From NCBI RefSeq assembly GCF_004944975.1, contig NZ_SPQG01000007.1, positions 107,320 to 170,263 of the forward strand: a stretch of 62,944 nucleotides of DNA, given 5' to 3'. Numbering within the stretch: the first letter of the stretch is position 1; the number at the start of each line of letters is the position of its first letter. The notes beneath the pieces were generated by a model, which saw only the letters and a program-made list of their open reading frames with translations, was not told where the DNA came from and did no database searches. This DNA is from Halorhabdus amylolytica. Lineage in GTDB: Archaea; Halobacteriota; Halobacteria; Halobacteriales; Haloarculaceae. A program made the position numbers and the translations under genes. Below are positions 1-62,944 of the stretch, in pieces.

Positions 1-132
1 CCACTGATGTGGTGGATGGACAACGACGTACTGACGGGCTGGGAAAATAATGATACACTGGTGGGATGGATGGACAACGCCGGAACCGTGTGCGTTCGAA
101 CATCGATCCGAGGGCGTCAGAACGAGCCATAG
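1..132 (+). CDS. Possible 3' end of an unknown gene, cut by the window edge
   Basis: Frame 1 is open from the first base to a TAG at 130-132. The short peptide holds two similar pieces, WWMDND and GWMDNAG, which come from a repeated GATGGACAACG stretch in the DNA. No family is recognised, and the open frame may be chance. Confidence 0.15.
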   Translation, partial: PLMWWMDNDVLTGWENNDTLVGWMDNAGTVCVRTSIRGRQNEP

Positions 133-334
133 AACGGACATCACGGTCAGTCACCAAATATCTCACTCCGGAGTCGTGGTATATCAGTAGACATATCTGG
201 TTTCAGGTAGACGGTGTCCGTTCGACGGCATCGGTACGTATCCTGACGGGCTCGGACCGTCGTTCGTCACGGGACACTGTGACACGTTCCGCCGCAGTCC
301 GTGCCCTGATACGTATAAAGAACTAACACGGCGT

Positions 335-547
335 ATGTCACGTCGACGTATCGGTCGCGTAGCCTATCTGGCCGCGTTCATCGCAATCCAGCAGTTCACC
401 ACCGTCTTCGACCAGTACCCGCTCCTGGAACTCCTCGGGATCGTCGGTGTCGCGATCGTCGGCCTGGACGCGCTTGTGTGTTCGCTCCGTCGCTGGCGGT
501 CGATGGACGCAACGCTGTTCGGAGACGACGCTTCAACCAGCGAGTAA
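335..547 (+). CDS. Small hypothetical membrane protein, 70 aa
   Basis: The product has a basic N-terminus (MSRRRIGR), then a hydrophobic stretch from about residue 9 to 20 and a longer one from about 28 to 48, and a short acidic tail. One or two membrane passes are likely. An AT-rich TATAAA-like box lies about 20 bases before the ATG. The family is not recognised. The codon composition (GC-rich third positions) resembles real haloarchaeal genes, and a perfect hairpin follows the stop. Confidence 0.45.
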   Translation: MSRRRIGRVAYLAAFIAIQQFTTVFDQYPLLELLGIVGVAIVGLDALVCSLRRWRSMDATLFGDDASTSE

Positions 548-560
548 AGGGCGGTGTCGT

Positions 561-576
561 ATCCTGCAAGCAGGAT
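561..576 (+). terminator. Hairpin after the small membrane gene
   Basis: ATCCTGC and GCAGGAT form a perfect 7-bp stem with a two-base loop, 14 bases after the preceding stop codon. A second short stem, AGGGCG/CGCCCT, follows near 586-598. There is no long T run, so the terminator role is inferred from position. Confidence 0.3.
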
Positions 577-627
577 CACGGTCCAAGGGCGACGCCCTCG
601 AGTCGGTGACGTCCTGACTGACGTTCG

Positions 628-942
628 GTGTCGTCTCCGACGACCGTCAGAGAGTGCCTCCCCGTGACGGTCTTCCGACGACTTTGGTACGCCGTGGTCT
701 CATCGCTGCCCATGCAAATACTCGTCACCTCTTTGGAGACGTATATCGGCGAACTGCGCCGATTTCGGTTCGATCGCCACGACCAGAATCACAACAGTCG
801 CGATCACTTCCATCCGCTGCCGGACGCCAGCACGGAGGACGCACAGGATCGGGAATTCCCGACTGACCTGACGACAGTGATTCGGGACATCGTGTTGCCG
901 TGGGTAGAGACGCGATTCGGTGAGCTTTGGGAGCAGGCATAG
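628..942 (+). CDS. Doubtful hypothetical protein, 104 aa
   Basis: An open frame from a GTG at 628. The middle is rich in His, Arg and Asp, and the C-terminal third is acidic and could form helices. No family is recognised and no ribosome binding site is evident. It fills the gap before the RNA ligase, but it could equally be non-coding or a degraded gene. Confidence 0.25.
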   Translation: MSSPTTVRECLPVTVFRRLWYAVVSSLPMQILVTSLETYIGELRRFRFDRHDQNHNSRDHFHPLPDASTEDAQDREFPTDLTTVIRDIVLPWVETRFGELWEQA

Positions 943-984
943 GGCCAGCCATGTCCTCATAGGTTTCCCAAAGCCACGTTTCAA

Positions 985-990
985 TTTATG
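985..990 (+). promoter_or_regulatory. TATA-like box before the RNA ligase gene
   Basis: A TTTATG hexamer in an AT-rich patch lies about 31-36 bases before the ATG at 1021. This spacing suits an archaeal promoter with a very short leader. Confidence 0.35.
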
Positions 991-1020
991 TAGCAAACCG
1001 ACCAAATCGAATCACAACCG

Positions 1021-2097
1021 ATGAAGGTCTACCCGAAGATTCCACGCCACGACCATCCGGTTGTCCCGTTGTCGTTCTTCGACGCTCCGGACCTGTGCCT
1101 CCTCGAGAAGTACGACGGGAGTTCCTTCCGGTTCACGCTGTACGACGACCGCTACGCCGACGCGTATCCGGACGCAGTCATCGAGGCCGCAGACGGCGAC
1201 GGCAGCCTCGTCTTCGGGACCCGGCGCTCGACCCGGGGCTCCCATCGCGATCCGCTCGGTGACATCGACGGGGCGCTCCATCGTGCCGTCCGCTGTCTTC
1301 GCGAGGGGATCGACGCCGCGGCGCTACGGTCTGCCCACGACGAGTTCGACGGTCCGCTCGTCGTCTACGCCGAGAACCTGGTGTACTCGACGCTGGACTA
1401 CGGGTACACCGAGCGCGAGATTCCCGCGCTGGTCGGGTTTGATGTGCTCCCGTACGCCGCGATCGAGACGATGACGCCGCCGGGGAATCCGTACGCGGAG
1501 ACCTTCGAGGGGTTCCTCGCTCTCGAGGACGCGTGGCAAATATTCGATCGGATCCGCGTTGCGGACGCGCCGACAGATGCGGCGTTCGTCCCGGCGCGGA
1601 TCGTCGATCGGCCCGATCCCGGATTCGACCCGGAGGCGTACACGTTCCCCACCTCTTCGCTGGCCGACGACGTGCGGGTTGAGGGAGCCGTGGTCAGGAG
1701 CGACGAGACGAACCGTCGTGTGAAGGCCGTCCGCGAGGCCTTCGCGGAGTTGAACCGCGAGCAGTTCGGCCAGCGTCCCGAGGAAGCCGAGACGGGCGCG
1801 GAGTACGTCGTCGCGACCTACTGCACGCCGGCCCGGATCCGCACGCAGGTCCGGGAACTGCTCCTCGAGGAAGGTCGCGAATTCGGGCTCCACCTCAACG
1901 AGGAGCTGTACCCCCGCGTCGTCGAGGACATCTGGGCCGAAAACTGGCAGGAGTTGATGGATCTCGACGAGTCGTTCACTCCAGCCGACGTGTATCCGCT
2001 GGTCGCCGAGCGCTGTATCGCGGAACTCCGGACCATGCAGACGAACGCCGAACTCAACGAGACCGATCCGGCGAGACTCTGGGAGCACCTGGAGTGA
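1021..2097 (+). CDS. RNA ligase family protein (nucleotidyltransferase fold)
   Basis: A 358-residue protein with the signature of covalent nucleotidyltransferase ligases. Motif I is EKYDGSS, with the predicted adenylated lysine at residue 30. It is followed by FGTRR, a motif III-like VVYAENLVY near residue 120, a motif IV-like VEGAVVRS near 222-229, and a motif V-like RVKAVREAF soon after. Such enzymes join RNA ends through an AMP intermediate. The C-terminal ~110 residues are helical and of unknown role. It is convergent with the broken acetyltransferase gene and lies about 1 kb before an RtcB paralogue, so an RNA-repair role is plausible. The substrate is unknown. The family call is firm and the exact activity is not. 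Confidence 0.8.
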   Translation: MKVYPKIPRHDHPVVPLSFFDAPDLCLLEKYDGSSFRFTLYDDRYADAYPDAVIEAADGDGSLVFGTRRSTRGSHRDPLGDIDGALHRAVRCLREGIDAAALRSAHDEFDGPLVVYAENLVYSTLDYGYTEREIPALVGFDVLPYAAIETMTPPGNPYAETFEGFLALEDAWQIFDRIRVADAPTDAAFVPARIVDRPDPGFDPEAYTFPTSSLADDVRVEGAVVRSDETNRRVKAVREAFAELNREQFGQRPEEAETGAEYVVATYCTPARIRTQVRELLLEEGREFGLHLNEELYPRVVEDIWAENWQELMDLDESFTPADVYPLVAERCIAELRTMQTNAELNETDPARLWEHLE

Positions 2098-2205
2098 GTT
2101 CTGTTAGCGCGAACACGTCACGCCACTGGTCGAGCCAGATCCGTTCGCCGGGTAGTTGGTCGTTCGTCGGTCCACCGCAGAACGTCTGCGGTTCGGTCGA
2201 ACGTA

Positions 2206-2891
2206 TCACTCGTCCACGAGCGCTGCCTCGCCCGATCGCAGCGCCGCTTCGAGTGCAGGGGAGTCCCGGATGGCCGCGATCGGTTCGGGCGGGGCCGGAT
2301 CCCTCGGCCGGTCGCCCAGCTGTCGATGCCACCACTGGACATCCTGCCACGAATCCTGCTTGTAGCCAGCCGCGGGGAAGGTTCCGACCTGTTCGAACGC
2401 GACCTTCTCGTGAAGGCGCACACTCGCCTGGTTCCGCACGGTCACCGCGGCGTAGGCGTCGACGTAGCCCTGCTCGCGCAGGATTTCCAGCAGCGCCGTG
2501 TACAGCGCGGTTCCGACGCCCGATCCCTGGGCATCGCCATCGACGTAGACGGTGAGCTCGACCGACCAGGCGTAGGCTTCCTTCGACCGGAGCGAACTCG
2601 CCGTCGCGTAGCCGATGACGCCTTCGTCGTCGGTCTCATAGACGATCCAGGGAAATGCCTCGTGGGTCTGCTCGATTCGCTCTTCTATCTCTGCCGTCGT
2701 CGGGGCCTCGGTCTCGAAGGTGATCGCCGTTGACTCATACGGACTGCTGTAACTGTTTCCCGGTACGACCGCCCGCACTCGGGGGGTCGATATCGAAATG
2801 ACTTACAGCAGTCCGTATCAACATACGGCGCGTAGATCGAATGGATCGCGGCCGCGTCTGCGGGCGTGGCGATCCGGAGCGACGCGTGCAT
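2206..2891 (-). pseudogene. GNAT acetyltransferase of the phosphinothricin-acetyltransferase type, split by an 80-bp element
   Basis: The N-terminal piece begins at the ATG ending at 2891 (MHASLRIATPADAAA...IYAPYV). The rest resumes with ESTAITFETEAP on the other side of the element at 2738-2817. Removing the element plus one TCA repeat leaves 603 bases, a clean frame of 200 residues that matches the intact paralogue at 50827-51414 across the join (IYAPYV-E-x-T-x-ITFE). The acetyl-CoA motif (GSGVGTALY) and the C-terminal region are intact. A shortened product starting inside the element is possible but would lack the first strand and helix. These enzymes acetylate small amines or amino acids. 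Confidence 0.85.
2738..2817. mobile_element. 80-bp inverted-repeat (MITE-like) element, copy 1
   Basis: The ends are TACGGACTGCTGTAA and its exact complement, and the element is flanked on both sides by TCA (2735-2737 and 2818-2820). It has the same length, the same first six bases at each end and the same TCA flanks as the elements at 8310 and 42887, but its interior is more diverged. It carries no gene, so it must move with enzymes supplied elsewhere. A 3-bp TNA target duplication is typical of some IS5-family groups (family knowledge); the parent transposase is not in the window. Confidence 0.85.
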
Positions 2892-2990
2892 GTCCAAACG
2901 GTTTCGACGGAAGTACTGGAGTGTTGTTGGTTCCCTTCCGGTCGGCAGCACGTCGATTTTTCTCTGTCATGTTCCTATCTCACCGATCTT

Positions 2991-2996
2991 TTTATA
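2991..2996 (+). promoter_or_regulatory. TATA box upstream of the RtcB-like gene
   Basis: TTTATA lies within an AT-rich run. A start of transcription about 25 bases downstream would give a leader of roughly 65 bases to the ATG at 3085. Confidence 0.4.
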
Positions 2997-3084
2997 CCGG
3001 AGTTCGGCCAGCTAGGAATCACACTACCGCTCGTTGAGCTTCCGCCCGCCGGAACGCTCTCTCCGCAACAGCGATGTGATATCC

Positions 3085-4533
3085 ATGCCAATCGAAATTT
3101 CAGGCGAACACACGACCGCTGAATTTCTCGTCGACGAGGAGTCACTCATCGAGGACAACTGTCTCGAACAGGTCCGCACGCTCGTCGATCACCCGGCCTT
3201 TACCGAGCCGATCCGGATGATGCCCGACGCCCACGTCGGAGCCGGCGCACCCATTGGGTTCACCATGCCGCTGCCGGATCGAGTCGTTCCCAACATCGTC
3301 GGCGTCGACGTCGGCTGTGGGATGGTCGCGACGAACCTCGGTGAGGACCTGCCACTCGACGGCCCGGAACGCGAGCGTCGGGTGCGCGAGGCCGTGCCGA
3401 TGGGGCGGACCGTCCACGACTACGACGATGCACCCCACCTCGTGGAAGAGTTCCCGTTCGACCGGGCGAACAAGGTGTTCGACCGCTTCGACGCAGCGTA
3501 TCGCGAGCGCTTTGGCCGCCCGATAGACCCGATCGAGTTCGACTTTGAGGGCTACGACGACGAATACTTCAAGGCGCTGTGTCGGCGCGTGCTCGCTGGC
3601 TCGCGCCAGGGAATGGGCTACGTGATTCGCGGCGCGGGCACGCTCGGCGGCGGCAACCACTTCGTTGAGTTCGCGAAGGCTCGTGATTCCGGGGCGTACT
3701 GGCTGGTCATCCATAGCGGCTCGCGGTATCTCGGCAAGTCCGTCGCCGAGTACTGGCAGGACAAGGCAACGCAGTACCGCGAAGCCGACGCGATCCGGGA
3801 GGCCTTGCCAGCGGAGTACGCCGAGTATCTGAAGTTCGATCCCGAGACCGTCAGTGACGAAGACCTCTTCGCGTGGGTCACCGGTGGGAAAGGCGAGTCC
3901 CACGTCCGCAAGGAGGCCATCCGGGCGGATTTCGACGGTGAGCGAGTCGACGAGGTCTTTCGGGCGCTCTCCCGGTCGCAGGAAGCTCTCGAAGGTCGCG
4001 ACGAGGATCTCGACTGGCTGGAGAGTCGAGAGGCTCACGGCTACTACGTCGACATGCTGTTCGCCCAGCAGTACGCCCGCTGGAGCCGCGAGCTGATGAG
4101 CGACGCCATCTGTGCGGTGCTGGACGTTGATCCGGTCGACCGGTTCCAGTCGATCCACAACTACGTCGACTTCCGGGATCTCACGATCCGGAAGGGCGCG
4201 ACACCAGCCCGGGAGGGCCAGCGACTCGTCATCCCGTTCAACATGGCCGAGGGCTCGCTGCTGGCTCGCGGGAAGGGGAACCCGCGATATCACTCTACGG
4301 CTCCCCATGGGGCCGGCCGGACGATGGGGCGTCGCGAGGCTCACGAGACGCTTTCAGTCAAGGACTTCGAGACGGCGATGGCCGAGGTGTATTCGGAGTC
4401 GGTTGGCGAGGCGACGCTCGACGAGGCACCGACGGCCTACAAGCCCGTGGGGTCGATCGTCGAAGCAATCGAACCGACCGCGGAGATAATCGATCGGCTC
4501 GACGTCGTTCACAATCTGAAGGCGACAGAGTGA
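3085..4533 (+). CDS. RtcB-family RNA ligase paralogue
   Basis: A 482-residue protein of the RtcB family, which joins 2',3'-cyclic-phosphate or 3'-phosphate RNA ends to 5'-hydroxyl ends using GTP and Mn2+. Visible landmarks are MPDAH, DVGCGM (metal Cys about residue 78), GGGNHF, IHSGSR, HNYVDF and PHGAGR, where the His is the likely guanylylated residue. The ATG at 3085 was chosen over a TTG at 3034 because the family N-terminus (MPIEISG) begins here. It differs from the classical tRNA-splicing RtcB in its insertions, so I call it a paralogue, possibly for RNA repair. The neighbouring ATP-type RNA ligase at 1021-2097 supports that reading. Confidence 0.85.
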   Translation: MPIEISGEHTTAEFLVDEESLIEDNCLEQVRTLVDHPAFTEPIRMMPDAHVGAGAPIGFTMPLPDRVVPNIVGVDVGCGMVATNLGEDLPLDGPERERRVREAVPMGRTVHDYDDAPHLVEEFPFDRANKVFDRFDAAYRERFGRPIDPIEFDFEGYDDEYFKALCRRVLAGSRQGMGYVIRGAGTLGGGNHFVEFAKARDSGAYWLVIHSGSRYLGKSVAEYWQDKATQYREADAIREALPAEYAEYLKFDPETVSDEDLFAWVTGGKGESHVRKEAIRADFDGERVDEVFRALSRSQEALEGRDEDLDWLESREAHGYYVDMLFAQQYARWSRELMSDAICAVLDVDPVDRFQSIHNYVDFRDLTIRKGATPAREGQRLVIPFNMAEGSLLARGKGNPRYHSTAPHGAGRTMGRREAHETLSVKDFETAMAEVYSESVGEATLDEAPTAYKPVGSIVEAIEPTAEIIDRLDVVHNLKATE

Positions 4534-4622
4534 GTGACGTCGACGGGCATCAGGCCCCACATTTCGGGGACGACACCGCGTTCGTCTACGCAGAAAGACT
4601 TAATGACATAGAGTGACAAAAG

Positions 4623-5123
4623 ATGACAACCATGCCGCGCCACGTGAACGACCTCCGGGACGGCGACCCGTTTCCGGTGAAACCGGACACGAACGAATAT
4701 CGCGCGGTAAGTTTCCTCGTCCAACACCGCGAGTACGGTTTTACCCCACGGGAAATCGCTGATCACACCGAGATCAGCGGGTCAAGCGCGTCAAAAACGA
4801 TGACCCGGCTGTTCGAGAAGGGGCTCGTCGAACGGGCAGACGGCACGTATTACGTCGAACCCGAACGTGCTGACACCCTCCAGCGCCGACTGGAGTCGAT
4901 CGACGCAGCGACTCGATTGTTCGACGATGCACCCGCGGATGACGCGTACGCCGAACCCGGGTGGGAACAGCACGTGCCGAGCATTGGTGAGGAGCGTGCC
5001 GAGCAGACCGAGCGTACTCGTTCTGAACACGACGCTGACACAACGGCTGCAGATCCCACCCGAAAAGCCGAGCGACTCGTCGCCGAGCTCACAGACGACG
5101 AGACGATCGACCGCGAGGAGTGA
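4623..5123 (+). CDS. Winged-helix antitoxin-like regulator
   Basis: A 166-residue protein. Residues about 20-80 form a MarR-like winged helix (FTPREIADHTEISGSSAS, then a recognition helix and a wing ending in YYVEPE). The C-terminal half is highly charged and low in complexity, as expected of the disordered toxin-binding tail of an antitoxin. The stop codon lies next to the PemK/MazF-like gene that follows, so the two are probably one operon. It probably binds its own promoter and neutralises the toxin; both roles are inferred from layout. Confidence 0.7.
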   Translation: MTTMPRHVNDLRDGDPFPVKPDTNEYRAVSFLVQHREYGFTPREIADHTEISGSSASKTMTRLFEKGLVERADGTYYVEPERADTLQRRLESIDAATRLFDDAPADDAYAEPGWEQHVPSIGEERAEQTERTRSEHDADTTAADPTRKAERLVAELTDDETIDREE

Positions 5124-5128
5124 CGTCG

Positions 5129-5470
5129 ATGGCGTATCGTCACGGGGACGTGGTGTCGATTCCGGATCCCCACGACAGACGACCGTCGCGACCGGCGGTC
5201 ATCATCTCCGATTCGGACTGTCCCGATCACGGGACTTGCTATACAGTAGCTGCGATCACTGGAAGTGAGCGATTTGGGGAGACACGGTACGCAGTCGAAG
5301 TGGAGACTGACGAACCGGTCGAAGGGACGCTGCTCAAGCGCTCGTTCGTCGAACCGTGGACGACCGAACGGATCGCGCACGACGACATTCGAGACGTCCA
5401 TGCGCGATTCGGGGCTGAAACGATGAAGCGTATCGCAAAGGCATACGCCGCCATGGTCCTACGGGGATGA
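5129..5470 (+). CDS. PemK/MazF-like endoribonuclease toxin
   Basis: About 113 residues from the ATG at 5129; a GTG at 5120 would overlap the upstream gene by four bases. The N-terminus YRHGDVVSIPDPHDRRPSRPAVIIS is the MazF/PemK beta-barrel start, with the Arg-Pro-Ala-Val-Ile signature. It is followed by an LLKRSFVEPW strand where the family has its substrate-binding residues. MazF toxins cut single-stranded RNA at short motifs. With the preceding winged-helix gene it forms a type II toxin-antitoxin pair with an unusual HTH antitoxin. Confidence 0.75.
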   Translation: MAYRHGDVVSIPDPHDRRPSRPAVIISDSDCPDHGTCYTVAAITGSERFGETRYAVEVETDEPVEGTLLKRSFVEPWTTERIAHDDIRDVHARFGAETMKRIAKAYAAMVLRG

Positions 5471-5489
5471 ACGACCACTGTCCATCGCT

Positions 5490-5543
5490 ACGGATGCAAA
5501 ACAAATCCCTGGGACGTTGGTCTCGGCGAGAATTTGCATCCGT
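5490..5543. terminator. 11-bp perfect inverted repeat between convergent genes
   Basis: ACGGATGCAAA at 5490-5500 is perfectly complementary to TTTGCATCCGT at 5533-5543. It sits in the 75-base gap between the toxin stop and the convergent DUF433 stop, so a bidirectional terminator is likely. Its TACGGAT start resembles the ends of the 80-bp elements, but there are no TCA flanks. Confidence 0.4.
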
Positions 5544-5545
5544 CC

Positions 5546-5848
5546 TCAGTCGGCTTCTTCGACGGATTCAGTCCCGTTCGCGACGAGCGTCCGGATCCGG
5601 CGTTCTCCCTCCTGACGTGCCGACTCGTCGGCGCGCTCCCGATCCGCGAGTTCCTCACGGTGGTCGTCGTAATAGTACGCCAGGGCGGTGCACAACGCTG
5701 CCATCGAGATCTCGTACTCGCCCGCGACGACGTGTGGGTCCTCGTCCTAGTCGATCACCCGTCGCTTACAATCCAAGACCGTGATTCGCGTCCCCGCTAC
5801 CCGTGGCGAGCCATCGTGGATCTCGTCGTCGCGAATGATCGTCGTCAT
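5546..5848 (-). pseudogene. DUF433 antitoxin-like gene with an internal stop
   Basis: From the ATG ending at 5848 the frame reads MTTIIRDDEIHDGSPRVAGT and ITVLDCKRRVID, the DUF433 start. It then meets a TAG near 5748-5750 and continues in the same frame (DEDPHVVAGEYEIS, then YYYDDHREELADRE) to a TGA at 5546-5548. The full 100-codon length fits the family, so one nonsense codon seems to be the only lesion. DUF433 proteins usually accompany a PIN-like or Mut7-C toxin (family knowledge). No such partner remains here. Confidence 0.7.
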
Positions 5849-5931
5849 GGCTAATACTATAGTTTCAGAACTGTATAACGGTGAGGCGACCGAACCGGTA
5901 TGTTCTTTCTGCCGGGTATGGATGTCCACGT

Positions 5932-6386
5932 ATGCGCATCCTGCGGGTCGCCCAGAAGGTCTACCCCGAGGTCCCTGGCGGCGGGACCTACCACGTCCAC
6001 GCGATGTGTCGCGATCAGGCCGCGATGGGTCACGACGTCACGCTGCTGACGATCCGTCACGACGAGTCGTTGCCACACGTCGAGGAGCGTGTGCGGGGTA
6101 CACGGTGGTGCGCTACGATCCCGCGTTTTCCGCGCTGGGCAACAACATCAGTCCCGGGCTGGCGCGGTATCTCTTCTCGGCGGAAGATTTCGACGTGGTG
6201 CATGGCCACTCGCACCTGTACTTCTCGACGAATCTGGCCGCGTTCCGGTGTCGACTGGGGGACGTGTCGCTGGCGCTGACGAACCACGGGCTGTATTCCC
6301 AGAGTGCCCCCGAGTGGGTGTTCGACCTGTACCTGCGGAGCGTGGGTCGGTGGAAGTTTGAGCAAGCTGACGTGGTGGCGTGCTAG
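5932..6386 (+). pseudogene. Truncated, frameshifted family 4 glycosyltransferase
   Basis: The start MRILRVAQKVYPEVPGGGTY is the N-terminus of a GT4 sugar transferase. Near 6090-6100 the reading shifts to another frame, which continues as YTVVRYDPAFSALGNN, DVVHGHSHLYFSTNLAAF and FEQADVVAC before a TAG. Only the N-terminal Rossmann half is present; the nucleotide-sugar-binding half with the EX7E motif is missing. It is probably a remnant at the edge of the glycan locus. Confidence 0.75.
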
Positions 6387-6510
6387 TATTTATTGTGTAT
6401 TTGACCATTATGATTGATGTCGTTGGTTCGTGCTGTGGGCTCTAGGAGCGCTTCGCCCAGTATGGAGGTTGCATGAGATCTTGTCATGCGGATTCGAAGT
6501 GATTGTGGCC

Positions 6511-6694
6511 ACCCTGAAAGCCCTCGTCAGTTCCGGTCCCGCGACTCTCACGGATCGCTTCGCTCCCCGTTCGAGTGAACGTGGCCTCGCTTTGCTCGGC
6601 CACGCACTCGCTGCGCGCTTCGAGCCTTCAGGCTCTGCAGTGCTTGCTTCATGAGGGTTCCCGGAACTGATTTGCCCTTTCATTCCGCCAGGGT
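6511..6694. repeat. Imperfect 184-bp dyad, REP-like non-coding DNA
   Basis: TCAGTTCCGG at 6527-6536 pairs with CCGGAACTGA at 6661-6670. Outside it, ACCCTGAAAG at 6511-6520 matches CTTTCA and AGGGT at 6677-6694, split by seven bases. The interior has many CGCTTCGCTC-type short palindromes. It is more GC-rich than the flanking glycan genes and holds no convincing gene. The stretch 6387-6787 shows nothing else. Confidence 0.45.
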
Positions 6695-6787
6695 TCCGCT
6701 GATTAGTGGGGAGGAACGGGCTCTTCACTCAGTGCTTATCTGCAGCCGCCTGGTTGTGGGTTCGAACAGAGGACTGCTACAAGGCGG

Positions 6788-7903
6788 TCAAAGAATTGTT
6801 TGGTAGACTTCCTGATATTCTGACACCATTCGTTCCTCTGTAAACTGTGTGGCGGCTACCGCCTGTGCTCGTCGGCTCATTTCGTGTCGTCGCTGGGGGT
6901 CTTCGATCAGAGTCTCGACGCGATCGACAAACAGTCCATCGGTCGTGTTTGGAGGGACCACAAAGCCGGTTTCGCCGTCGTCAATTGCTTCAGCAACGCC
7001 ACCAACGTCGCTGGCGACTAGGGGAACACCGGCATGCATACATTCTAGGACAGTGATTGGAAATCCTTCGAACCGTGACGGCAACAAGAAGACATCGAAA
7101 TCAGGGAGGAATTCCAGTGCGTCCTCGACGAATCCCGGCATGTACGTGTTCTTCATGTTATGATCGTCGATATATCGGTGGCACCGTTCCTCGAGCGGTC
7201 CACTCCCGATCAACACTGTCGCGACATCGTGGCCCTGCTCTCGGAGATGCTTTGCGGTTTCGAGGTTCGCGAGTGGATTCTTCTGAGGGGCAATCCGTCC
7301 GATAGATCCGATGATTGGCGTGTTTCGATCGATTCTGTACTCGTCATGGAGGGTCTTTCGATCGGACGGGAGTTCCAACGGTGGAATCCCGTTATGAATG
7401 ATTGTCCCCTCGTTCGCAGAGAGAATTTCGTGGCGTTGCCCCTGTTGGCGGTCGTTACGGGAAACGCAAACGATCTCTTCAGTACGTCGTTCGAGAAACC
7501 GCTCGCCACGGATGACGAGCGGGCGGAGCACACTGTATTCCGTGTTGTAGAATCCCCAGCCGTGAACGGTGAAGACGCTCGGGACACCAGCGCGCGATGC
7601 GGCAATGCGGGCGAGTGCTCCCGCCTTGGTGCTATGGCTGTGAACGAGATCGAAGTCGCCCTCGTCGATCAACTGGCGCAGGTCACGGTACGCGAGCACG
7701 TCCTTGGGATGAGGAGTACTCTGTAGGTGGGGTTGGACGTGTACCGACACACCTTCGTTTTCGAGCCGGTCAATCAGTCGTCCACCCGGGCCGCAAGCCA
7801 CGGCAGCAACGTCGTCGATCTGGGTTGCCAACGATTCGACGACACGGGGTGCTCCACCCCACTCTGACCGGGTGATTACCTGCAGGATACGTTGTGAATT
7901 CAT
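6788..7903 (-). CDS. Family 4 glycosyltransferase
   Basis: A 371-residue GT-B fold enzyme. The N-terminal half has the SEWGGAPR glycine turn and the LVHSHSTKAGALARI acceptor-side segment. The C-terminal half has GSIGRIAPQKN (start of the donor domain) and the EGFPITVLE segment carrying the EX7E donor-binding pattern, then GGVAEAI. It transfers a sugar from an activated donor to a growing lipid-linked glycan, probably at the inner face of the membrane. It stands alone at the left end of the glycan locus. The sugar is unknown. Confidence 0.85.
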   Translation of the reverse strand: MNSQRILQVITRSEWGGAPRVVESLATQIDDVAAVACGPGGRLIDRLENEGVSVHVQPHLQSTPHPKDVLAYRDLRQLIDEGDFDLVHSHSTKAGALARIAASRAGVPSVFTVHGWGFYNTEYSVLRPLVIRGERFLERRTEEIVCVSRNDRQQGQRHEILSANEGTIIHNGIPPLELPSDRKTLHDEYRIDRNTPIIGSIGRIAPQKNPLANLETAKHLREQGHDVATVLIGSGPLEERCHRYIDDHNMKNTYMPGFVEDALEFLPDFDVFLLPSRFEGFPITVLECMHAGVPLVASDVGGVAEAIDDGETGFVVPPNTTDGLFVDRVETLIEDPQRRHEMSRRAQAVAATQFTEERMVSEYQEVYQTIL

Positions 7904-8759
7904 TTGATACCCTTTTATTTCAGTAAATCAACTACAATCTCCGATGAGCCGGACGATTTTCTTCACTTCCTCCTGTTTAGTCATGATTAAACTGATGGCA
8001 CCCGATTCGTCCACAGCTATAGAGACGCTTCGGTTTGTGTGGTGGGTTGCACGACTCAGATCCGGAAAACTGAATCCCTTGTATAGTTTGTCTCCCAGAA
8101 TACCAAGTGCCCCGCTGTGGCACAATAATCTGACAGATCTGGGTGGATAACCCAATCATTAGTGTTATTGTCGACTTTTGATATTCACACATCCATGGAT
8201 GCCAATATTCTCCGGGATTGCTTAGGACTGATGATGTTTGTGGTTGGTCCATGTAGTGCGATTTTATGTTGAGGATATTGGTACTGAAATCGTGGCGTGA
8301 AATGACTCATACGGATTAGTGTAGATTATTTCCGGATGACGTCGACCCGGGGGTCGACGGATACCGGTAAATCACTACACTAATCCGTATCACTTGATCT
8401 CTGGTGGAGTTCTCATAAGCCTATTCCAACTCATTATGTTAACGAGTCATATCCCTTCTAAAATCGCCGGGTTCGGATTGATTGACTATCGATCGTGAAA
8501 GAGACTTATGAGTGGGGGGACCTCTCATGAAACACACTTAGCGCCGTGTTTACATAACACACTATTGATTATCCGCCCTCTTGCAGTTCTGGTCTATACA
8601 AGTGAGGCTCGAATCATACCACAAAAACGTTCAGATTAGAACTCGCCGGCTGCCGTCCAAATGCAGTTATAATAACTCCTTGACAAGAACGTCGCCGATT
8701 CAAGTATATCTACAGTGGGGTAAATCAAGTCAACAGTCCCGCAACTATCTAGTATATAA
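7904..8759. other. AT-rich gap with no convincing gene
   Basis: The 856 bases between two leftward genes hold the 80-bp element at 8310-8389. A weak leftward open frame at 7928-8155 ends in VDESGAISLIMTKQEEVKK; it resembles no family I can name and may be a decayed gene end. No RNA gene is visible. Confidence 0.4.
8310..8389. mobile_element. 80-bp inverted-repeat (MITE-like) element, copy 2
   Basis: The ends TACGGATTAGTGTAG and CTACACTAATCCGTA are exact complements, flanked by TCA at 8307-8309 and 8390-8392. The centre carries a second palindrome, GTCGACCCGGGGGTCGAC. It is nearly identical to the copy at 42887-42966 and lies in intergenic DNA. Confidence 0.85.
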
Positions 8760-10115
8760 CTATTCTAAGTACCCGAGTTCTTTAAGATGGTCCTCAATCA
8801 TTTCCTCGTCTTCGACGGCTGTCTGTCCGTGAGCACGCCGGTGTTGCATCTGATCTAAATGTTCGTCAAGTGTCGAACTCAATAACTCGTAGATTTCTCG
8901 TTCATCGTCAATCCGATTTTGCTCTTCGCTTTCTTCAGGATTTTCAGAAATATCAAAAAGATATTGGTCACCCTGATGACGGAGTAACTTCCATCCGTCA
9001 GTACGTCGCACACCAGCATGTTCACGATCTAGCTCTGCACCAACATCGATAAACCCGTATTCCCGATCGGGGGATTGCCATTCTTCTTCCCTGATGAGTG
9101 GATCACCATCCCACTGTGATGGAACATCAACATCGAGAAGAGAAAGTATCGTTGGCGGGAGATCAACTAAGCAAACTTGATTTTCAACTCTCGTCGCCGC
9201 CTGCTTCGGAAGCGATATCGCGAGGGGGACACGGATAACCTCTTCCCAGAATTCTTGTGGGTGACCGCCACGTCCGTGTTCACCATGCATGTCTCCGTGA
9301 TCTGCAGTAAATACGATAATGGTTTCGTTAAGTTCGTTGCGGTCCGAGAGAGTATTGAATAGCCGCTTTATCTGGTTATCAAGATATCGACACTCAGCCT
9401 TATAGAGTTGTTTCTGGAGCTTCCAATCTTTATCATTCATCTCTTCAGGGTGATGTACGGCAGTTCTGGCGAGCTTTTGAGATTGAACCCTATCTATTGG
9501 CTCGTCCAAAAATAATCTCTGATACTCGTCTGGTGCTTCGTAGGGAGCATGGACATCCATCGGGTGCAACCAAGAAAACCACTTCTCTTGTTCACGAGAC
9601 CAGTCAAGTAGATCATCTACAAGGACCTCTCCCCGCACAAAGCGACTCTCTTTATCACTTGCAGTAACGAAGGCGTTATCTATGAGATGGTACACGCGGA
9701 GAAGCGACTGGAATAGTATCCCCTCGTGGTCAAGATTTTCTCTGATAAATTGCTTGAATGTTTTCCAAGACGTGGTAGCACTGGCATCACGCATATCGTC
9801 GATTCCTCGGTCGTAGTTGTAGGCACTCGACGCGAACCGATTATCTGTGAAACCTCCCGTCGAATACCCCTCTTCGGACACTACCTCAGCCAAAGTCGGA
9901 TGCGGATCTTCTTCTCCTGGAATACCGAATCCTTCGGTAGAACCTGCGTACCGACTTGCGAGTAGTGCTGGAAACGACCATGGTGTTCCAGGACCATTAG
10001 CGATGCATTCGGTAAATTCGACCGCGTCGTCAAAGAACGAACGAGTGAAGGGCATGATGTCCTCCCTAACGTGGTCAGCTCGAAGAGCATCCACCGTAAT
10101 ATAGAGGATGTTCAT
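8760..10115 (-). CDS. Sulfatase-like alkaline-phosphatase-superfamily protein
   Basis: A 451-residue protein. The metal-binding start is ITVDALRADHV and the second metal site is FTADHGDMHGEHGRGGHP. The region that holds the Cys/Ser-x-Pro-x-Arg formylglycine motif of true sulfatases reads TPWSFPALLASRY. It has no such motif and offers a Thr or Ser nucleophile instead. It may therefore be a phosphodiesterase or a phosphoglycerol-type transferase rather than a sulfatase (inference). It lies in the glycan locus and shares a C-terminal LxxLGY tail with the protein at 13060. There is no signal peptide, so it is probably cytosolic or peripheral. Confidence 0.75.
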   Translation of the reverse strand: MNILYITVDALRADHVREDIMPFTRSFFDDAVEFTECIANGPGTPWSFPALLASRYAGSTEGFGIPGEEDPHPTLAEVVSEEGYSTGGFTDNRFASSAYNYDRGIDDMRDASATTSWKTFKQFIRENLDHEGILFQSLLRVYHLIDNAFVTASDKESRFVRGEVLVDDLLDWSREQEKWFSWLHPMDVHAPYEAPDEYQRLFLDEPIDRVQSQKLARTAVHHPEEMNDKDWKLQKQLYKAECRYLDNQIKRLFNTLSDRNELNETIIVFTADHGDMHGEHGRGGHPQEFWEEVIRVPLAISLPKQAATRVENQVCLVDLPPTILSLLDVDVPSQWDGDPLIREEEWQSPDREYGFIDVGAELDREHAGVRRTDGWKLLRHQGDQYLFDISENPEESEEQNRIDDEREIYELLSSTLDEHLDQMQHRRAHGQTAVEDEEMIEDHLKELGYLE

Positions 10116-10222
10116 ATCTGGTCCAATTCGACAATCCCGATAAATGGACTGGTTTAGTAATAAGCAGATATTCGTCCACTGATATTCTCACCCACGTTTC
10201 GGCAGAAACCGTTTAATGCTTG

Positions 10223-10228
10223 TTTATA
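10223..10228 (+). promoter_or_regulatory. TATA box of the glycosyltransferase-flippase operon
   Basis: TTTATA is centred about 25 bases before the ATG at 10251, so the transcript would begin at or just before the start codon (leaderless). Confidence 0.5.
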
Positions 10229-10250
10229 GAATGGGTGGATAGAATATCGA

Positions 10251-11339
10251 ATGGACGTCAGAATTGCACACTCAGAATCGCTTGACCGCGGTGGTGCTCT
10301 CACTGTGGCAGAAGAAGCTGCACGCACTTTCGATTGCCCGTTACATGTTGGCTTCCACGTTCCGGGGATCGTGGCCGACGATATCAATGCGATTGAACTG
10401 TTTGATGCACCGATCGCCCGTTGGCTCAGTCACCATTCGTCGGCCATTCGCGATGCATATTTCTCTTTGGCTTGGCAGCACGTCCCTGAGTTGCATGACG
10501 CTGACGTAGTAATCGAAAGTGGCAATAATCCTGGCTGGTACGTCCCCCGCGATACACAGGCTATCGTACGGTACGTCCACAGCACGCCCTATGCCGCCTA
10601 TCACCGGTTTCACGAGTCTGGGCAGACCCTGGCAGGGAAACTTTATGGTACCGTTCTCCGGACGTTATATGCTCAGACAGTTCCATACCCAGATGTTTGG
10701 GTTGCCAATAGTGAACTCGTTGCCCGTCGAATACGGCGGTATTGGGGCGTTCAAGACGTTGAAATCGTTTATCCGCCTATTGACGTCAACTCATACGGCC
10801 CTCGTGAATCCGCTGACTATTTTTTCACTTTTTCACATCTGCGCGCAGAGAAACGCATTGATGAGATCATTCGTGCCTTTACCAGTCTTGACGAGCGTCT
10901 TGTTATTGGGGGGGATGGACCTGAGCGAGACCGGCTTGAACGGATGGCTCCGCCCAACGTGGAGTTTGTCGGTTACCTTGATGAGGACGAAAAGCGTCGC
11001 CGACTCGGGGAGGCACAGGCGTTTTTGTTCAACGCCCGTGCAGAGGACTTCGGTATCGTGCCTGTTGAGGCCTTTGCCTCTGGGACGCCAGTAATCGGTG
11101 TGGCTGAAGGATATACGCAGCATCAGATTGAGGATGGGAAAAACGGGATTCTTTATGCACGAGGCGTTGAAAACATCATCTCTGCTATACGATCATTTCA
11201 ACAGGACGGAGTTGATTGGGATGACGAGTATCTCCAGAATATAGCCCAACAATATGACATCGATCAATTTCGCACTCAGATGCGAAGTGTAGTAGAGAAA
11301 GCTCACGAACAGACGAAAATTAATCCTGAGTATGAATAA
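10251..11339 (+). CDS. Family 4 glycosyltransferase
   Basis: A 362-residue GT-B enzyme that lacks the usual Gly-rich first loop but has HSESLDRGGA at the N-terminus, FTFSHLRAEKRID at the start of the donor domain, VIGGDGPERDRLE, and ARAEDFGIVPVEAFASGTP carrying the EX7E-type donor site. It begins directly downstream of a good TATA box. The flippase gene starts 11 bases after its stop, so the two form one operon. It probably adds one sugar of the surface glycan. Confidence 0.85.
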   Translation: MDVRIAHSESLDRGGALTVAEEAARTFDCPLHVGFHVPGIVADDINAIELFDAPIARWLSHHSSAIRDAYFSLAWQHVPELHDADVVIESGNNPGWYVPRDTQAIVRYVHSTPYAAYHRFHESGQTLAGKLYGTVLRTLYAQTVPYPDVWVANSELVARRIRRYWGVQDVEIVYPPIDVNSYGPRESADYFFTFSHLRAEKRIDEIIRAFTSLDERLVIGGDGPERDRLERMAPPNVEFVGYLDEDEKRRRLGEAQAFLFNARAEDFGIVPVEAFASGTPVIGVAEGYTQHQIEDGKNGILYARGVENIISAIRSFQQDGVDWDDEYLQNIAQQYDIDQFRTQMRSVVEKAHEQTKINPEYE

Positions 11340-11350
11340 ATATAGAATAT

Positions 11351-12814
11351 ATGAAATCTACTAAATCATTAAACCTATCAAAAGAAACAATAATCTCTGT
11401 CGGTGCTAGAATCACGCTTTTACTCTCTGGATTTATTGGTATCGTATATTTCGCTAGGACTGTCCCGCCTGAGAATCTCGGAACTTATTTTTTCATAATC
11501 GCATTTTCTCAAATCATTCAACAAGTTATCGAAGGACTGGGTAAGGCAATTAAAAAAAGAATAAGCGAGGAGGGGGTTGATCCTGAAGGCTATTTTGGCC
11601 TCGGACTATTCTCTAACCTGATATTTGTACTATTCCTTTTGGCTTTGGTTAGTGTGGCGTATTTTGTTGGATTAGAGCAATCTATCGGTATTCCATTTGA
11701 ATATATTTACTGGATGGTCGGCATAATCGCAACGTCGGGGTTGTTTGTTCTAACTAGTCAAGTGTACGCCGGCATCGGTTATCCTGGTCTTTCGATGTGG
11801 ATGAACACAATTCGAAACATTGGAAGAGTCACGATCCAAATCGTTTTAGTAGCGAATGGGTTCGGCATTGCCGGTCTATTTGCAGGGTTCGTCATCTCTA
11901 ATGTTATAATGGCTGTCACCGTATCTATCATATCAGGTATATGGCCACACCTACCATCGAAACGAACAATCAAAAGAACGGCCTCATTTGCGAGATGGAG
12001 TATCCCAAATGTCCTTTTTCAGCGATTTTATTCCAGAGCCGACGTTTTGTTGATTGGTATTTTGGTGGGAGGGACAGCTGTGAGTTATTATGAGGTTGCG
12101 CTTAAATTGACAACGCCAGCAATATTCATCCCAGTCAGTCTGGGTAATGTTCTTTTAGTGAAAACGAGCGGACTTTCGTCAATAAATGAAGATGCCAGAT
12201 CTGGGTTACGACGTTCAATTGGATATGCAGGCCTCTTATCCATCCCAATATTTTTTGGCTCTCTTGTAGTTGGCCAGGAACTTCTTGTTGTTGCTTACGG
12301 TCAGAACTACGCAAGTGCTTTGCCTGTTCTCATTGGTTTGGGGTTGTTTCAGGTAGTAAATACGTATCGTATCCCGTTTGCTAGATTTTTTGATGGTATA
12401 GACAAACCCCGATTGAATACTGGGGTAAATCTTGTAACCATATCAATCCACTTATTGCTTGCTTTTTATTTAGGTACGAGATACGCACTATTGGGAATCG
12501 TTGCTGCAACGATCGTAGCTGAGGTAATTCGAATAACACTATATCTATACTTCTGTAATAAAATATATAATGATATATTTATTGACAAGATGGTTGCTCA
12601 TCAGATCATCTCTGGAACGGTAATGTCGGGTGTAGTTTATATCCTTGCAAAACTCAATTATTTAGAACCGAATCTATTCGCCCTGTTGAGCCTTATCGCT
12701 ATCGGGGGGGCCATATATGTCACGGTCCTTTCTACTATAAACGAAAATATCGAAGAAAATGCCAGAGAAGTCGTGAGTTTCCTCCGAGGGGCGTTCGTAT
12801 CTGTCTTTAACTAA
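11351..12814 (+). CDS. Wzx/AglR-like polysaccharide flippase
   Basis: A 487-residue protein with 12-14 predicted membrane segments. It has the MOP/MATE-like start (GARITLLLSGFIGIVYFART, then PPENLGTYFF) typical of polysaccharide exporters. It would move lipid-linked oligosaccharide across the membrane to the side where the oligosaccharyltransferase or ligase acts. It is co-transcribed with the preceding glycosyltransferase. Its low GC content compared with the flanking housekeeping genes suggests acquisition with the locus. Confidence 0.85.
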   Translation: MKSTKSLNLSKETIISVGARITLLLSGFIGIVYFARTVPPENLGTYFFIIAFSQIIQQVIEGLGKAIKKRISEEGVDPEGYFGLGLFSNLIFVLFLLALVSVAYFVGLEQSIGIPFEYIYWMVGIIATSGLFVLTSQVYAGIGYPGLSMWMNTIRNIGRVTIQIVLVANGFGIAGLFAGFVISNVIMAVTVSIISGIWPHLPSKRTIKRTASFARWSIPNVLFQRFYSRADVLLIGILVGGTAVSYYEVALKLTTPAIFIPVSLGNVLLVKTSGLSSINEDARSGLRRSIGYAGLLSIPIFFGSLVVGQELLVVAYGQNYASALPVLIGLGLFQVVNTYRIPFARFFDGIDKPRLNTGVNLVTISIHLLLAFYLGTRYALLGIVAATIVAEVIRITLYLYFCNKIYNDIFIDKMVAHQIISGTVMSGVVYILAKLNYLEPNLFALLSLIAIGGAIYVTVLSTINENIEENAREVVSFLRGAFVSVFN

Positions 12815-13059
12815 GCCGAATCTGTTTTCATTCTAATGTGCCCACGTATATTGTTTGCGATATTATTATATTTACCATGTGTGTTCTAGAGAGATAAACT
12901 ACTCTTCGTTTCGTGTTCAGCGCCATTTGTCGTTGCTAACAATAGGAATGAGAGATCATCATACATCTAATCACGGCATCAGACTGTGTCTATGTCATTC
13001 ATTCGATCAAATAATCAAACGATAAATCTTTTTTCTTTGTCTCACATTATCCTCAGTAA

Positions 13060-14001
13060 ATGTACTCATTAGCTCAAATCCGACGTGGATTGTCTAATCC
13101 TGCATTGTTTTTACGGGAAGCAAATCGTCTCTTCCATCGTCGATTATACTTCCATACTTACAACCGAAGCGGTATTGATATATTTGATGAAGATTGGGAC
13201 AACCTCATCTTGTTAGACGGGTGCAGGTATGATATGTTGGAAGAAAGATATAAAAAACTTCCAGGAGAGCTTGGGTATAGATACTCACGCGGGTCGACTA
13301 CGGTTGAGTTTCTTCGGGGGAATATGAGTAACCGAAAGTTGACAGATACAGTATATATAACCGCAAACCCTCAATTGTATATGAATAAAGAAAATATTAA
13401 CGTAGAATTCCATCGTGTTATTGATGTTTGGAAAGAAGATGGCTGGGATGAAGAAGTTGGCACCGTCTTCCCGGAAACTGTAGCAGACTGGGCACTGGAC
13501 GCGTATGAACGATTTCCTAACAAGCGATTATTGATACATTTCATTCAACCCCATTACCCATTTATTGAGTCATCAATGAAAGAAGATAAAGGCCACCTGG
13601 ATAAGGCGCATCTCGATGATGCCGATCAAGGACTTTCCCTTTGGTCAAAGAAGATGCTCGGAAACACAGAAATTACTAAAGAAGAAATTTGGGAAGCTTA
13701 TACAGAAAATTTAGAACGTGCCTTCCCCTCGGTTAAAAAATTGATGAGTGAACTTAATGGACGTACTGTTGTCACGTCTGATCATGGGAATATGGTTGGG
13801 GAACCCTCGTACCCGATCCCGATCCGTGACTGGGGCCACCCTGCAGGGATCTACACTGAAAAGCTTACTAAAGTCCCGTGGCATATTTATGAGAAGAATC
13901 CGCGTCGAGAGATAATCACTGGCGAATCGAAACGAGAAGAACAAAAGGTACCTGAAGAGACGGTCGAGAATCGGTTGGAGGATTTGGGATACGTAAGTTA
14001 A
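13060..14001 (+). CDS. Alkaline-phosphatase-fold hydrolase or transferase
   Basis: A 313-residue protein. LILLDGCRYDML is the first metal motif, with Asp. GSTTVEFLRGN holds the likely Ser/Thr nucleophile. HFIQPHYPF and VVTSDHGNMVGE give further metal ligands. The Cys motif of formylglycine sulfatases is absent. Its C-terminus (VENRLEDLGYVS) resembles that of the protein at 8760. It probably modifies or trims glycans or transfers a phosphate-linked group; the substrate is unknown. Confidence 0.75.
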   Translation: MYSLAQIRRGLSNPALFLREANRLFHRRLYFHTYNRSGIDIFDEDWDNLILLDGCRYDMLEERYKKLPGELGYRYSRGSTTVEFLRGNMSNRKLTDTVYITANPQLYMNKENINVEFHRVIDVWKEDGWDEEVGTVFPETVADWALDAYERFPNKRLLIHFIQPHYPFIESSMKEDKGHLDKAHLDDADQGLSLWSKKMLGNTEITKEEIWEAYTENLERAFPSVKKLMSELNGRTVVTSDHGNMVGEPSYPIPIRDWGHPAGIYTEKLTKVPWHIYEKNPRREIITGESKREEQKVPEETVENRLEDLGYVS

Positions 14002-14139
14002 TTTTAAATATAAATCACCATTTAAATATTCTATACCTAACGAATGGGTTTTGGGATTCTAAACTTCATTCAAAATCAAATAAATCCTCTGCCATGACTA
14101 TCTGAAGCTATTTTCTATGAGATTCCGGTCGTGGGAGTT

Positions 14140-14470
14140 GGGATGACCCCCCAGATCGTGACAAGAGAGGGCAGTCAGATATCCATCCATCAGTATTGAC
14201 GAGAAACTCTGTCTTTGCGACATCGTTTTTCTCAGTGAATCGATGCAGGAACGCTGTCCTCAGAAATCGGAGATTCTTGTTGTGCAAACGAATATTTTGC
14301 TCTCGTTAACGCCGGGGAGTCTGTCCTGCGGCGGTTGAATATATCTTTTTCCAACAGCAGTTTCGACTCCGTATCGAAGCGGCATAGAGCCACTTCTTTT
14401 CGCCGTCTCCCTTGATCTGTTTCTCATCGACCGCGACTCACCGATAGCGCTACTGTCGATGGGTCGTTGG
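14140..14470 (-). pseudogene. Decayed IS6-like DDE transposase
   Basis: Reading the minus strand in shifting frames gives VDEKQIKGDGEKKWLYAA, then HRFTEKNDVAKTEFLVNTDG. These are the catalytic-core landmarks of haloarchaeal IS6-type transposases: the first Asp before the Lys-rich turn and the second Asp in FLVNTDG. The frame is broken at least twice, and the N- and C-terminal parts cannot be followed. The rest of the gap 14002-14792 shows no gene. The element probably helped shuffle the glycan locus. Confidence 0.55.
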
Positions 14471-14792
14471 ATCATAGCAAGTTCTTTTTCCTATTACCAG
14501 ACTGCCTGATGATAGCAATCGAATATTTAGTCAGTCAAAGAGAGCCTCAACATCACCCAATGACCGACCCTTTGAGAAAGTCGAAACTCGAAACAGCGCA
14601 CGGGAGTCAGCGTTCACTCGTTCTTCCAACTATCTTGATTTTCCACATCTAACAGTTCCCTGAAATGGTCCATGAGTTTCATGGACAGAACTCATCACGA
14701 CCTCCTCGCTTCTCAATCCCTCAACTAGACAGTTCCATATTCTGATGTAGATAAAGCAAACAATCTTTGGGGGCCCTGAACTTTGAACGCAT

Positions 14793-16211
14793 ATGCCCAC
14801 GAATCCGTCTCGAATTGAACGTGCCTTACTTCTTTTTGCTACCGCAGCCAGCCCACTGTTTTTCGTCCAGCTTGCAGGCAAAAATTTAGCTCCGTGGACA
14901 GTATTTTTCCCGATTGTTGTGTTGTTGTACGCAGTTCGGACTAATACTATTATAGTTGGTCCGACAACTCGATATCTGCTTGGACTTCTCATATTTTGTC
15001 TTGCAATTACATTATCAACGGTTAACAGCCCATTCCCGTTGGAATCTCTACTTGATAGTGGTCAATATTACATTATTTTACTCATGGTTATGCCTGCCTG
15101 CTTACTTGGGTTTCGCGATCTCACCACTAGATGGTGGGTTGTGCTTATCCTTGTTCTTTCACTGAATAGTATTAGCGTGATCGGCGAGGTCGTTGCGATC
15201 ATTAACGGCTCACTTGTAGTTGAGCTTGCCTATGGTAACCACAATTTAATCCCTATGTTGACAGGTGCTGCAGCGATATTGAACTTCGGACTTGTATTTT
15301 CAAATAATTTTAATGATGAGTGTCGTAAACTTCTAGCAATGTTGTCTACCGTTCATCTATTTACTGTGTTTCTCGGACCTTCAAATGGCGCGAAAGTCAT
15401 GCTCGTCATTGCCGCGTGGCTTTTCGGCTGGTGGATGGTTGAACGGTCACGCTATCCAAGTAGATTCTACGGTCTTGTTTCCGTGGTGGCCGGATGTATC
15501 GGCCTTTACGGAATCTATGCTTTCTGGGAGAAGATCTATGAAGCTGCTTTCTACCATCGGATACCAATGTATTATGAAGCGCTAATCGATGGCATCCGGA
15601 CATTCCCTTTGGGCGGCGGCATGTCTTCGGCGAACGTATATCTTGCCGATCTGCCCATCGGCATTTCTCGAGAAGTTCACAATATTTGGCTATCCCACTG
15701 GCTCGAATTTGGTGTTCTTGGAGTCGCTGGCTCTGTTCTTCTATTCCTTGACTGGCCTATTCTCTTTACCCGTGTCATTCACAGTCGATCCGATGATCTT
15801 GCTGGTTGGGAGTTTGGGACCGCCGTGCTGTTCGGCGCTTGGTTCGTACAGGTCCAGTTTCAGCCTGCGCCAGTTACGCGATTCTGGTGGATTGTGTTCG
15901 CGCTTTCGTGGACGGTTTTGCTTGATCACCACCCAGACAGGTTGGCGCTTTCGTCACAAGTTACGCTTGATGGGTCGTCAGTACCACTCTCGACCGTTTG
16001 GCAGTCTTCGCGAGTTACTAGCGCTTGGGTGACTCTGAAGGAAACCATGTGGGCCGTTTCACAAAGGGTTTCCTCAGTTACTGTCTGTAGGGAGGACGAA
16101 CCCATCACGCTGGACCAGATAGGGAAGGCGTTTACAACGCCTTGGCGACATTCGTTACTCCGAGATTTAGTACGGCTACTATTGTCGGACAGTGGTTCAA
16201 ATACAAAATAG
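14793..16211 (+). CDS. O-antigen ligase/polymerase-like membrane protein
   Basis: A 472-residue protein with about 11-12 hydrophobic segments. A large extracytoplasmic loop ends in EVHNIWLSHWLEFGVLG, the pattern of the WaaL/Wzy (PF04932-like) family, where the His is functionally important. Preceding segments include PFPLESLLD and a Gly-rich FPLGGGMSS. In bacteria these proteins polymerise or ligate undecaprenol-linked glycans; here the carrier is more likely dolichol (inference). The C-terminal ~75 residues after the last membrane segment are soluble and not recognised. Confidence 0.75.
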   Translation: MPTNPSRIERALLLFATAASPLFFVQLAGKNLAPWTVFFPIVVLLYAVRTNTIIVGPTTRYLLGLLIFCLAITLSTVNSPFPLESLLDSGQYYIILLMVMPACLLGFRDLTTRWWVVLILVLSLNSISVIGEVVAIINGSLVVELAYGNHNLIPMLTGAAAILNFGLVFSNNFNDECRKLLAMLSTVHLFTVFLGPSNGAKVMLVIAAWLFGWWMVERSRYPSRFYGLVSVVAGCIGLYGIYAFWEKIYEAAFYHRIPMYYEALIDGIRTFPLGGGMSSANVYLADLPIGISREVHNIWLSHWLEFGVLGVAGSVLLFLDWPILFTRVIHSRSDDLAGWEFGTAVLFGAWFVQVQFQPAPVTRFWWIVFALSWTVLLDHHPDRLALSSQVTLDGSSVPLSTVWQSSRVTSAWVTLKETMWAVSQRVSSVTVCREDEPITLDQIGKAFTTPWRHSLLRDLVRLLLSDSGSNTK

Positions 16212-16386
16212 TATTATTATATAGTAATTGAATATATGTACACATTTGCCTTTACTACTGCGACTGGAATCCGGACTGCATAGGATCGTATATAATCATT
16301 TTTATGGCTCTTTTGGACCTTATCTTGTAATCATCTATATTGTATGTAGATCAATGAATGGTGGATGCTTCTTATTTTTGAAATCA

Positions 16387-18072
16387 CTACGCACAGCGAT
16401 TATCAACCTCGTACACATGGATATTTGGTTCTTGGGTATAGATCAGTGATAGTTCAGACCCCTTAATTTCTCCTCGGACAGTTGATGTTCCTCCAGAGAG
16501 TGGTACTGATTCATTACTGGAGATAGTCCGACCAATAGCTAAGGCATCAAAGGTGACCTTACCATTTTTCTCACGGACGGAGAATTGTTGACCAATTTCC
16601 CCATAGTATGCACCTTGTAACGATATACCGTGTTTTGTCAACACATGTTGCGTCTCTAGTGCATGTGCTAATCCAGCGATACCGCCATCTCGTGTTGGTG
16701 CCGAGACCTCAATCCAAGCAGAATCACAACCAGACTCGTTTATTTTGTCTGCAACTTGTTCTCCATTGTAGACATCTATTGCCTGGCCACTGTCTACCTG
16801 AACCCAAGCAATACCTGATGTAATTAAAGAAATCATAATCAGTACTGAGACCAATTCTACTTTGATATCTGATATAGATTCTTTGTGAATGAAAGTCCAC
16901 GCCCCGAGTATACAAAGAGTGCTGAGGAGGATCAATGCGCGGGGTGTTACTCGAAATGTGGAAAGTATCGGAAGGCGGTAAAGCGGTTGAAAACTTATTG
17001 CTAGTAGAATACTGCCAATTGTGGCAGTACTCCAAGCGATCCACCATTTCCTGTTGTTTTCTTTATAATAAATATTGTATAAAAATCCAAAGACTGCTAA
17101 TCCCACAAGCGGGGCACCAATAACTGCATAAGACTCGCGACGCATAGTCCATTGAATAGCTGGTGTCGATGACAACTCGATAGTGAACCCGATGAGATTT
17201 GGCAGGATTTTCCCCAGAGAAACACCACTGCCAACGGGGGGTCGAGAGATATCACGAATTATAACAGGTAATATAGATAATGCCAATTTCGGAAGTGATA
17301 GAAGGCCTCCAATTAAAAGACCCATGATGTACCTGTTATTCCAGAGTGTTAATGCAAAAATGCCGGTTAACAAGCCGAAATAGAAAAACCAGTAACCACC
17401 GCCAGTCAAAAGCAAAACTGAAAGGGAAACGCCAGCGATCGCTCCGCGGAACATAGTTTGCTGATTTAACCGGTTTGGAGTCAGTTGAAAGAGTAACAAA
17501 AGAACCCAAGGGTACGCAAGAATCTTCTGATAGTGGCCTTGAAATGCCGCAATCGGCATTATAGAAGCAATAGCAAATCCTGCAGCCAACGTCATATCAA
17601 CGTCTTTTCGAGCGTAATAATATGTGACCGCCGGAGCGACGGCCATATGGCCTGCAAGGACAGCCTTCAAACTGCTTTTCAAAGGTAACGCTGGAATGTA
17701 TACCGGCCACCAACCCGGGTAAAACCCCTTCCAAAGTGGATTTACGAATTGGTACATTCCACCGTACCAGAGGTCTGTATAGATTGGTAATGCACCATTT
17801 GCTATACTGTGGCGTGCATGAAGAACTGGTAGGAGGTTCGATATTCCATCTGCGCCGTACGGAATGCCCGGTGAGAAAAAATGACTAGCTGATAGAAAAA
17901 CTGGGATGAGCATTATGAAAAATAGAACAATATAATCCTCTTGAGTAAAGAAACAAATCTCTTTCAACCTATTGTTCCGGTATCTTTTGAAGACCTCATT
18001 TAACTTGGATATAAATGCACTAAACAAGGTGTATAGTCGTTCTTGTGGTTGAGTGTAAAGGTTTTGATCCAT
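16387..18072 (-). CDS. Multi-spanning membrane protein, GT-C or PTPS-related type
   Basis: A 561-residue protein with about 11 hydrophobic segments after a soluble start of roughly 45 residues. The first outside loop reads PYGADGISNLLP, an acidic motif in the place where GT-C sugar transferases and the archaeal 'PTPS-related' membrane family have theirs. GHYQKILAYPW follows in a later loop. A hydrophilic tail of about 130 residues ends the protein. It may use a lipid-phosphate sugar. It is AT-rich and transcribed alone. Confidence 0.55.
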   Translation of the reverse strand: MDQNLYTQPQERLYTLFSAFISKLNEVFKRYRNNRLKEICFFTQEDYIVLFFIMLIPVFLSASHFFSPGIPYGADGISNLLPVLHARHSIANGALPIYTDLWYGGMYQFVNPLWKGFYPGWWPVYIPALPLKSSLKAVLAGHMAVAPAVTYYYARKDVDMTLAAGFAIASIMPIAAFQGHYQKILAYPWVLLLLFQLTPNRLNQQTMFRGAIAGVSLSVLLLTGGGYWFFYFGLLTGIFALTLWNNRYIMGLLIGGLLSLPKLALSILPVIIRDISRPPVGSGVSLGKILPNLIGFTIELSSTPAIQWTMRRESYAVIGAPLVGLAVFGFLYNIYYKENNRKWWIAWSTATIGSILLAISFQPLYRLPILSTFRVTPRALILLSTLCILGAWTFIHKESISDIKVELVSVLIMISLITSGIAWVQVDSGQAIDVYNGEQVADKINESGCDSAWIEVSAPTRDGGIAGLAHALETQHVLTKHGISLQGAYYGEIGQQFSVREKNGKVTFDALAIGRTISSNESVPLSGGTSTVRGEIKGSELSLIYTQEPNIHVYEVDNRCA

Positions 18073-18343
18073 CCTAGTGTATTATCCTTGATAATATTCT
18101 GTGAAAGAACCTTCTACTGTCAATTCAAATGGGGATATATAGATTATTCACTGCTAGAGATCTCTCATCGTAGTGAGCCCGTCTACGAGAGGACATTTCT
18201 ATTCACGATTCCCGCCAACAGCCGGCACGTCCACTCACAAATGATTTGGTGGCATTAATTCAGGTCTTTCAAGCAATATCTTGTTTTTTCACTCTAATCT
18301 GAACGCTATCGCTTACTGAGTAAAACGTCATGACGAGAATTCG

Positions 18344-19447
18344 TCACTCACGACCTGCTATATCACAATATAAGTCTGCGTATTCCTTTGCCGATCGCGT
18401 TATAGAATACGTATCCTCAATTCGTTTTCGCGCTCTCTCACCGAGCTCAGAACGGAGGTCCGGGTTTTCGATCAACCGTTCTAAGGCATCTGCCAGTTCA
18501 TTTTCGTCTGTGGCATCAACAAGAATCCCCGCGTCACCGACTACTTCCTGAAGAACCGGGATATCGTTACAAACAACTGGTGTTTCGGCAGCCATCGCTT
18601 CCGCGTTTGCCATACCAAAGCCTTCGTAGTGAGACGGAAATGCAAAAATATCGATCGCATCATAAAAACTAAATACGTCTTTTTGGCTAGGAAACCAGCC
18701 AAGAAAATGAATGTTATTTGTCAACCCGTGGCTACGTACTTTCTCTTCGAGTAGTTCCCGCTGTGGGCCTTCGCCTGTAAAGACTAAATGGACACTGGAA
18801 TATTTTGATTGAATACACGAAAATGCATCAATGAGCGTGGCAAGATTTTTTTGGGCAGAAAGACGTCCTCCAGCTCCAATGATGGTACCTTCTGGTAATT
18901 TCGGGGCTGATCCTTCTCGGCGACAGGTATCGATGCGAGCAATATTCGGCCCGTATGGGATGACAATCTGATTCGTATCCGCAAGCTGTAACAGACGCTG
19001 TTCCCAGGTCGAAAATGAGTCGGCAGTGGCTTGTGAATTGCTGACGACTACTGACCGGAACGCATTGGTTATCCCATTGACCACCTTTTTAATTTTCCCA
19101 TGGTGGGTATGCGAATTGTGTTCTGTCGTTACAACAGGGATGCCGAGACTTCGAGCCATTCCCGTCGCAATAGTCCCAATTGCTATTGGATGAACGTGGA
19201 GAATATCGGGACGTTTCTCGGAGAGATACTGCCAAAGTTTTCGATATCCGTCTAGATCGAAACGTGATTTCGCACCTAAATCTGTAACATCTAATCCATA
19301 TGGCTTTCCATTAACTTCTTTCCAAACAACAATATTGATTTCTACTCGCTCGTCTTCTGAGTTTGCAACCGTTTCAAGTGGCGTGTTCCCCTCACGGGCA
19401 CCGTTAAGTAGCACAGCCACTTCAACTGGATCATTCATCTGTATCAA
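18344..19447 (-). CDS. Family 4 glycosyltransferase
   Basis: A 367-residue GT-B enzyme. The N-terminal domain has VAVLLNGAREGN and DILHVHPIAIGTIAT. The donor domain begins at IIGAGGRLSAQKNLATLIDA and holds HYEGFGMANAEAMA, which carries the EX7E motif. It is transcribed in the same direction as the oligosaccharyltransferase upstream, with a gap of 56 bases, and may form an operon with it. Confidence 0.85.
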   Translation of the reverse strand: MIQMNDPVEVAVLLNGAREGNTPLETVANSEDERVEINIVVWKEVNGKPYGLDVTDLGAKSRFDLDGYRKLWQYLSEKRPDILHVHPIAIGTIATGMARSLGIPVVTTEHNSHTHHGKIKKVVNGITNAFRSVVVSNSQATADSFSTWEQRLLQLADTNQIVIPYGPNIARIDTCRREGSAPKLPEGTIIGAGGRLSAQKNLATLIDAFSCIQSKYSSVHLVFTGEGPQRELLEEKVRSHGLTNNIHFLGWFPSQKDVFSFYDAIDIFAFPSHYEGFGMANAEAMAAETPVVCNDIPVLQEVVGDAGILVDATDENELADALERLIENPDLRSELGERARKRIEDTYSITRSAKEYADLYCDIAGRE

Positions 19448-19503
19448 CTATTTCCAAGATGTAGGGGTACCAATGGTGCATGTGCTTACTCATCAAGCTG
19501 AAC

Positions 19504-22500
19504 TCATCTCTTCTTTTCTTGGTAGAGGGTTTGAATCTCTTCTGTTGTCCAGGCATCCTCGTCGATGCGAACTTCGTCAATATGTCCAAACCAACTATTC
19601 GCACCACCCATCCGTCCGATCGTCACTGGCGAATCGTTTTGTTTTAATCTGCCTGTCACGATTTTCCTCCCAACCAAGTTTCCATCCACGTACGCGTGCA
19701 ATTGATTTCCATCGTATACCAAGCCAACGAAATGCCACTCTTGTGATGTTATATCCGTAGTAAGTCGGTAAATTGAATCTCCGGCCACGATCGAAAATCG
19801 AAACGGTCCTTCCCGATCATTCCGTAGAACAAACGTATGCTCCTGTGGTCCGGTTTTGGGTGACGGCCCTTTCCCGATCACGACGGGCCAGTTCTTCGAC
19901 GAATCAGTCAATGTGATCCACGCAGCAACCGTAAATCCGTTTCTGAAGGTCAGGTCGTCAGTATCTGTACGTATTCCTCCAGAGCCTCGGAATCGGAGCG
20001 CTTTTTGTTCGATGCCTTCGCTCCATTCAGCACTATAGATCTCCCCGTGGTGACCACCCTCTACGTCGAATATGTAGTCTCCGCGTCCGGAATTCATCGG
20101 CCAGTATGCGCTGTCTCCTTTGTTTGAAACGAAATTACCATCCGAAATATCTTCTGTGGATACTTCTTTAGGACCGTCTGGACCAATATATTCTCCCGGG
20201 TAAGCTACTCTTGTAGCATACCATTCTGTCTCTGTCGGTGTTGGTTCTTTTTGGTACTCAAAAGATGCATTATTGATCTCCACCTGCTTTCGAATAGTCA
20301 TCGACTCACGTGATTCAGCTTTGCCTGTTACGATGGCCCCCTTGACGGGGACGTAGATCCATTTGTTCTTATTTTCTGTTGTCCAGATTGCTTGGTAGTG
20401 TCCTGTTCGACTTCCCCCCTGGTTATACAGCTGATTAAATAGAGACTCGGATAGGCCTCCACTTATATTGTCTGATGAAACAACAATAAATCCGTATTTG
20501 TTGTCTTTGATCAATTTTTGATACCAAAACTCGTCTCGGTTAGATCTGAGAAAATCAGTAAAATGCTGTTGAGAATATCGATAACTCCCTGATTCACCAT
20601 TCACGAACCAGTTGTATACCCGATTTCGTCCCCATTCGCTGAACACGTAATTCTCGGGATATTCCCAACCCCGTTCCTCAGAGTATTCCCGCATGAATTT
20701 CGTGGCCTCGTACGTCGACTCGTCGATCAGCAGTTGGGAGTGCTTGATTGGCGTGTTGATGATTCCAAGCGAACCGACGCCCAATCCGAACCCCATCAAA
20801 GACAACGCCCGTCGTCGTTCGGGCCATTCTAGATCGTCAGTTTCGTCCGCGTCTTCGCTCGTGGAAATGCCATGTTTTTCGGATTCGTTTGACCCGCCGC
20901 TGAACGGCTGTGGATACATAGTCAGATCAACCCACGCGGCGACGTGCACGAACCCGAGCCCCCCGAACAATGCTGCGAACAGCGCTAGCTGTCCAGCGAA
21001 GCGGATCTGGATCATTGATAGTAAAAGGAACCACCATCCGTAGATGCTGACGACCAGCCACTCCGGTTCGTTTCCACTGTAGCACTGCCAGGTCGCCCAT
21101 CCCATGTATGGCAGTGCTAGGAAGAGCGCGAACCCGAACAGGAAGATTGGACCGATGATAGCCCCGAGATCCCCCGACACAATCGACATCGTTTCGGCGA
21201 CTCCGCCTTTCGAAATCAAGAAATCGATGCCACGCCCAAGTTCGCTGACGAAGTCCGGAAACACTAACCACAACACAGCAAATCCGCTGGGAAACGTGAG
21301 TACTTCTATACCCATCAGCGGCCGCGCCGAGACTTCGAACTGCCTCGCCGCTTCCCCCAATCCGACGATCACGACAGCCTCGACCAACAATAGCAGCGGC
21401 GCGAAGGCGACGACTCGTGTATGCCAGCCCCAGCTCACGTGTGTTCCGAGCACCACCAGCGTAGCCAGCCCCAACCCGCCGACGAACACGGCGCCTTCAT
21501 GAACGGGTGATCTACTAGCACGAACCCACGACGGTACCGCCAGCATCACGAATATTCCCAGCGGTACGAGCAATAGCGGCCCGGCCTCCCAAGCCAGCGT
21601 CTGGCCCGCCACACCAACCCCAAGCGCGACGCCCCATGCCCACGTCCGCCAATCTCGTTCTTCACGATCGACCACAGACACCACGGCTAGTGTCGTCAAC
21701 GCCAGCCAGGGATAGTCGAAGGCGTGGTGGTCGGCAAACCCGAGCCCGGTTCGGAAGGCGTGGCCGGGCATGATCGCCAGCAGCGCCACGGCGGCGATCC
21801 CGACACGGCGGTCGTCGGTCAACCTTACCGATAGCACGTACACCAGCAAAGCGGTCACGAGCGCCGAGACGACTGGGAACCACGCCAACACGCCACCGAC
21901 GGCCGACGTACCTCCGAGCAACGTCGACACCCACGACAACGTCGCCACAATAAGTGGCTCGCCGTGGCTCACCCCACTAGGCAACGACGCAAACACCGAG
22001 AAATCCAGCGGTCCGGCACTCGCCTCGACGATCTGATGCACCAAATACCGGTAGTAGTACGGATCGTTCCCCGAGAGGACGACATCCTCGCCGCGGAACA
22101 CCGCCGGCCAGGGCAACACCCGAAAGAGCACCACCAGCGCGAGCGCCCCAACAAGCCCCAGCGTCGCCACCGGCCGCTCGACGCGCAGGTCCGGCATCGA
22201 AATGTCCTCGAAGATACTTCCTGCCGAACCGGTGGTGTCACGTTCCCTGCCTTCGTCAGCCTCTTGCTCCACACCCAGCGCACGCCGCACAGCCGCACGA
22301 TCCGCCAGCGCGTACTCCCCCTCGCGCTTCTCGACGACACTACGCGACACCAACTCCCCGAACGTTCCCGAATCGAAGGGCACGTCATCAAAGGTCCAAG
22401 TCTCCTCCGCAGCGTCCACGTCGAGAAGTTCTTTTAGTCCATCTTCGAGATCCGGCTTCTCCGCGAGGAGTTCCGCAGTCGTCGCCTCCACGTCGGTCAT
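19504..22500 (-). CDS. AglB-like oligosaccharyltransferase with a C-terminal LamG-like domain
   Basis: A 998-residue STT3/AglB paralogue; the ATG ending at 22500 is preferred to one 12 codons upstream. An acidic cytosolic start is followed by about 12-13 membrane segments. The first acidic motif is GNDPYYYRYL, the second GFADHHAFDYPW. Where the family has WWDYG, I read VFSEWGRNRVYNWF, so the usual motif is absent. The last ~210 residues form a concanavalin/LamG-like sandwich (GFTVAAWITL, then WHFVGLVYDGNQLHAYVDG, then IGRMGGANSWFGHIDEVRI). Canonical AglB transfers a dolichol-linked glycan to Asn in S-layer and archaellin proteins. This version may be specialised in target or glycan choice. 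Confidence 0.8.
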   Translation of the reverse strand: MTDVEATTAELLAEKPDLEDGLKELLDVDAAEETWTFDDVPFDSGTFGELVSRSVVEKREGEYALADRAAVRRALGVEQEADEGRERDTTGSAGSIFEDISMPDLRVERPVATLGLVGALALVVLFRVLPWPAVFRGEDVVLSGNDPYYYRYLVHQIVEASAGPLDFSVFASLPSGVSHGEPLIVATLSWVSTLLGGTSAVGGVLAWFPVVSALVTALLVYVLSVRLTDDRRVGIAAVALLAIMPGHAFRTGLGFADHHAFDYPWLALTTLAVVSVVDREERDWRTWAWGVALGVGVAGQTLAWEAGPLLLVPLGIFVMLAVPSWVRASRSPVHEGAVFVGGLGLATLVVLGTHVSWGWHTRVVAFAPLLLLVEAVVIVGLGEAARQFEVSARPLMGIEVLTFPSGFAVLWLVFPDFVSELGRGIDFLISKGGVAETMSIVSGDLGAIIGPIFLFGFALFLALPYMGWATWQCYSGNEPEWLVVSIYGWWFLLLSMIQIRFAGQLALFAALFGGLGFVHVAAWVDLTMYPQPFSGGSNESEKHGISTSEDADETDDLEWPERRRALSLMGFGLGVGSLGIINTPIKHSQLLIDESTYEATKFMREYSEERGWEYPENYVFSEWGRNRVYNWFVNGESGSYRYSQQHFTDFLRSNRDEFWYQKLIKDNKYGFIVVSSDNISGGLSESLFNQLYNQGGSRTGHYQAIWTTENKNKWIYVPVKGAIVTGKAESRESMTIRKQVEINNASFEYQKEPTPTETEWYATRVAYPGEYIGPDGPKEVSTEDISDGNFVSNKGDSAYWPMNSGRGDYIFDVEGGHHGEIYSAEWSEGIEQKALRFRGSGGIRTDTDDLTFRNGFTVAAWITLTDSSKNWPVVIGKGPSPKTGPQEHTFVLRNDREGPFRFSIVAGDSIYRLTTDITSQEWHFVGLVYDGNQLHAYVDGNLVGRKIVTGRLKQNDSPVTIGRMGGANSWFGHIDEVRIDEDAWTTEEIQTLYQEKKR

Positions 22501-22920
22501 TACTCGCACACGCCCCGCCAGCGTCAATAAAGCCACGGGTCACGACCTAGTACCAAGGTGAAGAGAGACACGACCGATAGGTCCCTCCACTGGGCACCTC
22601 GGGATGGAGATTTTGGGCGACCCGAAGAAGGCGCACGTATTCCGGCTTCCGGGCTGCCGGACAAGAACACACCGGATCGCTGGCGGTGTGTGTCCGCAAA
22701 AACAGGCGTCAGTTCGCCACCACGCCCTCGGCGAGGGCTTCCCGGCAGTTGGCCGCTCCTCCGTGATCTCTGTGATATCCTTCGCCACCTCCTTTCTCCT
22801 GCAGAACAGAGAGAACGTTCTCGGAGCAGTCGAAATGATCCGTTACTATCTGTATAGAGATGATAAACACTCGGAAGAAGGGGGAAAGACTAATAATGTT
22901 ATATTCGATACCGATAACTA
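22501..22920. other. Intergenic stretch between glycan locus and AbiE-like pair
   Basis: No convincing gene is seen. ACACACCG and CGGTGTGT near 22665-22690 form a short stem. Promoters for the two divergent genes must lie here; the one for the rightward pair is listed separately. Confidence 0.4.
22899..22904 (+). promoter_or_regulatory. TATA box of the AbiE-like pair
   Basis: TTATAT lies about 25 bases before the ATGs at 22924 and 22927, which favours a leaderless start at one of these rather than at the GTG at 22921. Confidence 0.45.
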
Positions 22921-22926
22921 GTGATG

Positions 22927-23598
22927 ATGGAGTACGTCGACGAAACGGCGGCGAAAATCATGTTGGCGGTGCGGCCGGGCGACTCGATCCGGCGGATCGC
23001 CCAGAAGATCGACGGCTCCTACTCGTGGGTCTACGACTGGATCGAACGGTTGGAGGAGGCGGGATTCATCCGACGCGATGACGGGGTCTACATTGAGGAT
23101 TACACCATCCGAGATCGCTATCACGAGATGGTCGCGACTATCTCTCGATCGAGAGCCCCCTCGATCGATGAGGCCTACGTCATTCCGCATTTCGCCGGGA
23201 TGCCGTTCGCGTATACGAAGATCGATAGCGTCTACGTCTGGACGAATGGCGGCTATCAGATCGCCCGCGGTCACGATGACTATCCGATCTTCATCCAGGT
23301 CGCTGACCAGGATGTCGACCGATGGATGGCGTTTTTCGACGAGTTCGGCGTCCCCTGTACGATCGAAGACCGGCCCGATCCGACCGACTATGACGTGACC
23401 GTCTCGTATGTCTTGTTTCCCACTTCGGAACCGATCACTCGCGAGTGGGTCGACGGCAACCCGGTCATTCCGTTGGATGAAACGATCGATCACATGAGGG
23501 AACACCGGGTGAACTACGAGCCTGCGTTAGAGATGATCGCCGACGAGTACGACCGTGATATCGACGCGACCCACGAAGACCCCCGTCTCAAACCATGA
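22927..23598 (+). CDS. AbiEi-like winged-helix antitoxin
   Basis: About 223 residues. An N-terminal winged helix (RPGDSIRRIAQKIDGSYSWV, then RLEEAGFIRRDDGVY) is followed by a roughly 150-residue domain of unknown fold, with SVYVWTNGGYQIARGH in the middle. Its last four bases (ATGA) overlap the nucleotidyltransferase gene. This order, HTH first and toxin nucleotidyltransferase second, matches type IV AbiE systems. There the antitoxin represses the operon and opposes the toxin without binding it (family knowledge). Confidence 0.65.
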   Translation: MEYVDETAAKIMLAVRPGDSIRRIAQKIDGSYSWVYDWIERLEEAGFIRRDDGVYIEDYTIRDRYHEMVATISRSRAPSIDEAYVIPHFAGMPFAYTKIDSVYVWTNGGYQIARGHDDYPIFIQVADQDVDRWMAFFDEFGVPCTIEDRPDPTDYDVTVSYVLFPTSEPITREWVDGNPVIPLDETIDHMREHRVNYEPALEMIADEYDRDIDATHEDPRLKP

Positions 23599-24287
23599 GT
23601 CTTGGCGAACGCGAAGCCGAGCTGCTGGACACGCTGGAAGCTATCATTGACGCCGAATTGCCGTACGTCCTGGTCGGCGGGTGGGCGATCGCGGCGTTCA
23701 ACCAACGGTTCACGACAGACGTCGATGTCGTCATTCCCGACCAGGCGATCGACGATTACAACGCGCTCCTCGATGATCGCGGCTATGAGAAAACTGCCGA
23801 CGTCGAACGGAATGATCTCTACGAGGGCCGTACGATTCGGTTCGAGAAAGATATCGGTAATCCCGTTCGATTCGACGCGATGATCGATGCATTGGGCTGT
23901 CGCCAGACGGAGGCCGAGTGGTCGTACCGCTATCTGGCACAACACTCTGTCTCGGAGGACCTCCGGACAGGTCACCCGATTTCAGCGAGGATTCCGGAGC
24001 GAGAATTGCTGTTCGCAGTGAAACTCCACAGTGGTCGCAAGGCGGACACACGAGATTTGGTGGTGCTTGCTGCCGGCGCCGATTTCGACCGGATTGCGAC
24101 CCATCTCCATCGCGGCGACCTTGAGAAACTCGCCGGACGAATCGATACGGTCCTCGAACGACTCACTGCAGATGGATTCGAGGATGCGTTCAAAGGCGTC
24201 TTCGAACAACAGACTGTCCCGAAACGGGATGTCGATACTGTCGTTGACTTCCTTCGTGACGAACGATCTGGCCTCAACTCTTACTGA
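23595..24287 (+). CDS. AbiEii-like nucleotidyltransferase toxin
   Basis: A 230-residue protein with the minimal nucleotidyltransferase core: VLVGGWAIAAFNQRFTTDVD supplies the Gly-Gly loop and the catalytic Asp-x-Asp. A third acid probably lies in RFDAMIDALG, and KLHSGRKADTRDLV is the typical AbiEii continuation. Such toxins transfer nucleotides to RNA or proteins and can abort phage infection. The start overlaps the upstream gene by four bases. The target is not predictable from sequence. Confidence 0.7.
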   Translation: MSLGEREAELLDTLEAIIDAELPYVLVGGWAIAAFNQRFTTDVDVVIPDQAIDDYNALLDDRGYEKTADVERNDLYEGRTIRFEKDIGNPVRFDAMIDALGCRQTEAEWSYRYLAQHSVSEDLRTGHPISARIPERELLFAVKLHSGRKADTRDLVVLAAGADFDRIATHLHRGDLEKLAGRIDTVLERLTADGFEDAFKGVFEQQTVPKRDVDTVVDFLRDERSGLNSY

Positions 24288-24624
24288 TCTTGCCGGTTCG
24301 AATGGGGATCCAACGGAATGCTTCTCCAGATTGAGGTTTCGAAGACTGTTCGCTTCCCGTCATCCTGCTGCGCATTAGATGGACACGCTGAGTATCTTCA
24401 CTCGTTAGCGCGACCAAGTCCCCCTTGAGGGGCTCTCAACGACTCATGTCTTTCTCTTCGAGCCAGCTGATCTGATCGCTGCCGGTCGTCCCTCCTGAAC
24501 GGTCCCCGCCGGGATTACCCTACCCCGAGGATGAGCCGTTAGTCGTGGATCCCCGAGATCGCGCTAGCCAGCCACGCGTGGTATCGCCGCCAGTTTCATC
24601 TGTCAACAGCGTCAACACGCTAGT
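24288..24624. other. Intergenic stretch between two toxin-antitoxin modules
   Basis: No gene, tRNA or clear repeat is seen in these 337 bases. A few short stems such as CCCCTTGAGGGG near 24421-24432 could act in termination. Confidence 0.4.
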
Positions 24625-24861
24625 ATGGGAACGAAGCAAGTACGGGTGAGTGAACGGCTGTACGCTCGCGTTGAAGACGAGAAACGCGAGGGCGAGTCGT
24701 TCAGCGACGCACTCGAACGGATGGTCGGCGGGTACGGCCTGCTCGATTTCGCGGACGACGTCCAGGACGCCAGCGATGCGTGGGACACTGACGCGCTCGA
24801 AGCCGACTTCGAGGCCGACGACAAGGCAAACCGCGAGGCCCTCGACGAGGAACTCCCGTGA
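24625..24861 (+). CDS. VapB-type antitoxin
   Basis: A 78-residue protein. The N-terminal half (TKQVRVSERLYARVEDEKRE, then SFSDALERMVGG) has the ribbon-helix-helix look of archaeal VapB proteins. The acidic C-terminal half would wrap around the toxin. Its stop overlaps the GTG of the PIN-domain gene by four bases. It probably represses the operon together with VapC. Confidence 0.75.
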   Translation: MGTKQVRVSERLYARVEDEKREGESFSDALERMVGGYGLLDFADDVQDASDAWDTDALEADFEADDKANREALDEELP

Positions 24862-25259
24862 TCCTGGATACCGAGTTTCTCGGAAAACTCGTCGAGCAGG
24901 ACCCGGCTGCGAAGCGGAAAGCCGGGGAGTTGGACGCGACCGGTGTCCCGACGCGCGTTCCAGCGATGGTAACGTGGGAACTGTACTACGCCGTCTCGAA
25001 CGCTCCTGAGCCGAAGCGACACACGCTCAGGGACGGGTACGAGAAACTGCTGCAGTCGTTTCCCGTCGTCGAGATGGACGCCAGGCTCGCCCGGAAAGCG
25101 GGGGCACTTCGGGGACGGCACGCTCGCTCGGATTCGCTGTCAAATCTCGACGGGGCGGACTCGATGGTTGCGGCGGCAGGGCTCACCTTGGATGAACCAG
25201 TCGTGAGCAACGACGAGGACTTCGAGGACGTGGACGGGTTGCCAGTCGAGACGTACTGA
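24858..25259 (+). CDS. VapC-type PIN-domain ribonuclease toxin
   Basis: A 133-residue PIN domain starting at a GTG. The metal-binding acids are visible in order: ILDTEFLGKL (Asp), VTWELYYAV (Glu), NLDGADSMVAAAG (Asp) and VVSNDEDFEDV (Asp). VapC toxins cut tRNA or rRNA. It overlaps the antitoxin gene and lies just upstream of a TnpB element. Confidence 0.8.
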   Translation: MILDTEFLGKLVEQDPAAKRKAGELDATGVPTRVPAMVTWELYYAVSNAPEPKRHTLRDGYEKLLQSFPVVEMDARLARKAGALRGRHARSDSLSNLDGADSMVAAAGLTLDEPVVSNDEDFEDVDGLPVETY

Positions 25260-25330
25260 GGGAGTCAGCTCTTCCCCGCCCTACTGCGTTACGGAGATTC
25301 GAAGCGAAAGCCTCGCCCTTCAGCGGCATG

Positions 25331-25374
25331 GCGAGAGCGAAGCTCTCGCTGCACCCGAAAAGCTTCGCTTTTCG
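25331..25374. repeat. Two tandem perfect hairpins before the TnpB element
   Basis: GCGAGAGC-GAA-GCTCTCGC at 25331-25349 is followed seven bases later by CGAAAAGC-TTC-GCTTTTCG at 25356-25374. Each has an 8-bp perfect stem and a 3-base loop. They lie after the VapC stop, within a CCTCGCCCTTCAG...GGGGATGAAG context that recalls the end of another IS200/IS605 element. They could be terminators or the trace of such an element. Confidence 0.5.
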
Positions 25375-25452
25375 AGGACGGGGATGAAGCCGACAATTGA
25401 GAAGCTCCCACGCTCGTAGCCCCGGTTGGATATTCAGCGCCGGGTGCTAATA

Positions 25453-25460
25453 TTTATATA
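25453..25460 (+). promoter_or_regulatory. TATA box of tnpB
   Basis: TTTATATA is centred about 26 bases before the ATG at 25483, which implies leaderless transcription. Confidence 0.5.
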
Positions 25461-25482
25461 AGTAAAAATACTATGCTTACAT

Positions 25483-26745
25483 ATGCCGAATCAGGTCGTC
25501 ACTCGGACACTCAAAGCGAGTATCAGTAACCACTCGCAAGTTCGTGATGACCTCGATTCGCATGGCTTTGCCGCGTCGAAATTGTGGAACGTCGGCCGAT
25601 GGACGATTTCGCGCGTCGGGGATGCTATCGGTCACATTCCAGACGCAGATGAACTCTGTTCGTACCTCAAAAGCCACGAACGCTATGCAGACCTACACAG
25701 CCAATCTAGTCAACGAGTTCTTCAGGAACTCGGTGAGGCGTTCGTCTCGTGGTACGAACAGGACGACCCGGATGCGAACCCGCCCGGCTACCGCAAATAT
25801 GGCGACGACCACCCACGCTCGACGGTGACGTGGAAAAACCAGGGCTTCAAACTCGACACCCAGTACAATCGTGTCCGTCTCTCCAAAGGGACGAACATGA
25901 AAGAGTCGCGCTACGCTGCCGACTACATCCTCTGTGAGTACACGCTCCAGACAGACGACCAGACGCTCGACGCTGTCGAAAACGTCCAGACGGTGCGGGC
26001 TGTCTGGACTGGTGAGCAGTGGGAACTCCACTTCGTCTGCAAGATGCGGATCGAGGCGCCTGAGACGCCCGGTGAGAAGACAGCAGGTGTTGATCTTGGC
26101 ATCTGCAACACGGCTGCTGTCTCTGTCGGTGATGAGACACTGTTGTATCCCGGCAACGCCCTGAAAGAAGACGCCCACTACTTCCGGCAAGAAGAATACG
26201 ACACCGAAGGTGAGAACGGGCCGAGCGACCACGTGGAGTGGGCACGGCAGAAGAAATCCCGGCGACAAGAGCATTTCCTGCACGCTCTGTCGAAAGACAT
26301 TGTAGCGCAGTGTGCTGACAGAGGGGTTGGGACGATAGCAGTCGGCCACCCGAAGCATATCCGCAACGATACTGACTGGGGGCGGCACGGAAACAAACGC
26401 CTGCACGACTGGGCGTTTGAAACCCTGCTGAGTCACATCGAATACAAGGCCCAAGAGCGTGGCATCGACGTGGAGCGGGTTGATGAGTACGGACTGGCCA
26501 CGTCGATAACCTGCTGTGAATGTGGGACAAAAGCCGATTCGAACCGTGTTGAGCGTGGCTTGTACGTGTGTGAAAACTGCGAACTGGTTGCGAACAGTGA
26601 TTTGAATGCGGCGGAGAATATGCGAGCGACGGTAACTCCGAATCCTGAAAGGGATAGGAGTAACGGCTGTTTGGCACAGCCATCGGTCCGCCTGTTCGAC
26701 AAATCCACGGGGCGAGTAGCCCCACAAGAACAGGTCGTCCCGTAA
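25483..26745 (+). CDS. tnpB: TnpB, RNA-guided nuclease of IS605-type elements
   Basis: A 420-residue protein. The RuvC fold is seen in AGVDLGICNTAAVSVG (first Asp) and NSDLNAAENM (last Asp). Between them a zinc ribbon shows CCECGTKAD and YVCENCE, two CxxC pairs. The middle RuvC segment reads IAVGHPKHIRND, where most TnpBs have a Glu-Asp-Leu or Gly-Asp-Leu, so the second catalytic acid may be lost or moved. TnpB cuts DNA guided by a right-end RNA that overlaps the 3' end of the gene, which keeps the element in place. No transposase partner is present. Confidence 0.85.
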   Translation: MPNQVVTRTLKASISNHSQVRDDLDSHGFAASKLWNVGRWTISRVGDAIGHIPDADELCSYLKSHERYADLHSQSSQRVLQELGEAFVSWYEQDDPDANPPGYRKYGDDHPRSTVTWKNQGFKLDTQYNRVRLSKGTNMKESRYAADYILCEYTLQTDDQTLDAVENVQTVRAVWTGEQWELHFVCKMRIEAPETPGEKTAGVDLGICNTAAVSVGDETLLYPGNALKEDAHYFRQEEYDTEGENGPSDHVEWARQKKSRRQEHFLHALSKDIVAQCADRGVGTIAVGHPKHIRNDTDWGRHGNKRLHDWAFETLLSHIEYKAQERGIDVERVDEYGLATSITCCECGTKADSNRVERGLYVCENCELVANSDLNAAENMRATVTPNPERDRSNGCLAQPSVRLFDKSTGRVAPQEQVVP

Positions 26746-26769
26746 ACCGTAATATCCCAACGTGGGAAT

Positions 26770-26789
26770 CCTCGCGCTTCAGCGCGGGG
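26770..26789 (+). other. Right-end stem-loop of the TnpB element
   Basis: CCTCGCGC-TTCA-GCGCGGGG forms an 8-bp stem (one G-T pair) 25 bases after the tnpB stop. It is the usual right-end hairpin of haloarchaeal IS605-type elements and probably forms the end of the guide (omega) RNA scaffold. Confidence 0.65.
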
Positions 26790-26792
26790 AGG

Positions 26793-27164
26793 ATGTCAAT
26801 TGGCCACCCCGCACATCTCTTGTCACTTGCCGAACTCGCCTACATGACCGCCAAGAGTCAGGCGGCCATTACCGATCAACTGGAGGCGCTGATCGACGCG
26901 GACATCCTCGCACGCTACACCTACGAGCCGAGCGAGGAGAAACGCGATCTTCCGGCGCAGTTCTACGGCTTCACGGAGCGCGGCGTCGAGATCCTCCACG
27001 ACTACAAATATCTCCGTGGGCTCCCGGTCGCCCGGGCCCTCTACGAGAACACGCGGAAAACCGAAAAGATCGAGCGTCACGAGTCGGCACCGCGTCCGGA
27101 ACTGCCAGACGCTGTTGTAAACGCCCTCGACTTTGAGGTGCCCGATCTCGACGCCGTCGAGTGA
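26793..27164 (+). pseudogene. Winged-helix regulator beheaded by the TnpB element
   Basis: The protein resumes at GHPAHLLSLAELAYMTAKSQ, with a clear HTH (AAITDQLEALIDADILARY) and a C-terminal QFYGFTERGVEILHDYKYLR-type region. This is a common haloarchaeal PhiH1-repressor-like family. The native N-terminus is missing. The element's right end supplies ATGTCAATT in frame, so a new product starting MSI may be made. The original start is not found left of the element. It may still bind DNA. Confidence 0.55.
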
Positions 27165-27521
27165 TCCTCGGCTGTGCGCTCCCTTAGGAGTGTCCTGGGA
27201 GGGGCTACACCCACACGATGGCGCGAGAAAGCCTCTCGCCGAGGAGCAGGATCTATCGATCAGAGAGGCGACAGAGTTGTGGATCGAGACGCGCGACGTG
27301 GTCGATCCAGACGATCCACTCTTTAGGTCAGTCGAGGCCCTTCGGGGCGGCTCACTGCCAGAAATGGGGGGACCGGTGGGGGGGCCGATCGACGGGGCTG
27401 TCTTGGAGAACTTCCGGGATCGGGCACGAACGCACGAACTGGTCGAGAGTGTGCGTACGGATCGGACCGGCAGGAACGCTATAAGTGAAATTGGCGATCA
27501 CACCAAGACGGTCTCGTAGCC
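27165..27521. other. Degraded stretch between gene fragments
   Basis: An open frame through 27238-27519 reads plausibly (LSIREATELWIETRDVVDPD, then ALRGGSLPEMGGPVGGPIDG), but no family is recognised and it lacks a natural start. It may be part of a lost gene between the regulator and the DUF234 fragment. Confidence 0.35.
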
Positions 27522-27932
27522 GGCGTCGTCGAACCACACCTCTCGGACTTCGTCAGTGGAACGTTCGAACGACTCTGCCGGGACGCACTCCAGACGCTGT
27601 TCCCGTCCTATACGATGACTCGCTATCCGGGGGCCTGGTGGTACGACGGCCACGAGATCGACGTTGCCGCGCCGACGACCGACGGGACGCTGTTGCTCGG
27701 GGAGTGTAAATTCACCAGTCAGCCACTCGGATACGACGTGCTGGCTCAGCTCGAAGCCGATGCCGAGCGCGTCAGGTGGACCTCGCCGGACGGCGGTGAC
27801 CCGGACGTGGAGTACGTCCTGTTCGCCAGGAGTGGGTTCGCCCAGTCGGTCCGTGAAGCGACGGACGAACGGGCCTATCTCACACTGGTCGAACTCAGTG
27901 ACGTGATCGACGCTCTCGAGGCCACTACGTGA
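27522..27932 (+). pseudogene. C-terminal fragment of a DUF234-type archaeal ATPase
   Basis: In frame from 27522 the product reads GVVEPHLSDFVSGTFERLC, then WWYDGHEIDVAAPTTDGTLL and GECKFTSQPLGYDVLAQL. This is the nuclease-like DUF234 domain with the Glu-Ile-Asp...Glu-Cys-Lys pattern of PD-(D/E)xK folds. The AAA+ ATPase half that normally precedes it is absent. An internal ATG at 27615 could give a shortened product. It is a remnant next to the mobile patch. Confidence 0.65.
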
Positions 27933-28044
27933 TTCACTGCTCTAGCGCCGGCGTTCCTTCGACCGGTTGTCCAGCCATCGACCGCAATCGGGGTTCCAAG
28001 AACGGAACGCCAGATTTTCCCCACATCCATCAATCGTTGAAACA

Positions 28045-28965
28045 ATGCCAGACGTGGATCTGACCGGACAGACAATCCTGATCACCGGCGGGGCGGGCTT
28101 CATCGGCAGTCACCTCGCCGACGCACTCGTGGATGCGAACGACGTCACGATCCTCGACGACCTCTCGACAGGCGCCCGCGAGAACGTCCCCGAAGAAGCG
28201 ACCTTCGTCGAGGGTGACGTCCGGGATGAACAGACTGTCGCCGAGGTGGCCGACGACGTCGATCTGATCTTCCACGAGGCGGCGATCGTCAGCGTCCAGC
28301 AGTCCGTCGAGGCACCGCAGCGCTGTCACGACGTCACCCACGATGGCACGCTCACGATCCTCGAACGCGCCCGTCACGAGGACGCCCGCGTCGTCTTCGC
28401 CTCGAGCGCCGCAATATACGGCGAGCCTTCGACCGTCCCGCTCGACGAGACCGAGCCAGTAGATCCTTCATCACCGTACGGGATCGACAAGTGCAGTGCC
28501 GATCAATACGTCCGCGCCTATCACGATCTCTACGGGCTCGAGACCATTGCATTGCGATACTTCAACGTCTACGGCCCGCGCCAGACCGCTGGCGATTACA
28601 GCGGCGTGATCAGTATCTTCCGCGAACAAGCCAACCGGGACGATCCAATCACCGTCGACGGTGACGGCACACAGACACGAGATTTTGTCCACGTCGAGGA
28701 CGTCGTCCGGGCGAACTGCCTGGCGGCGACGACCGAACACGTCGGCACCGCGTACAACGTCGGAACGGGCGAGGAGACGACGATCCGGACACTCGCCGAG
28801 AAGATCCGCTCGATCGCAGACGCCGACTCCGAGATCGTCCACGGAGACCCGCGGCCCGGCGACATCGAACGGAGCTGTGCCGACATCTCGCGAGCACGGG
28901 ACGCGCTCGGCTACGAGCCGACCATCGCACTGGGTGACGGGCTCGAAACGTTGTTTGAGGCGTGA
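28045..28965 (+). CDS. NAD-dependent sugar epimerase/dehydratase
   Basis: A 306-residue extended SDR. ILITGGAGFIGSHLADAL is the NAD loop, FASSAAIYGEP carries the Ser, SPYGIDKCSADQYV has the catalytic Tyr-x3-Lys, and RYFNVYGPRQ and GDGTQTRDFVHVEDV are the UDP-sugar epimerase signatures. The ATG at 28045 was chosen because the fold begins nine residues later. It probably makes UDP-galactose- or uronate-type donors for the glycan locus. The sugar transferase gene downstream converges on it with an 18-base gap. Confidence 0.85.
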   Translation: MPDVDLTGQTILITGGAGFIGSHLADALVDANDVTILDDLSTGARENVPEEATFVEGDVRDEQTVAEVADDVDLIFHEAAIVSVQQSVEAPQRCHDVTHDGTLTILERARHEDARVVFASSAAIYGEPSTVPLDETEPVDPSSPYGIDKCSADQYVRAYHDLYGLETIALRYFNVYGPRQTAGDYSGVISIFREQANRDDPITVDGDGTQTRDFVHVEDVVRANCLAATTEHVGTAYNVGTGEETTIRTLAEKIRSIADADSEIVHGDPRPGDIERSCADISRARDALGYEPTIALGDGLETLFEA

Positions 28966-28983
28966 ACACGGAAAATCGAAGTC

Positions 28984-30438
28984 TCATTCCGTTCGTTCGG
29001 ACAGCGTCGCGACGACATCCCCGAGGACCTGCCAGATCTGTCTGATCACGATCGCCACGTCGAATCGGAACGACTGTTTGCGGATGTACTCGACGTCGTA
29101 GCGGAGTTTCATCTCCGGTTCGTGTCCGGTCGCGTCGTTGATCTGGGCGAGTCCGGTCAGCCCAGGACGGACGAACCACCGTTGTCGCCACTCGGTCACA
29201 CCACTCTCGATGTCCTCGTCGAGCGCCGGTCGCTCCGGCCGCGGGCCGACGACACTCATGTCGCCCTTCAGGATCGACCACAGCTGTGGGATCTCGTCGA
29301 AGTGCGTTCGCCGCAGGAACCAACCGACGCGAGTGACACGGGGGTCGCGCCCACCCTTGTCTTCTTCGCTCAGTTTGACCCCGGTATTCGATTCGGCGTC
29401 CGGCACCATACTCCGGAACTTATACACTCTAAAGGTCTCGCCGAACTCGGCGGTCCGCTCCTGGCTGTACAGCACGGGTCCCGGACTGTCGAGTTTGATT
29501 GCGACGGCAATCACGCCCAGCAGCGGCGCGGTCGCCACCAGGCCGAAGCCCGCGAACGCGATGTCGAAGACCCGCTTGACGAACCGGTCCTGCCAGTCCC
29601 AGGGTTCGACGTCGACGTCCACGATGTCCTCGACCGGATCGCCGTCGACGAGGACGTTGTCGGCTTTCTCGCGGTGGATCTTCGCGTCGACGCCGTGTTC
29701 GTGACAGGTCCCAAGGACGCCGAAGAACTCCTCGCGGTCCGTCTCGTTGAACGCAAAGACGGCCGTGTCGACATCGTACTCGACGAGGATGTTTTCGAGC
29801 CTGGACAGCCCGCCCAGACATTCGAGGTCCATCTCCGGCGCCGCGTCCTCTCGAAGCAGTCCGGCGCCGTCAGTGGCCGTCGTCGTCCCGGTCGGATCGC
29901 CGTCGACGGCGTAGGGCGTCGGCGGCGCGACGTAGCCGATGACGGCCACGTCGATGGCACCCAGGATGCGGTCGATCTCCTCGGGGTCGTCGCCGATGAT
30001 GACTGCCCGGCGGGACTCGCCGTTGGGCCGGTGACGGATCGCCACGAACCACACCGGCAGGACGACACCCAGGAGACCGAACGTGACGAGTAGCGTCGCC
30101 CGCGGGACGCGCGAGGAGTGATCCAGATAGCCGATCGTCGCCAGGGCGAGCCCCGCCACCGCGACCCGTCGCTGGGATCGGAAGACCGTGTTCAGGATAC
30201 GACGCGGACGCGGCTTGTACAGCGGCGCCAGCAGCGCCGTGACGACGGCCGTCACGAGGACGAGCCGGAAGAACAGGTCCTCACTCGTGAGCACGACCGG
30301 GCGCAACCGCTCGACGATCGGGACCGTCGTCACGACGAACGCCTGGATCGGCTCCGTGTTCGCGACGAGGACCGCCGCGACGGTCGCGACGACGACGCCC
30401 AGTGCACTCACGATCCGGTACCGCGCTCCGGCGACCAT
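28984..30438 (-). CDS. Polyprenyl-phosphate glycosyl-1-phosphate transferase (WcaJ-like)
   Basis: A 484-residue protein. Four membrane segments within about the first 150 residues, a Rossmann-like middle domain (VIIGDDPEEIDRILGAIDVA), then a fifth segment entering the bacterial sugar transferase domain: KRVFDIAFAGFGL, FRVYKFRSM, RTHFDEIPQLWSILKGDMS and VGPRPERP. It starts a lipid-linked glycan by moving a sugar phosphate from a nucleotide sugar onto a polyprenyl phosphate. It is convergent with the epimerase and divergent from the VanZ-like gene. Confidence 0.85.
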   Translation of the reverse strand: MVAGARYRIVSALGVVVATVAAVLVANTEPIQAFVVTTVPIVERLRPVVLTSEDLFFRLVLVTAVVTALLAPLYKPRPRRILNTVFRSQRRVAVAGLALATIGYLDHSSRVPRATLLVTFGLLGVVLPVWFVAIRHRPNGESRRAVIIGDDPEEIDRILGAIDVAVIGYVAPPTPYAVDGDPTGTTTATDGAGLLREDAAPEMDLECLGGLSRLENILVEYDVDTAVFAFNETDREEFFGVLGTCHEHGVDAKIHREKADNVLVDGDPVEDIVDVDVEPWDWQDRFVKRVFDIAFAGFGLVATAPLLGVIAVAIKLDSPGPVLYSQERTAEFGETFRVYKFRSMVPDAESNTGVKLSEEDKGGRDPRVTRVGWFLRRTHFDEIPQLWSILKGDMSVVGPRPERPALDEDIESGVTEWRQRWFVRPGLTGLAQINDATGHEPEMKLRYDVEYIRKQSFRFDVAIVIRQIWQVLGDVVATLSERTE

Positions 30439-30635
30439 TCGACCGACTAGTGTGGGAGCGACCAGTAAAACCCATCCATTCGACCCGGCTTGTTCGTCGC
30501 CACGAACGGACGCTCGTCGAAACGATAGTTATAGTACTGTCCTCCGATATCGACCGGCGTGTTCCCGATAGCTCGCCCGGAACGACCCGATCATCGGTTG
30601 TACGCGTCGCCACGATTGGACAGGAGGCCTGATCG

Positions 30636-31064
30636 ATGAGGCGCCCGCCAGTCCCGCTCGTACCGCGAACACTGCGGTGGGGCTTCGTCCTCGTCACCCT
30701 CGCCGTCGTCGTCTACTTCTCGCTGGTGACGGTTCCGCCGAGACCACCAGCGACGCGGACGCCGTTCTGGGACAAGTACCTCCACTTCCTCGCATACTTC
30801 GGGGTCGGCCTGGCGCTTGCGTACGCGACCGCTACCTATCGTGACCGGCCGTCCGTGCGAGCCGGACTCGTCCTCGGTGGGGCGATCGCCTTCGGTGCCG
30901 CAATCGAACTCTTCCAGGGAGCGCTTCCCCACCGGTACTTCGGGTGGGGCGACCTGCTGGCGAACTGCCTCGGGGCCGGCCTGGTCGCGCTTTGGTTCCC
31001 GATCGAACGTCGGATCCGGTACGTCCGGGCGCGTCGACTCGCCGAGTCAATCGCCCCCCGGTAA
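30636..31064 (+). CDS. VanZ-like membrane protein
   Basis: A 142-residue protein with four membrane segments and the VanZ signature: FWDKYLHFLAYFGVGLALAY in the second segment, AIELFQGALPHRYFGWGDLL after the third, and ANCLGAGLVAL in the last. Function in archaea is unknown. It is divergent from the polyprenyl sugar transferase and convergent with the UppP-like gene, so a link to the lipid carrier is inferred only from position. Confidence 0.75.
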   Translation: MRRPPVPLVPRTLRWGFVLVTLAVVVYFSLVTVPPRPPATRTPFWDKYLHFLAYFGVGLALAYATATYRDRPSVRAGLVLGGAIAFGAAIELFQGALPHRYFGWGDLLANCLGAGLVALWFPIERRIRYVRARRLAESIAPR

Positions 31065-31099
31065 CGCGGGGGATTCGTTCCGTTGTCGTCCGTGCCGGC

Positions 31100-31912
31100 C
31101 TAGACGACCAGCAGTCCGCCGACGATCGCCAGCGTCCCGAGACCGACACAGACGCCCCAGAAGGAGACGCGTTCGACCACGCGCATCAGTGCGTCGATCG
31201 TCGCGTAGCCGACGACGGCGGCCGTTCCCAAGGCGAGCGCCATCCCCAGCATCGTCGCGTCCCCGACTCCGGCGTCTTGATAGGCGAGCAGGCCACCCCC
31301 GATCGCCGCCGGGATCGACAGCAGAAAGGAGAGTCGAAAGGACGTCGGCCCGTCGTGGCCACGCAACAGGAGCGCGCCGACTGTCACGCCCGACCGCGAG
31401 ACGCCGGGGAGGATCGCCAGCCCCTGGAGGGCACCCACGAGGACCGCGTCGAGTCCGCCGGGCGGCGACCTCTCTTCGACGACCTCCTCGGCGGAGACAC
31501 GCTGAAAGACGCCAGTCACGACGAGCAGGACGCCGACCAGCACGACGACAGCACCGCCGGTCAACGCCGAGACGACCGCCTCGAGGGTCGCGTACGCTGC
31601 CAGTCCGACGACACCCGAGACGAGCGTCCCGAGAGCGAGGAACGTGACCGTCGCCTGTTCGCCGTCGAACGCCCGTCCCGGTCGCCAGTCGGGTACCAAC
31701 CGGAGGACGTCACCGAGTTCGTGGCGGTAGTAGGCCGTCGCCGACAGGGCCGTTCCGAGGTGTACGAACAGCGCGAACGCGACCGCGTCCGCCGGCGATC
31801 GTCCCAGCGCCGAGAGTGCGATCGTGAGGTTCCCCTGGCTCGAGATTGGCAGCCACTCGAAGATCCCCTGGAGGGCGCCGACGACCACCGCAACGATGAT
31901 CGACCAGTCCAT
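31100..31912 (-). CDS. uppP: UppP/BacA-like polyprenyl-diphosphate phosphatase
   Basis: A 270-residue protein with about eight membrane segments. GIFEWLPISSQGN is the first family motif, with the catalytic Glu and Ser. PGVSRSGVTVGALLLRG is the second, with the Arg. The enzyme dephosphorylates polyprenyl diphosphate to recycle the carrier after glycan transfer. In haloarchaea the carrier is probably dolichol-like. Its placement near the polyprenyl sugar transferase fits glycan assembly. Confidence 0.85.
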   Translation of the reverse strand: MDWSIIVAVVVGALQGIFEWLPISSQGNLTIALSALGRSPADAVAFALFVHLGTALSATAYYRHELGDVLRLVPDWRPGRAFDGEQATVTFLALGTLVSGVVGLAAYATLEAVVSALTGGAVVVLVGVLLVVTGVFQRVSAEEVVEERSPPGGLDAVLVGALQGLAILPGVSRSGVTVGALLLRGHDGPTSFRLSFLLSIPAAIGGGLLAYQDAGVGDATMLGMALALGTAAVVGYATIDALMRVVERVSFWGVCVGLGTLAIVGGLLVV

Positions 31913-31951
31913 ACCTATCTCCGACGCCCCGACCCGAAAGGGCGTTCCGGT

Positions 31952-32722
31952 TCACTCCCGGCACGGATCGTCGGCGTGGCGGTCGTCCTTCCTCTCTCCC
32001 GCTCGATCCGGCGGCTCTGTCGGCTCTGTCGGCTCCGGCGGCTCCGGCGGTTCCGGCGGTTCCGGCGGTTCGAGCAACGCGATCGCCAGCCGCGCCGGTC
32101 GTGACTCCCGGATCGTCTCCCAGGAGTAATCGACGCGAGTGCCGGCCAGCGCCAGCGCGGCACCCACCCCTCGGACCCAGATCCCCGTCGTGTCGAGCGT
32201 CCCCAGGACGGCGCCGAGGACTGCCGACAGTAGCAGGGCGAACAGTACCGCGAAACTGACCACGCGGATCGGCGCGGCACGGAGGCGTCGACTCGCCGCG
32301 CCGATCGCCGCCCTGACGACGGACGTCCGTCGTCCGAGCAGGAGGAGACCGATCGATTCGTCGAGGGCGATCAGGAACGGTCGGATCGTCACCGTCTCCC
32401 GCAGGTCGATGACGATCACGTCCGGCTCCGGCTCGGCCGTCAACCATCGATACAGCGCAGATCGGCGCGTCCATCGGCCGATCGCCCCCAGGAGATCCAC
32501 CGTTCGCGCCCCGGTGGCCAGTCGAGTCAGGCCCGTCCGAGCCGAGATGGCAGCATCGCCGACAGTTGACCCTGCGGTCCAGGACCGCCACGTCGCCAGG
32601 ACTGGATCGACGGTGGCCCCCCGAATCACATCGACCACGCGGGACCCGTGGGTCATCTTGCCGATCACGTCCCCGATTCGGGAGGTAGCGAGTGCCCGCC
32701 GAGCCGTACTGCGAGTGGTCAT
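31952..32722 (-). CDS. Haloarchaeal membrane protein with Pro-Glu repeats
   Basis: A 256-residue protein. The first ~120 residues are helical and Arg-rich, with EPEPDVIVIDLRETVTIRPF in the middle. Two hydrophobic segments lie at about 158-182 and 183-195. The tail carries PPEPPEPPEPPEP, encoded by a 9-base repeat, then a charged end. The start overlaps the stop of the preceding gene by four bases (ATGA), so the two are one operon. No function is known. Confidence 0.65.
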   Translation of the reverse strand: MTTRSTARRALATSRIGDVIGKMTHGSRVVDVIRGATVDPVLATWRSWTAGSTVGDAAISARTGLTRLATGARTVDLLGAIGRWTRRSALYRWLTAEPEPDVIVIDLRETVTIRPFLIALDESIGLLLLGRRTSVVRAAIGAASRRLRAAPIRVVSFAVLFALLLSAVLGAVLGTLDTTGIWVRGVGAALALAGTRVDYSWETIRESRPARLAIALLEPPEPPEPPEPPEPTEPTEPPDRAGERKDDRHADDPCRE

Positions 32723-33840
32723 CCGTCAGCCCGGATGTCACTCACCGTTCCCTGGACCGTGAGCGTCCGGAAGTCGAGCGTGATCGCGTTCCCTTCTGCG
32801 AGCGGACGCGCGTGGAACTGATATCCGTCCATCGTCTCACGGACCTGTACGTCGACGGTGAGATAGACGTCCTTGTTTCGAGGATGGTCCCGCTCGAAGA
32901 TATCGCCGCCGTCACTGGTCAGGATGACCGAGGCCGGTTCGACCCGTTTCTCGACGATCCGTCCGGTCGTCTCCCCCCGGATTTCCTCGGTCATCCCTTC
33001 GGTGATCCCGTCGGCGAAATCCGGACGGACGTTGTCGGCCCTGACCAGTATCGTCCGGGTTTCAGTCGTTCCCGCTGGCACGTGAGAGCCGCGCGCGACG
33101 ATCGTCCCCGAAAGCGCGTAGGCGTCGGTCTCGAAGGGGAGCGCCGAGCCGAGTGAGACGCGACTTGTCCCGAAGTACTCCCCTCCTTCCCGGTCGATCG
33201 TCCGGATGTCGACCCCTATCGTGACCCGCCGCGTCGTCGGGTCGTCAGCCGGATACGTGTCTACCGCTCGGATCGTGCCGATGGGATCCCCACCCACGTT
33301 GTACGTATCCTCGACCGCGATCTCGTTGGCGACGGTCATCGGGACGGTCGCCTCGATAGCGAGTTGCCGCGTATTCGTTTCGAGAGTTGTTCCGTCCTGA
33401 GACAACCGCGTGATCGTCCCCTCGATCCCGTAATCGTCGGTCTCCAGCGTGAAGGCGTTCCCTCGAGTGATCCGCTCTCCGGCGTACGTGAACCGCGGCC
33501 CGGAATCCCCGCTCTCCTTGAACGTGCCGTTGATCCGGGCTCGAACCACGGCAGTGACGTTCTCGCCGTTAGCCGGGCCGACGTAGACGTCCGTGACGGT
33601 GACGTTCCGCGTCGCTCGTTCGGGACGCATTACGTCCCCACGTTGGATCTGATCGACCACGTACTGGGGTTGGTCGCCGAGGTCGATCGTCGCGAACCGG
33701 GACTCCTCGGTCCCCGATGGGCCGAACGGATCGAGGAGGGCAAAGCCGGCGACGGCGACCGCGAGTACCAGTAACACGACCAGTGCATCGATGACGTTGA
33801 CGAGGCCGAACAGACGCCCGTCCTCGTCGATCACGTCCAT
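32719..33840 (-). CDS. DUF4330-like membrane-anchored protein
   Basis: A 373-residue protein from the ATG ending at 33840, the start of the conserved MDVIDEDGRLFGLVNVIDAL. One membrane anchor near residues 14-36 is followed by a large extracellular beta-rich region. Repeated TxxVxVRAR or VTVTDVYVGP-type strands and 'GTI/GNAFTLETD' modules suggest three similar beta domains. Many acidic residues suit a salty exterior. It is co-transcribed with the downstream membrane protein. The role is unknown; surface or envelope organisation is a guess. Confidence 0.65.
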   Translation of the reverse strand: MDVIDEDGRLFGLVNVIDALVVLLVLAVAVAGFALLDPFGPSGTEESRFATIDLGDQPQYVVDQIQRGDVMRPERATRNVTVTDVYVGPANGENVTAVVRARINGTFKESGDSGPRFTYAGERITRGNAFTLETDDYGIEGTITRLSQDGTTLETNTRQLAIEATVPMTVANEIAVEDTYNVGGDPIGTIRAVDTYPADDPTTRRVTIGVDIRTIDREGGEYFGTSRVSLGSALPFETDAYALSGTIVARGSHVPAGTTETRTILVRADNVRPDFADGITEGMTEEIRGETTGRIVEKRVEPASVILTSDGGDIFERDHPRNKDVYLTVDVQVRETMDGYQFHARPLAEGNAITLDFRTLTVQGTVSDIRADG

Positions 33841-34187
33841 CGGCGGGAACCCTCGGTTTGCATGTGCGTACCCTTTCCGGTGCCGATGTAAAAGATTTCG
33901 ATGGACCGCGTGACCCTTTCGACCGGTCAATCGACGGTGCAACGAGCATTCACTCGACGATTTCCGTGGCGATCGCGGGGTGTTTGTCGTTCGTCGCAGC
34001 GATCGCGCGTCCGGCGGGTGGACATATCCGACGATTTCCGGATCGGTCGGAGTTCGATACCGTCGAGGATCCACTGTCCGGGAGCGTCAGCGAATGGCGA
34101 TCGATGCACGCTACAGAGAGCGCTTCGATGGTTCGACAACTGGCCCAAGCATAATCTCTTTGCCCCGGGGTCCGTTACGAATCGGCA
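33841..34187. other. Intergenic stretch between divergent genes
   Basis: No gene is seen in 347 bases. It must contain the promoters of the DUF4330-like operon and of the rhomboid gene; an ATAATC patch near 34152 is the most AT-rich part near the latter. Confidence 0.4.
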
Positions 34188-35135
34188 ATGACGACTTGCG
34201 ACGTGTGCGGCAAACAGACGAACATGCCGTATCACTGCAAACACTGCGGTGGCACCTTCTGTGCGGAACACCGCCTCCCGGAGAACCACGACTGTCCGGG
34301 ACTGGACGACTGGGACGATCCCGGCGGCGTCTTCGACAGCGGCTTCGACGACAGCGTCTCGACCGGGCGGGACACCGGTTCTTCGAGCGGTCTCCTCGCC
34401 AGGCTCGGGATCGACACGGGTCCCGGCGGGCCGATCGGGTACTTCCGGGGGAACATGACCTATGTCTTCCTGGCGGCGATGTGGCTGACGTTCCTGGCGC
34501 AGTACGTCGTCGGCTACGCCCTGACGGGTTCGCTCAGTCAGGTCGTCCATTCCTTTCACCCGACCTGGCGGAGCATCTTCGTCCTCCGGCCGGCCCATCC
34601 CGAGTACGTCTGGACGTGGTTCACGTCGATCTTCTCCCACGGCGGGTTCGGCCACATCGCCGTCAACAGTATCGTGATCTTCTTTTTCGGCCGGCTGGTC
34701 GAGGACTACATCGGATCGCGTGATTTCACGTGGCTGTTCCTGGTCAGCGGTGCCCTCGCCGGCCTCGGACAGATCGCGATCATGCTCGTTCAGAGCGATC
34801 CCAGCGGCGTCCTCGGGGCAAGCGGTGCCGCCCTGGCGATCATGGGCGTGTTGACGGTCCTGAACCCCGGACTTCGGGTGTATCTATACTTCATCATCCC
34901 CGTCCCGATCTGGGTGCTGACCATCGGCCTCGTGGTGATCAACGTCCTCGGGATGTTCGGCACTGGCGGCGGTGGCGTCGCCAACGTGGCACACCTCGTC
35001 GGTCTGGCGATCGGCCTGGCCTACGGCCAGCACGTCCGCAACAGAATTCGCGTCCCCAACCAGCTCCAGCTCGGCGGCGGCCCCGGCGGACCAGGTGGCC
35101 CGGGCGGTCCGGGCCGGCGTCGCGGGCCATTCTGA
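34188..35135 (+). CDS. Rhomboid protease with N-terminal AN1-type zinc finger
   Basis: A 315-residue protein. Residues 1-40 form an AN1-like finger (CDVCGKQ, CKHCGG, FCAEHRLPENHDC). After an acidic linker come six membrane segments with the rhomboid marks: GHIAVNSIVIFFFGRL, the nucleophile in GASGAALAIMG, and AHLVGLAIGL with the catalytic His. The C-terminus is a Gly/Pro/Arg tail. It cleaves membrane proteins within the bilayer. The finger suggests recognition of a protein or ubiquitin-like (SAMP) partner, which is inference. Endonuclease V starts three bases after its stop. Confidence 0.85.
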   Translation: MTTCDVCGKQTNMPYHCKHCGGTFCAEHRLPENHDCPGLDDWDDPGGVFDSGFDDSVSTGRDTGSSSGLLARLGIDTGPGGPIGYFRGNMTYVFLAAMWLTFLAQYVVGYALTGSLSQVVHSFHPTWRSIFVLRPAHPEYVWTWFTSIFSHGGFGHIAVNSIVIFFFGRLVEDYIGSRDFTWLFLVSGALAGLGQIAIMLVQSDPSGVLGASGAALAIMGVLTVLNPGLRVYLYFIIPVPIWVLTIGLVVINVLGMFGTGGGGVANVAHLVGLAIGLAYGQHVRNRIRVPNQLQLGGGPGGPGGPGGPGRRRGPF

Positions 35136-35138
35136 ACG

Positions 35139-35948
35139 ATGGCACTCACGCGCCCCGAGTTCGTCCCCAATCCTTCGCCTTCCCGCGAGGAGATGGAAGC
35201 CCTCCAGCGGGAGATCGCCGACGTGGCCACCTTCGAGGACGACTTCGACTTCGATCCGGCGACGCTCACGTTCGATTCGCCCGTCGATCTCGGGGACGAC
35301 ACCCAGCAGCGACTCACGGACGACGGACCTATCGTCGCGGGCGTCGATCAGGCCTTTCTCGACGACGGCGATCGAGCTCTCAGCGCCGTCGTCGCCCTGC
35401 AGGACGGGGCGATCGTGGATCGCGCGTCCGCGGTCGTCGACACCGAGATCCCCTACATCCCCGGGTTACTGAGTTTCCGCGAGGGCGGAGCAATCTTGAC
35501 AGCCCTGTCGAACCTGGCCGTCGAACCTGACCTGCTCGTCGTCGACGGCAGCGGCCAGATCCACTTCCGGGAAGCCGGACTGGCAACCCATATCGGCGTG
35601 ACCATCGATGTCCCCGCGATCGGCGTCGCCAAGAATCTCCTCTGTGGGACGCCTGCCGAACCGATCCCCGACCACATGCCTGAGGGCGAACGGATCGCCG
35701 TCGAAGCCGACGAGACCGTCGAGACCGCCGAGCCCGGGACCGTCATCGGCCACGCGGTCCAGACCCGCCAGTACGAGTCGGGGTCGACGTCGATCAACCC
35801 GCTGTACGTCAGTCCGGGCCACCGGCTGAGCCCGGAAACGACCACCGACCTCGTGTCCCAGTGCGCTGCCGGGTACAAACTCCCGGAGCCGACGCGGCTA
35901 GCCGATCGGGCGGCCGATCAGCGAAAGCGCGAGGGTGGCGAGGAGTGA
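35139..35948 (+). CDS. nfi: Endonuclease V
   Basis: A 269-residue protein. The active-site acids lie in IVAGVDQAF (Asp), EIPYIPGLLSFREG (wedge motif PYIPG and Glu) and LLVVDGSGQIHFREAGLATH (Asp and His). The enzyme nicks DNA or RNA next to deaminated adenine (inosine). It follows the rhomboid gene by three bases, so they are probably co-transcribed. The C-terminal ~40 residues are charged and may be disordered. Confidence 0.9.
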   Translation: MALTRPEFVPNPSPSREEMEALQREIADVATFEDDFDFDPATLTFDSPVDLGDDTQQRLTDDGPIVAGVDQAFLDDGDRALSAVVALQDGAIVDRASAVVDTEIPYIPGLLSFREGGAILTALSNLAVEPDLLVVDGSGQIHFREAGLATHIGVTIDVPAIGVAKNLLCGTPAEPIPDHMPEGERIAVEADETVETAEPGTVIGHAVQTRQYESGSTSINPLYVSPGHRLSPETTTDLVSQCAAGYKLPEPTRLADRAADQRKREGGEE

Positions 35949-36019
35949 CCACACGGCCGGCAGCCACGAACCGCTGATCGACCGCCAGGGCTTACTTCTC
36001 CCCGCTCGACGGCGACCGT

Positions 36020-36856
36020 ATGGACGACCACATCGCACTCATCACCGGCTGTTCCTCGGGCATCGGCCGGGCGAGCGCCGAACAGTTCCTCGAAGAGGAC
36101 TGGACGGTCTACGCGACAGCCCGCGACATCGACGATGTCGCCGACCTCGCAGACGCTGGGGCCGAAACGGCCAAACTGGACGTGACCAACGCCCGGCAGG
36201 TCGAGCGCGTCGTCGACCGTGTGATCGACGAACAGGGGCGTATCGACTGCCTGGTCAACAACGCGGGGACCGGTCAGTTCGGCCCTGTCGAGGACGTGCC
36301 GACCGATGCCCTCCACGATCAGTTCGACGTCAACCTCTACGGTCCGCACCGCTTGATCCGAGCGGTCCTGCCGCACATGCGCCAGCGGGAGGAGGGAACC
36401 ATCGTCAATGTGTCGAGCCTCCAGGGTCGACTTGCCGCGCCGGGACTGGGTGCCTATTCGGCCTCGAAGTTCGCCCTGGAGGCGATGAGCGATTCCCTCC
36501 GTGCAGAGGTCGACCCGTACGGTATCGACGTGGTCGTCGTCGAACCGGGCGTCGTCGAAACGGGCTTCGCCGATCGGACAGACAAATCTCAGGAACGACT
36601 CGAACAGTCAGGGGCATACGACGGGGTCTACGAGGCCCAGGCGGATCGCCGGGCGATCGAGTACGACGGCGTCTTCGGGATCCCGCCCGTAGATGTGGCG
36701 ACGGTGATCTACGACGCGGCGGCGATGACCGATCCCGATCCCCGCTATGCGGTGGGCCACGGCGCGAAGTTGCTCCTGGCGTTGCGTTATCTCCCCGACC
36801 GCTGGCGCGACACCGCTTTCGGTCTGTTCCGCCGCGTTTCGGGCTTCCGACGATGA
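36020..36856 (+). CDS. Short-chain dehydrogenase/reductase
   Basis: A 278-residue classical SDR. ALITGCSSGIGRASA is the cofactor loop, LVNNAG the structural motif, VSSLQGR the Ser and YSASKFALE the catalytic Tyr-x3-Lys. The Arg after the second strand (TARDI) suggests NADP(H). The substrate is unknown. Its last four bases (ATGA) overlap the glycerate kinase gene, so a shared pathway is possible. Confidence 0.85.
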   Translation: MDDHIALITGCSSGIGRASAEQFLEEDWTVYATARDIDDVADLADAGAETAKLDVTNARQVERVVDRVIDEQGRIDCLVNNAGTGQFGPVEDVPTDALHDQFDVNLYGPHRLIRAVLPHMRQREEGTIVNVSSLQGRLAAPGLGAYSASKFALEAMSDSLRAEVDPYGIDVVVVEPGVVETGFADRTDKSQERLEQSGAYDGVYEAQADRRAIEYDGVFGIPPVDVATVIYDAAAMTDPDPRYAVGHGAKLLLALRYLPDRWRDTAFGLFRRVSGFRR

Positions 36857-38172
36857 TCGCCGACCGCGATCGGCTGGCGGCGACGCCGGTCCACGACGTC
36901 GCTCTGTCCTGCATCGAGGCGGGCATCGAGGCGTCGACTCCCGAGTACGTCCTCCGGGAATCGCTCTCGGTCGAGAGGGACGTTCTGACCGTCGCCGGAA
37001 GCGAGTACGACCTCGCGGCCTATGACTCGGTTGTCGTCCTCGGCGGCGGGAAGGCCGCCGACGTGGTGGCCCGCGAACTCGAGGCTCACCTCGGGGAGTA
37101 CGTCGACCGGGGGTTGGTCGTCTCGACGTCACCCGTCGACACCGACACCGTCGAGACTGTCGAAGGGAGTCATCCGATCCCCGACGCGGACAGTCTGGAG
37201 GGGGCCCGGCGAGTCTTCCAGCGGGCAGAAGACCTGGGCGAGGGGACGCTCGTCCTCGCGCCGATCACCGGCGGCGGGAGCGCGTTGCTGGCGTTACCTG
37301 CAGGCGACATTACGCTCGTCGATCTCCAGGCAACCACCGAGGAACTCGTCGAAAGCGGCGCGTCGATAACGGAGATCAACGCCGTCCGCAAGCACTGCTC
37401 GGCGATCAAAGGCGGTGGACTGGCCAGGGCGGCCACACCGGCGACGGTCGTCAGCCTCCTCTTCTCGGATGTCGTCGGCGACGACCCTGGGGTGATCGCC
37501 AGCGGGCCGACTGCACCTGACGAGACGACCTACGAGGACGCTCTGGAGATCCTGGATCGCTACGACGTGGGCGTTCCCTCAGCGGTCCGCGAACACCTCG
37601 AAGCCGGCGCGGCCGGCGAGCGTGAGGAGACTCCCGCTGACCCGGCCGTGCTCGGTCACGTCGACAATCACGTCCTTGCCGGCGCCTGGACGGCCCTGTC
37701 GGCAGCCCGCGACGCCGCCAGCGAAGCCGGCTACGAGCCGCTGGTCGTTTCCTCGCGGGTTCGCGGGGAGGCGACCGAGGCGGCGCTCTCCCAGCTTGCG
37801 ATCGCCGAGGAGTGTGCGGCGACCGGGACGCCCGTCGAACCGCCCGCTGTCCTTCTTTCGGGTGGCGAAACGACAGTCACGGTGATGGGAAACGGCGACG
37901 GCGGGCCCAATCTGGAGTTCGCACTCCGGGTCGCCGTCGAGCAACCGGAGGGAATCGTCTGTGCCAGCGTCGACACCGACGGCGAGGACGGCGGGACCGA
38001 GGTCGCTGGGGCGATCGTGGACGGCGAGACGCTGTCGAACCCACAGCGCGGGCGGGCGGCGCTGCTGGAGAACGACGCATTGCCGGCCCTCGAGGAGTCC
38101 GACACGGTGATCGAGACCGGGCCGACGGGGACGAACGTCAACGATCTTCGGATCTTCGTGATCGAAGCGTAG
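36853..38172 (+). CDS. gckA: Glycerate 2-kinase (MOFRL family)
   Basis: A 439-residue protein from the ATG at 36853. VVVLGGGKAA and LVLAPITGGGSALLALP mark the N-terminal glycerate-kinase domain. EINAVRKHCSAIKGGGLA and FSDVVGDDPGVIASGPT follow. The C-terminal MOFRL domain shows VLLSGGETTVTV and ASVDTDGEDG, ending in TGTNVNDLRIFVI. It makes 2-phosphoglycerate from glycerate, the last step of the non-phosphorylating glucose or glycerate pathways in archaea. It is translationally coupled to the SDR gene. Confidence 0.9.
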   Translation: MIADRDRLAATPVHDVALSCIEAGIEASTPEYVLRESLSVERDVLTVAGSEYDLAAYDSVVVLGGGKAADVVARELEAHLGEYVDRGLVVSTSPVDTDTVETVEGSHPIPDADSLEGARRVFQRAEDLGEGTLVLAPITGGGSALLALPAGDITLVDLQATTEELVESGASITEINAVRKHCSAIKGGGLARAATPATVVSLLFSDVVGDDPGVIASGPTAPDETTYEDALEILDRYDVGVPSAVREHLEAGAAGEREETPADPAVLGHVDNHVLAGAWTALSAARDAASEAGYEPLVVSSRVRGEATEAALSQLAIAEECAATGTPVEPPAVLLSGGETTVTVMGNGDGGPNLEFALRVAVEQPEGIVCASVDTDGEDGGTEVAGAIVDGETLSNPQRGRAALLENDALPALEESDTVIETGPTGTNVNDLRIFVIEA

Positions 38173-38205
38173 ATCGGCAAGGCACAGCCGTCGATTGCGG
38201 CCGAC

Positions 38206-38751
38206 TTATCTTTCGTCGACGGATTGGTCGTCAAGGTCGTTTACTAGTTCTCGCCCCTCTACCACCGTCACCCTGTCCCCGACTCCTGAAGCGTCTAGCA
38301 CGTCACCGATCGCCTGCTCAGCCAGTGTATCGCTCACCAGTACGGCCACGTGGTCTGACTGCTCGATCGCGTACTGATATGCGAGTCCTGCGAGTACGGT
38401 GTCCGCCTTCTCGATTTCGTCTTCCGTGACGTCGGCGTCCGACAGGCGATCCATCCGCGTTCGCGTGCGATCGACGATGTTGGAGACATCCGGGTTCGAG
38501 AAATCCGCGACGCCACGCTCGAGCCACCCGGCATTCCGGGCTGCCTGCAAGCGATCACGCTGATAGGCGTATGCGTCCGGACTCTCGCCGAGTTCTTCGG
38601 CGACGTGGTCGGGAATCCGAACCTCGATATCTCGGCGTGTCACGAACCGCTCGAAGGCCTGGTATTTCGCGTTCGACGGCCCGCCCATCGCGAAGAGCAC
38701 ACTGCTATCGATGACCGCGGTACTCCCGCGAGGAATCTGCTCCCCGGACAT
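38206..38751 (-). CDS. PIN-like nuclease, likely toxin of an HTH-PIN pair
   Basis: A 181-residue protein from the ATG ending at 38751; a GTG three bases earlier is also possible. STAVIDSSVLFAMGG has the first Asp, VAEELGES a Glu and EKADTVLAGLAYQYA an Asp, followed by VAVLVSDTLAEQAIG, all as in PIN domains. It is longer than VapC toxins. The start overlaps the stop of the upstream HTH gene by one base. It may act as a ribonuclease toxin or in RNA processing. Confidence 0.7.
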   Translation of the reverse strand: MSGEQIPRGSTAVIDSSVLFAMGGPSNAKYQAFERFVTRRDIEVRIPDHVAEELGESPDAYAYQRDRLQAARNAGWLERGVADFSNPDVSNIVDRTRTRMDRLSDADVTEDEIEKADTVLAGLAYQYAIEQSDHVAVLVSDTLAEQAIGDVLDASGVGDRVTVVEGRELVNDLDDQSVDER

Positions 38752-39317
38752 CACTCGCCAGTGGCCAGATACGGATCGTAGGCTTCGGCCGCCTCGACGA
38801 CGTCCTGGAGCGCAGTGATCACGGTCATCCCCTCGACCGGATGGACATCGAGTTTGGTGGCGGCAGTGCGCTGGGTGAGATCGCCGTCCATCACGCGCAG
38901 CGTGTAGTGCAACGCGGCGGCGAGTTTCGGGATTCCCTGGCGCTCGACAAACACGCGGATGTCCTCGGTGTCATGCTGTCGAGCGATCGCGTCGACGAGG
39001 ACGGGCGTGACGACCACGTCGCCGTGGTCGGTTTCCATCGTCAGTCGGATCGGCTCGACTTCGATCGTCGTCGGCGTCGCCTCCTCGTGGCGAGTGAGGA
39101 CGCCCATCTCCTCGAGTTCGCCGACGTACTTGTAGGTCGTCGAGTGTGGCAACTCGAGATCGTCTTTGACAGTCTCGATCGCGACGGGGCCGTTCCGGAG
39201 CACGTAGACGTAGAGTCGCGCCAGTTTCGGCGTGTTGAGCAACGCCGCGTAGGTGAGGAGATTCCCAACCGTCGCTTCCGGATCGGTCGCGTCGGCGAGG
39301 CGATGCTCGGACGACAT
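38751..39317 (-). CDS. Winged-helix partner of the PIN-like nuclease
   Basis: A 188-residue protein from the ATG ending at 39317, with a GTG three bases earlier. Residues about 30-80 form a winged helix (LARLYVYVLRNGPVAIETVK, then ELPHSTTYKYVGELEEMGVL). The C-terminal half (VDAIARQHDTEDIRVFVERQ) is helical and ends near a Thr-rich EGMTVITALQDV segment. Its stop is joined to the PIN gene start. It is probably an antitoxin and autoregulator, by layout. Confidence 0.65.
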   Translation of the reverse strand: MSSEHRLADATDPEATVGNLLTYAALLNTPKLARLYVYVLRNGPVAIETVKDDLELPHSTTYKYVGELEEMGVLTRHEEATPTTIEVEPIRLTMETDHGDVVVTPVLVDAIARQHDTEDIRVFVERQGIPKLAAALHYTLRVMDGDLTQRTAATKLDVHPVEGMTVITALQDVVEAAEAYDPYLATGE

Positions 39318-39516
39318 CACTATCCATGTTCTATGTATGGCATATTAACGGTTCCGGAATTGTAAGTGAATATCGGTGTAGCGAAGCAGAGATGGCCCGT
39401 CACGTATCCGGGTGTCGACCGCAAGTCGCTCCCAGCCACCTTTTCGGAGAGATGGTCGGGAGTTGGTTTGGGGTTGTCTCTGGCGATGGAAGCGGATCAA
39501 GCGACGAAACTGTAGG

Positions 39517-40554
39517 TCACTCTTCTAGACAGGCCGCGACAACGCGGAGCAACTGCTCGCCCCGCACTTCGTCGGCGAACAGCGGGACTCGGCGGACGTC
39601 GTGACCACGGAAGACATCTTGTGACCGTTCGAGGGCCGTCTGTTGGACATCCCAGCGACGCTGGCAGAACTCACACGTCTCCAGGTTCGGCGAGACGTAC
39701 CAGTCGGTGTCGACGTCCGCGACGTCTGCGAGGTCCTCCATGACGCGGTTGACCACGACCGTCCCGACGGGGATGTCGAAGGCGGCCAGCCGCTCCAGGA
39801 GGCGCTCGGATTCCATGACGCTCAACTCCTCGGGGACCATGACGACCCGGAAGTCCGTTTTCGCCGGGTCTTGAAGGATCGTTCGGAGGCGCTCGATACG
39901 TTCCCGGAGGACGCGCAGGTCGTCTAAACCCTCCTCTAAGTCTTCCTCGTCGGCGTCGCCGAACATCCCGGTGATGGTCCCCATCATCCCGCTCATGCGC
40001 TCCCGGAAGGAGAGCAGTTTCCCGACCATCGTGTCCATGACCTCCGGGAGTTCGAGCAACCGGAGCGTGTGCCCTGTCGGCGCGGTGTCGACCACCACGC
40101 GATCGAAGCGCTCGTCGTCGAGATAGCGGATTAAAAGACGGATCGCCGCCGCCTCGTCGGTACCGGGCATCGCGTTCGTGAACGGGTCGGTGACGTCCTC
40201 GCCCAGGAGTTTCCCGAGGCCGCCGAGTCCACCGCCTTCGAGGCCGAGCGGATCGTCGCCCAGCGCCGCCTCCGGATCGATCTCGGCGGCGTACAGCGGT
40301 ATGTCCTCACGGATCTGGGCCGGTTCGGCAGGAATGTTCGCTTCCAGGGTATCCGACAGTGAGTGAGCGGGATCGGTCGAGACGACCAGTGTGGCGGTCC
40401 CGTCCCGGGCGCTCGCCAGCGCAGTGGCCGCTGCCATCGTTGTCTTGCCGACGCCCCCCTTCCCGCCGTAGAGGACGTACTCCGACCCCTCGATCCCCTC
40501 CGGGACGACCGACTCCTCGATGTCCTCGACGGGTTCCACGTCGATGTCGTTCAT
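39517..40554 (-). CDS. Get3/ArsA-family ATPase
   Basis: A 345-residue ATPase from the ATG ending at 40554. The deviant Walker A loop is GGKGGVGKTTMAAATALA; STDPAHSLSDTL is switch I and VVDTAPTGHTLRLLELP is switch II. A CEFC pair near the C-terminus matches the zinc-binding CxxC of Get3-type dimers. A Met-rich GMMGTITGMFG patch lies in the client-binding helical domain. It probably inserts tail-anchored proteins rather than pumping arsenite. An upstream in-frame extension would encode a 21-base repeat and is not counted as part of the gene. Confidence 0.85.
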   Translation of the reverse strand: MNDIDVEPVEDIEESVVPEGIEGSEYVLYGGKGGVGKTTMAAATALASARDGTATLVVSTDPAHSLSDTLEANIPAEPAQIREDIPLYAAEIDPEAALGDDPLGLEGGGLGGLGKLLGEDVTDPFTNAMPGTDEAAAIRLLIRYLDDERFDRVVVDTAPTGHTLRLLELPEVMDTMVGKLLSFRERMSGMMGTITGMFGDADEEDLEEGLDDLRVLRERIERLRTILQDPAKTDFRVVMVPEELSVMESERLLERLAAFDIPVGTVVVNRVMEDLADVADVDTDWYVSPNLETCEFCQRRWDVQQTALERSQDVFRGHDVRRVPLFADEVRGEQLLRVVAACLEE

Positions 40555-40607
40555 GGACGGTGTTTCCCGCGCGGACTTGAGAACTCGTCGGTCCCGATCC
40601 GATCCAG

Positions 40608-40712
40608 CCATCGAAAGACCGCTGCCTCCCATCGAATGATCGTCTCTTCCCATCGAATGATCGTCTCCTCCCATCGAAAGACCGCCGCCTCCCATCGAAA
40701 GACCGCCACTCC
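40608..40712. repeat. Five tandem copies of a 21-bp unit before the ATPase gene
   Basis: Five units begin with CCATCGAA; units 1, 4 and 5 continue AGACCGC and units 2 and 3 continue TGATCGTCT. The ATPase frame stays open through them and would read short Met-Gly-Gly/Asp blocks, but the conserved protein begins after them. They may be part of the 5' leader or a slippage-prone region. Confidence 0.7.
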
Positions 40713-40840
40713 CGGTCGTTGCCCGTGTCGCGGCCTCCTCGAAGGTGAGACAGCGAGTCGGCGCATACTACGGGCTGGACGTTGACAGAGAGATTCGACA
40801 TCGGAGGGCGAATACCGTCGAAACGGGACAATCGACGGTT

Positions 40841-42541
40841 TCAGTCGGCGGCTGCCGGCGCGTCGATCAACGGGCTGGATTCGAGTTCTTCGAGGATAGC
40901 GTCGCGGTCGGCCTCGACGGAGTCGATCGGTTTGATGTCGAACTCCTCGACCAGCACGTCGATGACATTCTCCGAGAGGAACGCGGGCAGAGTCGGGCCC
41001 AGCCGGATCCCCTCGACGCCCTGGCTGAGCAACGCCAGCAGGACGGTCACGGCTTTCTGTTCGTACCACGCGATGTCGTAGGCGATCGGCAGGTCGTTGA
41101 CGTCCTCGACGGGGAGGGCGTCCCGCAGTTCCAACGCAATTTTCAAAAGCGAGTAGGAGTCGTTACACTGGCCGGCGTCGAGCACCCGCGGAATGCCACC
41201 GATGTCGCCCAGGTCCAGCTTGTTGTACCGGTATTTCGCACACCCGGCGGTCAGGATGATCACGTCCTCGGGCAGAGACTCGGCCATCTCGGTGTAGTAG
41301 TCCCGTTCGGGGTGACGGCCGTCACAGCCGCCCATGACGACGAAGCCACGAATGTCGCCGGCCTGGATGGCCTCGATGATGTCCTCGGCCCGGTCGAGGA
41401 CGGCGTTGTGGGCGAACCCGTTGGGTACCGTCCCGGATTCGATCTCCTCGGGCGGTTCGGTCTCTTTGGCGTGCTCGATGAGCGCCGAGAAGTCCTTGGG
41501 GTCGCCGCCCTCGCGGTCCTCGACGTGGGGCAGGCCGGGGAACCTGACGACACCCGTCGTGTAGGTTCGGGGGGCATAGGAGTCCTCGGGCGGGACCAGG
41601 CAGTTGGTCGTCATCAGGACGGGACCGTTGAAGGCCTCGAACTCCTCGTGTTGTTGCCACCAGGCGTTGCCGTAGTTGCCGACGAAGTGGTCGTACTCCT
41701 CGAAGGCGGGGTAGGCGTGAGCGGGTAGCATCTCGCCGTGGGTATAGACATCGACGCCCTCGCCCTCGGTCTGTTCGAGCAGTTCTTCGAGGTCCTTGAG
41801 GTCGTGGCCGCTGACGAGGATGCCCGGGCGATCGCGGGTCCCGATGTCGACCTCGGTCGGCTCGGGATGCCCGTAGGTGCTGGTGTGGGCCTCGTCTAAG
41901 GTCTCCATGACTTCGACGCCGACCTCACCACACTCCAGGACGAGGCCGATCAGTTCCTCGACGCTTTTGTCTTCGAGCGTGGCGGCGAGACCGCGCTGGA
42001 CGAACGCGAAGACGTCTTCTTTCTGTTCGCCCAGGACGTGGGCGTGCTCGGCATAGGCGGCGATGCCCTTGATGCCGTAGGTCAACAGCTCACGTAGCGA
42101 CCGGACGTCCTCGTCGTCAGTCGCGCGGACGCCGATCCCTTCGGGAGTCGCCTGCTCGTACATCGCCGCGGTGTCCCCAGGCTCCCAGGTCGCTGCCTCG
42201 GGGAGATCCGCGTCGTCGATCGGTCCAACTTCGGCTTCGAGGCGCTCGCGGAGGTCACGCCGAAGATCCAGCGCCTCCTGGATCTGTTTCTCGAACCACT
42301 GGGGGTCGAAGTTGACGTTCGTGATCGTCGCGAACAGGCTCTCGACGACGAACACCTGGACGTCCTCGTCGACGATCCCGGCGTCTCTGGCCTCCTCGGC
42401 GAGAGAGGCCAGTCCCTTCAGTTCCCAGACGAGCAGGTCCTGGAGGGTCGCCGTCTCGGCGTCCTTTCCACAGACACCGACCTCCGTGCACGCTTCGTTC
42501 TCGATTGTCTCCTGACACTGATAGCAGTACATACTACTCAT
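40841..42541 (-). CDS. hcp: Hybrid cluster protein (hydroxylamine reductase type)
   Basis: About 566 residues from the ATG ending at 42541 (563 from the next one). The N-terminal cluster pattern is C-x2-C-x8-C-x5-C (CYQCQET...CTEVGVC), as in Hcp of anaerobes. Hybrid-cluster ligands lie in GILVSGHDL (His), YTHGEMLPAH (Glu), MTTNCL, LTAGCAKYRYNKL and LDAGQCNDSYS (Cys). Hcp reduces NO or hydroxylamine and protects against nitrosative stress; its presence suggests life at low oxygen. No reductase partner (Hcr) is adjacent. Confidence 0.92.
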   Translation of the reverse strand: MSSMYCYQCQETIENEACTEVGVCGKDAETATLQDLLVWELKGLASLAEEARDAGIVDEDVQVFVVESLFATITNVNFDPQWFEKQIQEALDLRRDLRERLEAEVGPIDDADLPEAATWEPGDTAAMYEQATPEGIGVRATDDEDVRSLRELLTYGIKGIAAYAEHAHVLGEQKEDVFAFVQRGLAATLEDKSVEELIGLVLECGEVGVEVMETLDEAHTSTYGHPEPTEVDIGTRDRPGILVSGHDLKDLEELLEQTEGEGVDVYTHGEMLPAHAYPAFEEYDHFVGNYGNAWWQQHEEFEAFNGPVLMTTNCLVPPEDSYAPRTYTTGVVRFPGLPHVEDREGGDPKDFSALIEHAKETEPPEEIESGTVPNGFAHNAVLDRAEDIIEAIQAGDIRGFVVMGGCDGRHPERDYYTEMAESLPEDVIILTAGCAKYRYNKLDLGDIGGIPRVLDAGQCNDSYSLLKIALELRDALPVEDVNDLPIAYDIAWYEQKAVTVLLALLSQGVEGIRLGPTLPAFLSENVIDVLVEEFDIKPIDSVEADRDAILEELESSPLIDAPAAAD

Positions 42542-42821
42542 AGTTGATCGTGGGGTGGTGGGGGACGGCCACGTCGTGGCGCACAGCCACCCGTCGTCCG
42601 CCACTGTCGGGGCGGTGATGGCTGGCGAGGCGACGTTGCGAGTGCCGGTCTGCGGGTGGCGTCGTGTCCCCGCGTGACCGGCCATGTGTCCCGTTCACGA
42701 CATAATGTTCGACTCGGTACTGCTTGGGATTTCTCCCGAACGTGTTCGTGGTATTTATTTCTGGTAGCGATCTCCCGGCGCCGACATTTCCAAAGACTGA
42801 CTAAAAAGATAATCCAAATTA

Positions 42822-43084
42822 TTGTTCATCTTCGACTCGGTGACGATAGCTCTCGAGGTTCCTGCCGAGGTCCACACGGCGAGTCATACGGATTACTGTA
42901 GATTATTTCCGGATGACGCCGACCCGGGGGTCGACGGATACCGGTACATCACGACAATAATCCGTATCAGATCCGGACGATTTTCGAGCACCGAACCCGT
43001 GAGAACCTCGGGTCGATCCCGGAAGAGCGGATGGACGAGGTGGATACTGCACTCGAATACAGCCTCGGTATCGTCGATATCTGA
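42822..43084 (+). pseudogene. C-terminal MazF-like remnant split by the 80-bp element
   Basis: With the element and one TCA removed, the frame reads VTIALEVPAEVHTASQIRT, then FEHRTRENLGSIPEERMDEV and DTALEYSLGIVDI, ending at TGA 43082-43084. The QIRTI segment and the final 'vdxALxxSLGI' helix are typical of MazF/PemK C-termini. The N-terminal half is missing and no start exists. The gene was thus already, or later became, a fragment next to hcp. Confidence 0.65.
42887..42966. mobile_element. 80-bp inverted-repeat (MITE-like) element, copy 3
   Basis: TACGGATTACTGT at the left and ACAATAATCCGTA at the right are near-complements, with TCA at 42884-42886 and 42967-42969. The centre GACCCGGGGGTCGACGGATACC is almost that of copy 2, with only a few differences over 80 bases. 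It lies inside the MazF-like remnant. Confidence 0.85.
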
Positions 43085-43380
43085 TACGTCGCACTGGACT
43101 GCTTGATTGAATACAGGCGCTAAGCCCCCACTCTAACGAGTACTCCAGGCGCGCAAGCGGACAAGAAGCGTTAACGAGAGCAGAACTCTCGTTGGCACAT
43201 CAGAACGCTTCGTGCTCTGCGGATGCAGTCGGATGGGGATACACTGTTCACAAGGGCAAAGTTCTTGCTCGCATCGCAGAATCGTTCACAATCAGGTCGC
43301 CACTCATCGCGACGAAGTAGCAGTTGATCTGTCAAAGGAAGATAATCATCTGGTGCTGAAAAGCAAAGGTTCCCGATCGC
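43085..43380. other. Degraded intergenic stretch
   Basis: No gene with a start is seen. One plus-strand frame near 43270-43340 (HNQVATHRDEVAVDLSK) looks like the end of a lost gene, perhaps a transposase, but the match is too weak to name. The short stem GAACGAG-type repeats around 43177-43195 (ACGAGAG...CTCTCGT) may be a terminator. Confidence 0.3.
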
Positions 43381-44562
43381 TTACTTAGAAATCACCACGA
43401 AATCGTCATCTTGAGTGATAGCTGCATAGTATGGGACAAGATGTTCCAAAAAGGCATAGACTGGTAGTAGTGGAATCAACGTATAGGACAGCAACCCTTC
43501 ACGGAAATATGTCCCTGTTACAATTACTATCAGATAGTATAGGGTACCAGTCCAGATCAGGGCTGTTGCCCAAAGAGGGAGTGTTATCCCGAATCCCATA
43601 ACCCAAAAAGGAGACCAGATCCAACTTGCTGTTATACCGCCAGCCCAGATCGCAAGGCGAGACCCAACTACGATAAATGTAATCATATTAGACATTTCCT
43701 GTAAACAACCGAGGAACCATCGACGTCGCTGTCTGAGAAAATCGTGAAATGAATGCGGAGATAGAATCGAAACTCGTGTGGATGACTGCCAACACTTCAC
43801 GTCGGATTCTACACATTCCATAGCAAAAGAAAAATCTTCGACGATGGATTCTCTGTCGAAGCCGATCTCAGTCAGAACGTCTCCTCGAACAGTGAGAAGT
43901 TCACCGTGAAACCCCATGTAGGGACTCGACACAAATCCTGTGAAGAACCGAAATACCGTTAGGTCATCGTAGTACCTGATATGATCCGCGATATAAGTGA
44001 TGGCCGATTTCCCCTCTCTGGGTAACAATATTGGGTTCATGGCTTTGTATTCAGTTTCTTCGTATGCTGAAATTTCGTACAACCAGTCATCGTCTAAAAT
44101 CAAATTATCGTCATCAAGGAAGGCATACCAGTAATCTGGAGCTTCAACAACTACGTTTTCAGTAAAATACTGTAATGCACGTCCCTTTGCTCTCGCCTGT
44201 GAGTCGTACTCATCCGGTACTACGAGGGTTTTGATCCCTCCGTACTCCATCAGCTCAGATTGTAGTTCGGCTCCTTCGTCAAGAATTACCCATATTTCAT
44301 AAGATCCATACTTGTCGGTAAGGTCATCTAGAACTGTAAATAGGGAATCTCGAACCTGATTGGAGGCTATGGTCGGAATAGCTATTTTCACATTCTTTGC
44401 TCTTTCTTCACCAGTTTGGGGCGTATATCCAACTGTCCCAATCAATCCCAAGACCGTATACACGCCGAATGCGAATCCGAATACGACACCCATCCCGATC
44501 ACAAGGATAATTATTCCTGGGAAGAACGTTTCAATGAGGTATTGGACGAATTCTGATCTCAT
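43381..44562 (-). CDS. Family 2 membrane glycosyltransferase
   Basis: A 393-residue protein with one long hydrophobic start (residues about 14-45) and four or five segments at the end. The GT-A core has IAIPTIASNQVRDSL, FLDDDNLILDDDWL (Asp-x-Asp metal site), VEDFSFAMECVE (Glu-Asp base) and FLRQRRRWFLG, the QxxRW-type acceptor motif of processive beta-transferases. It resembles egghead-like and cellulose-synthase-like enzymes. It is AT-rich compared with both flanks and stands alone, which points to transfer. Its sugar and product are unknown. Confidence 0.8.
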   Translation of the reverse strand: MRSEFVQYLIETFFPGIIILVIGMGVVFGFAFGVYTVLGLIGTVGYTPQTGEERAKNVKIAIPTIASNQVRDSLFTVLDDLTDKYGSYEIWVILDEGAELQSELMEYGGIKTLVVPDEYDSQARAKGRALQYFTENVVVEAPDYWYAFLDDDNLILDDDWLYEISAYEETEYKAMNPILLPREGKSAITYIADHIRYYDDLTVFRFFTGFVSSPYMGFHGELLTVRGDVLTEIGFDRESIVEDFSFAMECVESDVKCWQSSTRVSILSPHSFHDFLRQRRRWFLGCLQEMSNMITFIVVGSRLAIWAGGITASWIWSPFWVMGFGITLPLWATALIWTGTLYYLIVIVTGTYFREGLLSYTLIPLLPVYAFLEHLVPYYAAITQDDDFVVISK

Positions 44563-44747
44563 TTACTAGTACTCCATATATACTTTTGAGCGCCAGTCTC
44601 GGTAGCCCACGTTTCATCGCCGGGCGTGGCCCGTGCGTTTCCCGTACTAAAATGTCCTCCTGCCGATCCCAGACTGACGCCGAGGCCAGCCCTGAGAAAT
44701 GTCCGTCGGCGGTGCGTGGCCGGTGTTTCCGGCCGCTGGTCACGCAT
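44559..44747 (-). pseudogene. N-terminal stump of a Tat-secreted protein
   Basis: The 62-residue frame begins MRDQRPETPATHRRRTFLRA, a twin-arginine signal with RRRTFL, and continues GLGVSLGSAGGHFSTG and GDETWATETGAQ, the start of a haloarchaeal PQQ-like beta-propeller protein. The sequence then changes to AT-rich DNA and stops after 13 more codons, four bases inside the GT2 gene start. The rest of the propeller is missing, so the incoming AT-rich island probably cut it. Confidence 0.55.
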
Positions 44748-44890
44748 GTCTCCGCCAATGGCTGGATGTCACATACAGTTACTGGATCGGAGTCCCGTGG
44801 TTCCGGAGTGCAGACTGTGATCGAACGTGCATAGCTTCGTGTGATACGCTTTGGTTTTGAAAATACTCGGAGAGTGTACCGATCGACGAG

Positions 44891-47332
44891 TCATCGATCC
44901 GTCCAGAACCGCTCGATCTGGTCGGGCAGGAACTCCGGACTCATCGTGACGAACTCCTCGTGCTCGGCCGGTGAGAGGTAGCCATAGACCGAGTGACGCG
45001 CGTCGGGCGTGTATCGGGCACCGACCAGCGCCCGGACGCCCACCTCGTCGGCACCGCGGATCACCCGGCCGATGGCCTGGCGGGCGCGCCTGACGGCGGG
45101 GATCGTCAGCGCGTACTCGAAGGCGTGTTCCTCGCCGAAGACGTCGCCGTAGGCACGCTTGACCGCCCGGACGCGGGGGGAACCGATGTTGACCAGCGGC
45201 ACGCCCACGACCGCGGTCGCCCGGAGTTTCGCGCCGTCGTAATCGACGCCCTCCGTGAGCGTGCCCCGGGTACTGGTGACCAGCACTTTTCCCTCGCCAA
45301 CGAAAAAGTCGCGTTTGAGTTCCTCCGTCGCCTCGCTGCTGGAACTCTCGTCGACGAGGATGGGTTTCTCGACCGCTGTGTCGAGGTACGCCCCCGCCCA
45401 CGTCGCCTCACGGTAGTTGGGCATGGCGATCAGGACGTTGCCAGGGTTGCGGGCGAGTGCCCGAAGGACGTGAGCATATTCGTCGCGGGTCGGATTCCAC
45501 GCCTCGCCAAGCGGATCCATACTCTCCGGATCCCCGCGGTTACGGGCAGTAAAGGGCGTCGCGTCGACGATCCAGCTTGCGCGGTTCGCCGGCGGGAACG
45601 AAAGGCCATAGGAACGAGTCAGTACCGGCCGCCCCTCGTCGTGTTCCTCTCGGTCGGCGCCCCCGCCGTTCCTGTCCCCTTCAGCGACCGTGTCAAGGCC
45701 CGCGACCCGGGTGAACACGGACAGTGGCGAGAGCGTCGCGCTCATCAACACGCCGCCACCCACGTCGTCGAAAATCCGGGCCAGCGGCTCGGCCGGCAAG
45801 CAGTCGAACAGGGTCAGCCCGGCCGTGTACGTCGAACGCCACCCCTCGATCCGCTGGTCGTCTCGCGGGGCGTGTTCGAGTTCGATCTCCCGGAAAGTCG
45901 TTGCGTGGTCTGTCTCCCACCATCGGCGGGCGATCACTCCCGCGGCGGCCACGACAGGCGTTCGTGAGATTTCGAGGGCTTCCAGGGTCTCCTCGACCGC
46001 CAGCCCGACCGTATCGAGTTCTCGCCAGAACCCGCCGTCGTAGCCCGCCCGCTCGGCCCACCGGGTGAGTTCGTCCGGTTCGGGCGTCTCGGGATCACGG
46101 AGTGGGATTTCCAGATCGCGTTCGGGCATGAGGCTCTCGTCAGTCCGCCATGCCCGGCCGACCTCCTCGTCGAGGTACTCGGCGACGCGGTCGTCCAGCC
46201 AGCCCAGCAGGTCGTCGAAGAAGTCCCGTGCCCGATCGACGATGTCGAGGGGGACATCGTGATCAGCGAGTCTGGCCCGGACCTCGCGCTTGTGGTCCGC
46301 GCTTTGCCGCGCTCGGGAGAGCAACTGGTGACAGTCGTTACGAGCCTGGACGATCGTCTGACGACCCAGTCGATCCGACAGCAGGTCCCGGACCCTTCCT
46401 TCCAGTCGGTGGGCTTCGTCGACGATCACGAACGTCTGGTCGTCGAGGATCGATTCGATCAGTGGGCGCGAGTTGGGATCGAAGAGGTGGTTGTAGTTGC
46501 CGATCACGACTTCGGCGGCCTCCGTCAGGACCTTCATCGCGCGGTGTGGGCAGGTCCCCCGCTCGACGGCACCCGGCAGGTACTCCTCGGCGGTGACGAC
46601 CGATTCCGCGCCCGCGTCGAACCCGATCGGCGATCCCTTGTTTCGGGCGAACCAGTCGGCCTCGAAGGGGCAGTAAAGCGGCGGGTCCTCGCCGCCGATA
46701 TCTTCAGGCGCAGTCGGTTGCGTCCGGCGATAGGGTGATTCAGCCCCCGCTGTCGAGAGTGCGCCAGCGACGGCCTGCTGGCCGATCCCGCCGGGTCGGG
46801 CCGCTTTCGCCAGATCGCTGGCGACTTGCGGATCCCACCATACGTCGTCGATCTTCGGGCTGACGGCCGCCTCGGCAACCGGATGGTCGTCGCTTCGCCC
46901 GTCACTCTCAACCAACTCCGCGGTGTTCTCCCGGAGGTCCTCACAGCGATCCTGGACACCCACGTCGGGTGGGAAGACGTCCTCGCGGCCGTACGGACAG
47001 AGGTCGCGCTTGCCGACGAGCGCAATACCGGGGAGCGGTTCCCGGAGCCCCGCGTTCAGTTGCCGGAGATCGGAAACGAACTGGCGGCGCTGCTGTTTGA
47101 CCGGTGTCACGACGAGGATCCGATCGTAGTCCCCTTCGCGGACGAGCGTCGCTCCCGCAGTCAGAGCGGCCATCGTCTTGCCGGTCCCACAGGGTCCTTC
47201 CATCGCCAGGAACCCGCGGCTGCGACCCGCATTCAGGGCGGACTCGATCGCGTCGGCCTGGTTGTCGTAGGGCTCCTCGAAGCCGAACACGTCCCGCCAG
47301 GCGGGCGTTCCAGACTCGGGGGACTCCGCCAT
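44891..47332 (-). CDS. XPD/DinG-type superfamily 2 DNA helicase
   Basis: An 813-residue helicase from the ATG ending at 47332. Motif I is GPCGTGKTMAALTAG. Four Cys lie between motifs Ia and II (LCPYG, DRCEDL, YCPFEADW, GTCPHRA) and could hold the 4Fe-4S cluster of XPD-like enzymes. Motif II is DEAHRLE, motif III MSATLSPL, with TRGTLTEGVDYDG (V) and RQAIGRVIRGADEVG (VI). It unwinds DNA 5'-3' in repair. It runs opposite to the phosphotransferase gene. Confidence 0.88.
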   Translation of the reverse strand: MAESPESGTPAWRDVFGFEEPYDNQADAIESALNAGRSRGFLAMEGPCGTGKTMAALTAGATLVREGDYDRILVVTPVKQQRRQFVSDLRQLNAGLREPLPGIALVGKRDLCPYGREDVFPPDVGVQDRCEDLRENTAELVESDGRSDDHPVAEAAVSPKIDDVWWDPQVASDLAKAARPGGIGQQAVAGALSTAGAESPYRRTQPTAPEDIGGEDPPLYCPFEADWFARNKGSPIGFDAGAESVVTAEEYLPGAVERGTCPHRAMKVLTEAAEVVIGNYNHLFDPNSRPLIESILDDQTFVIVDEAHRLEGRVRDLLSDRLGRQTIVQARNDCHQLLSRARQSADHKREVRARLADHDVPLDIVDRARDFFDDLLGWLDDRVAEYLDEEVGRAWRTDESLMPERDLEIPLRDPETPEPDELTRWAERAGYDGGFWRELDTVGLAVEETLEALEISRTPVVAAAGVIARRWWETDHATTFREIELEHAPRDDQRIEGWRSTYTAGLTLFDCLPAEPLARIFDDVGGGVLMSATLSPLSVFTRVAGLDTVAEGDRNGGGADREEHDEGRPVLTRSYGLSFPPANRASWIVDATPFTARNRGDPESMDPLGEAWNPTRDEYAHVLRALARNPGNVLIAMPNYREATWAGAYLDTAVEKPILVDESSSSEATEELKRDFFVGEGKVLVTSTRGTLTEGVDYDGAKLRATAVVGVPLVNIGSPRVRAVKRAYGDVFGEEHAFEYALTIPAVRRARQAIGRVIRGADEVGVRALVGARYTPDARHSVYGYLSPAEHEEFVTMSPEFLPDQIERFWTDR

Positions 47333-47437
47333 CGGTTCGGACTGTGGCCCCGGCGGGTTTGAACGCACGGGTTCGACCCGGAACCGTGATGGTTTCCGAC
47401 AGGGATATTAGCTGCTGTGGCGACCTGCCGGATAGCC

Positions 47438-48457
47438 GTGTCCACGCCCGCCGACGCCGTCCGAGCGGTGCTCGAGGAATCGGGGCCTGACTACGAGTCG
47501 TTTTCCTATCAGGAACTCTCCGGCGGGACGCGGGCTGACGTCTACTTCGTCACGCTCGAATACGAAGGCACCGTCTACGAGGTCGTCGTCAAGTTCGCCC
47601 CCGAGTCCATCGAGAGGTTCGCCGTCGAACCGTTTCTCCACGAGTTCGTCGCCGAGCGTACGGATCTACCCGTCCCAGGTATCCTCGTTTTCGAACAGGA
47701 GCCCGAACGCGACATCCCGGCGTATTTCGTGACCGAGCGGGTTCAGGGCACCAACCTCGGCGAGTCATTCGCGGCACTCTCCATCGAGGAGCGTCGCCAC
47801 GTCATGGAACAGGTCGGGTCCGTCCTGGGTGACCTCCACTCGACGATCGCCTTCGAGGGGTACGGGCGACTCGACCTCTCGCGGGGTCGACTCGTGGTCA
47901 GCGATCTCTCGACCGACTGGCGGGAGTACTTCGCGGAGATGACTAGCGATCACATCGACGGGCTGGCGGGGACCATCTTTGCGGACCTTCAGGACGTCGC
48001 CCGGGACGGTCTCGCCGCCCGGATCGAGTCGATTTCACGCCAGGGGATTCCACGACTCGTCCACGACGATTTCCGGCCGGGTAACCTCCTGTTCGATACG
48101 GGCACCCGATCGGCGATCACCGCCGTCCTCGACTGGGAACAGCCGCTGGCTGGCGATCCACTCTACAACCTCGCCCAGGTCGAGTTCCTGTTTGTCGACT
48201 CGGTCATCCGCGATCCCGAGGAGTGCGAGCGGATGCGAAAACGACTCTACGACGGCTATCGGCGCCAGCGGGAGTTCGATCCCGACGACGAGGGCTACGC
48301 CGCCTGTAAGCCACTCTATCAGTTCTCGACGCTGATCTGGCGGATGGCGGGGTTCGAGGCTCTCTACGTTGATTCGAACGAACTCGTCCGATCCCGAGCC
48401 GAGGCCTACTACCGCCAACAGTTCGACCGACTGGCATCGACGCTGACGGGTGGCTGA
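47438..48457 (+). CDS. Aminoglycoside-phosphotransferase-like kinase
   Basis: About 339 residues from a GTG at 47438; a GTG at 47417 would add seven. YEVVVKFAPE holds the ATP-binding Lys, RLVHDDFRPGNLLFD the Brenner motif with catalytic Asp and Asn, and VLDWEQPLAGDPLYNLA the metal-binding Asp. The family phosphorylates small hydroxylated molecules (sugars, choline, antibiotics); the substrate cannot be told. It diverges from the helicase gene with a gap of about 100 bases. Confidence 0.75.
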   Translation: MSTPADAVRAVLEESGPDYESFSYQELSGGTRADVYFVTLEYEGTVYEVVVKFAPESIERFAVEPFLHEFVAERTDLPVPGILVFEQEPERDIPAYFVTERVQGTNLGESFAALSIEERRHVMEQVGSVLGDLHSTIAFEGYGRLDLSRGRLVVSDLSTDWREYFAEMTSDHIDGLAGTIFADLQDVARDGLAARIESISRQGIPRLVHDDFRPGNLLFDTGTRSAITAVLDWEQPLAGDPLYNLAQVEFLFVDSVIRDPEECERMRKRLYDGYRRQREFDPDDEGYAACKPLYQFSTLIWRMAGFEALYVDSNELVRSRAEAYYRQQFDRLASTLTGG

Positions 48458-48526
48458 TCGTCTCTCCATCGATATTTTGGAGTAGACGCGAGGGAACTGC
48501 TGGGACTCCTCGCCTGGATTCCTGCG

Positions 48527-48634
48527 TCAACTATCCCACTCTGCTTCGCTCCGTTGAAACGTCCTTGCCGCGCTCGGTCGACTCTATCCCCGATTGGGCA
48601 TCAACTATCCCACTCTACTTCGCTCCGTTTGAAC
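48527..48634. repeat. Direct repeat of about 33 bp
   Basis: TCAACTATCCCACTCT at 48527-48542 and again at 48601-48616, each followed by [G/A]CTTCGCTCCGTT and GAAC with one inserted T in the second copy. The copies are 74 bases apart in the gap before the CinA-type gene. Function unknown. Confidence 0.6.
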
Positions 48635-48701
48635 CCCGTCGCAAGTTCGTCTTTCCGTTCGGTACCGGACGCTTTTGGTCCGGGCCGACCCACAATCCTC
48701 T

Positions 48702-49217
48702 ATGACCGACGAGGAGTCTCCGATCGAGGAACGCGTCGGCGACGCACTGCGTGAGCGCGAGGGAACTGTCGCCGTCGCCGAATCCTGCACCGGCGGCCTG
48801 ATCGGCTCGCTGCTGACCGACGTTCCTGGCTCCAGTGACTATTTCGACCGCTCGCTGGTGACCTACTCCTACGACGCCAAACTCGAAGAACTGGCGGTCA
48901 GCCGTGAGGCCCTCGACGGAGAGGGGGCCGTCAGCGAACCAGTCGCCCGCCAGATGGCCCGGGGCGTGCGCGATCGAGCCGGGTCGACCTGGGGCGTCTC
49001 GACGACGGGGATCGCCGGCCCGACGGGCGGGACCGAGGACAAACCCGTCGGGACGGTCTTCATCGGGGTCGCCCGTGCCGGACCGTGGGGCAGCGGCGAG
49101 TCCTCGACAGCCGTCCGGCGCTACGAATTCGACGGCTCGCGGGTCGAGATCAAACGGCAGATCGCCGAACAGGCGTTGACGGACTTGTTGGCGGCTGTCG
49201 AGGGCGGTACCCCCTGA
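48702..49217 (+). CDS. pncC: CinA C-terminal-type NMN deamidase
   Basis: A 171-residue protein consisting only of the CinA-C domain. VAVAESCTGGLIGSLLTDVP and GSSDYFDRS are the family start, GVSTTGIAGPTGGTEDKPVG the active-site loop and FDGSRVEIKRQIAEQAL the last helix. It hydrolyses nicotinamide mononucleotide to nicotinic acid mononucleotide in NAD recycling. The ATG at 48702 fits the family start. Confidence 0.88.
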   Translation: MTDEESPIEERVGDALREREGTVAVAESCTGGLIGSLLTDVPGSSDYFDRSLVTYSYDAKLEELAVSREALDGEGAVSEPVARQMARGVRDRAGSTWGVSTTGIAGPTGGTEDKPVGTVFIGVARAGPWGSGESSTAVRRYEFDGSRVEIKRQIAEQALTDLLAAVEGGTP

Positions 49218-49276
49218 TCGGCGGTTCCGGGTCCGTTGGGGAAGCCTTTCGGTCCCCGCCGCCGTCCGATCGATCG

Positions 49277-49765
49277 ATGAACAAGCGTGGGCACGTTCTG
49301 AACGCCCTGCTGTTGAGCATCGGGATCGGCTACCTGCTGGAACCGTCCGGCGATCTGGCGACCTTCGAGATGATCGCGAAGGTGTCGGTGCCGATGGTTC
49401 TTGGGGCGCTGTTTCCCGACGTGGACACGGCATTCGGGCCACACCGGAAAGCCCTGCACAACCTGTTCGTCCTCGGCGTGATCGCGGCCTATCCGGTGTA
49501 CTTCGGGAACCTCCAGTACGTCTGGATCGGCGTCCTCTCCCATTTCGCGCTGGACCTCCTCGGGACGCGCCGCGGCCTCGCCCTCTTTTACCCGCTGCTC
49601 AACCGGGAGTTCAATTTCCCGATCGGCGTACGGGTCGACAGCAAGTACGCCACGGCGATGATGCTCGCCGTGACGGGCTTCGAACTCGTCGTCGCCGCGG
49701 CCATCATCTATCGGGTGCCACAGTTTGCCGCCCAGGAGGGCGCCCGGATGATCGGGCTTCTTTGA
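49277..49765 (+). CDS. DUF457-like membrane-bound metal-dependent hydrolase
   Basis: A 162-residue protein with four or five hydrophobic segments. The His/Asp marks of the family are KRGHVLNALLLS, GALFPDVDTAFGPHRKALHN and VLSHFALDLLGTRRGLALFYP, which would bind a metal at the membrane face. The role is uncertain in all organisms. It starts 59 bases after the NMN deamidase gene and may be co-transcribed with it. Confidence 0.78.
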   Translation: MNKRGHVLNALLLSIGIGYLLEPSGDLATFEMIAKVSVPMVLGALFPDVDTAFGPHRKALHNLFVLGVIAAYPVYFGNLQYVWIGVLSHFALDLLGTRRGLALFYPLLNREFNFPIGVRVDSKYATAMMLAVTGFELVVAAAIIYRVPQFAAQEGARMIGLL

Positions 49766-49845
49766 GTTGCTGGCTGTTCTGTTCTCCTGTGACCGACCGT
49801 TCGCGCATGGTCCGACGGGAAACCAGACGACCGGCGGACGATGCC

Positions 49846-50691
49846 TTACTCCCAGCAGTAGCAGTCCAGCGGTGCCTCGGGGTCCTGAGTCCACTCCTGG
49901 GCGGCCCCGTTGTATACTCGGGCGTTCTCGTAGCCAAGTACCTCCTGCATGACGTACCGCCAGGACTTCGAGAACGGGGAGGCGCCACAGTAGAGGAACA
50001 CCTTCTGTGAACGGTCCTCGCCGACGAGTCCCTCGACGAGGGCTTCGAGTTCATCGGGCTCTCTGAACGTCCCCTCGTCCGTCCAAAGCCAGGCAGCGGG
50101 GAGGCAGGTCGCGCCCGGGATATGCCCGGGTCGGTCGGTGAAGTCCTCCTGCATGGCTCCGAAGTACGCCTCCGGCGAGCGGGTGTCCAGTAAAGGGACG
50201 TCCCAAAGACTCGATTCCACGTCCGCTTTCGTCACGAACATGCCTGCCTCGAGGGTACCCGAATACTCCGTCTGGGTCGGGACGACTGCTCCATCCTCGG
50301 TCGGTCGCTCCTCGTCGATCCACTTCGTGTACCCGCCGTTGAGGACGGCGACGTCGTCCAGGCCGGCGTACACCAGCGTGTCGGCGGCGTTGAGTACGTC
50401 AGCGAGGTCGAACGTGTCTCCGGTCCCACCGACGACGACCACCCGCGAGTCGGGTGCGATCCCCAGCGAACCCACCGTCTCGAAGAGGTCCTCGGCGTCC
50501 GGCAGCGTCAGGAGGAGGTCAGCCTCGGCGTCCATCCACGTCCACTTCGGCGCGTTGACGGCGCCGGGAACATGGCCGTCCTCGTAGGCTGTGGGGCCCC
50601 TTGCGTCGACGACGACCAGATCATCGTCGGTTCGATTGTCGGCGAGCCATTCGGTCGAGACGATCGGATCGATCGATCTGGCGTGCGTCAT
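49846..50691 (-). CDS. Two-domain rhodanese sulfurtransferase
   Basis: A 281-residue protein with tandem rhodanese domains. The N-terminal domain has VVDARGPTAYEDGHVPGAVN but VVVVGGTGDTF in its active loop, hence no Cys. The C-terminal domain has LLDTRSPEAYFG and the active loop FLYCGASPFS, with the catalytic Cys. Such enzymes transfer sulfane sulfur from thiosulfate or mercaptopyruvate. Confidence 0.88.
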   Translation of the reverse strand: MTHARSIDPIVSTEWLADNRTDDDLVVVDARGPTAYEDGHVPGAVNAPKWTWMDAEADLLLTLPDAEDLFETVGSLGIAPDSRVVVVGGTGDTFDLADVLNAADTLVYAGLDDVAVLNGGYTKWIDEERPTEDGAVVPTQTEYSGTLEAGMFVTKADVESSLWDVPLLDTRSPEAYFGAMQEDFTDRPGHIPGATCLPAAWLWTDEGTFREPDELEALVEGLVGEDRSQKVFLYCGASPFSKSWRYVMQEVLGYENARVYNGAAQEWTQDPEAPLDCYCWE

Positions 50692-50826
50692 TCACATTTT
50701 CACCTCCGTGAACTACTCCTAGGGCTTTGATAAATGCTCCTGCTATCACTCATATGTCGGTTTTGGCCGGACAAGACAAGGGTAATCGTCGCTTCTCGTT
50801 GGGGGCCTGGTCGGACATCCCTGCGA

Positions 50827-51414
50827 TCAGCGCTTGTCCGCTTCGAGTGCACGCTCGAACGCGGGCGACCCTTCGATCACACTGAACGGCTCGGGCGGAC
50901 TCGGATCGGCAGGTCGTTCGGTCAACTGTCGATACCACCACTGGACGTCGTGCCACTCGCCGTCCTTGTTTCCGACGGCGGGGAACGTTCCGACCGGTTC
51001 GAACCCGTGTTTCTCGTGTAACTGTACGCTCGCGGGGTTCGGGAGCGTCACTGCCGCGGCCGCGTTATAGTAGCCCTGTTCGGTCAACAATTCCAGGAGG
51101 GCGGTGTACAGCGCTGTCCCGATACCTGACCGGCGTGCGTCCTCGGCGACGTACACTGTCAGTTCGGCCGTCCATTCGTACGCTCCCATCGACCGCAGAG
51201 GTCCCGCCGTTGCGTACCCCAGGATCGTTTCCTCCCGGGACTCGTAGACGAGCCATGGGTACTGCTCACGGGTCGTCTCGATGCGGGCGGCCATCTCAGC
51301 CCTCGTCGGCGCCCCTGTTTCGAACGTGATGGGCGTCGCTTCGACGTATGGCGCGTAGATCGAACGGATCGCGGACGCATCCTCCGGCGTGGCAACTCCC
51401 AGCGAGCCTTCCAT
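50827..51414 (-). CDS. GNAT acetyltransferase of the phosphinothricin-acetyltransferase type
   Basis: A 195-residue protein from the ATG ending at 51414 (MEGSLGVATPEDASAIRSIY). Landmarks are APYVEATPITFETGAP, ELTVYVAEDARRSGIGTALY (acetyl-CoA loop) and NPASVQLHEKHGFEPVGTFP, with a C-terminal extension of about 30 residues seen only in some haloarchaeal members. It probably acetylates amino-acid-like amines. It is an intact close relative of the split gene at 2206-2891 and shows what that gene lost. Confidence 0.85.
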   Translation of the reverse strand: MEGSLGVATPEDASAIRSIYAPYVEATPITFETGAPTRAEMAARIETTREQYPWLVYESREETILGYATAGPLRSMGAYEWTAELTVYVAEDARRSGIGTALYTALLELLTEQGYYNAAAAVTLPNPASVQLHEKHGFEPVGTFPAVGNKDGEWHDVQWWYRQLTERPADPSPPEPFSVIEGSPAFERALEADKR

Positions 51415-51517
51415 GTACGATCGGTTCCGGCCGATCGTTGTATGACTCTCGATCGACGGGTAGCCAGGAGTGTCCGGGGCGTCCGTCGGCGTCGCCCGGA
51501 GTTTCGTTGCGGGAACG

Positions 51518-52339
51518 TCAGTAGACTGCCGCGTCGTCGAACCGTCCCTCGTAGGCCGGATCATCCGGATGGGTCGCCTCTCGACCCGAAAGCAGGAGAC
51601 GGTCGACCTTTTTCCAGGAGTTCTCCCAACCCAGGTGGGCGAACTCCAGGGCACACTGCCCACGGTGGGCGAGACCGGTCCGGTGGTGGACCGACCCTGG
51701 GGCACCGTTCCGGAGCGCCTCCACCAGTTCCCGTTCGTCGTTGATCGATCGATCGAAGGTCGTCCAGGCCTCGCCGACGGACCGCCACAGGTGGGCGTAC
51801 GAGGAGGCGAACTGCGGGAGGTCCGCTTCGACTGCGATGGTTCGTGCCCGGCGATCGTGATGGGGCCAGTGTTTCGGGTTATACGTCTCGACGGCGTCGA
51901 TCACGTCCCGATAGCTGTCGATCTCTTCCGCGCCGAGGCTCACGTTCAGAAACGAGGGATGGGGGACGAGGACGGCCGCGTCCTGGCGGCCGAACTCGCG
52001 CATGGCCGATTCGAGCGTGATGAAGTCCGGGACCGGTTCTTCCAGACCGATCGCGAGGACGTGCCGGCGCTCGCGCCAGGAACCTGTGAACACTTCTCGT
52101 CCGGGGACGACCAGCAACTCTTCATCGGAGAAGCGCTCGGCCGCCTCCCGGATCGACGGCAGGCGCTGGAAGTGGGGCGCGTACACGATGGCGTCCAGAC
52201 CACGGGCCTTCGCGCGTTCGACGACGGACTCCTCGAGGACCTTCACGTGGAGGTCGACCGCAGTCGTGGCCGCTGTCACGACCTGGGTTATTCCGGCGGC
52301 GAGGAAAGCCGTTCTGATTCTCGGTGACGAGACTGCCAT
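51518..52339 (-). CDS. PHP-domain metal-dependent phosphoesterase
   Basis: A 273-residue frame. The conserved part begins near residue 21 (VDLHVKVLEES), so a GTG at 52279 may be the true start. VDLHVKV, GLDAIVYAPHF, VVPGREVF, RRHVLAIGLE and VLVPHPSFLN give the His and Asp/Glu metal ligands of PHP phosphoesterases. ALEFAHLGWENSWKKVDRL lies near the end. It probably hydrolyses a phosphate ester; the substrate is unknown. Confidence 0.75.
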   Translation of the reverse strand: MAVSSPRIRTAFLAAGITQVVTAATTAVDLHVKVLEESVVERAKARGLDAIVYAPHFQRLPSIREAAERFSDEELLVVPGREVFTGSWRERRHVLAIGLEEPVPDFITLESAMREFGRQDAAVLVPHPSFLNVSLGAEEIDSYRDVIDAVETYNPKHWPHHDRRARTIAVEADLPQFASSYAHLWRSVGEAWTTFDRSINDERELVEALRNGAPGSVHHRTGLAHRGQCALEFAHLGWENSWKKVDRLLLSGREATHPDDPAYEGRFDDAAVY

Positions 52340-52439
52340 CGAGGTGCCGTCCGTTGGGCCCTCTGTGACGGCACACGGGCGAGCTCCCCGCGCCTGGGGA
52401 TGGGTGCCTTTTTAGGCCTGGTGGCGTCTACCTACGGGT

Positions 52440-52745
52440 ATGACAAGCTGGGAATGCGCGCTCGAGGGCTGCGGCGAGGTCTTCGACCGGGTGGAGGACC
52501 TTGTCGTCCATCAGTCGACGAGCCACGAGCGTATCGAGTGTGCGGTCTGCGGGACGGTCCTCCCCGACGGTTATTTTGCGATCCGGCACGCCTTCGAGGA
52601 ACACTCCCGTGCGGAGTACGTCCGCGCTTACGACGCGAGCGCCGCCGAGGTCCGCCGTCGGGAGAAGGTCAAGGATAACATCGAGACCTCAGCCGACATC
52701 CGCGAGGTTGTCGACCGCCTCGAGGGTGGCGACGGCAGTCTGTGA
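52440..52745 (+). CDS. Small C2H2-like zinc-finger protein
   Basis: A 101-residue protein with two fingers: WECALEGCGEVFDRVEDLVV with HQSTSH, then ECAVCGTVLPDGYFAIRHAF with EEHSR. The C-terminal 40 residues form a charged helix. Such small haloarchaeal finger proteins may regulate genes or bind proteins; the role is unknown. A GNAT gene follows 45 bases later. Confidence 0.72.
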   Translation: MTSWECALEGCGEVFDRVEDLVVHQSTSHERIECAVCGTVLPDGYFAIRHAFEEHSRAEYVRAYDASAAEVRRREKVKDNIETSADIREVVDRLEGGDGSL

Positions 52746-52790
52746 GGGAGCCTGCAAATACTTTTCCCGGGGGCCGCGCTACCCCGTAGT

Positions 52791-53372
52791 ATGTACGTCC
52801 GTGACGCGCGAAACCGTGACGAGGTCTGGTTGCTCGATCACATCGAGGAGATGGGCTTGGACGAGACGGCCTTCCGATCGCGGGACTACGTCATTTCGGT
52901 CGACGAACGCAGTGACGAACGGACAGGATTCGGCCGGATCCGGATCCACAAGGACGACGACGGCGACGTCTGCGAACTGACAAGTATCGGCGTCCTCCCG
53001 GAGTGGCGCGGCCAGGGCATTGGCGCCCACGTCGTCGAACGGCTCCTCCAGGAGGCCGGTGACCAGGACTTCGAGACCGTCTACTCGCTTTCGGGTGCCC
53101 CGGAGTACCTCGTCCAGTTCGCCTTCGAACCGATCGACGAGGACGAACTCCCACCGAGTCTCCAGGACCGACTTCAGACCAAACGGGACTCCCTGGAACC
53201 CGACGCCGTCCCGATGCGCATCGCGATCGATGACTTCGAGATGCCCGCCCACCTCCGCGAGGCGTTCAAGGCAGCGACGGCCCAGGAGGCCGATGACGAA
53301 CCCGAAGAGTCCGCCGAGGACTTCGGTATCGACCCCGACGAGGCCACCTACAAGTACGATACCGGCGACTGA
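52791..53372 (+). CDS. GNAT N-acetyltransferase
   Basis: A 193-residue protein with the GNAT core. ISVDERSDERTGFGRIRI and CELTSIGVLPEWRGQGIGAH carry the central strands and the acetyl-CoA loop (Arg-Gly-Gln-Gly-Ile-Gly), then VERLLQEAGDQDFETVY. The C-terminal ~70 residues are highly acidic. The substrate is unknown. It differs from the two phosphinothricin-type acetyltransferases in this window. Confidence 0.82.
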   Translation: MYVRDARNRDEVWLLDHIEEMGLDETAFRSRDYVISVDERSDERTGFGRIRIHKDDDGDVCELTSIGVLPEWRGQGIGAHVVERLLQEAGDQDFETVYSLSGAPEYLVQFAFEPIDEDELPPSLQDRLQTKRDSLEPDAVPMRIAIDDFEMPAHLREAFKAATAQEADDEPEESAEDFGIDPDEATYKYDTGD

Positions 53373-53445
53373 TTCTCGCGTTTCCTCTCTTGGTGCTTCT
53401 CTCGGACACGCGGGTGACGTGGCTCTCACACGCTATATCACTAGG

Positions 53446-53451
53446 TTATAT
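53446..53451 (+). promoter_or_regulatory. TATA box of thiC
   Basis: TTATAT lies about 30-35 bases before the ATG at 53481. The short distance means a leader of only a few bases, leaving no room for a riboswitch between promoter and gene. Confidence 0.5.
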
Positions 53452-53480
53452 AACTCAGTAGTTCATCGTGACAACCGACG

Positions 53481-54917
53481 ATGCAAACGCAACTTCAGCG
53501 CGCACGCGACGGAGAGATCACGTCGGCGATGAAGCGGGTCGCCGAACGCGAGCACCGCGATCCCGAATTCGTCAGAGAGAAAGTCGCCGCAGGCGAGGCG
53601 GTGATTCCGAACAACCACGAGCACGACGCTCTCGACCCGATGATCATCGGGACAGATTTCTCGACGAAGATCAACGCCAACATCGGCAACAGCCAACCGG
53701 AAAGTGACCTCGAAACCGAACGCGAGAAGCTCCACACCGCCATCGAGTACGGGGCTGATACGGTGATGGATCTCTCGACAGGTGGTGACATTCCGGAACT
53801 CCGTGCCGGGCAGATCGAACACTCGCCGGTCCCACTCGGCACGGTCCCGATATACGAGGCGCTGAAACAGGCTGGCTCGCCCGAAGATCTGACGGCCGAC
53901 CTTCTCCTCGACGTGATCGAATCCCAGGCTGCACAGGGCACGGACTACCAGACCATCCACGCCGGGATCCTCCGGGAGCATCTCCCGTTGACCGACGGCC
54001 GTATCACGGGCATCGTCTCCCGCGGTGGGTCGATCCTCGCCGAGTGGATGGAGGCCCACGGCGAGCACAACCCCCTCTATACGCACTTCGAGGAGATATG
54101 TGAGATCCTCGTCGAGTACGACGTGACGATCAGCCTCGGGGACGGCCTCCGGCCCGGGTCGCTCGCGGACGCAAACGACGATGCCCAGCTGGCAGAACTG
54201 GAGACGCTCGGCGAATTGACTGAGCGTGCCCAGGACCACGGCGTCCAGGTCATGGTCGAGGGCCCGGGTCACGTTCCCCTGGACGAAATCGGCGATCACG
54301 TCCAGTACCAGCAGGAAGTCTGTGACGGTGCGCCCTTCTACCTCCTGGGTCCGCTGGTGACCGATGTTGCGCCGGGCTACGACCACATCACGAGCGCCAT
54401 CGGGGCAACTGAGGCCGCGCGTCATGGCGCGGCGATGCTGTGTTACGTTACGCCCAAAGAGCATCTTGGACTCCCGGACGCCGAAGACGTCCGGGACGGC
54501 CTGGCAGCCTACCGGATCGCCGCCCACGCGGGCGATGTGGCTGCCGGGAAACCGGGCGCACGCGACTGGGACGACGCGATCTCGAAGGCCCGCTACGACT
54601 TCGACTGGCGCGAGCAGTTCCGACTGGCGCTGGACCCCGACCGAGCCAAGGAGTACCACGACCAGACCCTTCCGGAGGACAACTACAAGGACGCACGCTA
54701 CTGTTCGATGTGCGGCGCCGAATTCTGCTCGATGCGAATCGACCAGGACGCCAGAGAGAGCGGGGAGATGGAGGGTCTGGATGCTGGGGTGGACCTCACG
54801 GACTCGGCGGCTGCCGACGTGAATTTGCCGCCGACGGGCACCCACGACACCAGCGGCCTGCCGACGGTGCCCGAGGCGCTGTGTGATCACGCCGAGGGCG
54901 TCCCGAGTGACGATTGA
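53481..54917 (+). CDS. thiC: Phosphomethylpyrimidine synthase
   Basis: A 478-residue radical-SAM enzyme of the ThiC family. [20 protein letters not shown] and [13 protein letters not shown], then [31 protein letters not shown] and [20 protein letters not shown] are all diagnostic. The cluster motif is CSMCGAEFC (C-x2-C-x4-C) near the end. It converts AIR to HMP phosphate in thiamin biosynthesis. It stands alone behind a leaderless promoter. Confidence 0.95.
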
Positions 54918-54982
54918 GGGCGAGTAGCTGCAATACCAGTCCCGAAACTAACCTTTACCGGGGACTCGCTGCAACCTATCTT

Positions 54983-55366
54983 ATGACACGGAGCGATCCC
55001 GACGCCCAGCGGAACGTGCTGGGCGACCCGCTCGAACCCTGCAGCGAAATCCTCTCGACCGGCTATCAGCGCGACGGCCACTGCACCGCTGTCCCCGGTG
55101 ACCGCGGTGCCCATCACCTCTGTGCGGAGATGACCCAGGACTTCCTGGAGTTCTCGCGCAAGCAGGGCAACGACCTGATCACGCCGCGGCCGGAACTGGA
55201 CTTTCCTGGACTGAATCCCAAGGATCGTTGGTGTCTCTGCGTCGGCCGCTGGTTGGAAGCCCGCGAGGCCGATGTTGCTCCGCCTGTCGTCTTCGAAGCG
55301 ACCAACGAGACTGTCCTCGAAGAAATCGATCTGGAGACGTTAGAAGCTCACGCGGTCGAGTTCTGA
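54983..55366 (+). CDS. DUF2237 family protein
   Basis: A 127-residue protein. NVLGDPLEPCSEILSTGYQR, TAVPGDRGAHHLCAEMTQDF and GNDLITPRPELDFPGLNPKD are the DUF2237 blocks, with DRWCLCVGRWLEA and the final APPVVFEATN. Conserved Cys and His suggest a bound metal or a redox role. The function is unknown. The ATG at 54983 matches the family N-terminus; its stop is 24 bases from the end of the convergent dtdA gene. Confidence 0.82.
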   Translation: MTRSDPDAQRNVLGDPLEPCSEILSTGYQRDGHCTAVPGDRGAHHLCAEMTQDFLEFSRKQGNDLITPRPELDFPGLNPKDRWCLCVGRWLEAREADVAPPVVFEATNETVLEEIDLETLEAHAVEF

Positions 55367-55389
55367 TCGACTACCGTTCGATCGCCCGA

Positions 55390-56763
55390 TCAGACTGGGA
55401 ACGTCTCTTTGCGCTCCCGACTGACCGCCTCGGGTTCGACGGTCTCGCCGTCCACGTCGACGGCCTGCCCGTTCGCCAGCCTTCCGAACTTCGGCCCCTC
55501 CGGGACGCCCGCCTCTGTCGCGAGTCCGGGATCGAACGCTTCTTTCCTCGCGACGACCTGCTCGTCTTCGACGATCACTTCGTCGTAATCCGATCGGAGT
55601 ACGTCCGCGAGCGTTTCGACCAAGGCCGTCCGATCTCCTTCCTCGGCGACGGCAGCCCGGTCACCGACCAGCGTGGCGCTCTGTTCGGTGGTGAACGCCA
55701 GCGCGACCTTCTCGACGGCCTCCCGGGTCGCCTCGCGGTCGATCCCCTGGGCCTCGTCGAGTAGTTCCCCTGGAACCTCGACGATTTCGAAGGGGCCGTC
55801 GTAACCCCGGGCCGGCTCGCCGAACCGAAGGCCGTCGTCGACGGACGCCAGTCGATCCTCGACGCGACCGGCGAACGCCAGCGGGACGGCCTCGACGGCT
55901 CGAAGCCACGTCTCGCCGACGGTCTCGTAGCCCAGTTCGTCGATCGCCCGCTCGACTCGGGGCCACTCCCCGTCGATCAGGGCGTATTCGGCCGTGCTCT
56001 CTTCGAAGGCGGCTCGAAGGACGTCCTCGTTCCCGAGTGGATCCCCGAGTTCGTCCAGACCCCAGTCGGCGGCGACGTGGCCGACCGCCCAGTCAGTCTC
56101 GTGGACGATCCGCTCGAAGCGCGGGGCGTAGTGGTTGCCGCCAAACCCGACGAGATGCCGGCGAGCGCTGGAGCTACCGTCCTCCCGTGGTGCGTCGGGA
56201 ACCGTCCCGCGGAGGTCGAGGATGGCCCGCGCGGCGGCTTTCGCGGCGTCGGGATCGTCCCACTGCTCGGGACCGCTGCCGATCTCGACGAACAGGGATG
56301 GCACGCCGATGTCGGTCGGACCGTGGTGGGTACATTCCATGCCTATCTCGTAGTCTTCCGGCGCATGCTCGGCCAGCGCGTCGAGGACGCGACTGTGGGC
56401 GTTGGGGGCAGCGCGGGCGAGATCGCGATCTGTACCGCCGTACTCGGCCGGTCCGAAATTCCCGGTGTGGTGGGCTGTCAACAGCGGACCGGTCTCGCCG
56501 GAGTGACGGGACGCAAAGACGACGAGATCGGGATCGTCGAAGACCGCTGCCACGCCGTCGAGTTCGAGGTGCCACTCCTCGAAGGTCCGCATCTCGAAGC
56601 CGTCCGTGCGGTAGACGTCGCCACCACCGTCGGCCGGCATTCGGTCGTCGTCACGGAACGTCGTCCAGTCCGCCACAGCGAGTAGCTGTTCGTGGATGTG
56701 TTCGGACGCGCGATCTTCGGCCGAGACGACGATACCGACGGTTCGCGTGGGACGTTCGGTCAT
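55390..56763 (-). CDS. dtdA: Archaeal D-aminoacyl-tRNA deacylase
   Basis: A 457-residue protein of the GEK1/DtdA family. VGIVVSAEDRASEHIHEQLL begins the fold. VFASRHSGETGPLLTAHHTG, MECTHHGPTDIGVPSLFVEI and LVGFGGNHYAPRFERI carry the conserved His and Glu residues of the metal-dependent site. The C-terminal ~170 residues are a haloarchaeal extension (VPLAFAGRVEDRLASV and onward). It removes D-amino acids from mischarged tRNA. It overlaps the antiporter gene by four bases, so they are translated together. Confidence 0.9.
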   Translation of the reverse strand: MTERPTRTVGIVVSAEDRASEHIHEQLLAVADWTTFRDDDRMPADGGGDVYRTDGFEMRTFEEWHLELDGVAAVFDDPDLVVFASRHSGETGPLLTAHHTGNFGPAEYGGTDRDLARAAPNAHSRVLDALAEHAPEDYEIGMECTHHGPTDIGVPSLFVEIGSGPEQWDDPDAAKAAARAILDLRGTVPDAPREDGSSSARRHLVGFGGNHYAPRFERIVHETDWAVGHVAADWGLDELGDPLGNEDVLRAAFEESTAEYALIDGEWPRVERAIDELGYETVGETWLRAVEAVPLAFAGRVEDRLASVDDGLRFGEPARGYDGPFEIVEVPGELLDEAQGIDREATREAVEKVALAFTTEQSATLVGDRAAVAEEGDRTALVETLADVLRSDYDEVIVEDEQVVARKEAFDPGLATEAGVPEGPKFGRLANGQAVDVDGETVEPEAVSRERKETFPV

Positions 56764-58133
56764 CGGTCACTCAGATCGAAGTCGCTCCGGCGACCGAACG
56801 CCGTCTGGACCACTTCAGCGGTCATGCCGAGCATCTCCCTGACTGCCTGGCGACGGTGGACGAACATCGCCAGTCCGACGAGGAGGTAGACGGCGGTGTA
56901 GCCGAGCAGGATCTGGTGGCTGACTGCTTCGGGATGGGCCAACGAGAGGACGTTCAACACCATGAACTCGGCGAACACCTGGGTCACGAACAATACGAGC
57001 AACGCGACGGCCTCCCGGAGGCTGATGTTGAAGTTGACCAGGATCGCCAGTGCGAAAAAGGACTGTGCGGCTGTGATCCAGATCTCCAGTTGCTGTTTGT
57101 AGTCGAATTCGAGGACGCCGAGGTGTCCGGCCGCGATCGAGTAGACGACTGCGAGTGTCCCGATCAGCAGCGTCCACTGGTTGAGCTTCGAGGAGATCAG
57201 GGCGTTGAACCCGGCCGAGGATCGGGCCTTGTTGACCAGATAGACGACGACGATCAACTCGGGGGACTCACTGGCCAACGGGGCGATCCACTGGATCATG
57301 AAGAACTTCGGCACGCCGTACTGGAGACCAAGCTTCTCGAGTCCGTGGGCGAACGGTTCGACGGCGATCAGGATCATAATGCCCGAGTAGATGAACAGCC
57401 CGAGTACGGTCGCGATCCGCTTGGGCTTGTGGTAGGACTGGAGGTAGCCCGGGACGCCGATCTGTTCTTCCTCTGTTTCGATCCCGGACCGAATGATGAT
57501 CAGGATGTAGCTCACGTAGATGCCGACGAGAACGACAGTGTCGATCAGGTCGATGCCGCCGCCCAGCGGGACGAGAAACGCCCACAGCGTCGCCAACCAG
57601 AGGAACGTGATCTCGGTCGTCAGCGCCCTGTCCAGGGTGACGACATCGGCGAGAAAGCCGTCCCGGAACTCGACCGATTCGTCCCGGACTCTGTAGGCAC
57701 GATAGACGGTAAACAGCGCGATCCCGGACCAGCCCAGGCCGATGAGAATCCGGTTTGCGCCGGTCATGTTTGCGATGGCGAGGTTCCCGGCCTCCGCGCC
57801 GGCAGCTGTTCCTGCCTGTGCGCCGGCGTTCCAGGCGTAGAAGGCGTCGACGGCGTACTCCGGGGCCACCGCCAGGACCGCGAGAACGGCGAGTGCGAAC
57901 GCCCGGGGGACGTCCTTCTCGGCGGTCTCGGCCCCCCACGCGAGCAGGAACGACGCGCCGACGACGGCCAGCCCGGTCACCAGGACGGTCAGGCCCGTCG
58001 AGAGTGTGATGGCCGACCCGGGTGCCAACAATTCGGCACGGACGGCCAGCCGCGAGCTCTCGACGACGACCCAGGGCAGCGAGAGCAACACTGCCCCTGC
58101 GACGGCAGTCAGCGGATGGCGTAAACGGGACAC
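56760..58133 (-). CDS. Sodium/calcium exchanger-family membrane protein
   Basis: About 457 residues from a GTG ending at 58133; an upstream ATG would add 59 doubtful residues. Twelve or so membrane segments. The first alpha repeat is AVAPEYAVDAFYAWNAG with IANMTGANRILIG; the second is APLASESPELIVVVYLV with GFNALISSKLNQWTLLIG, both as in CaCA antiporters. It probably exchanges Ca2+ or another cation for Na+ or H+. It follows dtdA in the same operon, an arrangement with no obvious functional link. Confidence 0.8.
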   Translation of the reverse strand: MSRLRHPLTAVAGAVLLSLPWVVVESSRLAVRAELLAPGSAITLSTGLTVLVTGLAVVGASFLLAWGAETAEKDVPRAFALAVLAVLAVAPEYAVDAFYAWNAGAQAGTAAGAEAGNLAIANMTGANRILIGLGWSGIALFTVYRAYRVRDESVEFRDGFLADVVTLDRALTTEITFLWLATLWAFLVPLGGGIDLIDTVVLVGIYVSYILIIIRSGIETEEEQIGVPGYLQSYHKPKRIATVLGLFIYSGIMILIAVEPFAHGLEKLGLQYGVPKFFMIQWIAPLASESPELIVVVYLVNKARSSAGFNALISSKLNQWTLLIGTLAVVYSIAAGHLGVLEFDYKQQLEIWITAAQSFFALAILVNFNISLREAVALLVLFVTQVFAEFMVLNVLSLAHPEAVSHQILLGYTAVYLLVGLAMFVHRRQAVREMLGMTAEVVQTAFGRRSDFDLSDR

Positions 58134-58250
58134 ACCCCATCGATCGACCCCTCTGAAAGAATGTCTTGCGAAGTCAACTCCATCCTGTGAGATGTTCACA
58201 CCCGAACCCGAACCACCGTGGTTTTGATCACCCCGGTCGTTCGCTGTCCC

Positions 58251-59048
58251 ATGGACGTCTACGGACTCATCGGCAATCCGGTCGAACACTCCCTCTCGCC
58301 GCCCATGCACGAGGCAGCCTACGAGGAACTGGGGCTCTACGCCCGCTACGTCACCTTCGAGCCACCGAAAGACGCAGCTGGCGACGCGATCGGGGCAGCC
58401 GAGACACTCGGACTCGCCGGCCTGAACGTCACGATCCCGTTCAAGGAAGCTGTCCTCGACGCCGTCGAGCCGGACGATCTGGCGGCCCGGATCGGGGCTG
58501 TCAACACGATTGACCTTTCAGGTGATCGGCCGACGGGTCACAATACCGACGCGATCGGTGCCGTCCGTGCGCTGGAAGAACACGACGTCGCCATCGAGGG
58601 ATCGGCGGTCGTCGTCGGGGCCGGCGGTGCGGGCCGGGCGGTCTCGTTCGGTCTGGCTGAGGAGGGGATGGAGGTCGCGATCGCCAATCGAACCGTAGAG
58701 AAAGCTCACGACCTCGCGGCGGAGGTTCCCGGCGCAAGCGGTCACGGGATCGATACCCTGTCGGACCTGTTGTCAGGGGCGGACGTGCTGGTCAACGCGA
58801 CCAGCGTCGGCATGGACGAGGACCGATCGCCGGTCCCCGCCGACGCGCTCCACGCCGAACTGGCGGTACTTGACGCGGTTTACAGCCCCATCGAGACGCG
58901 TCTGCTGCGTGACGCCGCCCAAACGGGTGCGACGACGGTCGACGGTGCCTGGATGTTGCTGTTCCAGGGCGTCGAGGCGTTCGAGCGCTGGACCGGGCAG
59001 GCGGCTCCTGTCGAGGAGATGAACCGAGCGCTACGTGGACGCCTTTAA
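58251..59048 (+). CDS. aroE: Shikimate dehydrogenase
   Basis: A 265-residue protein. [20 protein letters not shown] and [12 protein letters not shown] (catalytic Lys) form the shikimate site, GHNTDAIG has the catalytic Asp, and [16 protein letters not shown] with ANRT is the NADP-binding loop. [15 protein letters not shown] and [12 protein letters not shown] complete the family set. It reduces 3-dehydroshikimate in aromatic amino acid synthesis. The chorismate-using pair downstream belongs to the same branch. Confidence 0.95.
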
Positions 59049-59072
59049 GTCCCGGCGCTCGTATCACCGCAC

Positions 59073-59681
59073 ATGGGACTCATCGATCGACTCAAAGCTG
59101 CCCTCGGGCTGGAACCCCGCGAGTCCGCACGCACCCGCCAAACTGGGGAGTCGAGTGGCCAAGACGTCGCCGTCACGGTCGAACACGAACCCGATACCGC
59201 CAGTGAGGACGCCGTGAAGGGGACCGGAACGGATGCGGACGGATCCGCCGACGAGATGGACGAACCGGCCGCGGAACCGGACGAACCGACCGAAGACGAC
59301 GAATCGGCGGCCACTGCGGATGCCGACGACGAGAGCGAGTCGGCAGCTACTGTCGATACCGACGAGAGCGAGTCGGTAACTTCGGATGACGACGAGAGTG
59401 AGTCGGTAACTTCGGATGACGACGAGAGTGAGACAATCACGGACGAAACTGACGCCGAGACGGAGGAGGGTGAAGAGAGCGAGGGGACCGCGGCAACATC
59501 CGAGGAAGCCCCCGACGTCCAGTCGATCGACGGGATCGGCCCGGCCTACGCGGAACGGCTCGGCGAGGCCGGCATTGAGACCGTCGCGGACCTCCGGGCG
59601 GCCGACGCCCCGACCATCGCTGAGGAAAGCGGGATCGCCGAGTCGCGTGTCTCGACGTGGATCGAGCGAGCCGGCCAGTAG
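59073..59681 (+). CDS. Acidic helix-hairpin-helix protein
   Basis: A 202-residue protein. It has a short amphipathic start ([18 protein letters not shown]), then a ~120-residue low-complexity linker of Asp, Glu, Ser and Thr, and last a helix-hairpin-helix domain ([20 protein letters not shown], then [18 protein letters not shown]). The HhH would bind DNA without sequence preference or another protein. A 30-base unit coding [10 protein letters not shown] is repeated perfectly at 59372-59431. The gene starts 24 bases after aroE and is probably co-transcribed. Role unknown. Confidence 0.75.
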
Positions 59682-59728
59682 CGTCCCGACCGCACCACGT
59701 ATATTTTCCCCACCCCTCCCGGTACTCA

Positions 59729-61231
59729 ATGAGCGAGCCGCGAGTGGTGACCGACCGGTCGACGTTCCGTGAGGTGGCGGCCGACGCGGGACCGGACGAT
59801 CGGATCCCTGTCGAGGCCCGCGTGACGGTCGCCGACCCCTTTGACGCCTATCGGCGCGCTCGGTCGGGCGAGGGCGGAGCGTTCCTCGAGACGAGCGGCG
59901 GCGCCGAGGGCTGGGGCTATTTCGGCGTCGATCCCGTCGAGTGGCTGACCGTCGACTCCGACGGGGCGGCGATCGATACGCTCGTCGATCGAATCGACCG
60001 GGAGGGACTCCGTCGGGGCGACTGCGAGATCCCCTACCCTTGTGGCGCGATCGGTTGGCTCTCCTATGACGCCGCCCGGGAGATCGAGGACTTGCCGGCC
60101 GATGCCGAGCGTGACCGTGATCTGCCGCGTCTACAGGTCGCCTTCTACGACGCCCTCGTCGCCTGGCGCGAACCTGCCGACTCGCCGGTCGAACTCCGGG
60201 TGACGGCCTGTCCGCGGATCGGGAGCGATGATAACTCCAGCGGTGTGGATCCCGACGTTGCCTTCGAACGTGGTCGCGACCGGGCCCGTTCGCTCGCCCG
60301 TGACCTGCTGGAGGGAGATCCCGCCGTGCCGGAGCCGCCCGCCGCCGGGCCGGTCCGATTCCGGAGCGACTGTGGCCGGGCGGCGTTCACCGATCGCGTC
60401 GACCGGGTCAAGCAGTACGTCCGCGACGGAGATACGTTCCAGGCGAACGTCTCTCACCGCCTCCGGGCACCGGCTGCGGTCCACCCGGTCGAGACCTTCG
60501 CCGCGCTCCGCGAGGGGAATCCGGCGCCGTACTCGGGCCTGCTGGAGTTCCCCGATGTCGATCTGGTGAGTGCGAGTCCCGAACTCCTGCTCCACCGGGT
60601 GGGCGATCGACTGGTGACGGAACCGATCGCCGGGACCCGACCGCGGGGCGCGACGCCTGCTGCAGACCGCGCGTTCGAGGCTGATCTGACCAGCGACGAG
60701 AAGGAGCGGGCAGAACACGCCATGCTGGTCGATCTCGAACGCAACGATCTCGGGAAGGTCAGCGAGTTCGGGAGCGTCGACGTCGCCGAGTACCGCCGGG
60801 TTGATCGCTACTCGGAGGTAATGCATCTGGTCTCGCTGGTCGAGGGGCGACTCCGGCCGGGGTGGGACCTGGCTGACGCGATCCGGGCGGTCTTCCCCGG
60901 CGGCACGATCACCGGCGCGCCCAAACCCCGCACGATGGCGATCATCGACGAGGTCGAGGCAACCCGGCGTGGCCCCTACACCGGGAGTATGGGCATCTTC
61001 GGACTCGACGACCGCGCGACGCTGAACATCGTCATCCGAACGCTCGTTCGCCACGACGAGGAGTACCACCTCCGGGTCGGCGCCGGAATCGTCCACGATT
61101 CCGTGCCCGACCGCGAGTACGACGAAACCCTCGACAAGGCCCGCGCGCTGGTGAACGCGGTCGGCGACGCGCTGGGCCGGGAGGTCAGTGTGGCCGATGC
61201 GAGCGACGACCGCGGGGGTGACCGGCAGTGA
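59729..61231 (+). CDS. Chorismate-utilising synthase, TrpE/PabB family
   Basis: A 500-residue protein. [12 protein letters not shown] and PYSGLLEF, then [30 protein letters not shown] and [20 protein letters not shown] form the chorismate-binding core. The PIAGT motif has Ala where PabB enzymes of enterobacteria have Lys, which favours anthranilate-type chemistry, but haloarchaeal pabB genes are not well separated from trpE by this residue. Its stop overlaps the start of its glutaminase partner by four bases. It makes anthranilate or aminodeoxychorismate. Confidence 0.85.
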
Positions 61232-61884
61232 TCGATCCGATCCTCGTCATCGATAACTACGATTCGTTCGCGTACAACCTCGTCCAGTACGTCGGTGAGG
61301 CGCTGACAGACCGAATCGATCCCGAACTACGGCCGCCCGACCCCCGAGAGGCAGTCGTCGTCCGGCGCAACGACGCGATCGACGCGGCGGGGATCCGCGA
61401 CCTGGATCCCGCCGGCATCGTCGTCTCGCCGGGACCTGGAACGCCGGCGGACGCGGGCGTCTCCGAGGCAATCTTCGAACTCGACTATCCGGCGCTGGGG
61501 GTCTGTCTCGGCCATCAGGCGCTGTGTTCGGCAAACGGTGCGGCGGTCGGCCACGCACCGTCGGTCGTCCACGGCAAACCCTCGGCGGTGACCCACGACG
61601 GCCGGGGACTGTTCGCGTCGCTGCCTGATCCGATGGACGTCGGCCGGTATCACTCGCTGGCGATCGAACGTGCCGACCTGCCGGCCGTTCTCGAAGAGAC
61701 GGCCTGGACCGACGACGATGCCCAGATCGTCATGGGTGTCCGGCACCGCGAGCGCCCGCACGTCGGTGTGCAGTTCCACCCCGAGAGCATCCTAACGGAG
61801 GATGGGAAACAGCTCGTCGCGAACTTCCTCGCAATGGCGGACCGGGACAAACACACGGTAGCCGGCAACCGCTACACCAACTGA
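61228..61884 (+). CDS. Glutamine amidotransferase subunit, TrpG/PabA family
   Basis: A 218-residue class I glutaminase starting at a [36 protein letters not shown] and [16 protein letters not shown] (catalytic Cys) lead to [13 protein letters not shown] (catalytic His and Glu). It supplies ammonia to the synthase upstream. An aminotransferase (PabC), which would point to folate synthesis, does not follow. Confidence 0.88.
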
Positions 61885-62245
61885 GCGATGAGGCCAACCG
61901 GGTCTGCGACCCACTCTTTCCGCCGGGAACGCTAAGTACGTCTCGACGGCCTCGTAGATTGCCCCAAGGTAACGTTTCTGTGGGTCTGTATTTCACGAGG
62001 ATGCAGCGACCAGAGTCCGGCCCAGGCTGGGTGTTTTCCACACAGTTGCCCGACAACCGCCAAGAAAGTGTTGCGCGGTATCGTCCCATCCTCTTGTTGC
62101 GGATGATCTTGTGTAATGTGGAGGGAAGGGTATCAATCATGCTCCTCATCTTGCTGTCTCTCACAGAGCAGAGTACGCCGCTATTGTTCATTCAAGTTAC
62201 AGGAATATGGTATTGGACCTACAAAGATAACCCCTATGCGAATAC
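61885..62245. other. Non-coding or degraded stretch
   Basis: One plus-strand open frame at 61959-62249 ends in hydrophobic text (ILLSLTEQSTPLLFIQVTGI) but has no family and no good start. It may be the end of a lost gene. Nothing else is seen. Confidence 0.3.
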
Positions 62246-62254
62246 TTAGCGTCG

Positions 62255-62393
62255 GCCTTGTTTAGACGCTCCTGAAAGTGTTGGTCAGTGGCTCTGTCGG
62301 ATGAACAGAACTAGTCCATGAGCGCCTCTCAACCCAATTTCTTTTTCCGAGAACGTCCGTGGTGGACGATCTACACCGCGTCTAAACAAGGCT
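62255..62393. mobile_element. 139-bp inverted-repeat element with 9-bp target duplication
   Basis: GCCTTGTTTAGACGC at 62256-62270 is exactly complementary to GCGTCTAAACAAGGC at 62378-62392, with one more end base on each side. The flanks CTTAGCGTC at 62246-62254 and 62394-62402 are identical, which marks a 9-bp target duplication. There is no gene inside. The ends differ from those of the 80-bp family. Confidence 0.85.
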
Positions 62394-62446
62394 CTTAGCG
62401 TCTATCTCGGACGTGGACCTCCGAGAGATCACATAGCAGCTCGCAA

Positions 62447-62647
62447 CTAGTTCCTCTCGGGATTATTGTATACCTGGGATAGTAGCTGCTGATCAGCGTA
62501 CCACCACACTACGAACACGACTCCTCCACCCGCAAGGGTGTACGGTACGGTCGGTGAGAGCGATGGAATCTGTGTTACTGCGATAGTAACCACTGCTATC
62601 CCAACGAGCAATAGGCCAAAGCTCAGGGCATATCGAACGATTCTCAT
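62447..62647 (-). CDS. Small two-span membrane protein, 66 aa
   Basis: The product has two hydrophobic segments (ALSFGLLLVGIAVVTIAVTQ and YTLAGGGVVFVVWWYAD) joined by a short loop with SLSPTVP, and a polar tail. No family is recognised. AT content rises here. The ATG ends at 62647 with no clear promoter. Confidence 0.5.
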   Translation of the reverse strand: MRIVRYALSFGLLLVGIAVVTIAVTQIPSLSPTVPYTLAGGGVVFVVWWYADQQLLSQVYNNPERN

Positions 62648-62944
62648 GGATTTTGGTCAGAATGTATTTTCATCTCCAGTTATAAGAAATCTTCCGCTAA
62701 TTGTGAAGTTATAAGTCAAATGTTCTCTAGCCGTTCGGCATAAATATAATAAAATTGGTATATATCGGATGTAGACTGTTACTCGTGAGGGTGAGGTATT
62801 CACGAACAGACAAACGTGTCATCATTCAATAACCATTCTCCGTCGATAAACGCTCAAATATCCAACTAGCCATCGTCTTATCCATTTACAGGCCGTGGTG
62901 AATCGCTAGACGTAGCTTGATTTCACTGTTTCACTGCCTGGTTG
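62648..62944. other. AT-rich gap at the right end of the window
   Basis: Nearly 300 bases with several A/T runs, such as AATATAATAAAATT near 62743, and no gene. The AT-rich character suggests a promoter or the edge of another island outside the window. Confidence 0.3.

Follow-up and report, generated by a model that had tools for sequence, protein, structure and literature searches.

The bacterial Wzx/Wzy pathway of O-antigen and capsule synthesis comprises a phosphoglycosyltransferase (PGT), glycosyltransferases (GTs), a MOP-superfamily flippase, the polymerase Wzy and UppP, and is encoded in an AT-rich, exchangeable cassette. In glycoengineering, Campylobacter PglB, an STT3-fold oligosaccharyltransferase (OST), moves Wzy-made polymers en bloc from O-antigen donors. 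(This system is bacterial and engineered, and its OST has WWDYG, the motif of the sequon Ser/Thr pocket.) Canonical AglB systems of the archaeal species that have been studied use dolichyl monophosphate carriers (excerpts of PMC5867893 and PMC11239922). The S-layer repeat-unit N-glycan of Halobacterium salinarum is different: according to excerpts of PMC2952790 it is a polymer, on a diphosphate carrier, bacitracin-sensitive, and its attachment site tolerates loss of the sequon Ser. In Haloarcula hispanica the cluster HAH_1661-1667 specifies GTs, a polysaccharide biosynthesis protein and an arylsulfatase-like protein; without one or the other of two GTs, a 1.1 MDa exopolysaccharide (EPS) is no longer made (excerpts of PMC5467301).

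The locus described here lies in a 62,944-nucleotide stretch of Halorhabdus amylolytica DNA (the window) and specifies an STT3/AglB paralogue that we call AglBx. Its system resembles the bacterial pathway in having a PGT, GTs, a MOP flippase, a candidate Wzy-like protein, UppP and an AT-rich cassette; it differs in its STT3-fold end enzyme, its archaeal host and the absence of the chain-length regulator Wzz (PF02706 in 0 of 59 genomes, by a search positive in 8 of 14 controls). With canonical AglB loci (that of the same genome, on contig C6, and the Haloferax volcanii agl cluster) it shares the OST fold, the catalytic acids, GT4s, a MOP flippase and sulfatase-like genes, but those loci keep WWDYG, have no PGT or UppP nearby, and have Wzy once only. 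In the available text of PMC5467301 no OST is named for HAH_1661-1667, in which respect that cluster differs from the AglBx locus. We favor, at somewhat better than even odds (roughly 55%), a Wzx/Wzy-like lipid-diphosphate pathway of surface-polysaccharide synthesis that ends in an OST-like enzyme instead of a WaaL-type ligase. A literature search that covered few subscription papers found none uniting haloarchaea, oligosaccharyltransferase and phosphoglycosyltransferase; for AglB, Wzy and haloarchaea, with the same coverage, PMC9943897 is the sole match.

The AT-rich cassette

The cassette extends from 8000 to 20582 with GC 0.448, as compared with 0.622 (1-6400), 0.631 (20583-42999) and 0.645 (45001 to the window end). 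An earlier note on this DNA had described a low-GC glycan locus, and most of that description holds: the GC drop (44.8% against 62-65% around it), the GT4 enzymes, the flippase and the AglB paralogue are there. Its Wzy/WaaL-like protein is a weak assignment, its GT-C-like protein is not confirmed, and the claimed 16 kb of low GC measures ~12.6 kb.

The three intact GT4 enzymes are full-length and are encoded at 6788..7903 (minus strand; PF00534 128 bits, PF13439 92 bits; GC 0.563), 10251..11339 (plus; PF00534 85 bits) and 18344..19447 (minus; PF00534 135 bits). The Wzx-like flippase (11351..12814, plus) is a MOP-superfamily member that scores 54.3 bits with PF13440, for which the cut-off is 23. 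A clear PF00884 match (119.5 bits) identifies the product of 8760..10115 (minus) as a sulfatase/alkaline-phosphatase-superfamily enzyme, while the 313-residue product of 13060..14001 (plus) is alkaline-phosphatase-superfamily-like on weak similarity (PglZ, E 0.0016; Phosphodiest, E 0.05). Relatives of the former, and by iterated search those of the latter, occur in AglBx loci and canonical AglB loci alike. (The earlier note mentions neither of these two proteins, nor the LamG tail of the AglB paralogue and the GC break inside it.)

The candidate polymerase is the Wzy/WaaL-like membrane protein of 14793..16211 (plus). Its similarity to Wzy_C straddles the Pfam cut-off of 31.7 bits, with 27.9 bits by hmmscan; a genome search gives 31.5 bits, or 32.8 when neighbours are included. 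An alignment of ten such proteins keeps an HN pair in 8 and a His in 9; the AF2 model is poor (pLDDT 51). The 561-residue product of 16387..18072 (minus), the putative GT-C protein of the earlier note, has no family assignment, matching nothing in Pfam (to E 5) or in NCBIfam. A truncated GT4 at 5781..6386 (plus; 201 residues) retains the N-terminal Glyco_transf_4 part only (PF13439 at residues 123-201), and non-coding gaps of some length lie at 7904-8759 and 14002-14792.

AglBx: fold, loss of WWDYG and mosaic gene

The gene for AglBx (19504..22536, minus; STT3 44.1 bits, cut-off 24.5) lies just past the end that the earlier note gave to its locus. Translation probably starts at an ATG at 22500 (a conserved first Met), but residues are numbered from the GTG at 22536. 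Residues 13-93 form an additional, winged-helix-like domain, 118-804 the OST fold and ~808-1007 a LamG/ConA-like domain. (The N-terminal domain matches no Pfam family above cut-off; its low-E PDB matches are to short stretches of designed repeat proteins and are taken as chance.) The canonical AglB of the same genome is encoded separately, on C6, and sequence comparison places AglBx in a widespread haloarchaeal clade of its own.

The AF2 model of AglBx (pLDDT 87) has the OST architecture, a multi-spanning membrane part followed by a C-terminal globular domain, and the best solved-structure match of its residues 118-804 is Archaeoglobus fulgidus AglB (7e9s_A; Z 36.3, 635 residues, rmsd 3.9). 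The NDP, DHH and IAE motifs of the clade align with D47, D161-H162-H163 and E360 of that protein. N157, D158 and H270 are invariant and E448 is conserved in at least 90%; in a subset of loci [ED]H[RQ] replaces DHH.

What the clade does not have is WWDYG, which is absent from all 74 and all 30 AglBx sequences of two sets and present in 28 of 28 canonical AglBs. (The 74 come from 76 loci; L086 and L106, in which the ORF is in pieces, are left out.) In its place stands W..NR..N, in 69 of the 74 and 30 of the 30, aligned in the window protein as W635-G-R-N-R-V-Y-N642 (20611..20634, minus). AglBx is consequently classed as an OST superfamily relative rather than as an AglB, ordinary N-X-S/T sites should not be taken for granted as its attachment sites, and its catalysis of glycan transfer to protein, or to Asn, is putative. 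According to a stated rule (PMC3703281), the OST paralogues of an organism all have the same type of Ser/Thr pocket; if the pathway is as proposed, AglBx would break this rule.

The gene is a mosaic. Its segment 20582..22542 (minus) is common to congeners (blastn, 78.6-78.7% DNA identity), and homology to two of them (G003 and G005) stops at 20582 in both, inside aglBx. Protein identity to congeners is 76-82% before the break and 26-40% after it, and the GC break also falls inside the gene. The end of DNA homology within aglBx implies, at the level of sequence, that the acceptor domain and LamG tail have been exchanged together with the glycan cassette. An internal GC break is not a general trait of the clade: among 46 aligned AglBx the median GC3 drop is 0.02, and a large one (0.36) is found only in the window and in L035.

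A cassette of this kind might also be a recent foreign island, decaying or silent, with aglBx a non-functional chimera. The truncated GT4, the long non-coding gaps and a broken AglBx copy in a further congener (G006) would fit, but the recognizable cassette enzymes match their families over nearly their full length, and aglBx has an uninterrupted frame of 1010 codons, with conserved residues before and after the break; we regard decay as very improbable.

Lipid-diphosphate genes and AglBx across haloarchaea

Beyond aglBx the window encodes an NDP-sugar epimerase/dehydratase (27967..28965, plus; PF01370 217.7 bits), a WbaP-like polyprenyl-phosphate PGT, the presumptive initiating enzyme (28984..30438, minus; PF02397 202.8 bits), and the polyprenyl-diphosphatase UppP, or BacA (31100..31912, minus; PF02673 163 bits). 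The PGT and UppP, 6-9 kb further along and unmentioned in the earlier note, extend the locus past the span given there. Two recurrent AglBx neighbours follow: the 256-residue protein X (31952..32722, minus; the overlapping frame matches no Pfam family) and a DUF4330 protein (32719..34074, minus; PF14221 94 bits). Across 76 AglBx loci, relatives of protein X occur in 12 and those of the DUF4330 protein in 16; across 28 canonical loci the figures are 0 and 1. (Among the 28, the canonical locus of the same genome, which spans L003 and L004, is counted once.)

The PGT is present in 214 of 222 AglBx genomes among 391 searched (AglBx alone in 8, PGT alone in 47, neither in 122; odds ratio 69). By genus the division is 22 with both, 2 with AglBx only, 5 with PGT only and 13 with neither (42 genera); kinship is handled, for UppP as for the PGT, by genus and family splits only. 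PGT relatives occur at 41 of 76 AglBx loci and at none of the 28 canonical ones.

Distances tell the same way, in counts for Wzy_C, PGT and UppP (as for their co-occurrence) that come from lists transcribed by hand. At a limit of 20 kb, a PGT is close to AglBx in 17 of 30 hits and is never close to canonical AglB (0 of 35). UppP is found no more than 1.5 kb from AglBx in 7 of 27, and no more than 20 kb from canonical AglB in 0 of 34 (34 of 53 places: genomes with UppP, plus one more). Pfam Wzy_C comes within that 20 kb for AglBx in 11 of 21 and for canonical AglB in 1 of 33. (These are the unbiased counts for Wzy; our own-profile search is biased by seeds taken from AglBx loci.) Against the favored pathway stand the missing Wzz, the 8 AglBx genomes that have no PGT, and a Wzy_C tally of only 18 among 32 AglBx genomes. 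Wzy_C also occurs without AglBx in 5 of 59 genomes; together with the 47 genomes of 391 that have a PGT and no AglBx, this implies that polymer synthesis does not require AglBx.

The earlier note had suggested that O-antigen-type polymerization is combined here with an OST. Since a lipid-diphosphate (Wzy-type) route needs both a PGT and UppP, and both accompany AglBx, the suggestion gains comparative support, from the Wzy_C placement as well; its other half, transfer to protein, is qualified by the missing WWDYG. As judged from gene content, the pairing of AglBx with polymer genes recurs in many salt-loving archaea. Genes for flippase, GT4 and sulfatase are found around canonical AglB as well (genome-wide, PF13440 flippases are near both kinds of OST), so that they are not in themselves evidence of polymerization.

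AglBx might instead be an ordinary second N-glycosylation OST that transfers a short glycan to N-X-S/T, with a new motif that does the work of WWDYG and a Wzy-like protein that belongs elsewhere. In its favor are the retained OST fold and catalytic residues and the occurrence of GT4/Wzx/sulfatase sets at canonical AglB too. We nevertheless consider it unlikely: canonical loci are devoid of PGT (0/28) and of UppP within 20 kb (0/34) and nearly devoid of Wzy_C (1/33), and WWDYG is in every canonical AglB examined and in no AglBx.

A proposed pathway and its probable acceptor

In the Wzx/Wzy-like pathway that we propose, the PGT (28984-30438) would load a sugar-1-phosphate on polyprenyl phosphate, a reaction suggested by its family and by co-occurrence. 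GT4 enzymes would then assemble a repeat unit, which the alkaline-phosphatase-fold enzymes may trim or modify and which the MOP flippase, to judge by its family, would export. The Wzy-like protein, the weakest assignment, would polymerize the units, and AglBx, for which fold, residues and linkage are observed, would transfer the chain en bloc to an extracellular acceptor; a surface protein is the likeliest, and the site may be an Asn that does not belong to a usual N-X-S/T sequon. UppP would recycle the released polyprenyl diphosphate. One can think of the PGT and UppP genes, with the membrane half of AglBx, as a native chassis; the sugar-building genes and the extracellular half of AglBx would form the AT-rich cassette, swapped by recombination inside aglBx (the break is observed, and donor and mechanism are presumptive).

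More tentatively, and with somewhat less than even odds, this would be a second haloarchaeal protein-glycosylation system, in which Wzy-type polymers on polyprenyl diphosphate pass to surface proteins by way of a WWDYG-less STT3 clade with a different acceptor rule, antigenically switchable by recombination within the transferase gene that swaps acceptor domain and sugar cassette. The AglBx clade may explain a second, long puzzling kind of sugar coat on surface proteins. If so, it would provide a genetic handle on the repeat-unit glycan that passes, in Hbt. salinarum, from a diphosphate carrier to an S-layer Asn with a replaceable sequon Ser (excerpts of PMC2952790) and, in Hfx. volcanii, on the OST behind AglB-independent N-glycans and on the maker of haloarchaeal repeat-unit N-glycans (excerpts of PMC8241124). 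It would also suggest how archaea vary their surface sugars, which bears on viruses and mating. A role of the AglBx clade in these two species is hypothetical; that Hbt. salinarum is absent from a non-exhaustive scan by one pattern (76 loci) carries little weight. The Hbt. salinarum repeating N-glycan is known from biochemistry only, its likeness to the AglBx system is our inference, and a single OST gene is reported there (PMC2952790, as excerpted), so that the best-known repeat-unit N-glycan is left unexplained by the AglBx clade.

The loss of WWDYG could also mean a non-protein acceptor. The locus would then serve exopolysaccharide or capsule, with AglBx attaching or processing polymer on lipid or on a growing polysaccharide, and with peptide recognition lost. 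That the whole clade is without WWDYG agrees with this, as do the like gene kinds of the acidic-EPS cluster HAH_1661-1667 (PMC5467301, excerpts) and a GT in the aglB-homologue cluster of Har. hispanica that serves EPS and not S-layer glycans (PMC9943897, excerpts). Yet AglBx retains the complete OST architecture, C-terminal domain included, and polymer loci without AglBx exist, which makes it an addition to them; we hold a non-protein acceptor to be possible but rather unlikely. Family function favors protein, and so does a Haloplanus plasmid on which AglBx is flanked by UppP and, at 3.6 kb, by a gene annotated as an S-layer glycoprotein, a neighbour that points to a protein acceptor. Such a neighbour is not the rule, the S-layer family TIGR04216 not being systematically near AglBx; other S-layer genes near AglBx are in L066, a Salinibaculum locus, and, as a weak case, in L144.

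AglBx, a distinct clade among STT3/AglB relatives

The STT3/AglB paralogue encoded at 19504-22536 on the minus strand, which ends in a C-terminal LamG domain, belongs to a clade (AglBx) that is distinct among relatives of the oligosaccharyltransferase (OST) AglB. Relatives are present in 32 of 59 related genomes; across the order, 222 of 391 genomes have one when the profile cut-off is strict, and a named scan yielded 76 loci. The AlphaFold2 model of AglBx (pLDDT 87) finds its best structural match in A. fulgidus AglB (Z 36.3, 635 residues, rmsd 3.9), and profile alignment places the clade motifs NDP, DHH and IAE on D47, D161-H162-H163 and E360 of that enzyme. (In the AglBx ORFs of loci L027, L028, L029, L031 and L032 the metal-binding DHH has become [ED]H[RQ], the remaining catalytic set being kept.) The pocket that receives the sequon Ser/Thr is described in PMC3703281 as comprising the WWDYG motif and a residue of the DK/MI motif. 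WWDYG is found in 28/28 canonical haloarchaeal AglB proteins versus 0/74 named and 0/30 unnamed AglBx, where W..NR..N replaces it at the same place (69/74 and 30/30, respectively).

AglBx members also share an extra N-terminal domain starting at a conserved Met (33 aligned; ATG 22500 in the window), for which the predicted model has helices followed by two strands, winged-helix-like, and for which Pfam holds no relative above cut-off. LamG-like tails were recognized by eye at the C-terminus of 10 of the 74 named AglBx; in a structure search, the modeled tail of the window's protein finds matches among ConA-like domains, with Z 22 for AbnA domain 4. Public plasmid records label AglBx proteins as STT3 domain-containing, LamG-like jellyroll or hypothetical. 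One congener (G006) has a broken AglBx copy (L116:11535-14300) that lacks part of the membrane region, and a second, LamG-type AglBx elsewhere in its genome.

The locus and the partners of AglBx

GC content across ~8.0-20.6 kb of the window is 44.8%, versus 62-65% in the flanks. Three full-length GT4 enzymes are encoded in this AT-rich cassette (the first of them at the cassette's border), together with a MOP flippase, a sulfatase-fold enzyme, a second, weakly recognizable alkaline-phosphatase-like protein, a Wzy/WaaL-like protein whose score straddles the Pfam cut-off, and a 561-residue protein matching no Pfam or NCBIfam family. Canonical AglB of this genome is on another contig (C6; the window is on C24). 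The high-GC stretch past the region originally delimited in the earlier note encodes an NDP-sugar epimerase, a WbaP-like polyprenyl-phosphate phosphoglycosyltransferase (PGT; PF02397, 28984-30438) and the polyprenyl-diphosphatase UppP (PF02673, 31100-31912). (Upstream of the cassette, at 1021-5784, are RNA-ligase-like, RtcB-like, MarR-like and PemK/MazF-like genes; the best-scoring RtcB stretch is confined to the C-terminal part of its ORF. A second AT-rich patch, at 43001-45000 with GC 0.48-0.50, holds a GT2-family glycosyltransferase gene at 43381-44562.)

Clustering of neighbor genes brings out the PGT as a leading partner of AglBx. Of the 391 genomes, 214 carry both genes, 8 carry AglBx without the PGT, 47 the PGT without AglBx, and 122 neither one (Fisher p 5e-51, without phylogenetic correction); the corresponding counts are 28, 4, 6 and 21 in the 59-genome set, and 22, 2, 5 and 13 for 42 genera (p 4e-5), and the association persists both within the window's family and outside it. 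A distance of 20 kb or less separates the PGT from AglBx in 17/30 matches and from canonical AglB in 0/35; the PGT is present in 41/76 fetched AglBx loci, often only a few hundred bases away, and in 0/28 canonical loci. UppP, found in 27/32 AglBx genomes, is within 1.5 kb of AglBx in 7/27; for canonical AglB, UppP comes within 20 kb in 0/34. Pfam Wzy_C matches fall inside 20 kb of AglBx in 11/21 cases and of canonical AglB in 1/33, and are present in only 18/32 AglBx genomes. AglBx and canonical AglB loci alike have GT4, sulfatase-like and Wzx genes, and no Wzz was found among the 59 genomes. AglBx travels, in short, with genes of predicted lipid-diphosphate chemistry.

Beside UppP, at 31952-34074, are genes for a 256-residue protein (protein X, 31952-32722) and a DUF4330 protein (32719-34074). 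The latter adjoins AglBx in 16/76 loci and the former in 12/76 (L042:8104-9635 is an example of the pair); both are candidate accessory factors.

A probable pathway and its acceptor

The most likely pathway suggested by these families is one in which the PGT would place the first sugar phosphate on polyprenyl phosphate, the GT4 enzymes would assemble a repeat unit, the flippase would move it out, the Wzy-like protein would polymerize it, AglBx would hand the chain over to an extracellular acceptor, and the carrier would be recycled by UppP. The acceptor is probably protein, in view of the OST architecture of AglBx and of a Haloplanus plasmid in which AglBx has UppP on one side and a gene annotated as S-layer glycoprotein on the other. 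On the other hand, linkage of AglBx to S-layer genes is not general and the sequon pocket is lost, which argues against a protein acceptor. The main alternative is a capsule or exopolysaccharide locus whose acceptor is not a protein, given that genes of the same kinds make up the acidic-exopolysaccharide cluster of Har. hispanica described in PMC5467301; OST architecture and the Haloplanus S-layer neighbor nevertheless favor protein.

The repeat-unit N-glycan of Hbt. salinarum is described as built on dolichol pyrophosphate, bacitracin-sensitive, and located at an Asn whose sequon Ser is replaceable, which is termed unexplained; a single OST gene is reported (PMC2952790). Properties of the AglBx clade would fit chemistry of this kind, as a likeness only. 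For Hfx. volcanii, PMC8241124 describes one N-glycan pathway for which an OST has yet to be identified, and a further N-glycan, of repeat units, that lacks any pathway; PF02397 and Wzy_C had no match in our Hfx. volcanii control. The parts belong to known families; their combination, and an OST clade without WWDYG, appear to be undescribed within the open-licence literature searched, which yielded no paper uniting them.

Mosaic structure of aglBx and mobile elements

The aglBx gene is a mosaic. Its DNA homology to two congeners (blastn identity 78.6-78.7%) runs from the 5' end (22541/22542) to 20582, inside the gene, in both. Protein identity is 76-82% across the N-domain, membrane part and linker and falls to 37-40% for the extracellular domain, a part over which the two congeners remain 69% identical to each other; the LamG part is 26% identical to that of G003 and missing from G005. 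GC3 drops from 0.74 to 0.38 at the homology break, and a comparable drop is seen in only one of 45 other members, that of Halosimplex carlsbadense (L035). Low GC 3' of AglBx is also seen in G003 and L035; in G005 the effect is milder. Most simply, aglBx would sit at the edge of a sugar cassette open to exchange, and in the window's lineage such an exchange would have carried along the transferase's extracellular half.

A near-palindromic, MITE-like element of ~87 bp with terminal inverted repeats, its copies 90-94% alike, occurs both in the AglBx region (8305-8392 and 42884-42971) and in the canonical AglB region of the same genome (L003:8735-8823 and L004:17072-17162). A TnpB/IS605-type transposase gene occupies 25483-26745; at its 3' end is sot0042, an Rfam sense-overlapping transcript, and the two together span 25483-26790.

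Follow-up and report, generated by a model that had tools for sequence, protein, structure and literature searches.

What does a homologue of the archaeal oligosaccharyltransferase AglB do when the signature of its acceptor pocket is missing? To our knowledge, the STT3-family oligosaccharyltransferases that have been characterised recognise a +2 Ser/Thr through their WWDYG motif. The question is raised by a gene in the window (i.e. the whole stretch of 62,944 nucleotides of Halorhabdus amylolytica that was analysed). Its enclosing open reading frame spans 19504-22536 on the minus strand, and we chose the start at 22500 because the Met there is conserved across the family of relatives. The features of the encoded protein are:

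19504-22500, minus strand: STT3/AglB paralogue without WWDYG, 998 aa (open reading frame list, Pfam, family comparison and AlphaFold)
22270-22500, minus strand: winged-helix-like N-terminal domain, residues 1-77 (alpha-alpha-alpha-beta-beta-alpha in the model, with high pLDDT)
20737-22173, minus strand: multi-spanning STT3-like membrane domain, about residues 110-588 (Pfam, AlphaFold and Foldseek)
20155-20346, minus strand: weak AglB_L1 (P1)-like domain, residues about 719-782 (below the Pfam cut-off; just before the tail)
19507-20118, minus strand: C-terminal LamG/ConA-like lectin tail, about residues 795-998 (PF13385 Laminin_G_3, E=1.3e-24)

The 998-aa protein matches Pfam STT3 above the cut-off (44.1 bits against 24.5, E=2.7e-11) and reaches 153.5 bits with TIGR04154, the NCBIfam model of archaeal AglB, which is far under the cut-off of 450. 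Structure prediction, proposed as a check in the original prediction, yielded an AglB-like fold: for the AlphaFold model made from 27 family sequences (mean pLDDT 83.7), the top solved match in Foldseek is Archaeoglobus fulgidus AglB (7e9s, E=4e-19). The winged-helix-like N-terminus, presumably cytosolic, is general in that it is found in nearly all relatives; searched alone against Pfam and the PDB, this domain gave no significant match (best Foldseek E=0.29), and several of the insignificant Foldseek matches are winged-helix regulators. At the other end, the LamG-like sandwich that had been proposed from the letters is indeed fused to the C-terminus, as indicated by the Laminin_G_3 match and by lectin sandwiches among the Foldseek results for the tail. 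It is an extra part rather than the ordinary AglB peripheral domain, and a weak AglB_L1-like stretch precedes it. Foldseek matches to clostridial neurotoxin and sialidase were set aside, the lectin sandwich being merely what they have in common with the tail. Although the tail was at first expected to be the key feature, and the original prediction stressed it as such, only 13 of the 65 distinct family open reading frames carry a LamG-like tail, on branches scattered over the tree, which does not bear out that emphasis. The LamG tail, recognised as a lectin-like domain from profile and fold, is optional.

We then compared the catalytic residues and the acceptor pocket, using residue numbers of the window protein and column statistics from 62 aligned family sequences:

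22057-22071, minus strand: first acidic motif, GNDPY (N145 in 62/62, D146 in 62/62)
21724-21732, minus strand: second acidic motif, DHH (D257 in 61/62, H258 in 62/62)
21193-21195, minus strand: Glu of external loop 5 (EL5), E436 (61/62; lines up with the Glu of TVGE in AglB)
21001-21003, minus strand: Arg of QxRF, R500 (62/62)
20596-20640, minus strand: replacement of WWDYG, SEWGRNRVYNWFVNG (family pattern S-x-W-G-x-N-R-x-Y-N-Y-F-V-x-G, from the profile alignment)

The acidic motifs GNDPYYYRYL and DHHAFDYPW, said at the outset to be kept, both occur as quoted in the open reading frame, and the string SEWGRNRVYNWF reported for the WWDYG site was confirmed. WWDYG occurs in none of the 65 distinct family open reading frames but in all 50 canonical haloarchaeal AglB loci examined, so its absence is a fixed feature of the family and not a matter of chance. 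The WWDYG columns of the family were assigned by profile alignment with canonical AglB (hhalign profile-profile, E=8.7e-37), in which EYPENY-VFSEWGRNR aligns with EYPDGAYGVLSWWDYGH of the canonical haloarchaeal protein. In these columns, the first W is never W (R/Q/E/K instead) and the second is always W (W623), while D is mostly G (Asp in 3/62), Y is mostly R/Q/K and G is mostly N; R627 and N630 follow, each in 62/62. The motif S-x-W-G-x-N-R-x-Y-N-Y is common to all 62 aligned sequences. As to the DK/MI motif, no conserved D..K is seen in the columns for residues 669-680 and 696-705, variant DK motifs being of a kind that only a structure can reveal (PMC3703281). Because the Ser/Thr pocket is formed by the Trp-Trp-Asp of WWDYG together with the Lys/Ile of DK/MI (PMC3703281), one would not expect the family to recognise a +2 Ser/Thr by the known mechanism. 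The alignment thus indicates that the catalytic centre of AglB/STT3 is kept and that an invariant SxWGxNRxYNY stands in place of the Ser/Thr (+2) pocket. The very invariance of the replacement speaks for a new specificity and against decay of the pocket.

A first scan, which covered named genomes, turned up 34 family loci in haloarchaea, none with WWDYG. In a sample of 391 genomes spread evenly over the haloarchaeal class, the family is present in 216 genomes and in 60 of 86 genera. Canonical AglB scores above its cut-off in 384 of the 391, which suggests that the paralogue is not redundant with it; the window genome likewise encodes a second, canonical AglB with WWDYG on another contig, as a search suggested in the original prediction showed. 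Outside the class, a phylum-wide search returned AglB-level matches only (about 57-81 bits). Of the 14 loci retrieved through it, 13 lie outside the class and one is a haloarchaeal canonical AglB; all 14 have WWDYG, so that none of them is an intermediate between the family and AglB. In the tree, the 30 sampled paralogues make up one side of a branch with an SH-aLRT of 100, and the family is thus one clade. Database names of its members are 'hypothetical protein', 'STT3 domain-containing protein' and 'LamG-like jellyroll fold domain-containing protein', and the paralogue may have been described earlier under another name (e.g. in glycosylation work on Haloarcula hispanica). Halorussus aquaticus has two near-identical transferase copies (loci L004 and L028) near opposite ends of the chromosome record, one of them locally frame-shifted in the membrane part, and the Haloarcula japonica copy (L031:9581-12741) is broken into two open frames by a frameshift or an assembly error.

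The surroundings of the transferase in the window bear on the donor. They comprise:

28984-30438, minus strand: PF02397 polyprenyl-phosphate sugar-1-phosphate transferase (phosphoglycosyl transferase, PGT), the only PF02397 gene of the genome
31100-31912, minus strand: UppP/BacA polyprenyl-pyrophosphate phosphatase, the only UppP of the genome
27967-28965, plus strand: NAD-dependent sugar-nucleotide epimerase, found repeatedly beside family members
18344-19447, minus strand: GT4 glycosyltransferase, just downstream of the transferase
16387-18072, minus strand: multi-spanning membrane protein that matches nothing in Pfam, probably belonging to the glycan locus
14793-16211, plus strand: Wzy_C-like membrane protein of the O-antigen polymerase/ligase type (below the Pfam cut-off)
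11351-12814, plus strand: Wzx-type polysaccharide flippase
10251-11339, plus strand: GT4 glycosyltransferase
8760-10115, minus strand: sulfatase-family protein
6788-7903, minus strand: GT4 glycosyltransferase

A gene for a TnpB/Cas12f1-like transposon protein (25483-26745, plus strand) separates the transferase from the PGT/UppP module; the locus has probably been interrupted by an insertion of the IS605 type. Beside the transferase, a helix-turn-helix gene, a DUF6036/aminoglycoside-adenylyltransferase-like nucleotidyltransferase and a PIN-like short open reading frame stand in a row (22921-25259, plus strand) that looks like one or two toxin-antitoxin pairs. A DUF4330 protein (32719-34074, minus strand), found near the family in several genera (7 of 35 loci, and 5/20 in another comparison), is a possible further component of the pathway. 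The start of the window holds a weak RNA-ligase-like open reading frame (1021-2097) and one of the RtcB family (3034-4533), both on the plus strand and unrelated to the transferase.

A PF02397 homologue is present in 22 of the 35 loci compared (34 relatives and the window). When 20 paralogue loci were set against 20 canonical AglB loci, with 19 genomes common to both, PF02397 lay within about 9 kb in 10/20 of the former and 0/20 of the latter (Fisher p=4e-4). Across the 391 genomes, 202 have both paralogue and PF02397, 14 the paralogue only, 39 the PGT only and 136 neither (Fisher p=1e-51); in the 28 genera that are mixed for the paralogue, the same table reads 104/11/9/90 (CMH z=11.4). Co-occurrence with UppP is similar (p=2e-38, within-genus CMH z=10.2), and at least 22 genomes, counted among hand-picked matches, have a UppP gene no more than 1.5 kb from the paralogue. 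In these searches, Haloferax volcanii came out with neither PGT nor UppP. Genomes of one genus are not independent, which applies to these co-occurrence statistics as well as to the acceptor statistics below. PGT/UppP co-occurrence and gene neighbourhood together point to a lipid-pyrophosphate-linked glycan as the donor of the paralogue. Archaeal N-glycans characterised up to 2015, by contrast, derive from dolichol monophosphate (PMC4476749). The 39 genomes with PF02397 and no paralogue (e.g. in genus groups g37, g12 and g62) imply that the pyrophosphate-linked glycan has another fate there.

For the acceptor, we took from each genome the surface glycoprotein with the best-scoring TIGR04207 (halo_sig_pep) signal, which may not be the S-layer protein everywhere, and placed the mature N-terminus at the poly-Ala end of the signal. 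In a first set of nine genera (eight mixed for the paralogue, the ninth that of the window genome), Asn occurs within mature residues 1-4 in 31/36 genomes with the paralogue and 8/39 without it (p=9e-9, within-genus CMH z=5.4). This pattern had been seen by eye before its test, and the criterion was therefore fixed before a replicate of 78 other genomes, in which the counts are 27/32 and 5/28 (p=3e-7; genus means 0.91 and 0.10), or 29/38 and 7/35 when unparsed sequences read by hand are added. In the combined sets, an early Asn is found in 60/74 genomes with the paralogue and 15/74 without it (p=8e-14), the exceptions being 14 of 74 paralogue genomes that lack one and 15 of 74 paralogue-free genomes that have one. 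Asn alone differs: no other residue at positions 1-4 separates the two groups in the combined sets, nor do mature residues 5-8. Among the script-parsed Asn residues of paralogue genomes, 42 of 58 stand outside N-X-S/T. The protein of the window genome itself reads ...GGAAA/GNRAASGG, the slash marking the end of the signal. This correlation suggests that the acceptor is an Asn close to the mature N-terminus of S-layer-type glycoproteins, a +2 Ser/Thr not being required. The original proposal, that the acceptor sequon of the transferase may differ, is thus well supported by (i) the kept catalytic residues, (ii) the invariant new motif at the +2 pocket and (iii) the mature N-terminal Asn, mostly outside N-X-S/T, in S-layer-type proteins of carrier genomes. 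It did not mention the winged-helix-like N-terminus, the breadth of the family or its association with a phosphoglycosyl transferase and UppP. We consider it probable that the paralogue is a second haloarchaeal oligosaccharyltransferase, which would move pyrophosphate-linked glycans to an Asn at the mature N-terminus of S-layer-type glycoproteins without requiring a +2 Ser/Thr, and that this activity also covers Asn-2 of Halobacterium.

Other readings have to be weighed against this one. The window locus, with its sulfatase-family protein, GT4s, flippase, PGT and UppP, is like a Wzx/Wzy cluster, and an exopolysaccharide cluster of similar make-up is known from Haloarcula hispanica (PMC5467301). 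The paralogue could then be a polysaccharide ligase that passes a pyrophosphate-linked polymer to a non-protein acceptor (a membrane lipid or another surface glycan) and thereby ends the pathway encoded by an exo- or surface-polysaccharide locus; we regard this as unlikely, as it does not predict an Asn- and position-specific N-terminal signature that tracks the gene within genera. Transfer to Ser/Thr by an O-oligosaccharyltransferase of the S-layer would suit the loss of the Asn-sequon pocket, and haloarchaeal S-layers bear O-linked disaccharides whose transferase is not known (PMC10384203, PMC9943897). However, the signature is in Asn and not in Ser/Thr. In addition, the genomes of group g34, which we take to be Haloferax-like from an S-layer N-terminus of the Haloferax volcanii type, are without the gene, yet O-glycans have been described in Haloferax, and we therefore find this reading highly improbable.

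The homology and the kept catalytic residues are also what one would see in a standard N-X-S/T oligosaccharyltransferase whose pocket has degenerated and which is redundant with AglB. Such an enzyme is hardly credible here given the invariance of the replacement motif, a gene neighbourhood unlike that of canonical AglB and the large share of associated Asn residues without a sequon. We give the least credence to a pseudoenzyme or regulator, with a winged helix inside and LamG outside and no glycan transfer: it would account for the winged-helix-like N-terminal domain but not for catalytic residues that are conserved in 61-62 of 62 sequences.

The reading as an oligosaccharyltransferase for N-terminal Asn gains from Halobacterium. 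Genome G018, assigned to H. salinarum on the sole basis of a bacteriorhodopsin 100% identical to that of the species, carries a paralogue of 773 aa (L162:8903-11224) with YVFSRWSRNRLYNWF at the WWDYG site. Downstream of it are GlmS, two sugar nucleotidyltransferases and the only PF02397 gene of the genome (beginning 4.3 kb downstream), and 3.3 kb upstream is an S-layer-type gene whose product ends in PGF-CTERM; the search for UppP found none in this genome. Over the published peptide of the H. salinarum S-layer protein, the product of the S-layer-type gene shows 83% identity, so that G018 may instead be a close relative; the inferred mature start of this product, ANADQ, has Asn-2 with Asp at +2. 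In the Halobacterium S-layer, as a 2010 review relates (PMC2952790), Asn-2 bears a repeating-unit glycan from a bacitracin-sensitive lipid-pyrophosphate carrier, and this glycosylation is unaffected when Ser-4 is replaced by Val, Leu or Asn; the review states that there is no suitable explanation and that a single oligosaccharyltransferase gene had been found. A 2019 paper left the role of AglB in the Asn-2 glycan open (PMC6591318). We predict that the Halobacterium orthologue is a candidate enzyme for the Asn-2 repeating-unit glycan. With only slightly more reserve than above, we also think it likely that the family as a whole is a widespread, N-X-S/T-independent oligosaccharyltransferase, marked by SxWGxNRxYNY, that uses pyrophosphate-linked glycans on the mature N-terminal Asn and so explains an Asn-2 with a replaceable Ser-4.

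In the pathway that we envisage, the PF02397 phosphoglycosyl transferase would start the glycan on polyprenyl phosphate, glycosyltransferases would lengthen it on the lipid, and a Wzx-like flippase would turn it outward, perhaps with polymerisation. The paralogue would then move the glycan to the mature N-terminal Asn of the surface glycoprotein, and UppP would recycle the spent carrier. The LamG tail and the winged-helix N-terminus would be accessories, the former perhaps docking outside on a glycan or surface protein and the latter perhaps docking inside on partner enzymes. If this is correct, a sister family of AglB does without +2 reading and chooses its Asn by position at the front of the protein, which is a different targeting principle. 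It would also supply the gene for a puzzle open since 1998, i.e. two N-glycans on the Halobacterium S-layer and one recognised oligosaccharyltransferase gene. This puzzle, in which one of the two N-glycans is bacitracin-sensitive and independent of a +2 Ser, is among the oldest in prokaryotic glycobiology and becomes testable by one deletion. The paralogue may, furthermore, serve as a tool for N-terminal glycosylation.

Among known systems, the H. salinarum Asn-2 transferase activity (Zeitler 1998, as cited in PMC2952790) is the predicted match in its lipid-pyrophosphate donor, N-terminal Asn and dispensable +2 Ser; the Halobacterium genome has a paralogue near the S-layer gene, and, as the activity is not assigned to a known gene, identity of the two is a prediction. 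With AglB (the archaeal STT3 of GT66, e.g. A. fulgidus AglB-L, 7e9s/3waj, and haloarchaeal TIGR04154 proteins), the paralogue shares the fold, the GND and DHH acidic motifs, the EL5 Glu, the QxRF Arg and a P1-like domain. It differs in having no WWDYG and, as far as the sequence columns show, no DK pattern, in its added winged-helix N-terminus and optional LamG tail, and in its separate clade and PGT/UppP neighbourhood. A DPY19-like C-mannosyltransferase was considered for its fold match and dropped in view of the pyrophosphate-chemistry context. DPY19, which C-mannosylates Trp from Dol-P-Man, has the STT3-like fold in common with the paralogue (Foldseek E=4e-7) but, unlike it, no link to PGT or UppP. 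Campylobacter PglB, with PglC, likewise combines an STT3 homologue and a phosphoglycosyl transferase with a lipid-pyrophosphate donor, as we propose for the paralogue; PglB, however, has WWDYG and reads N-X-S/T, and it is in this pocket that the paralogue family departs from it.
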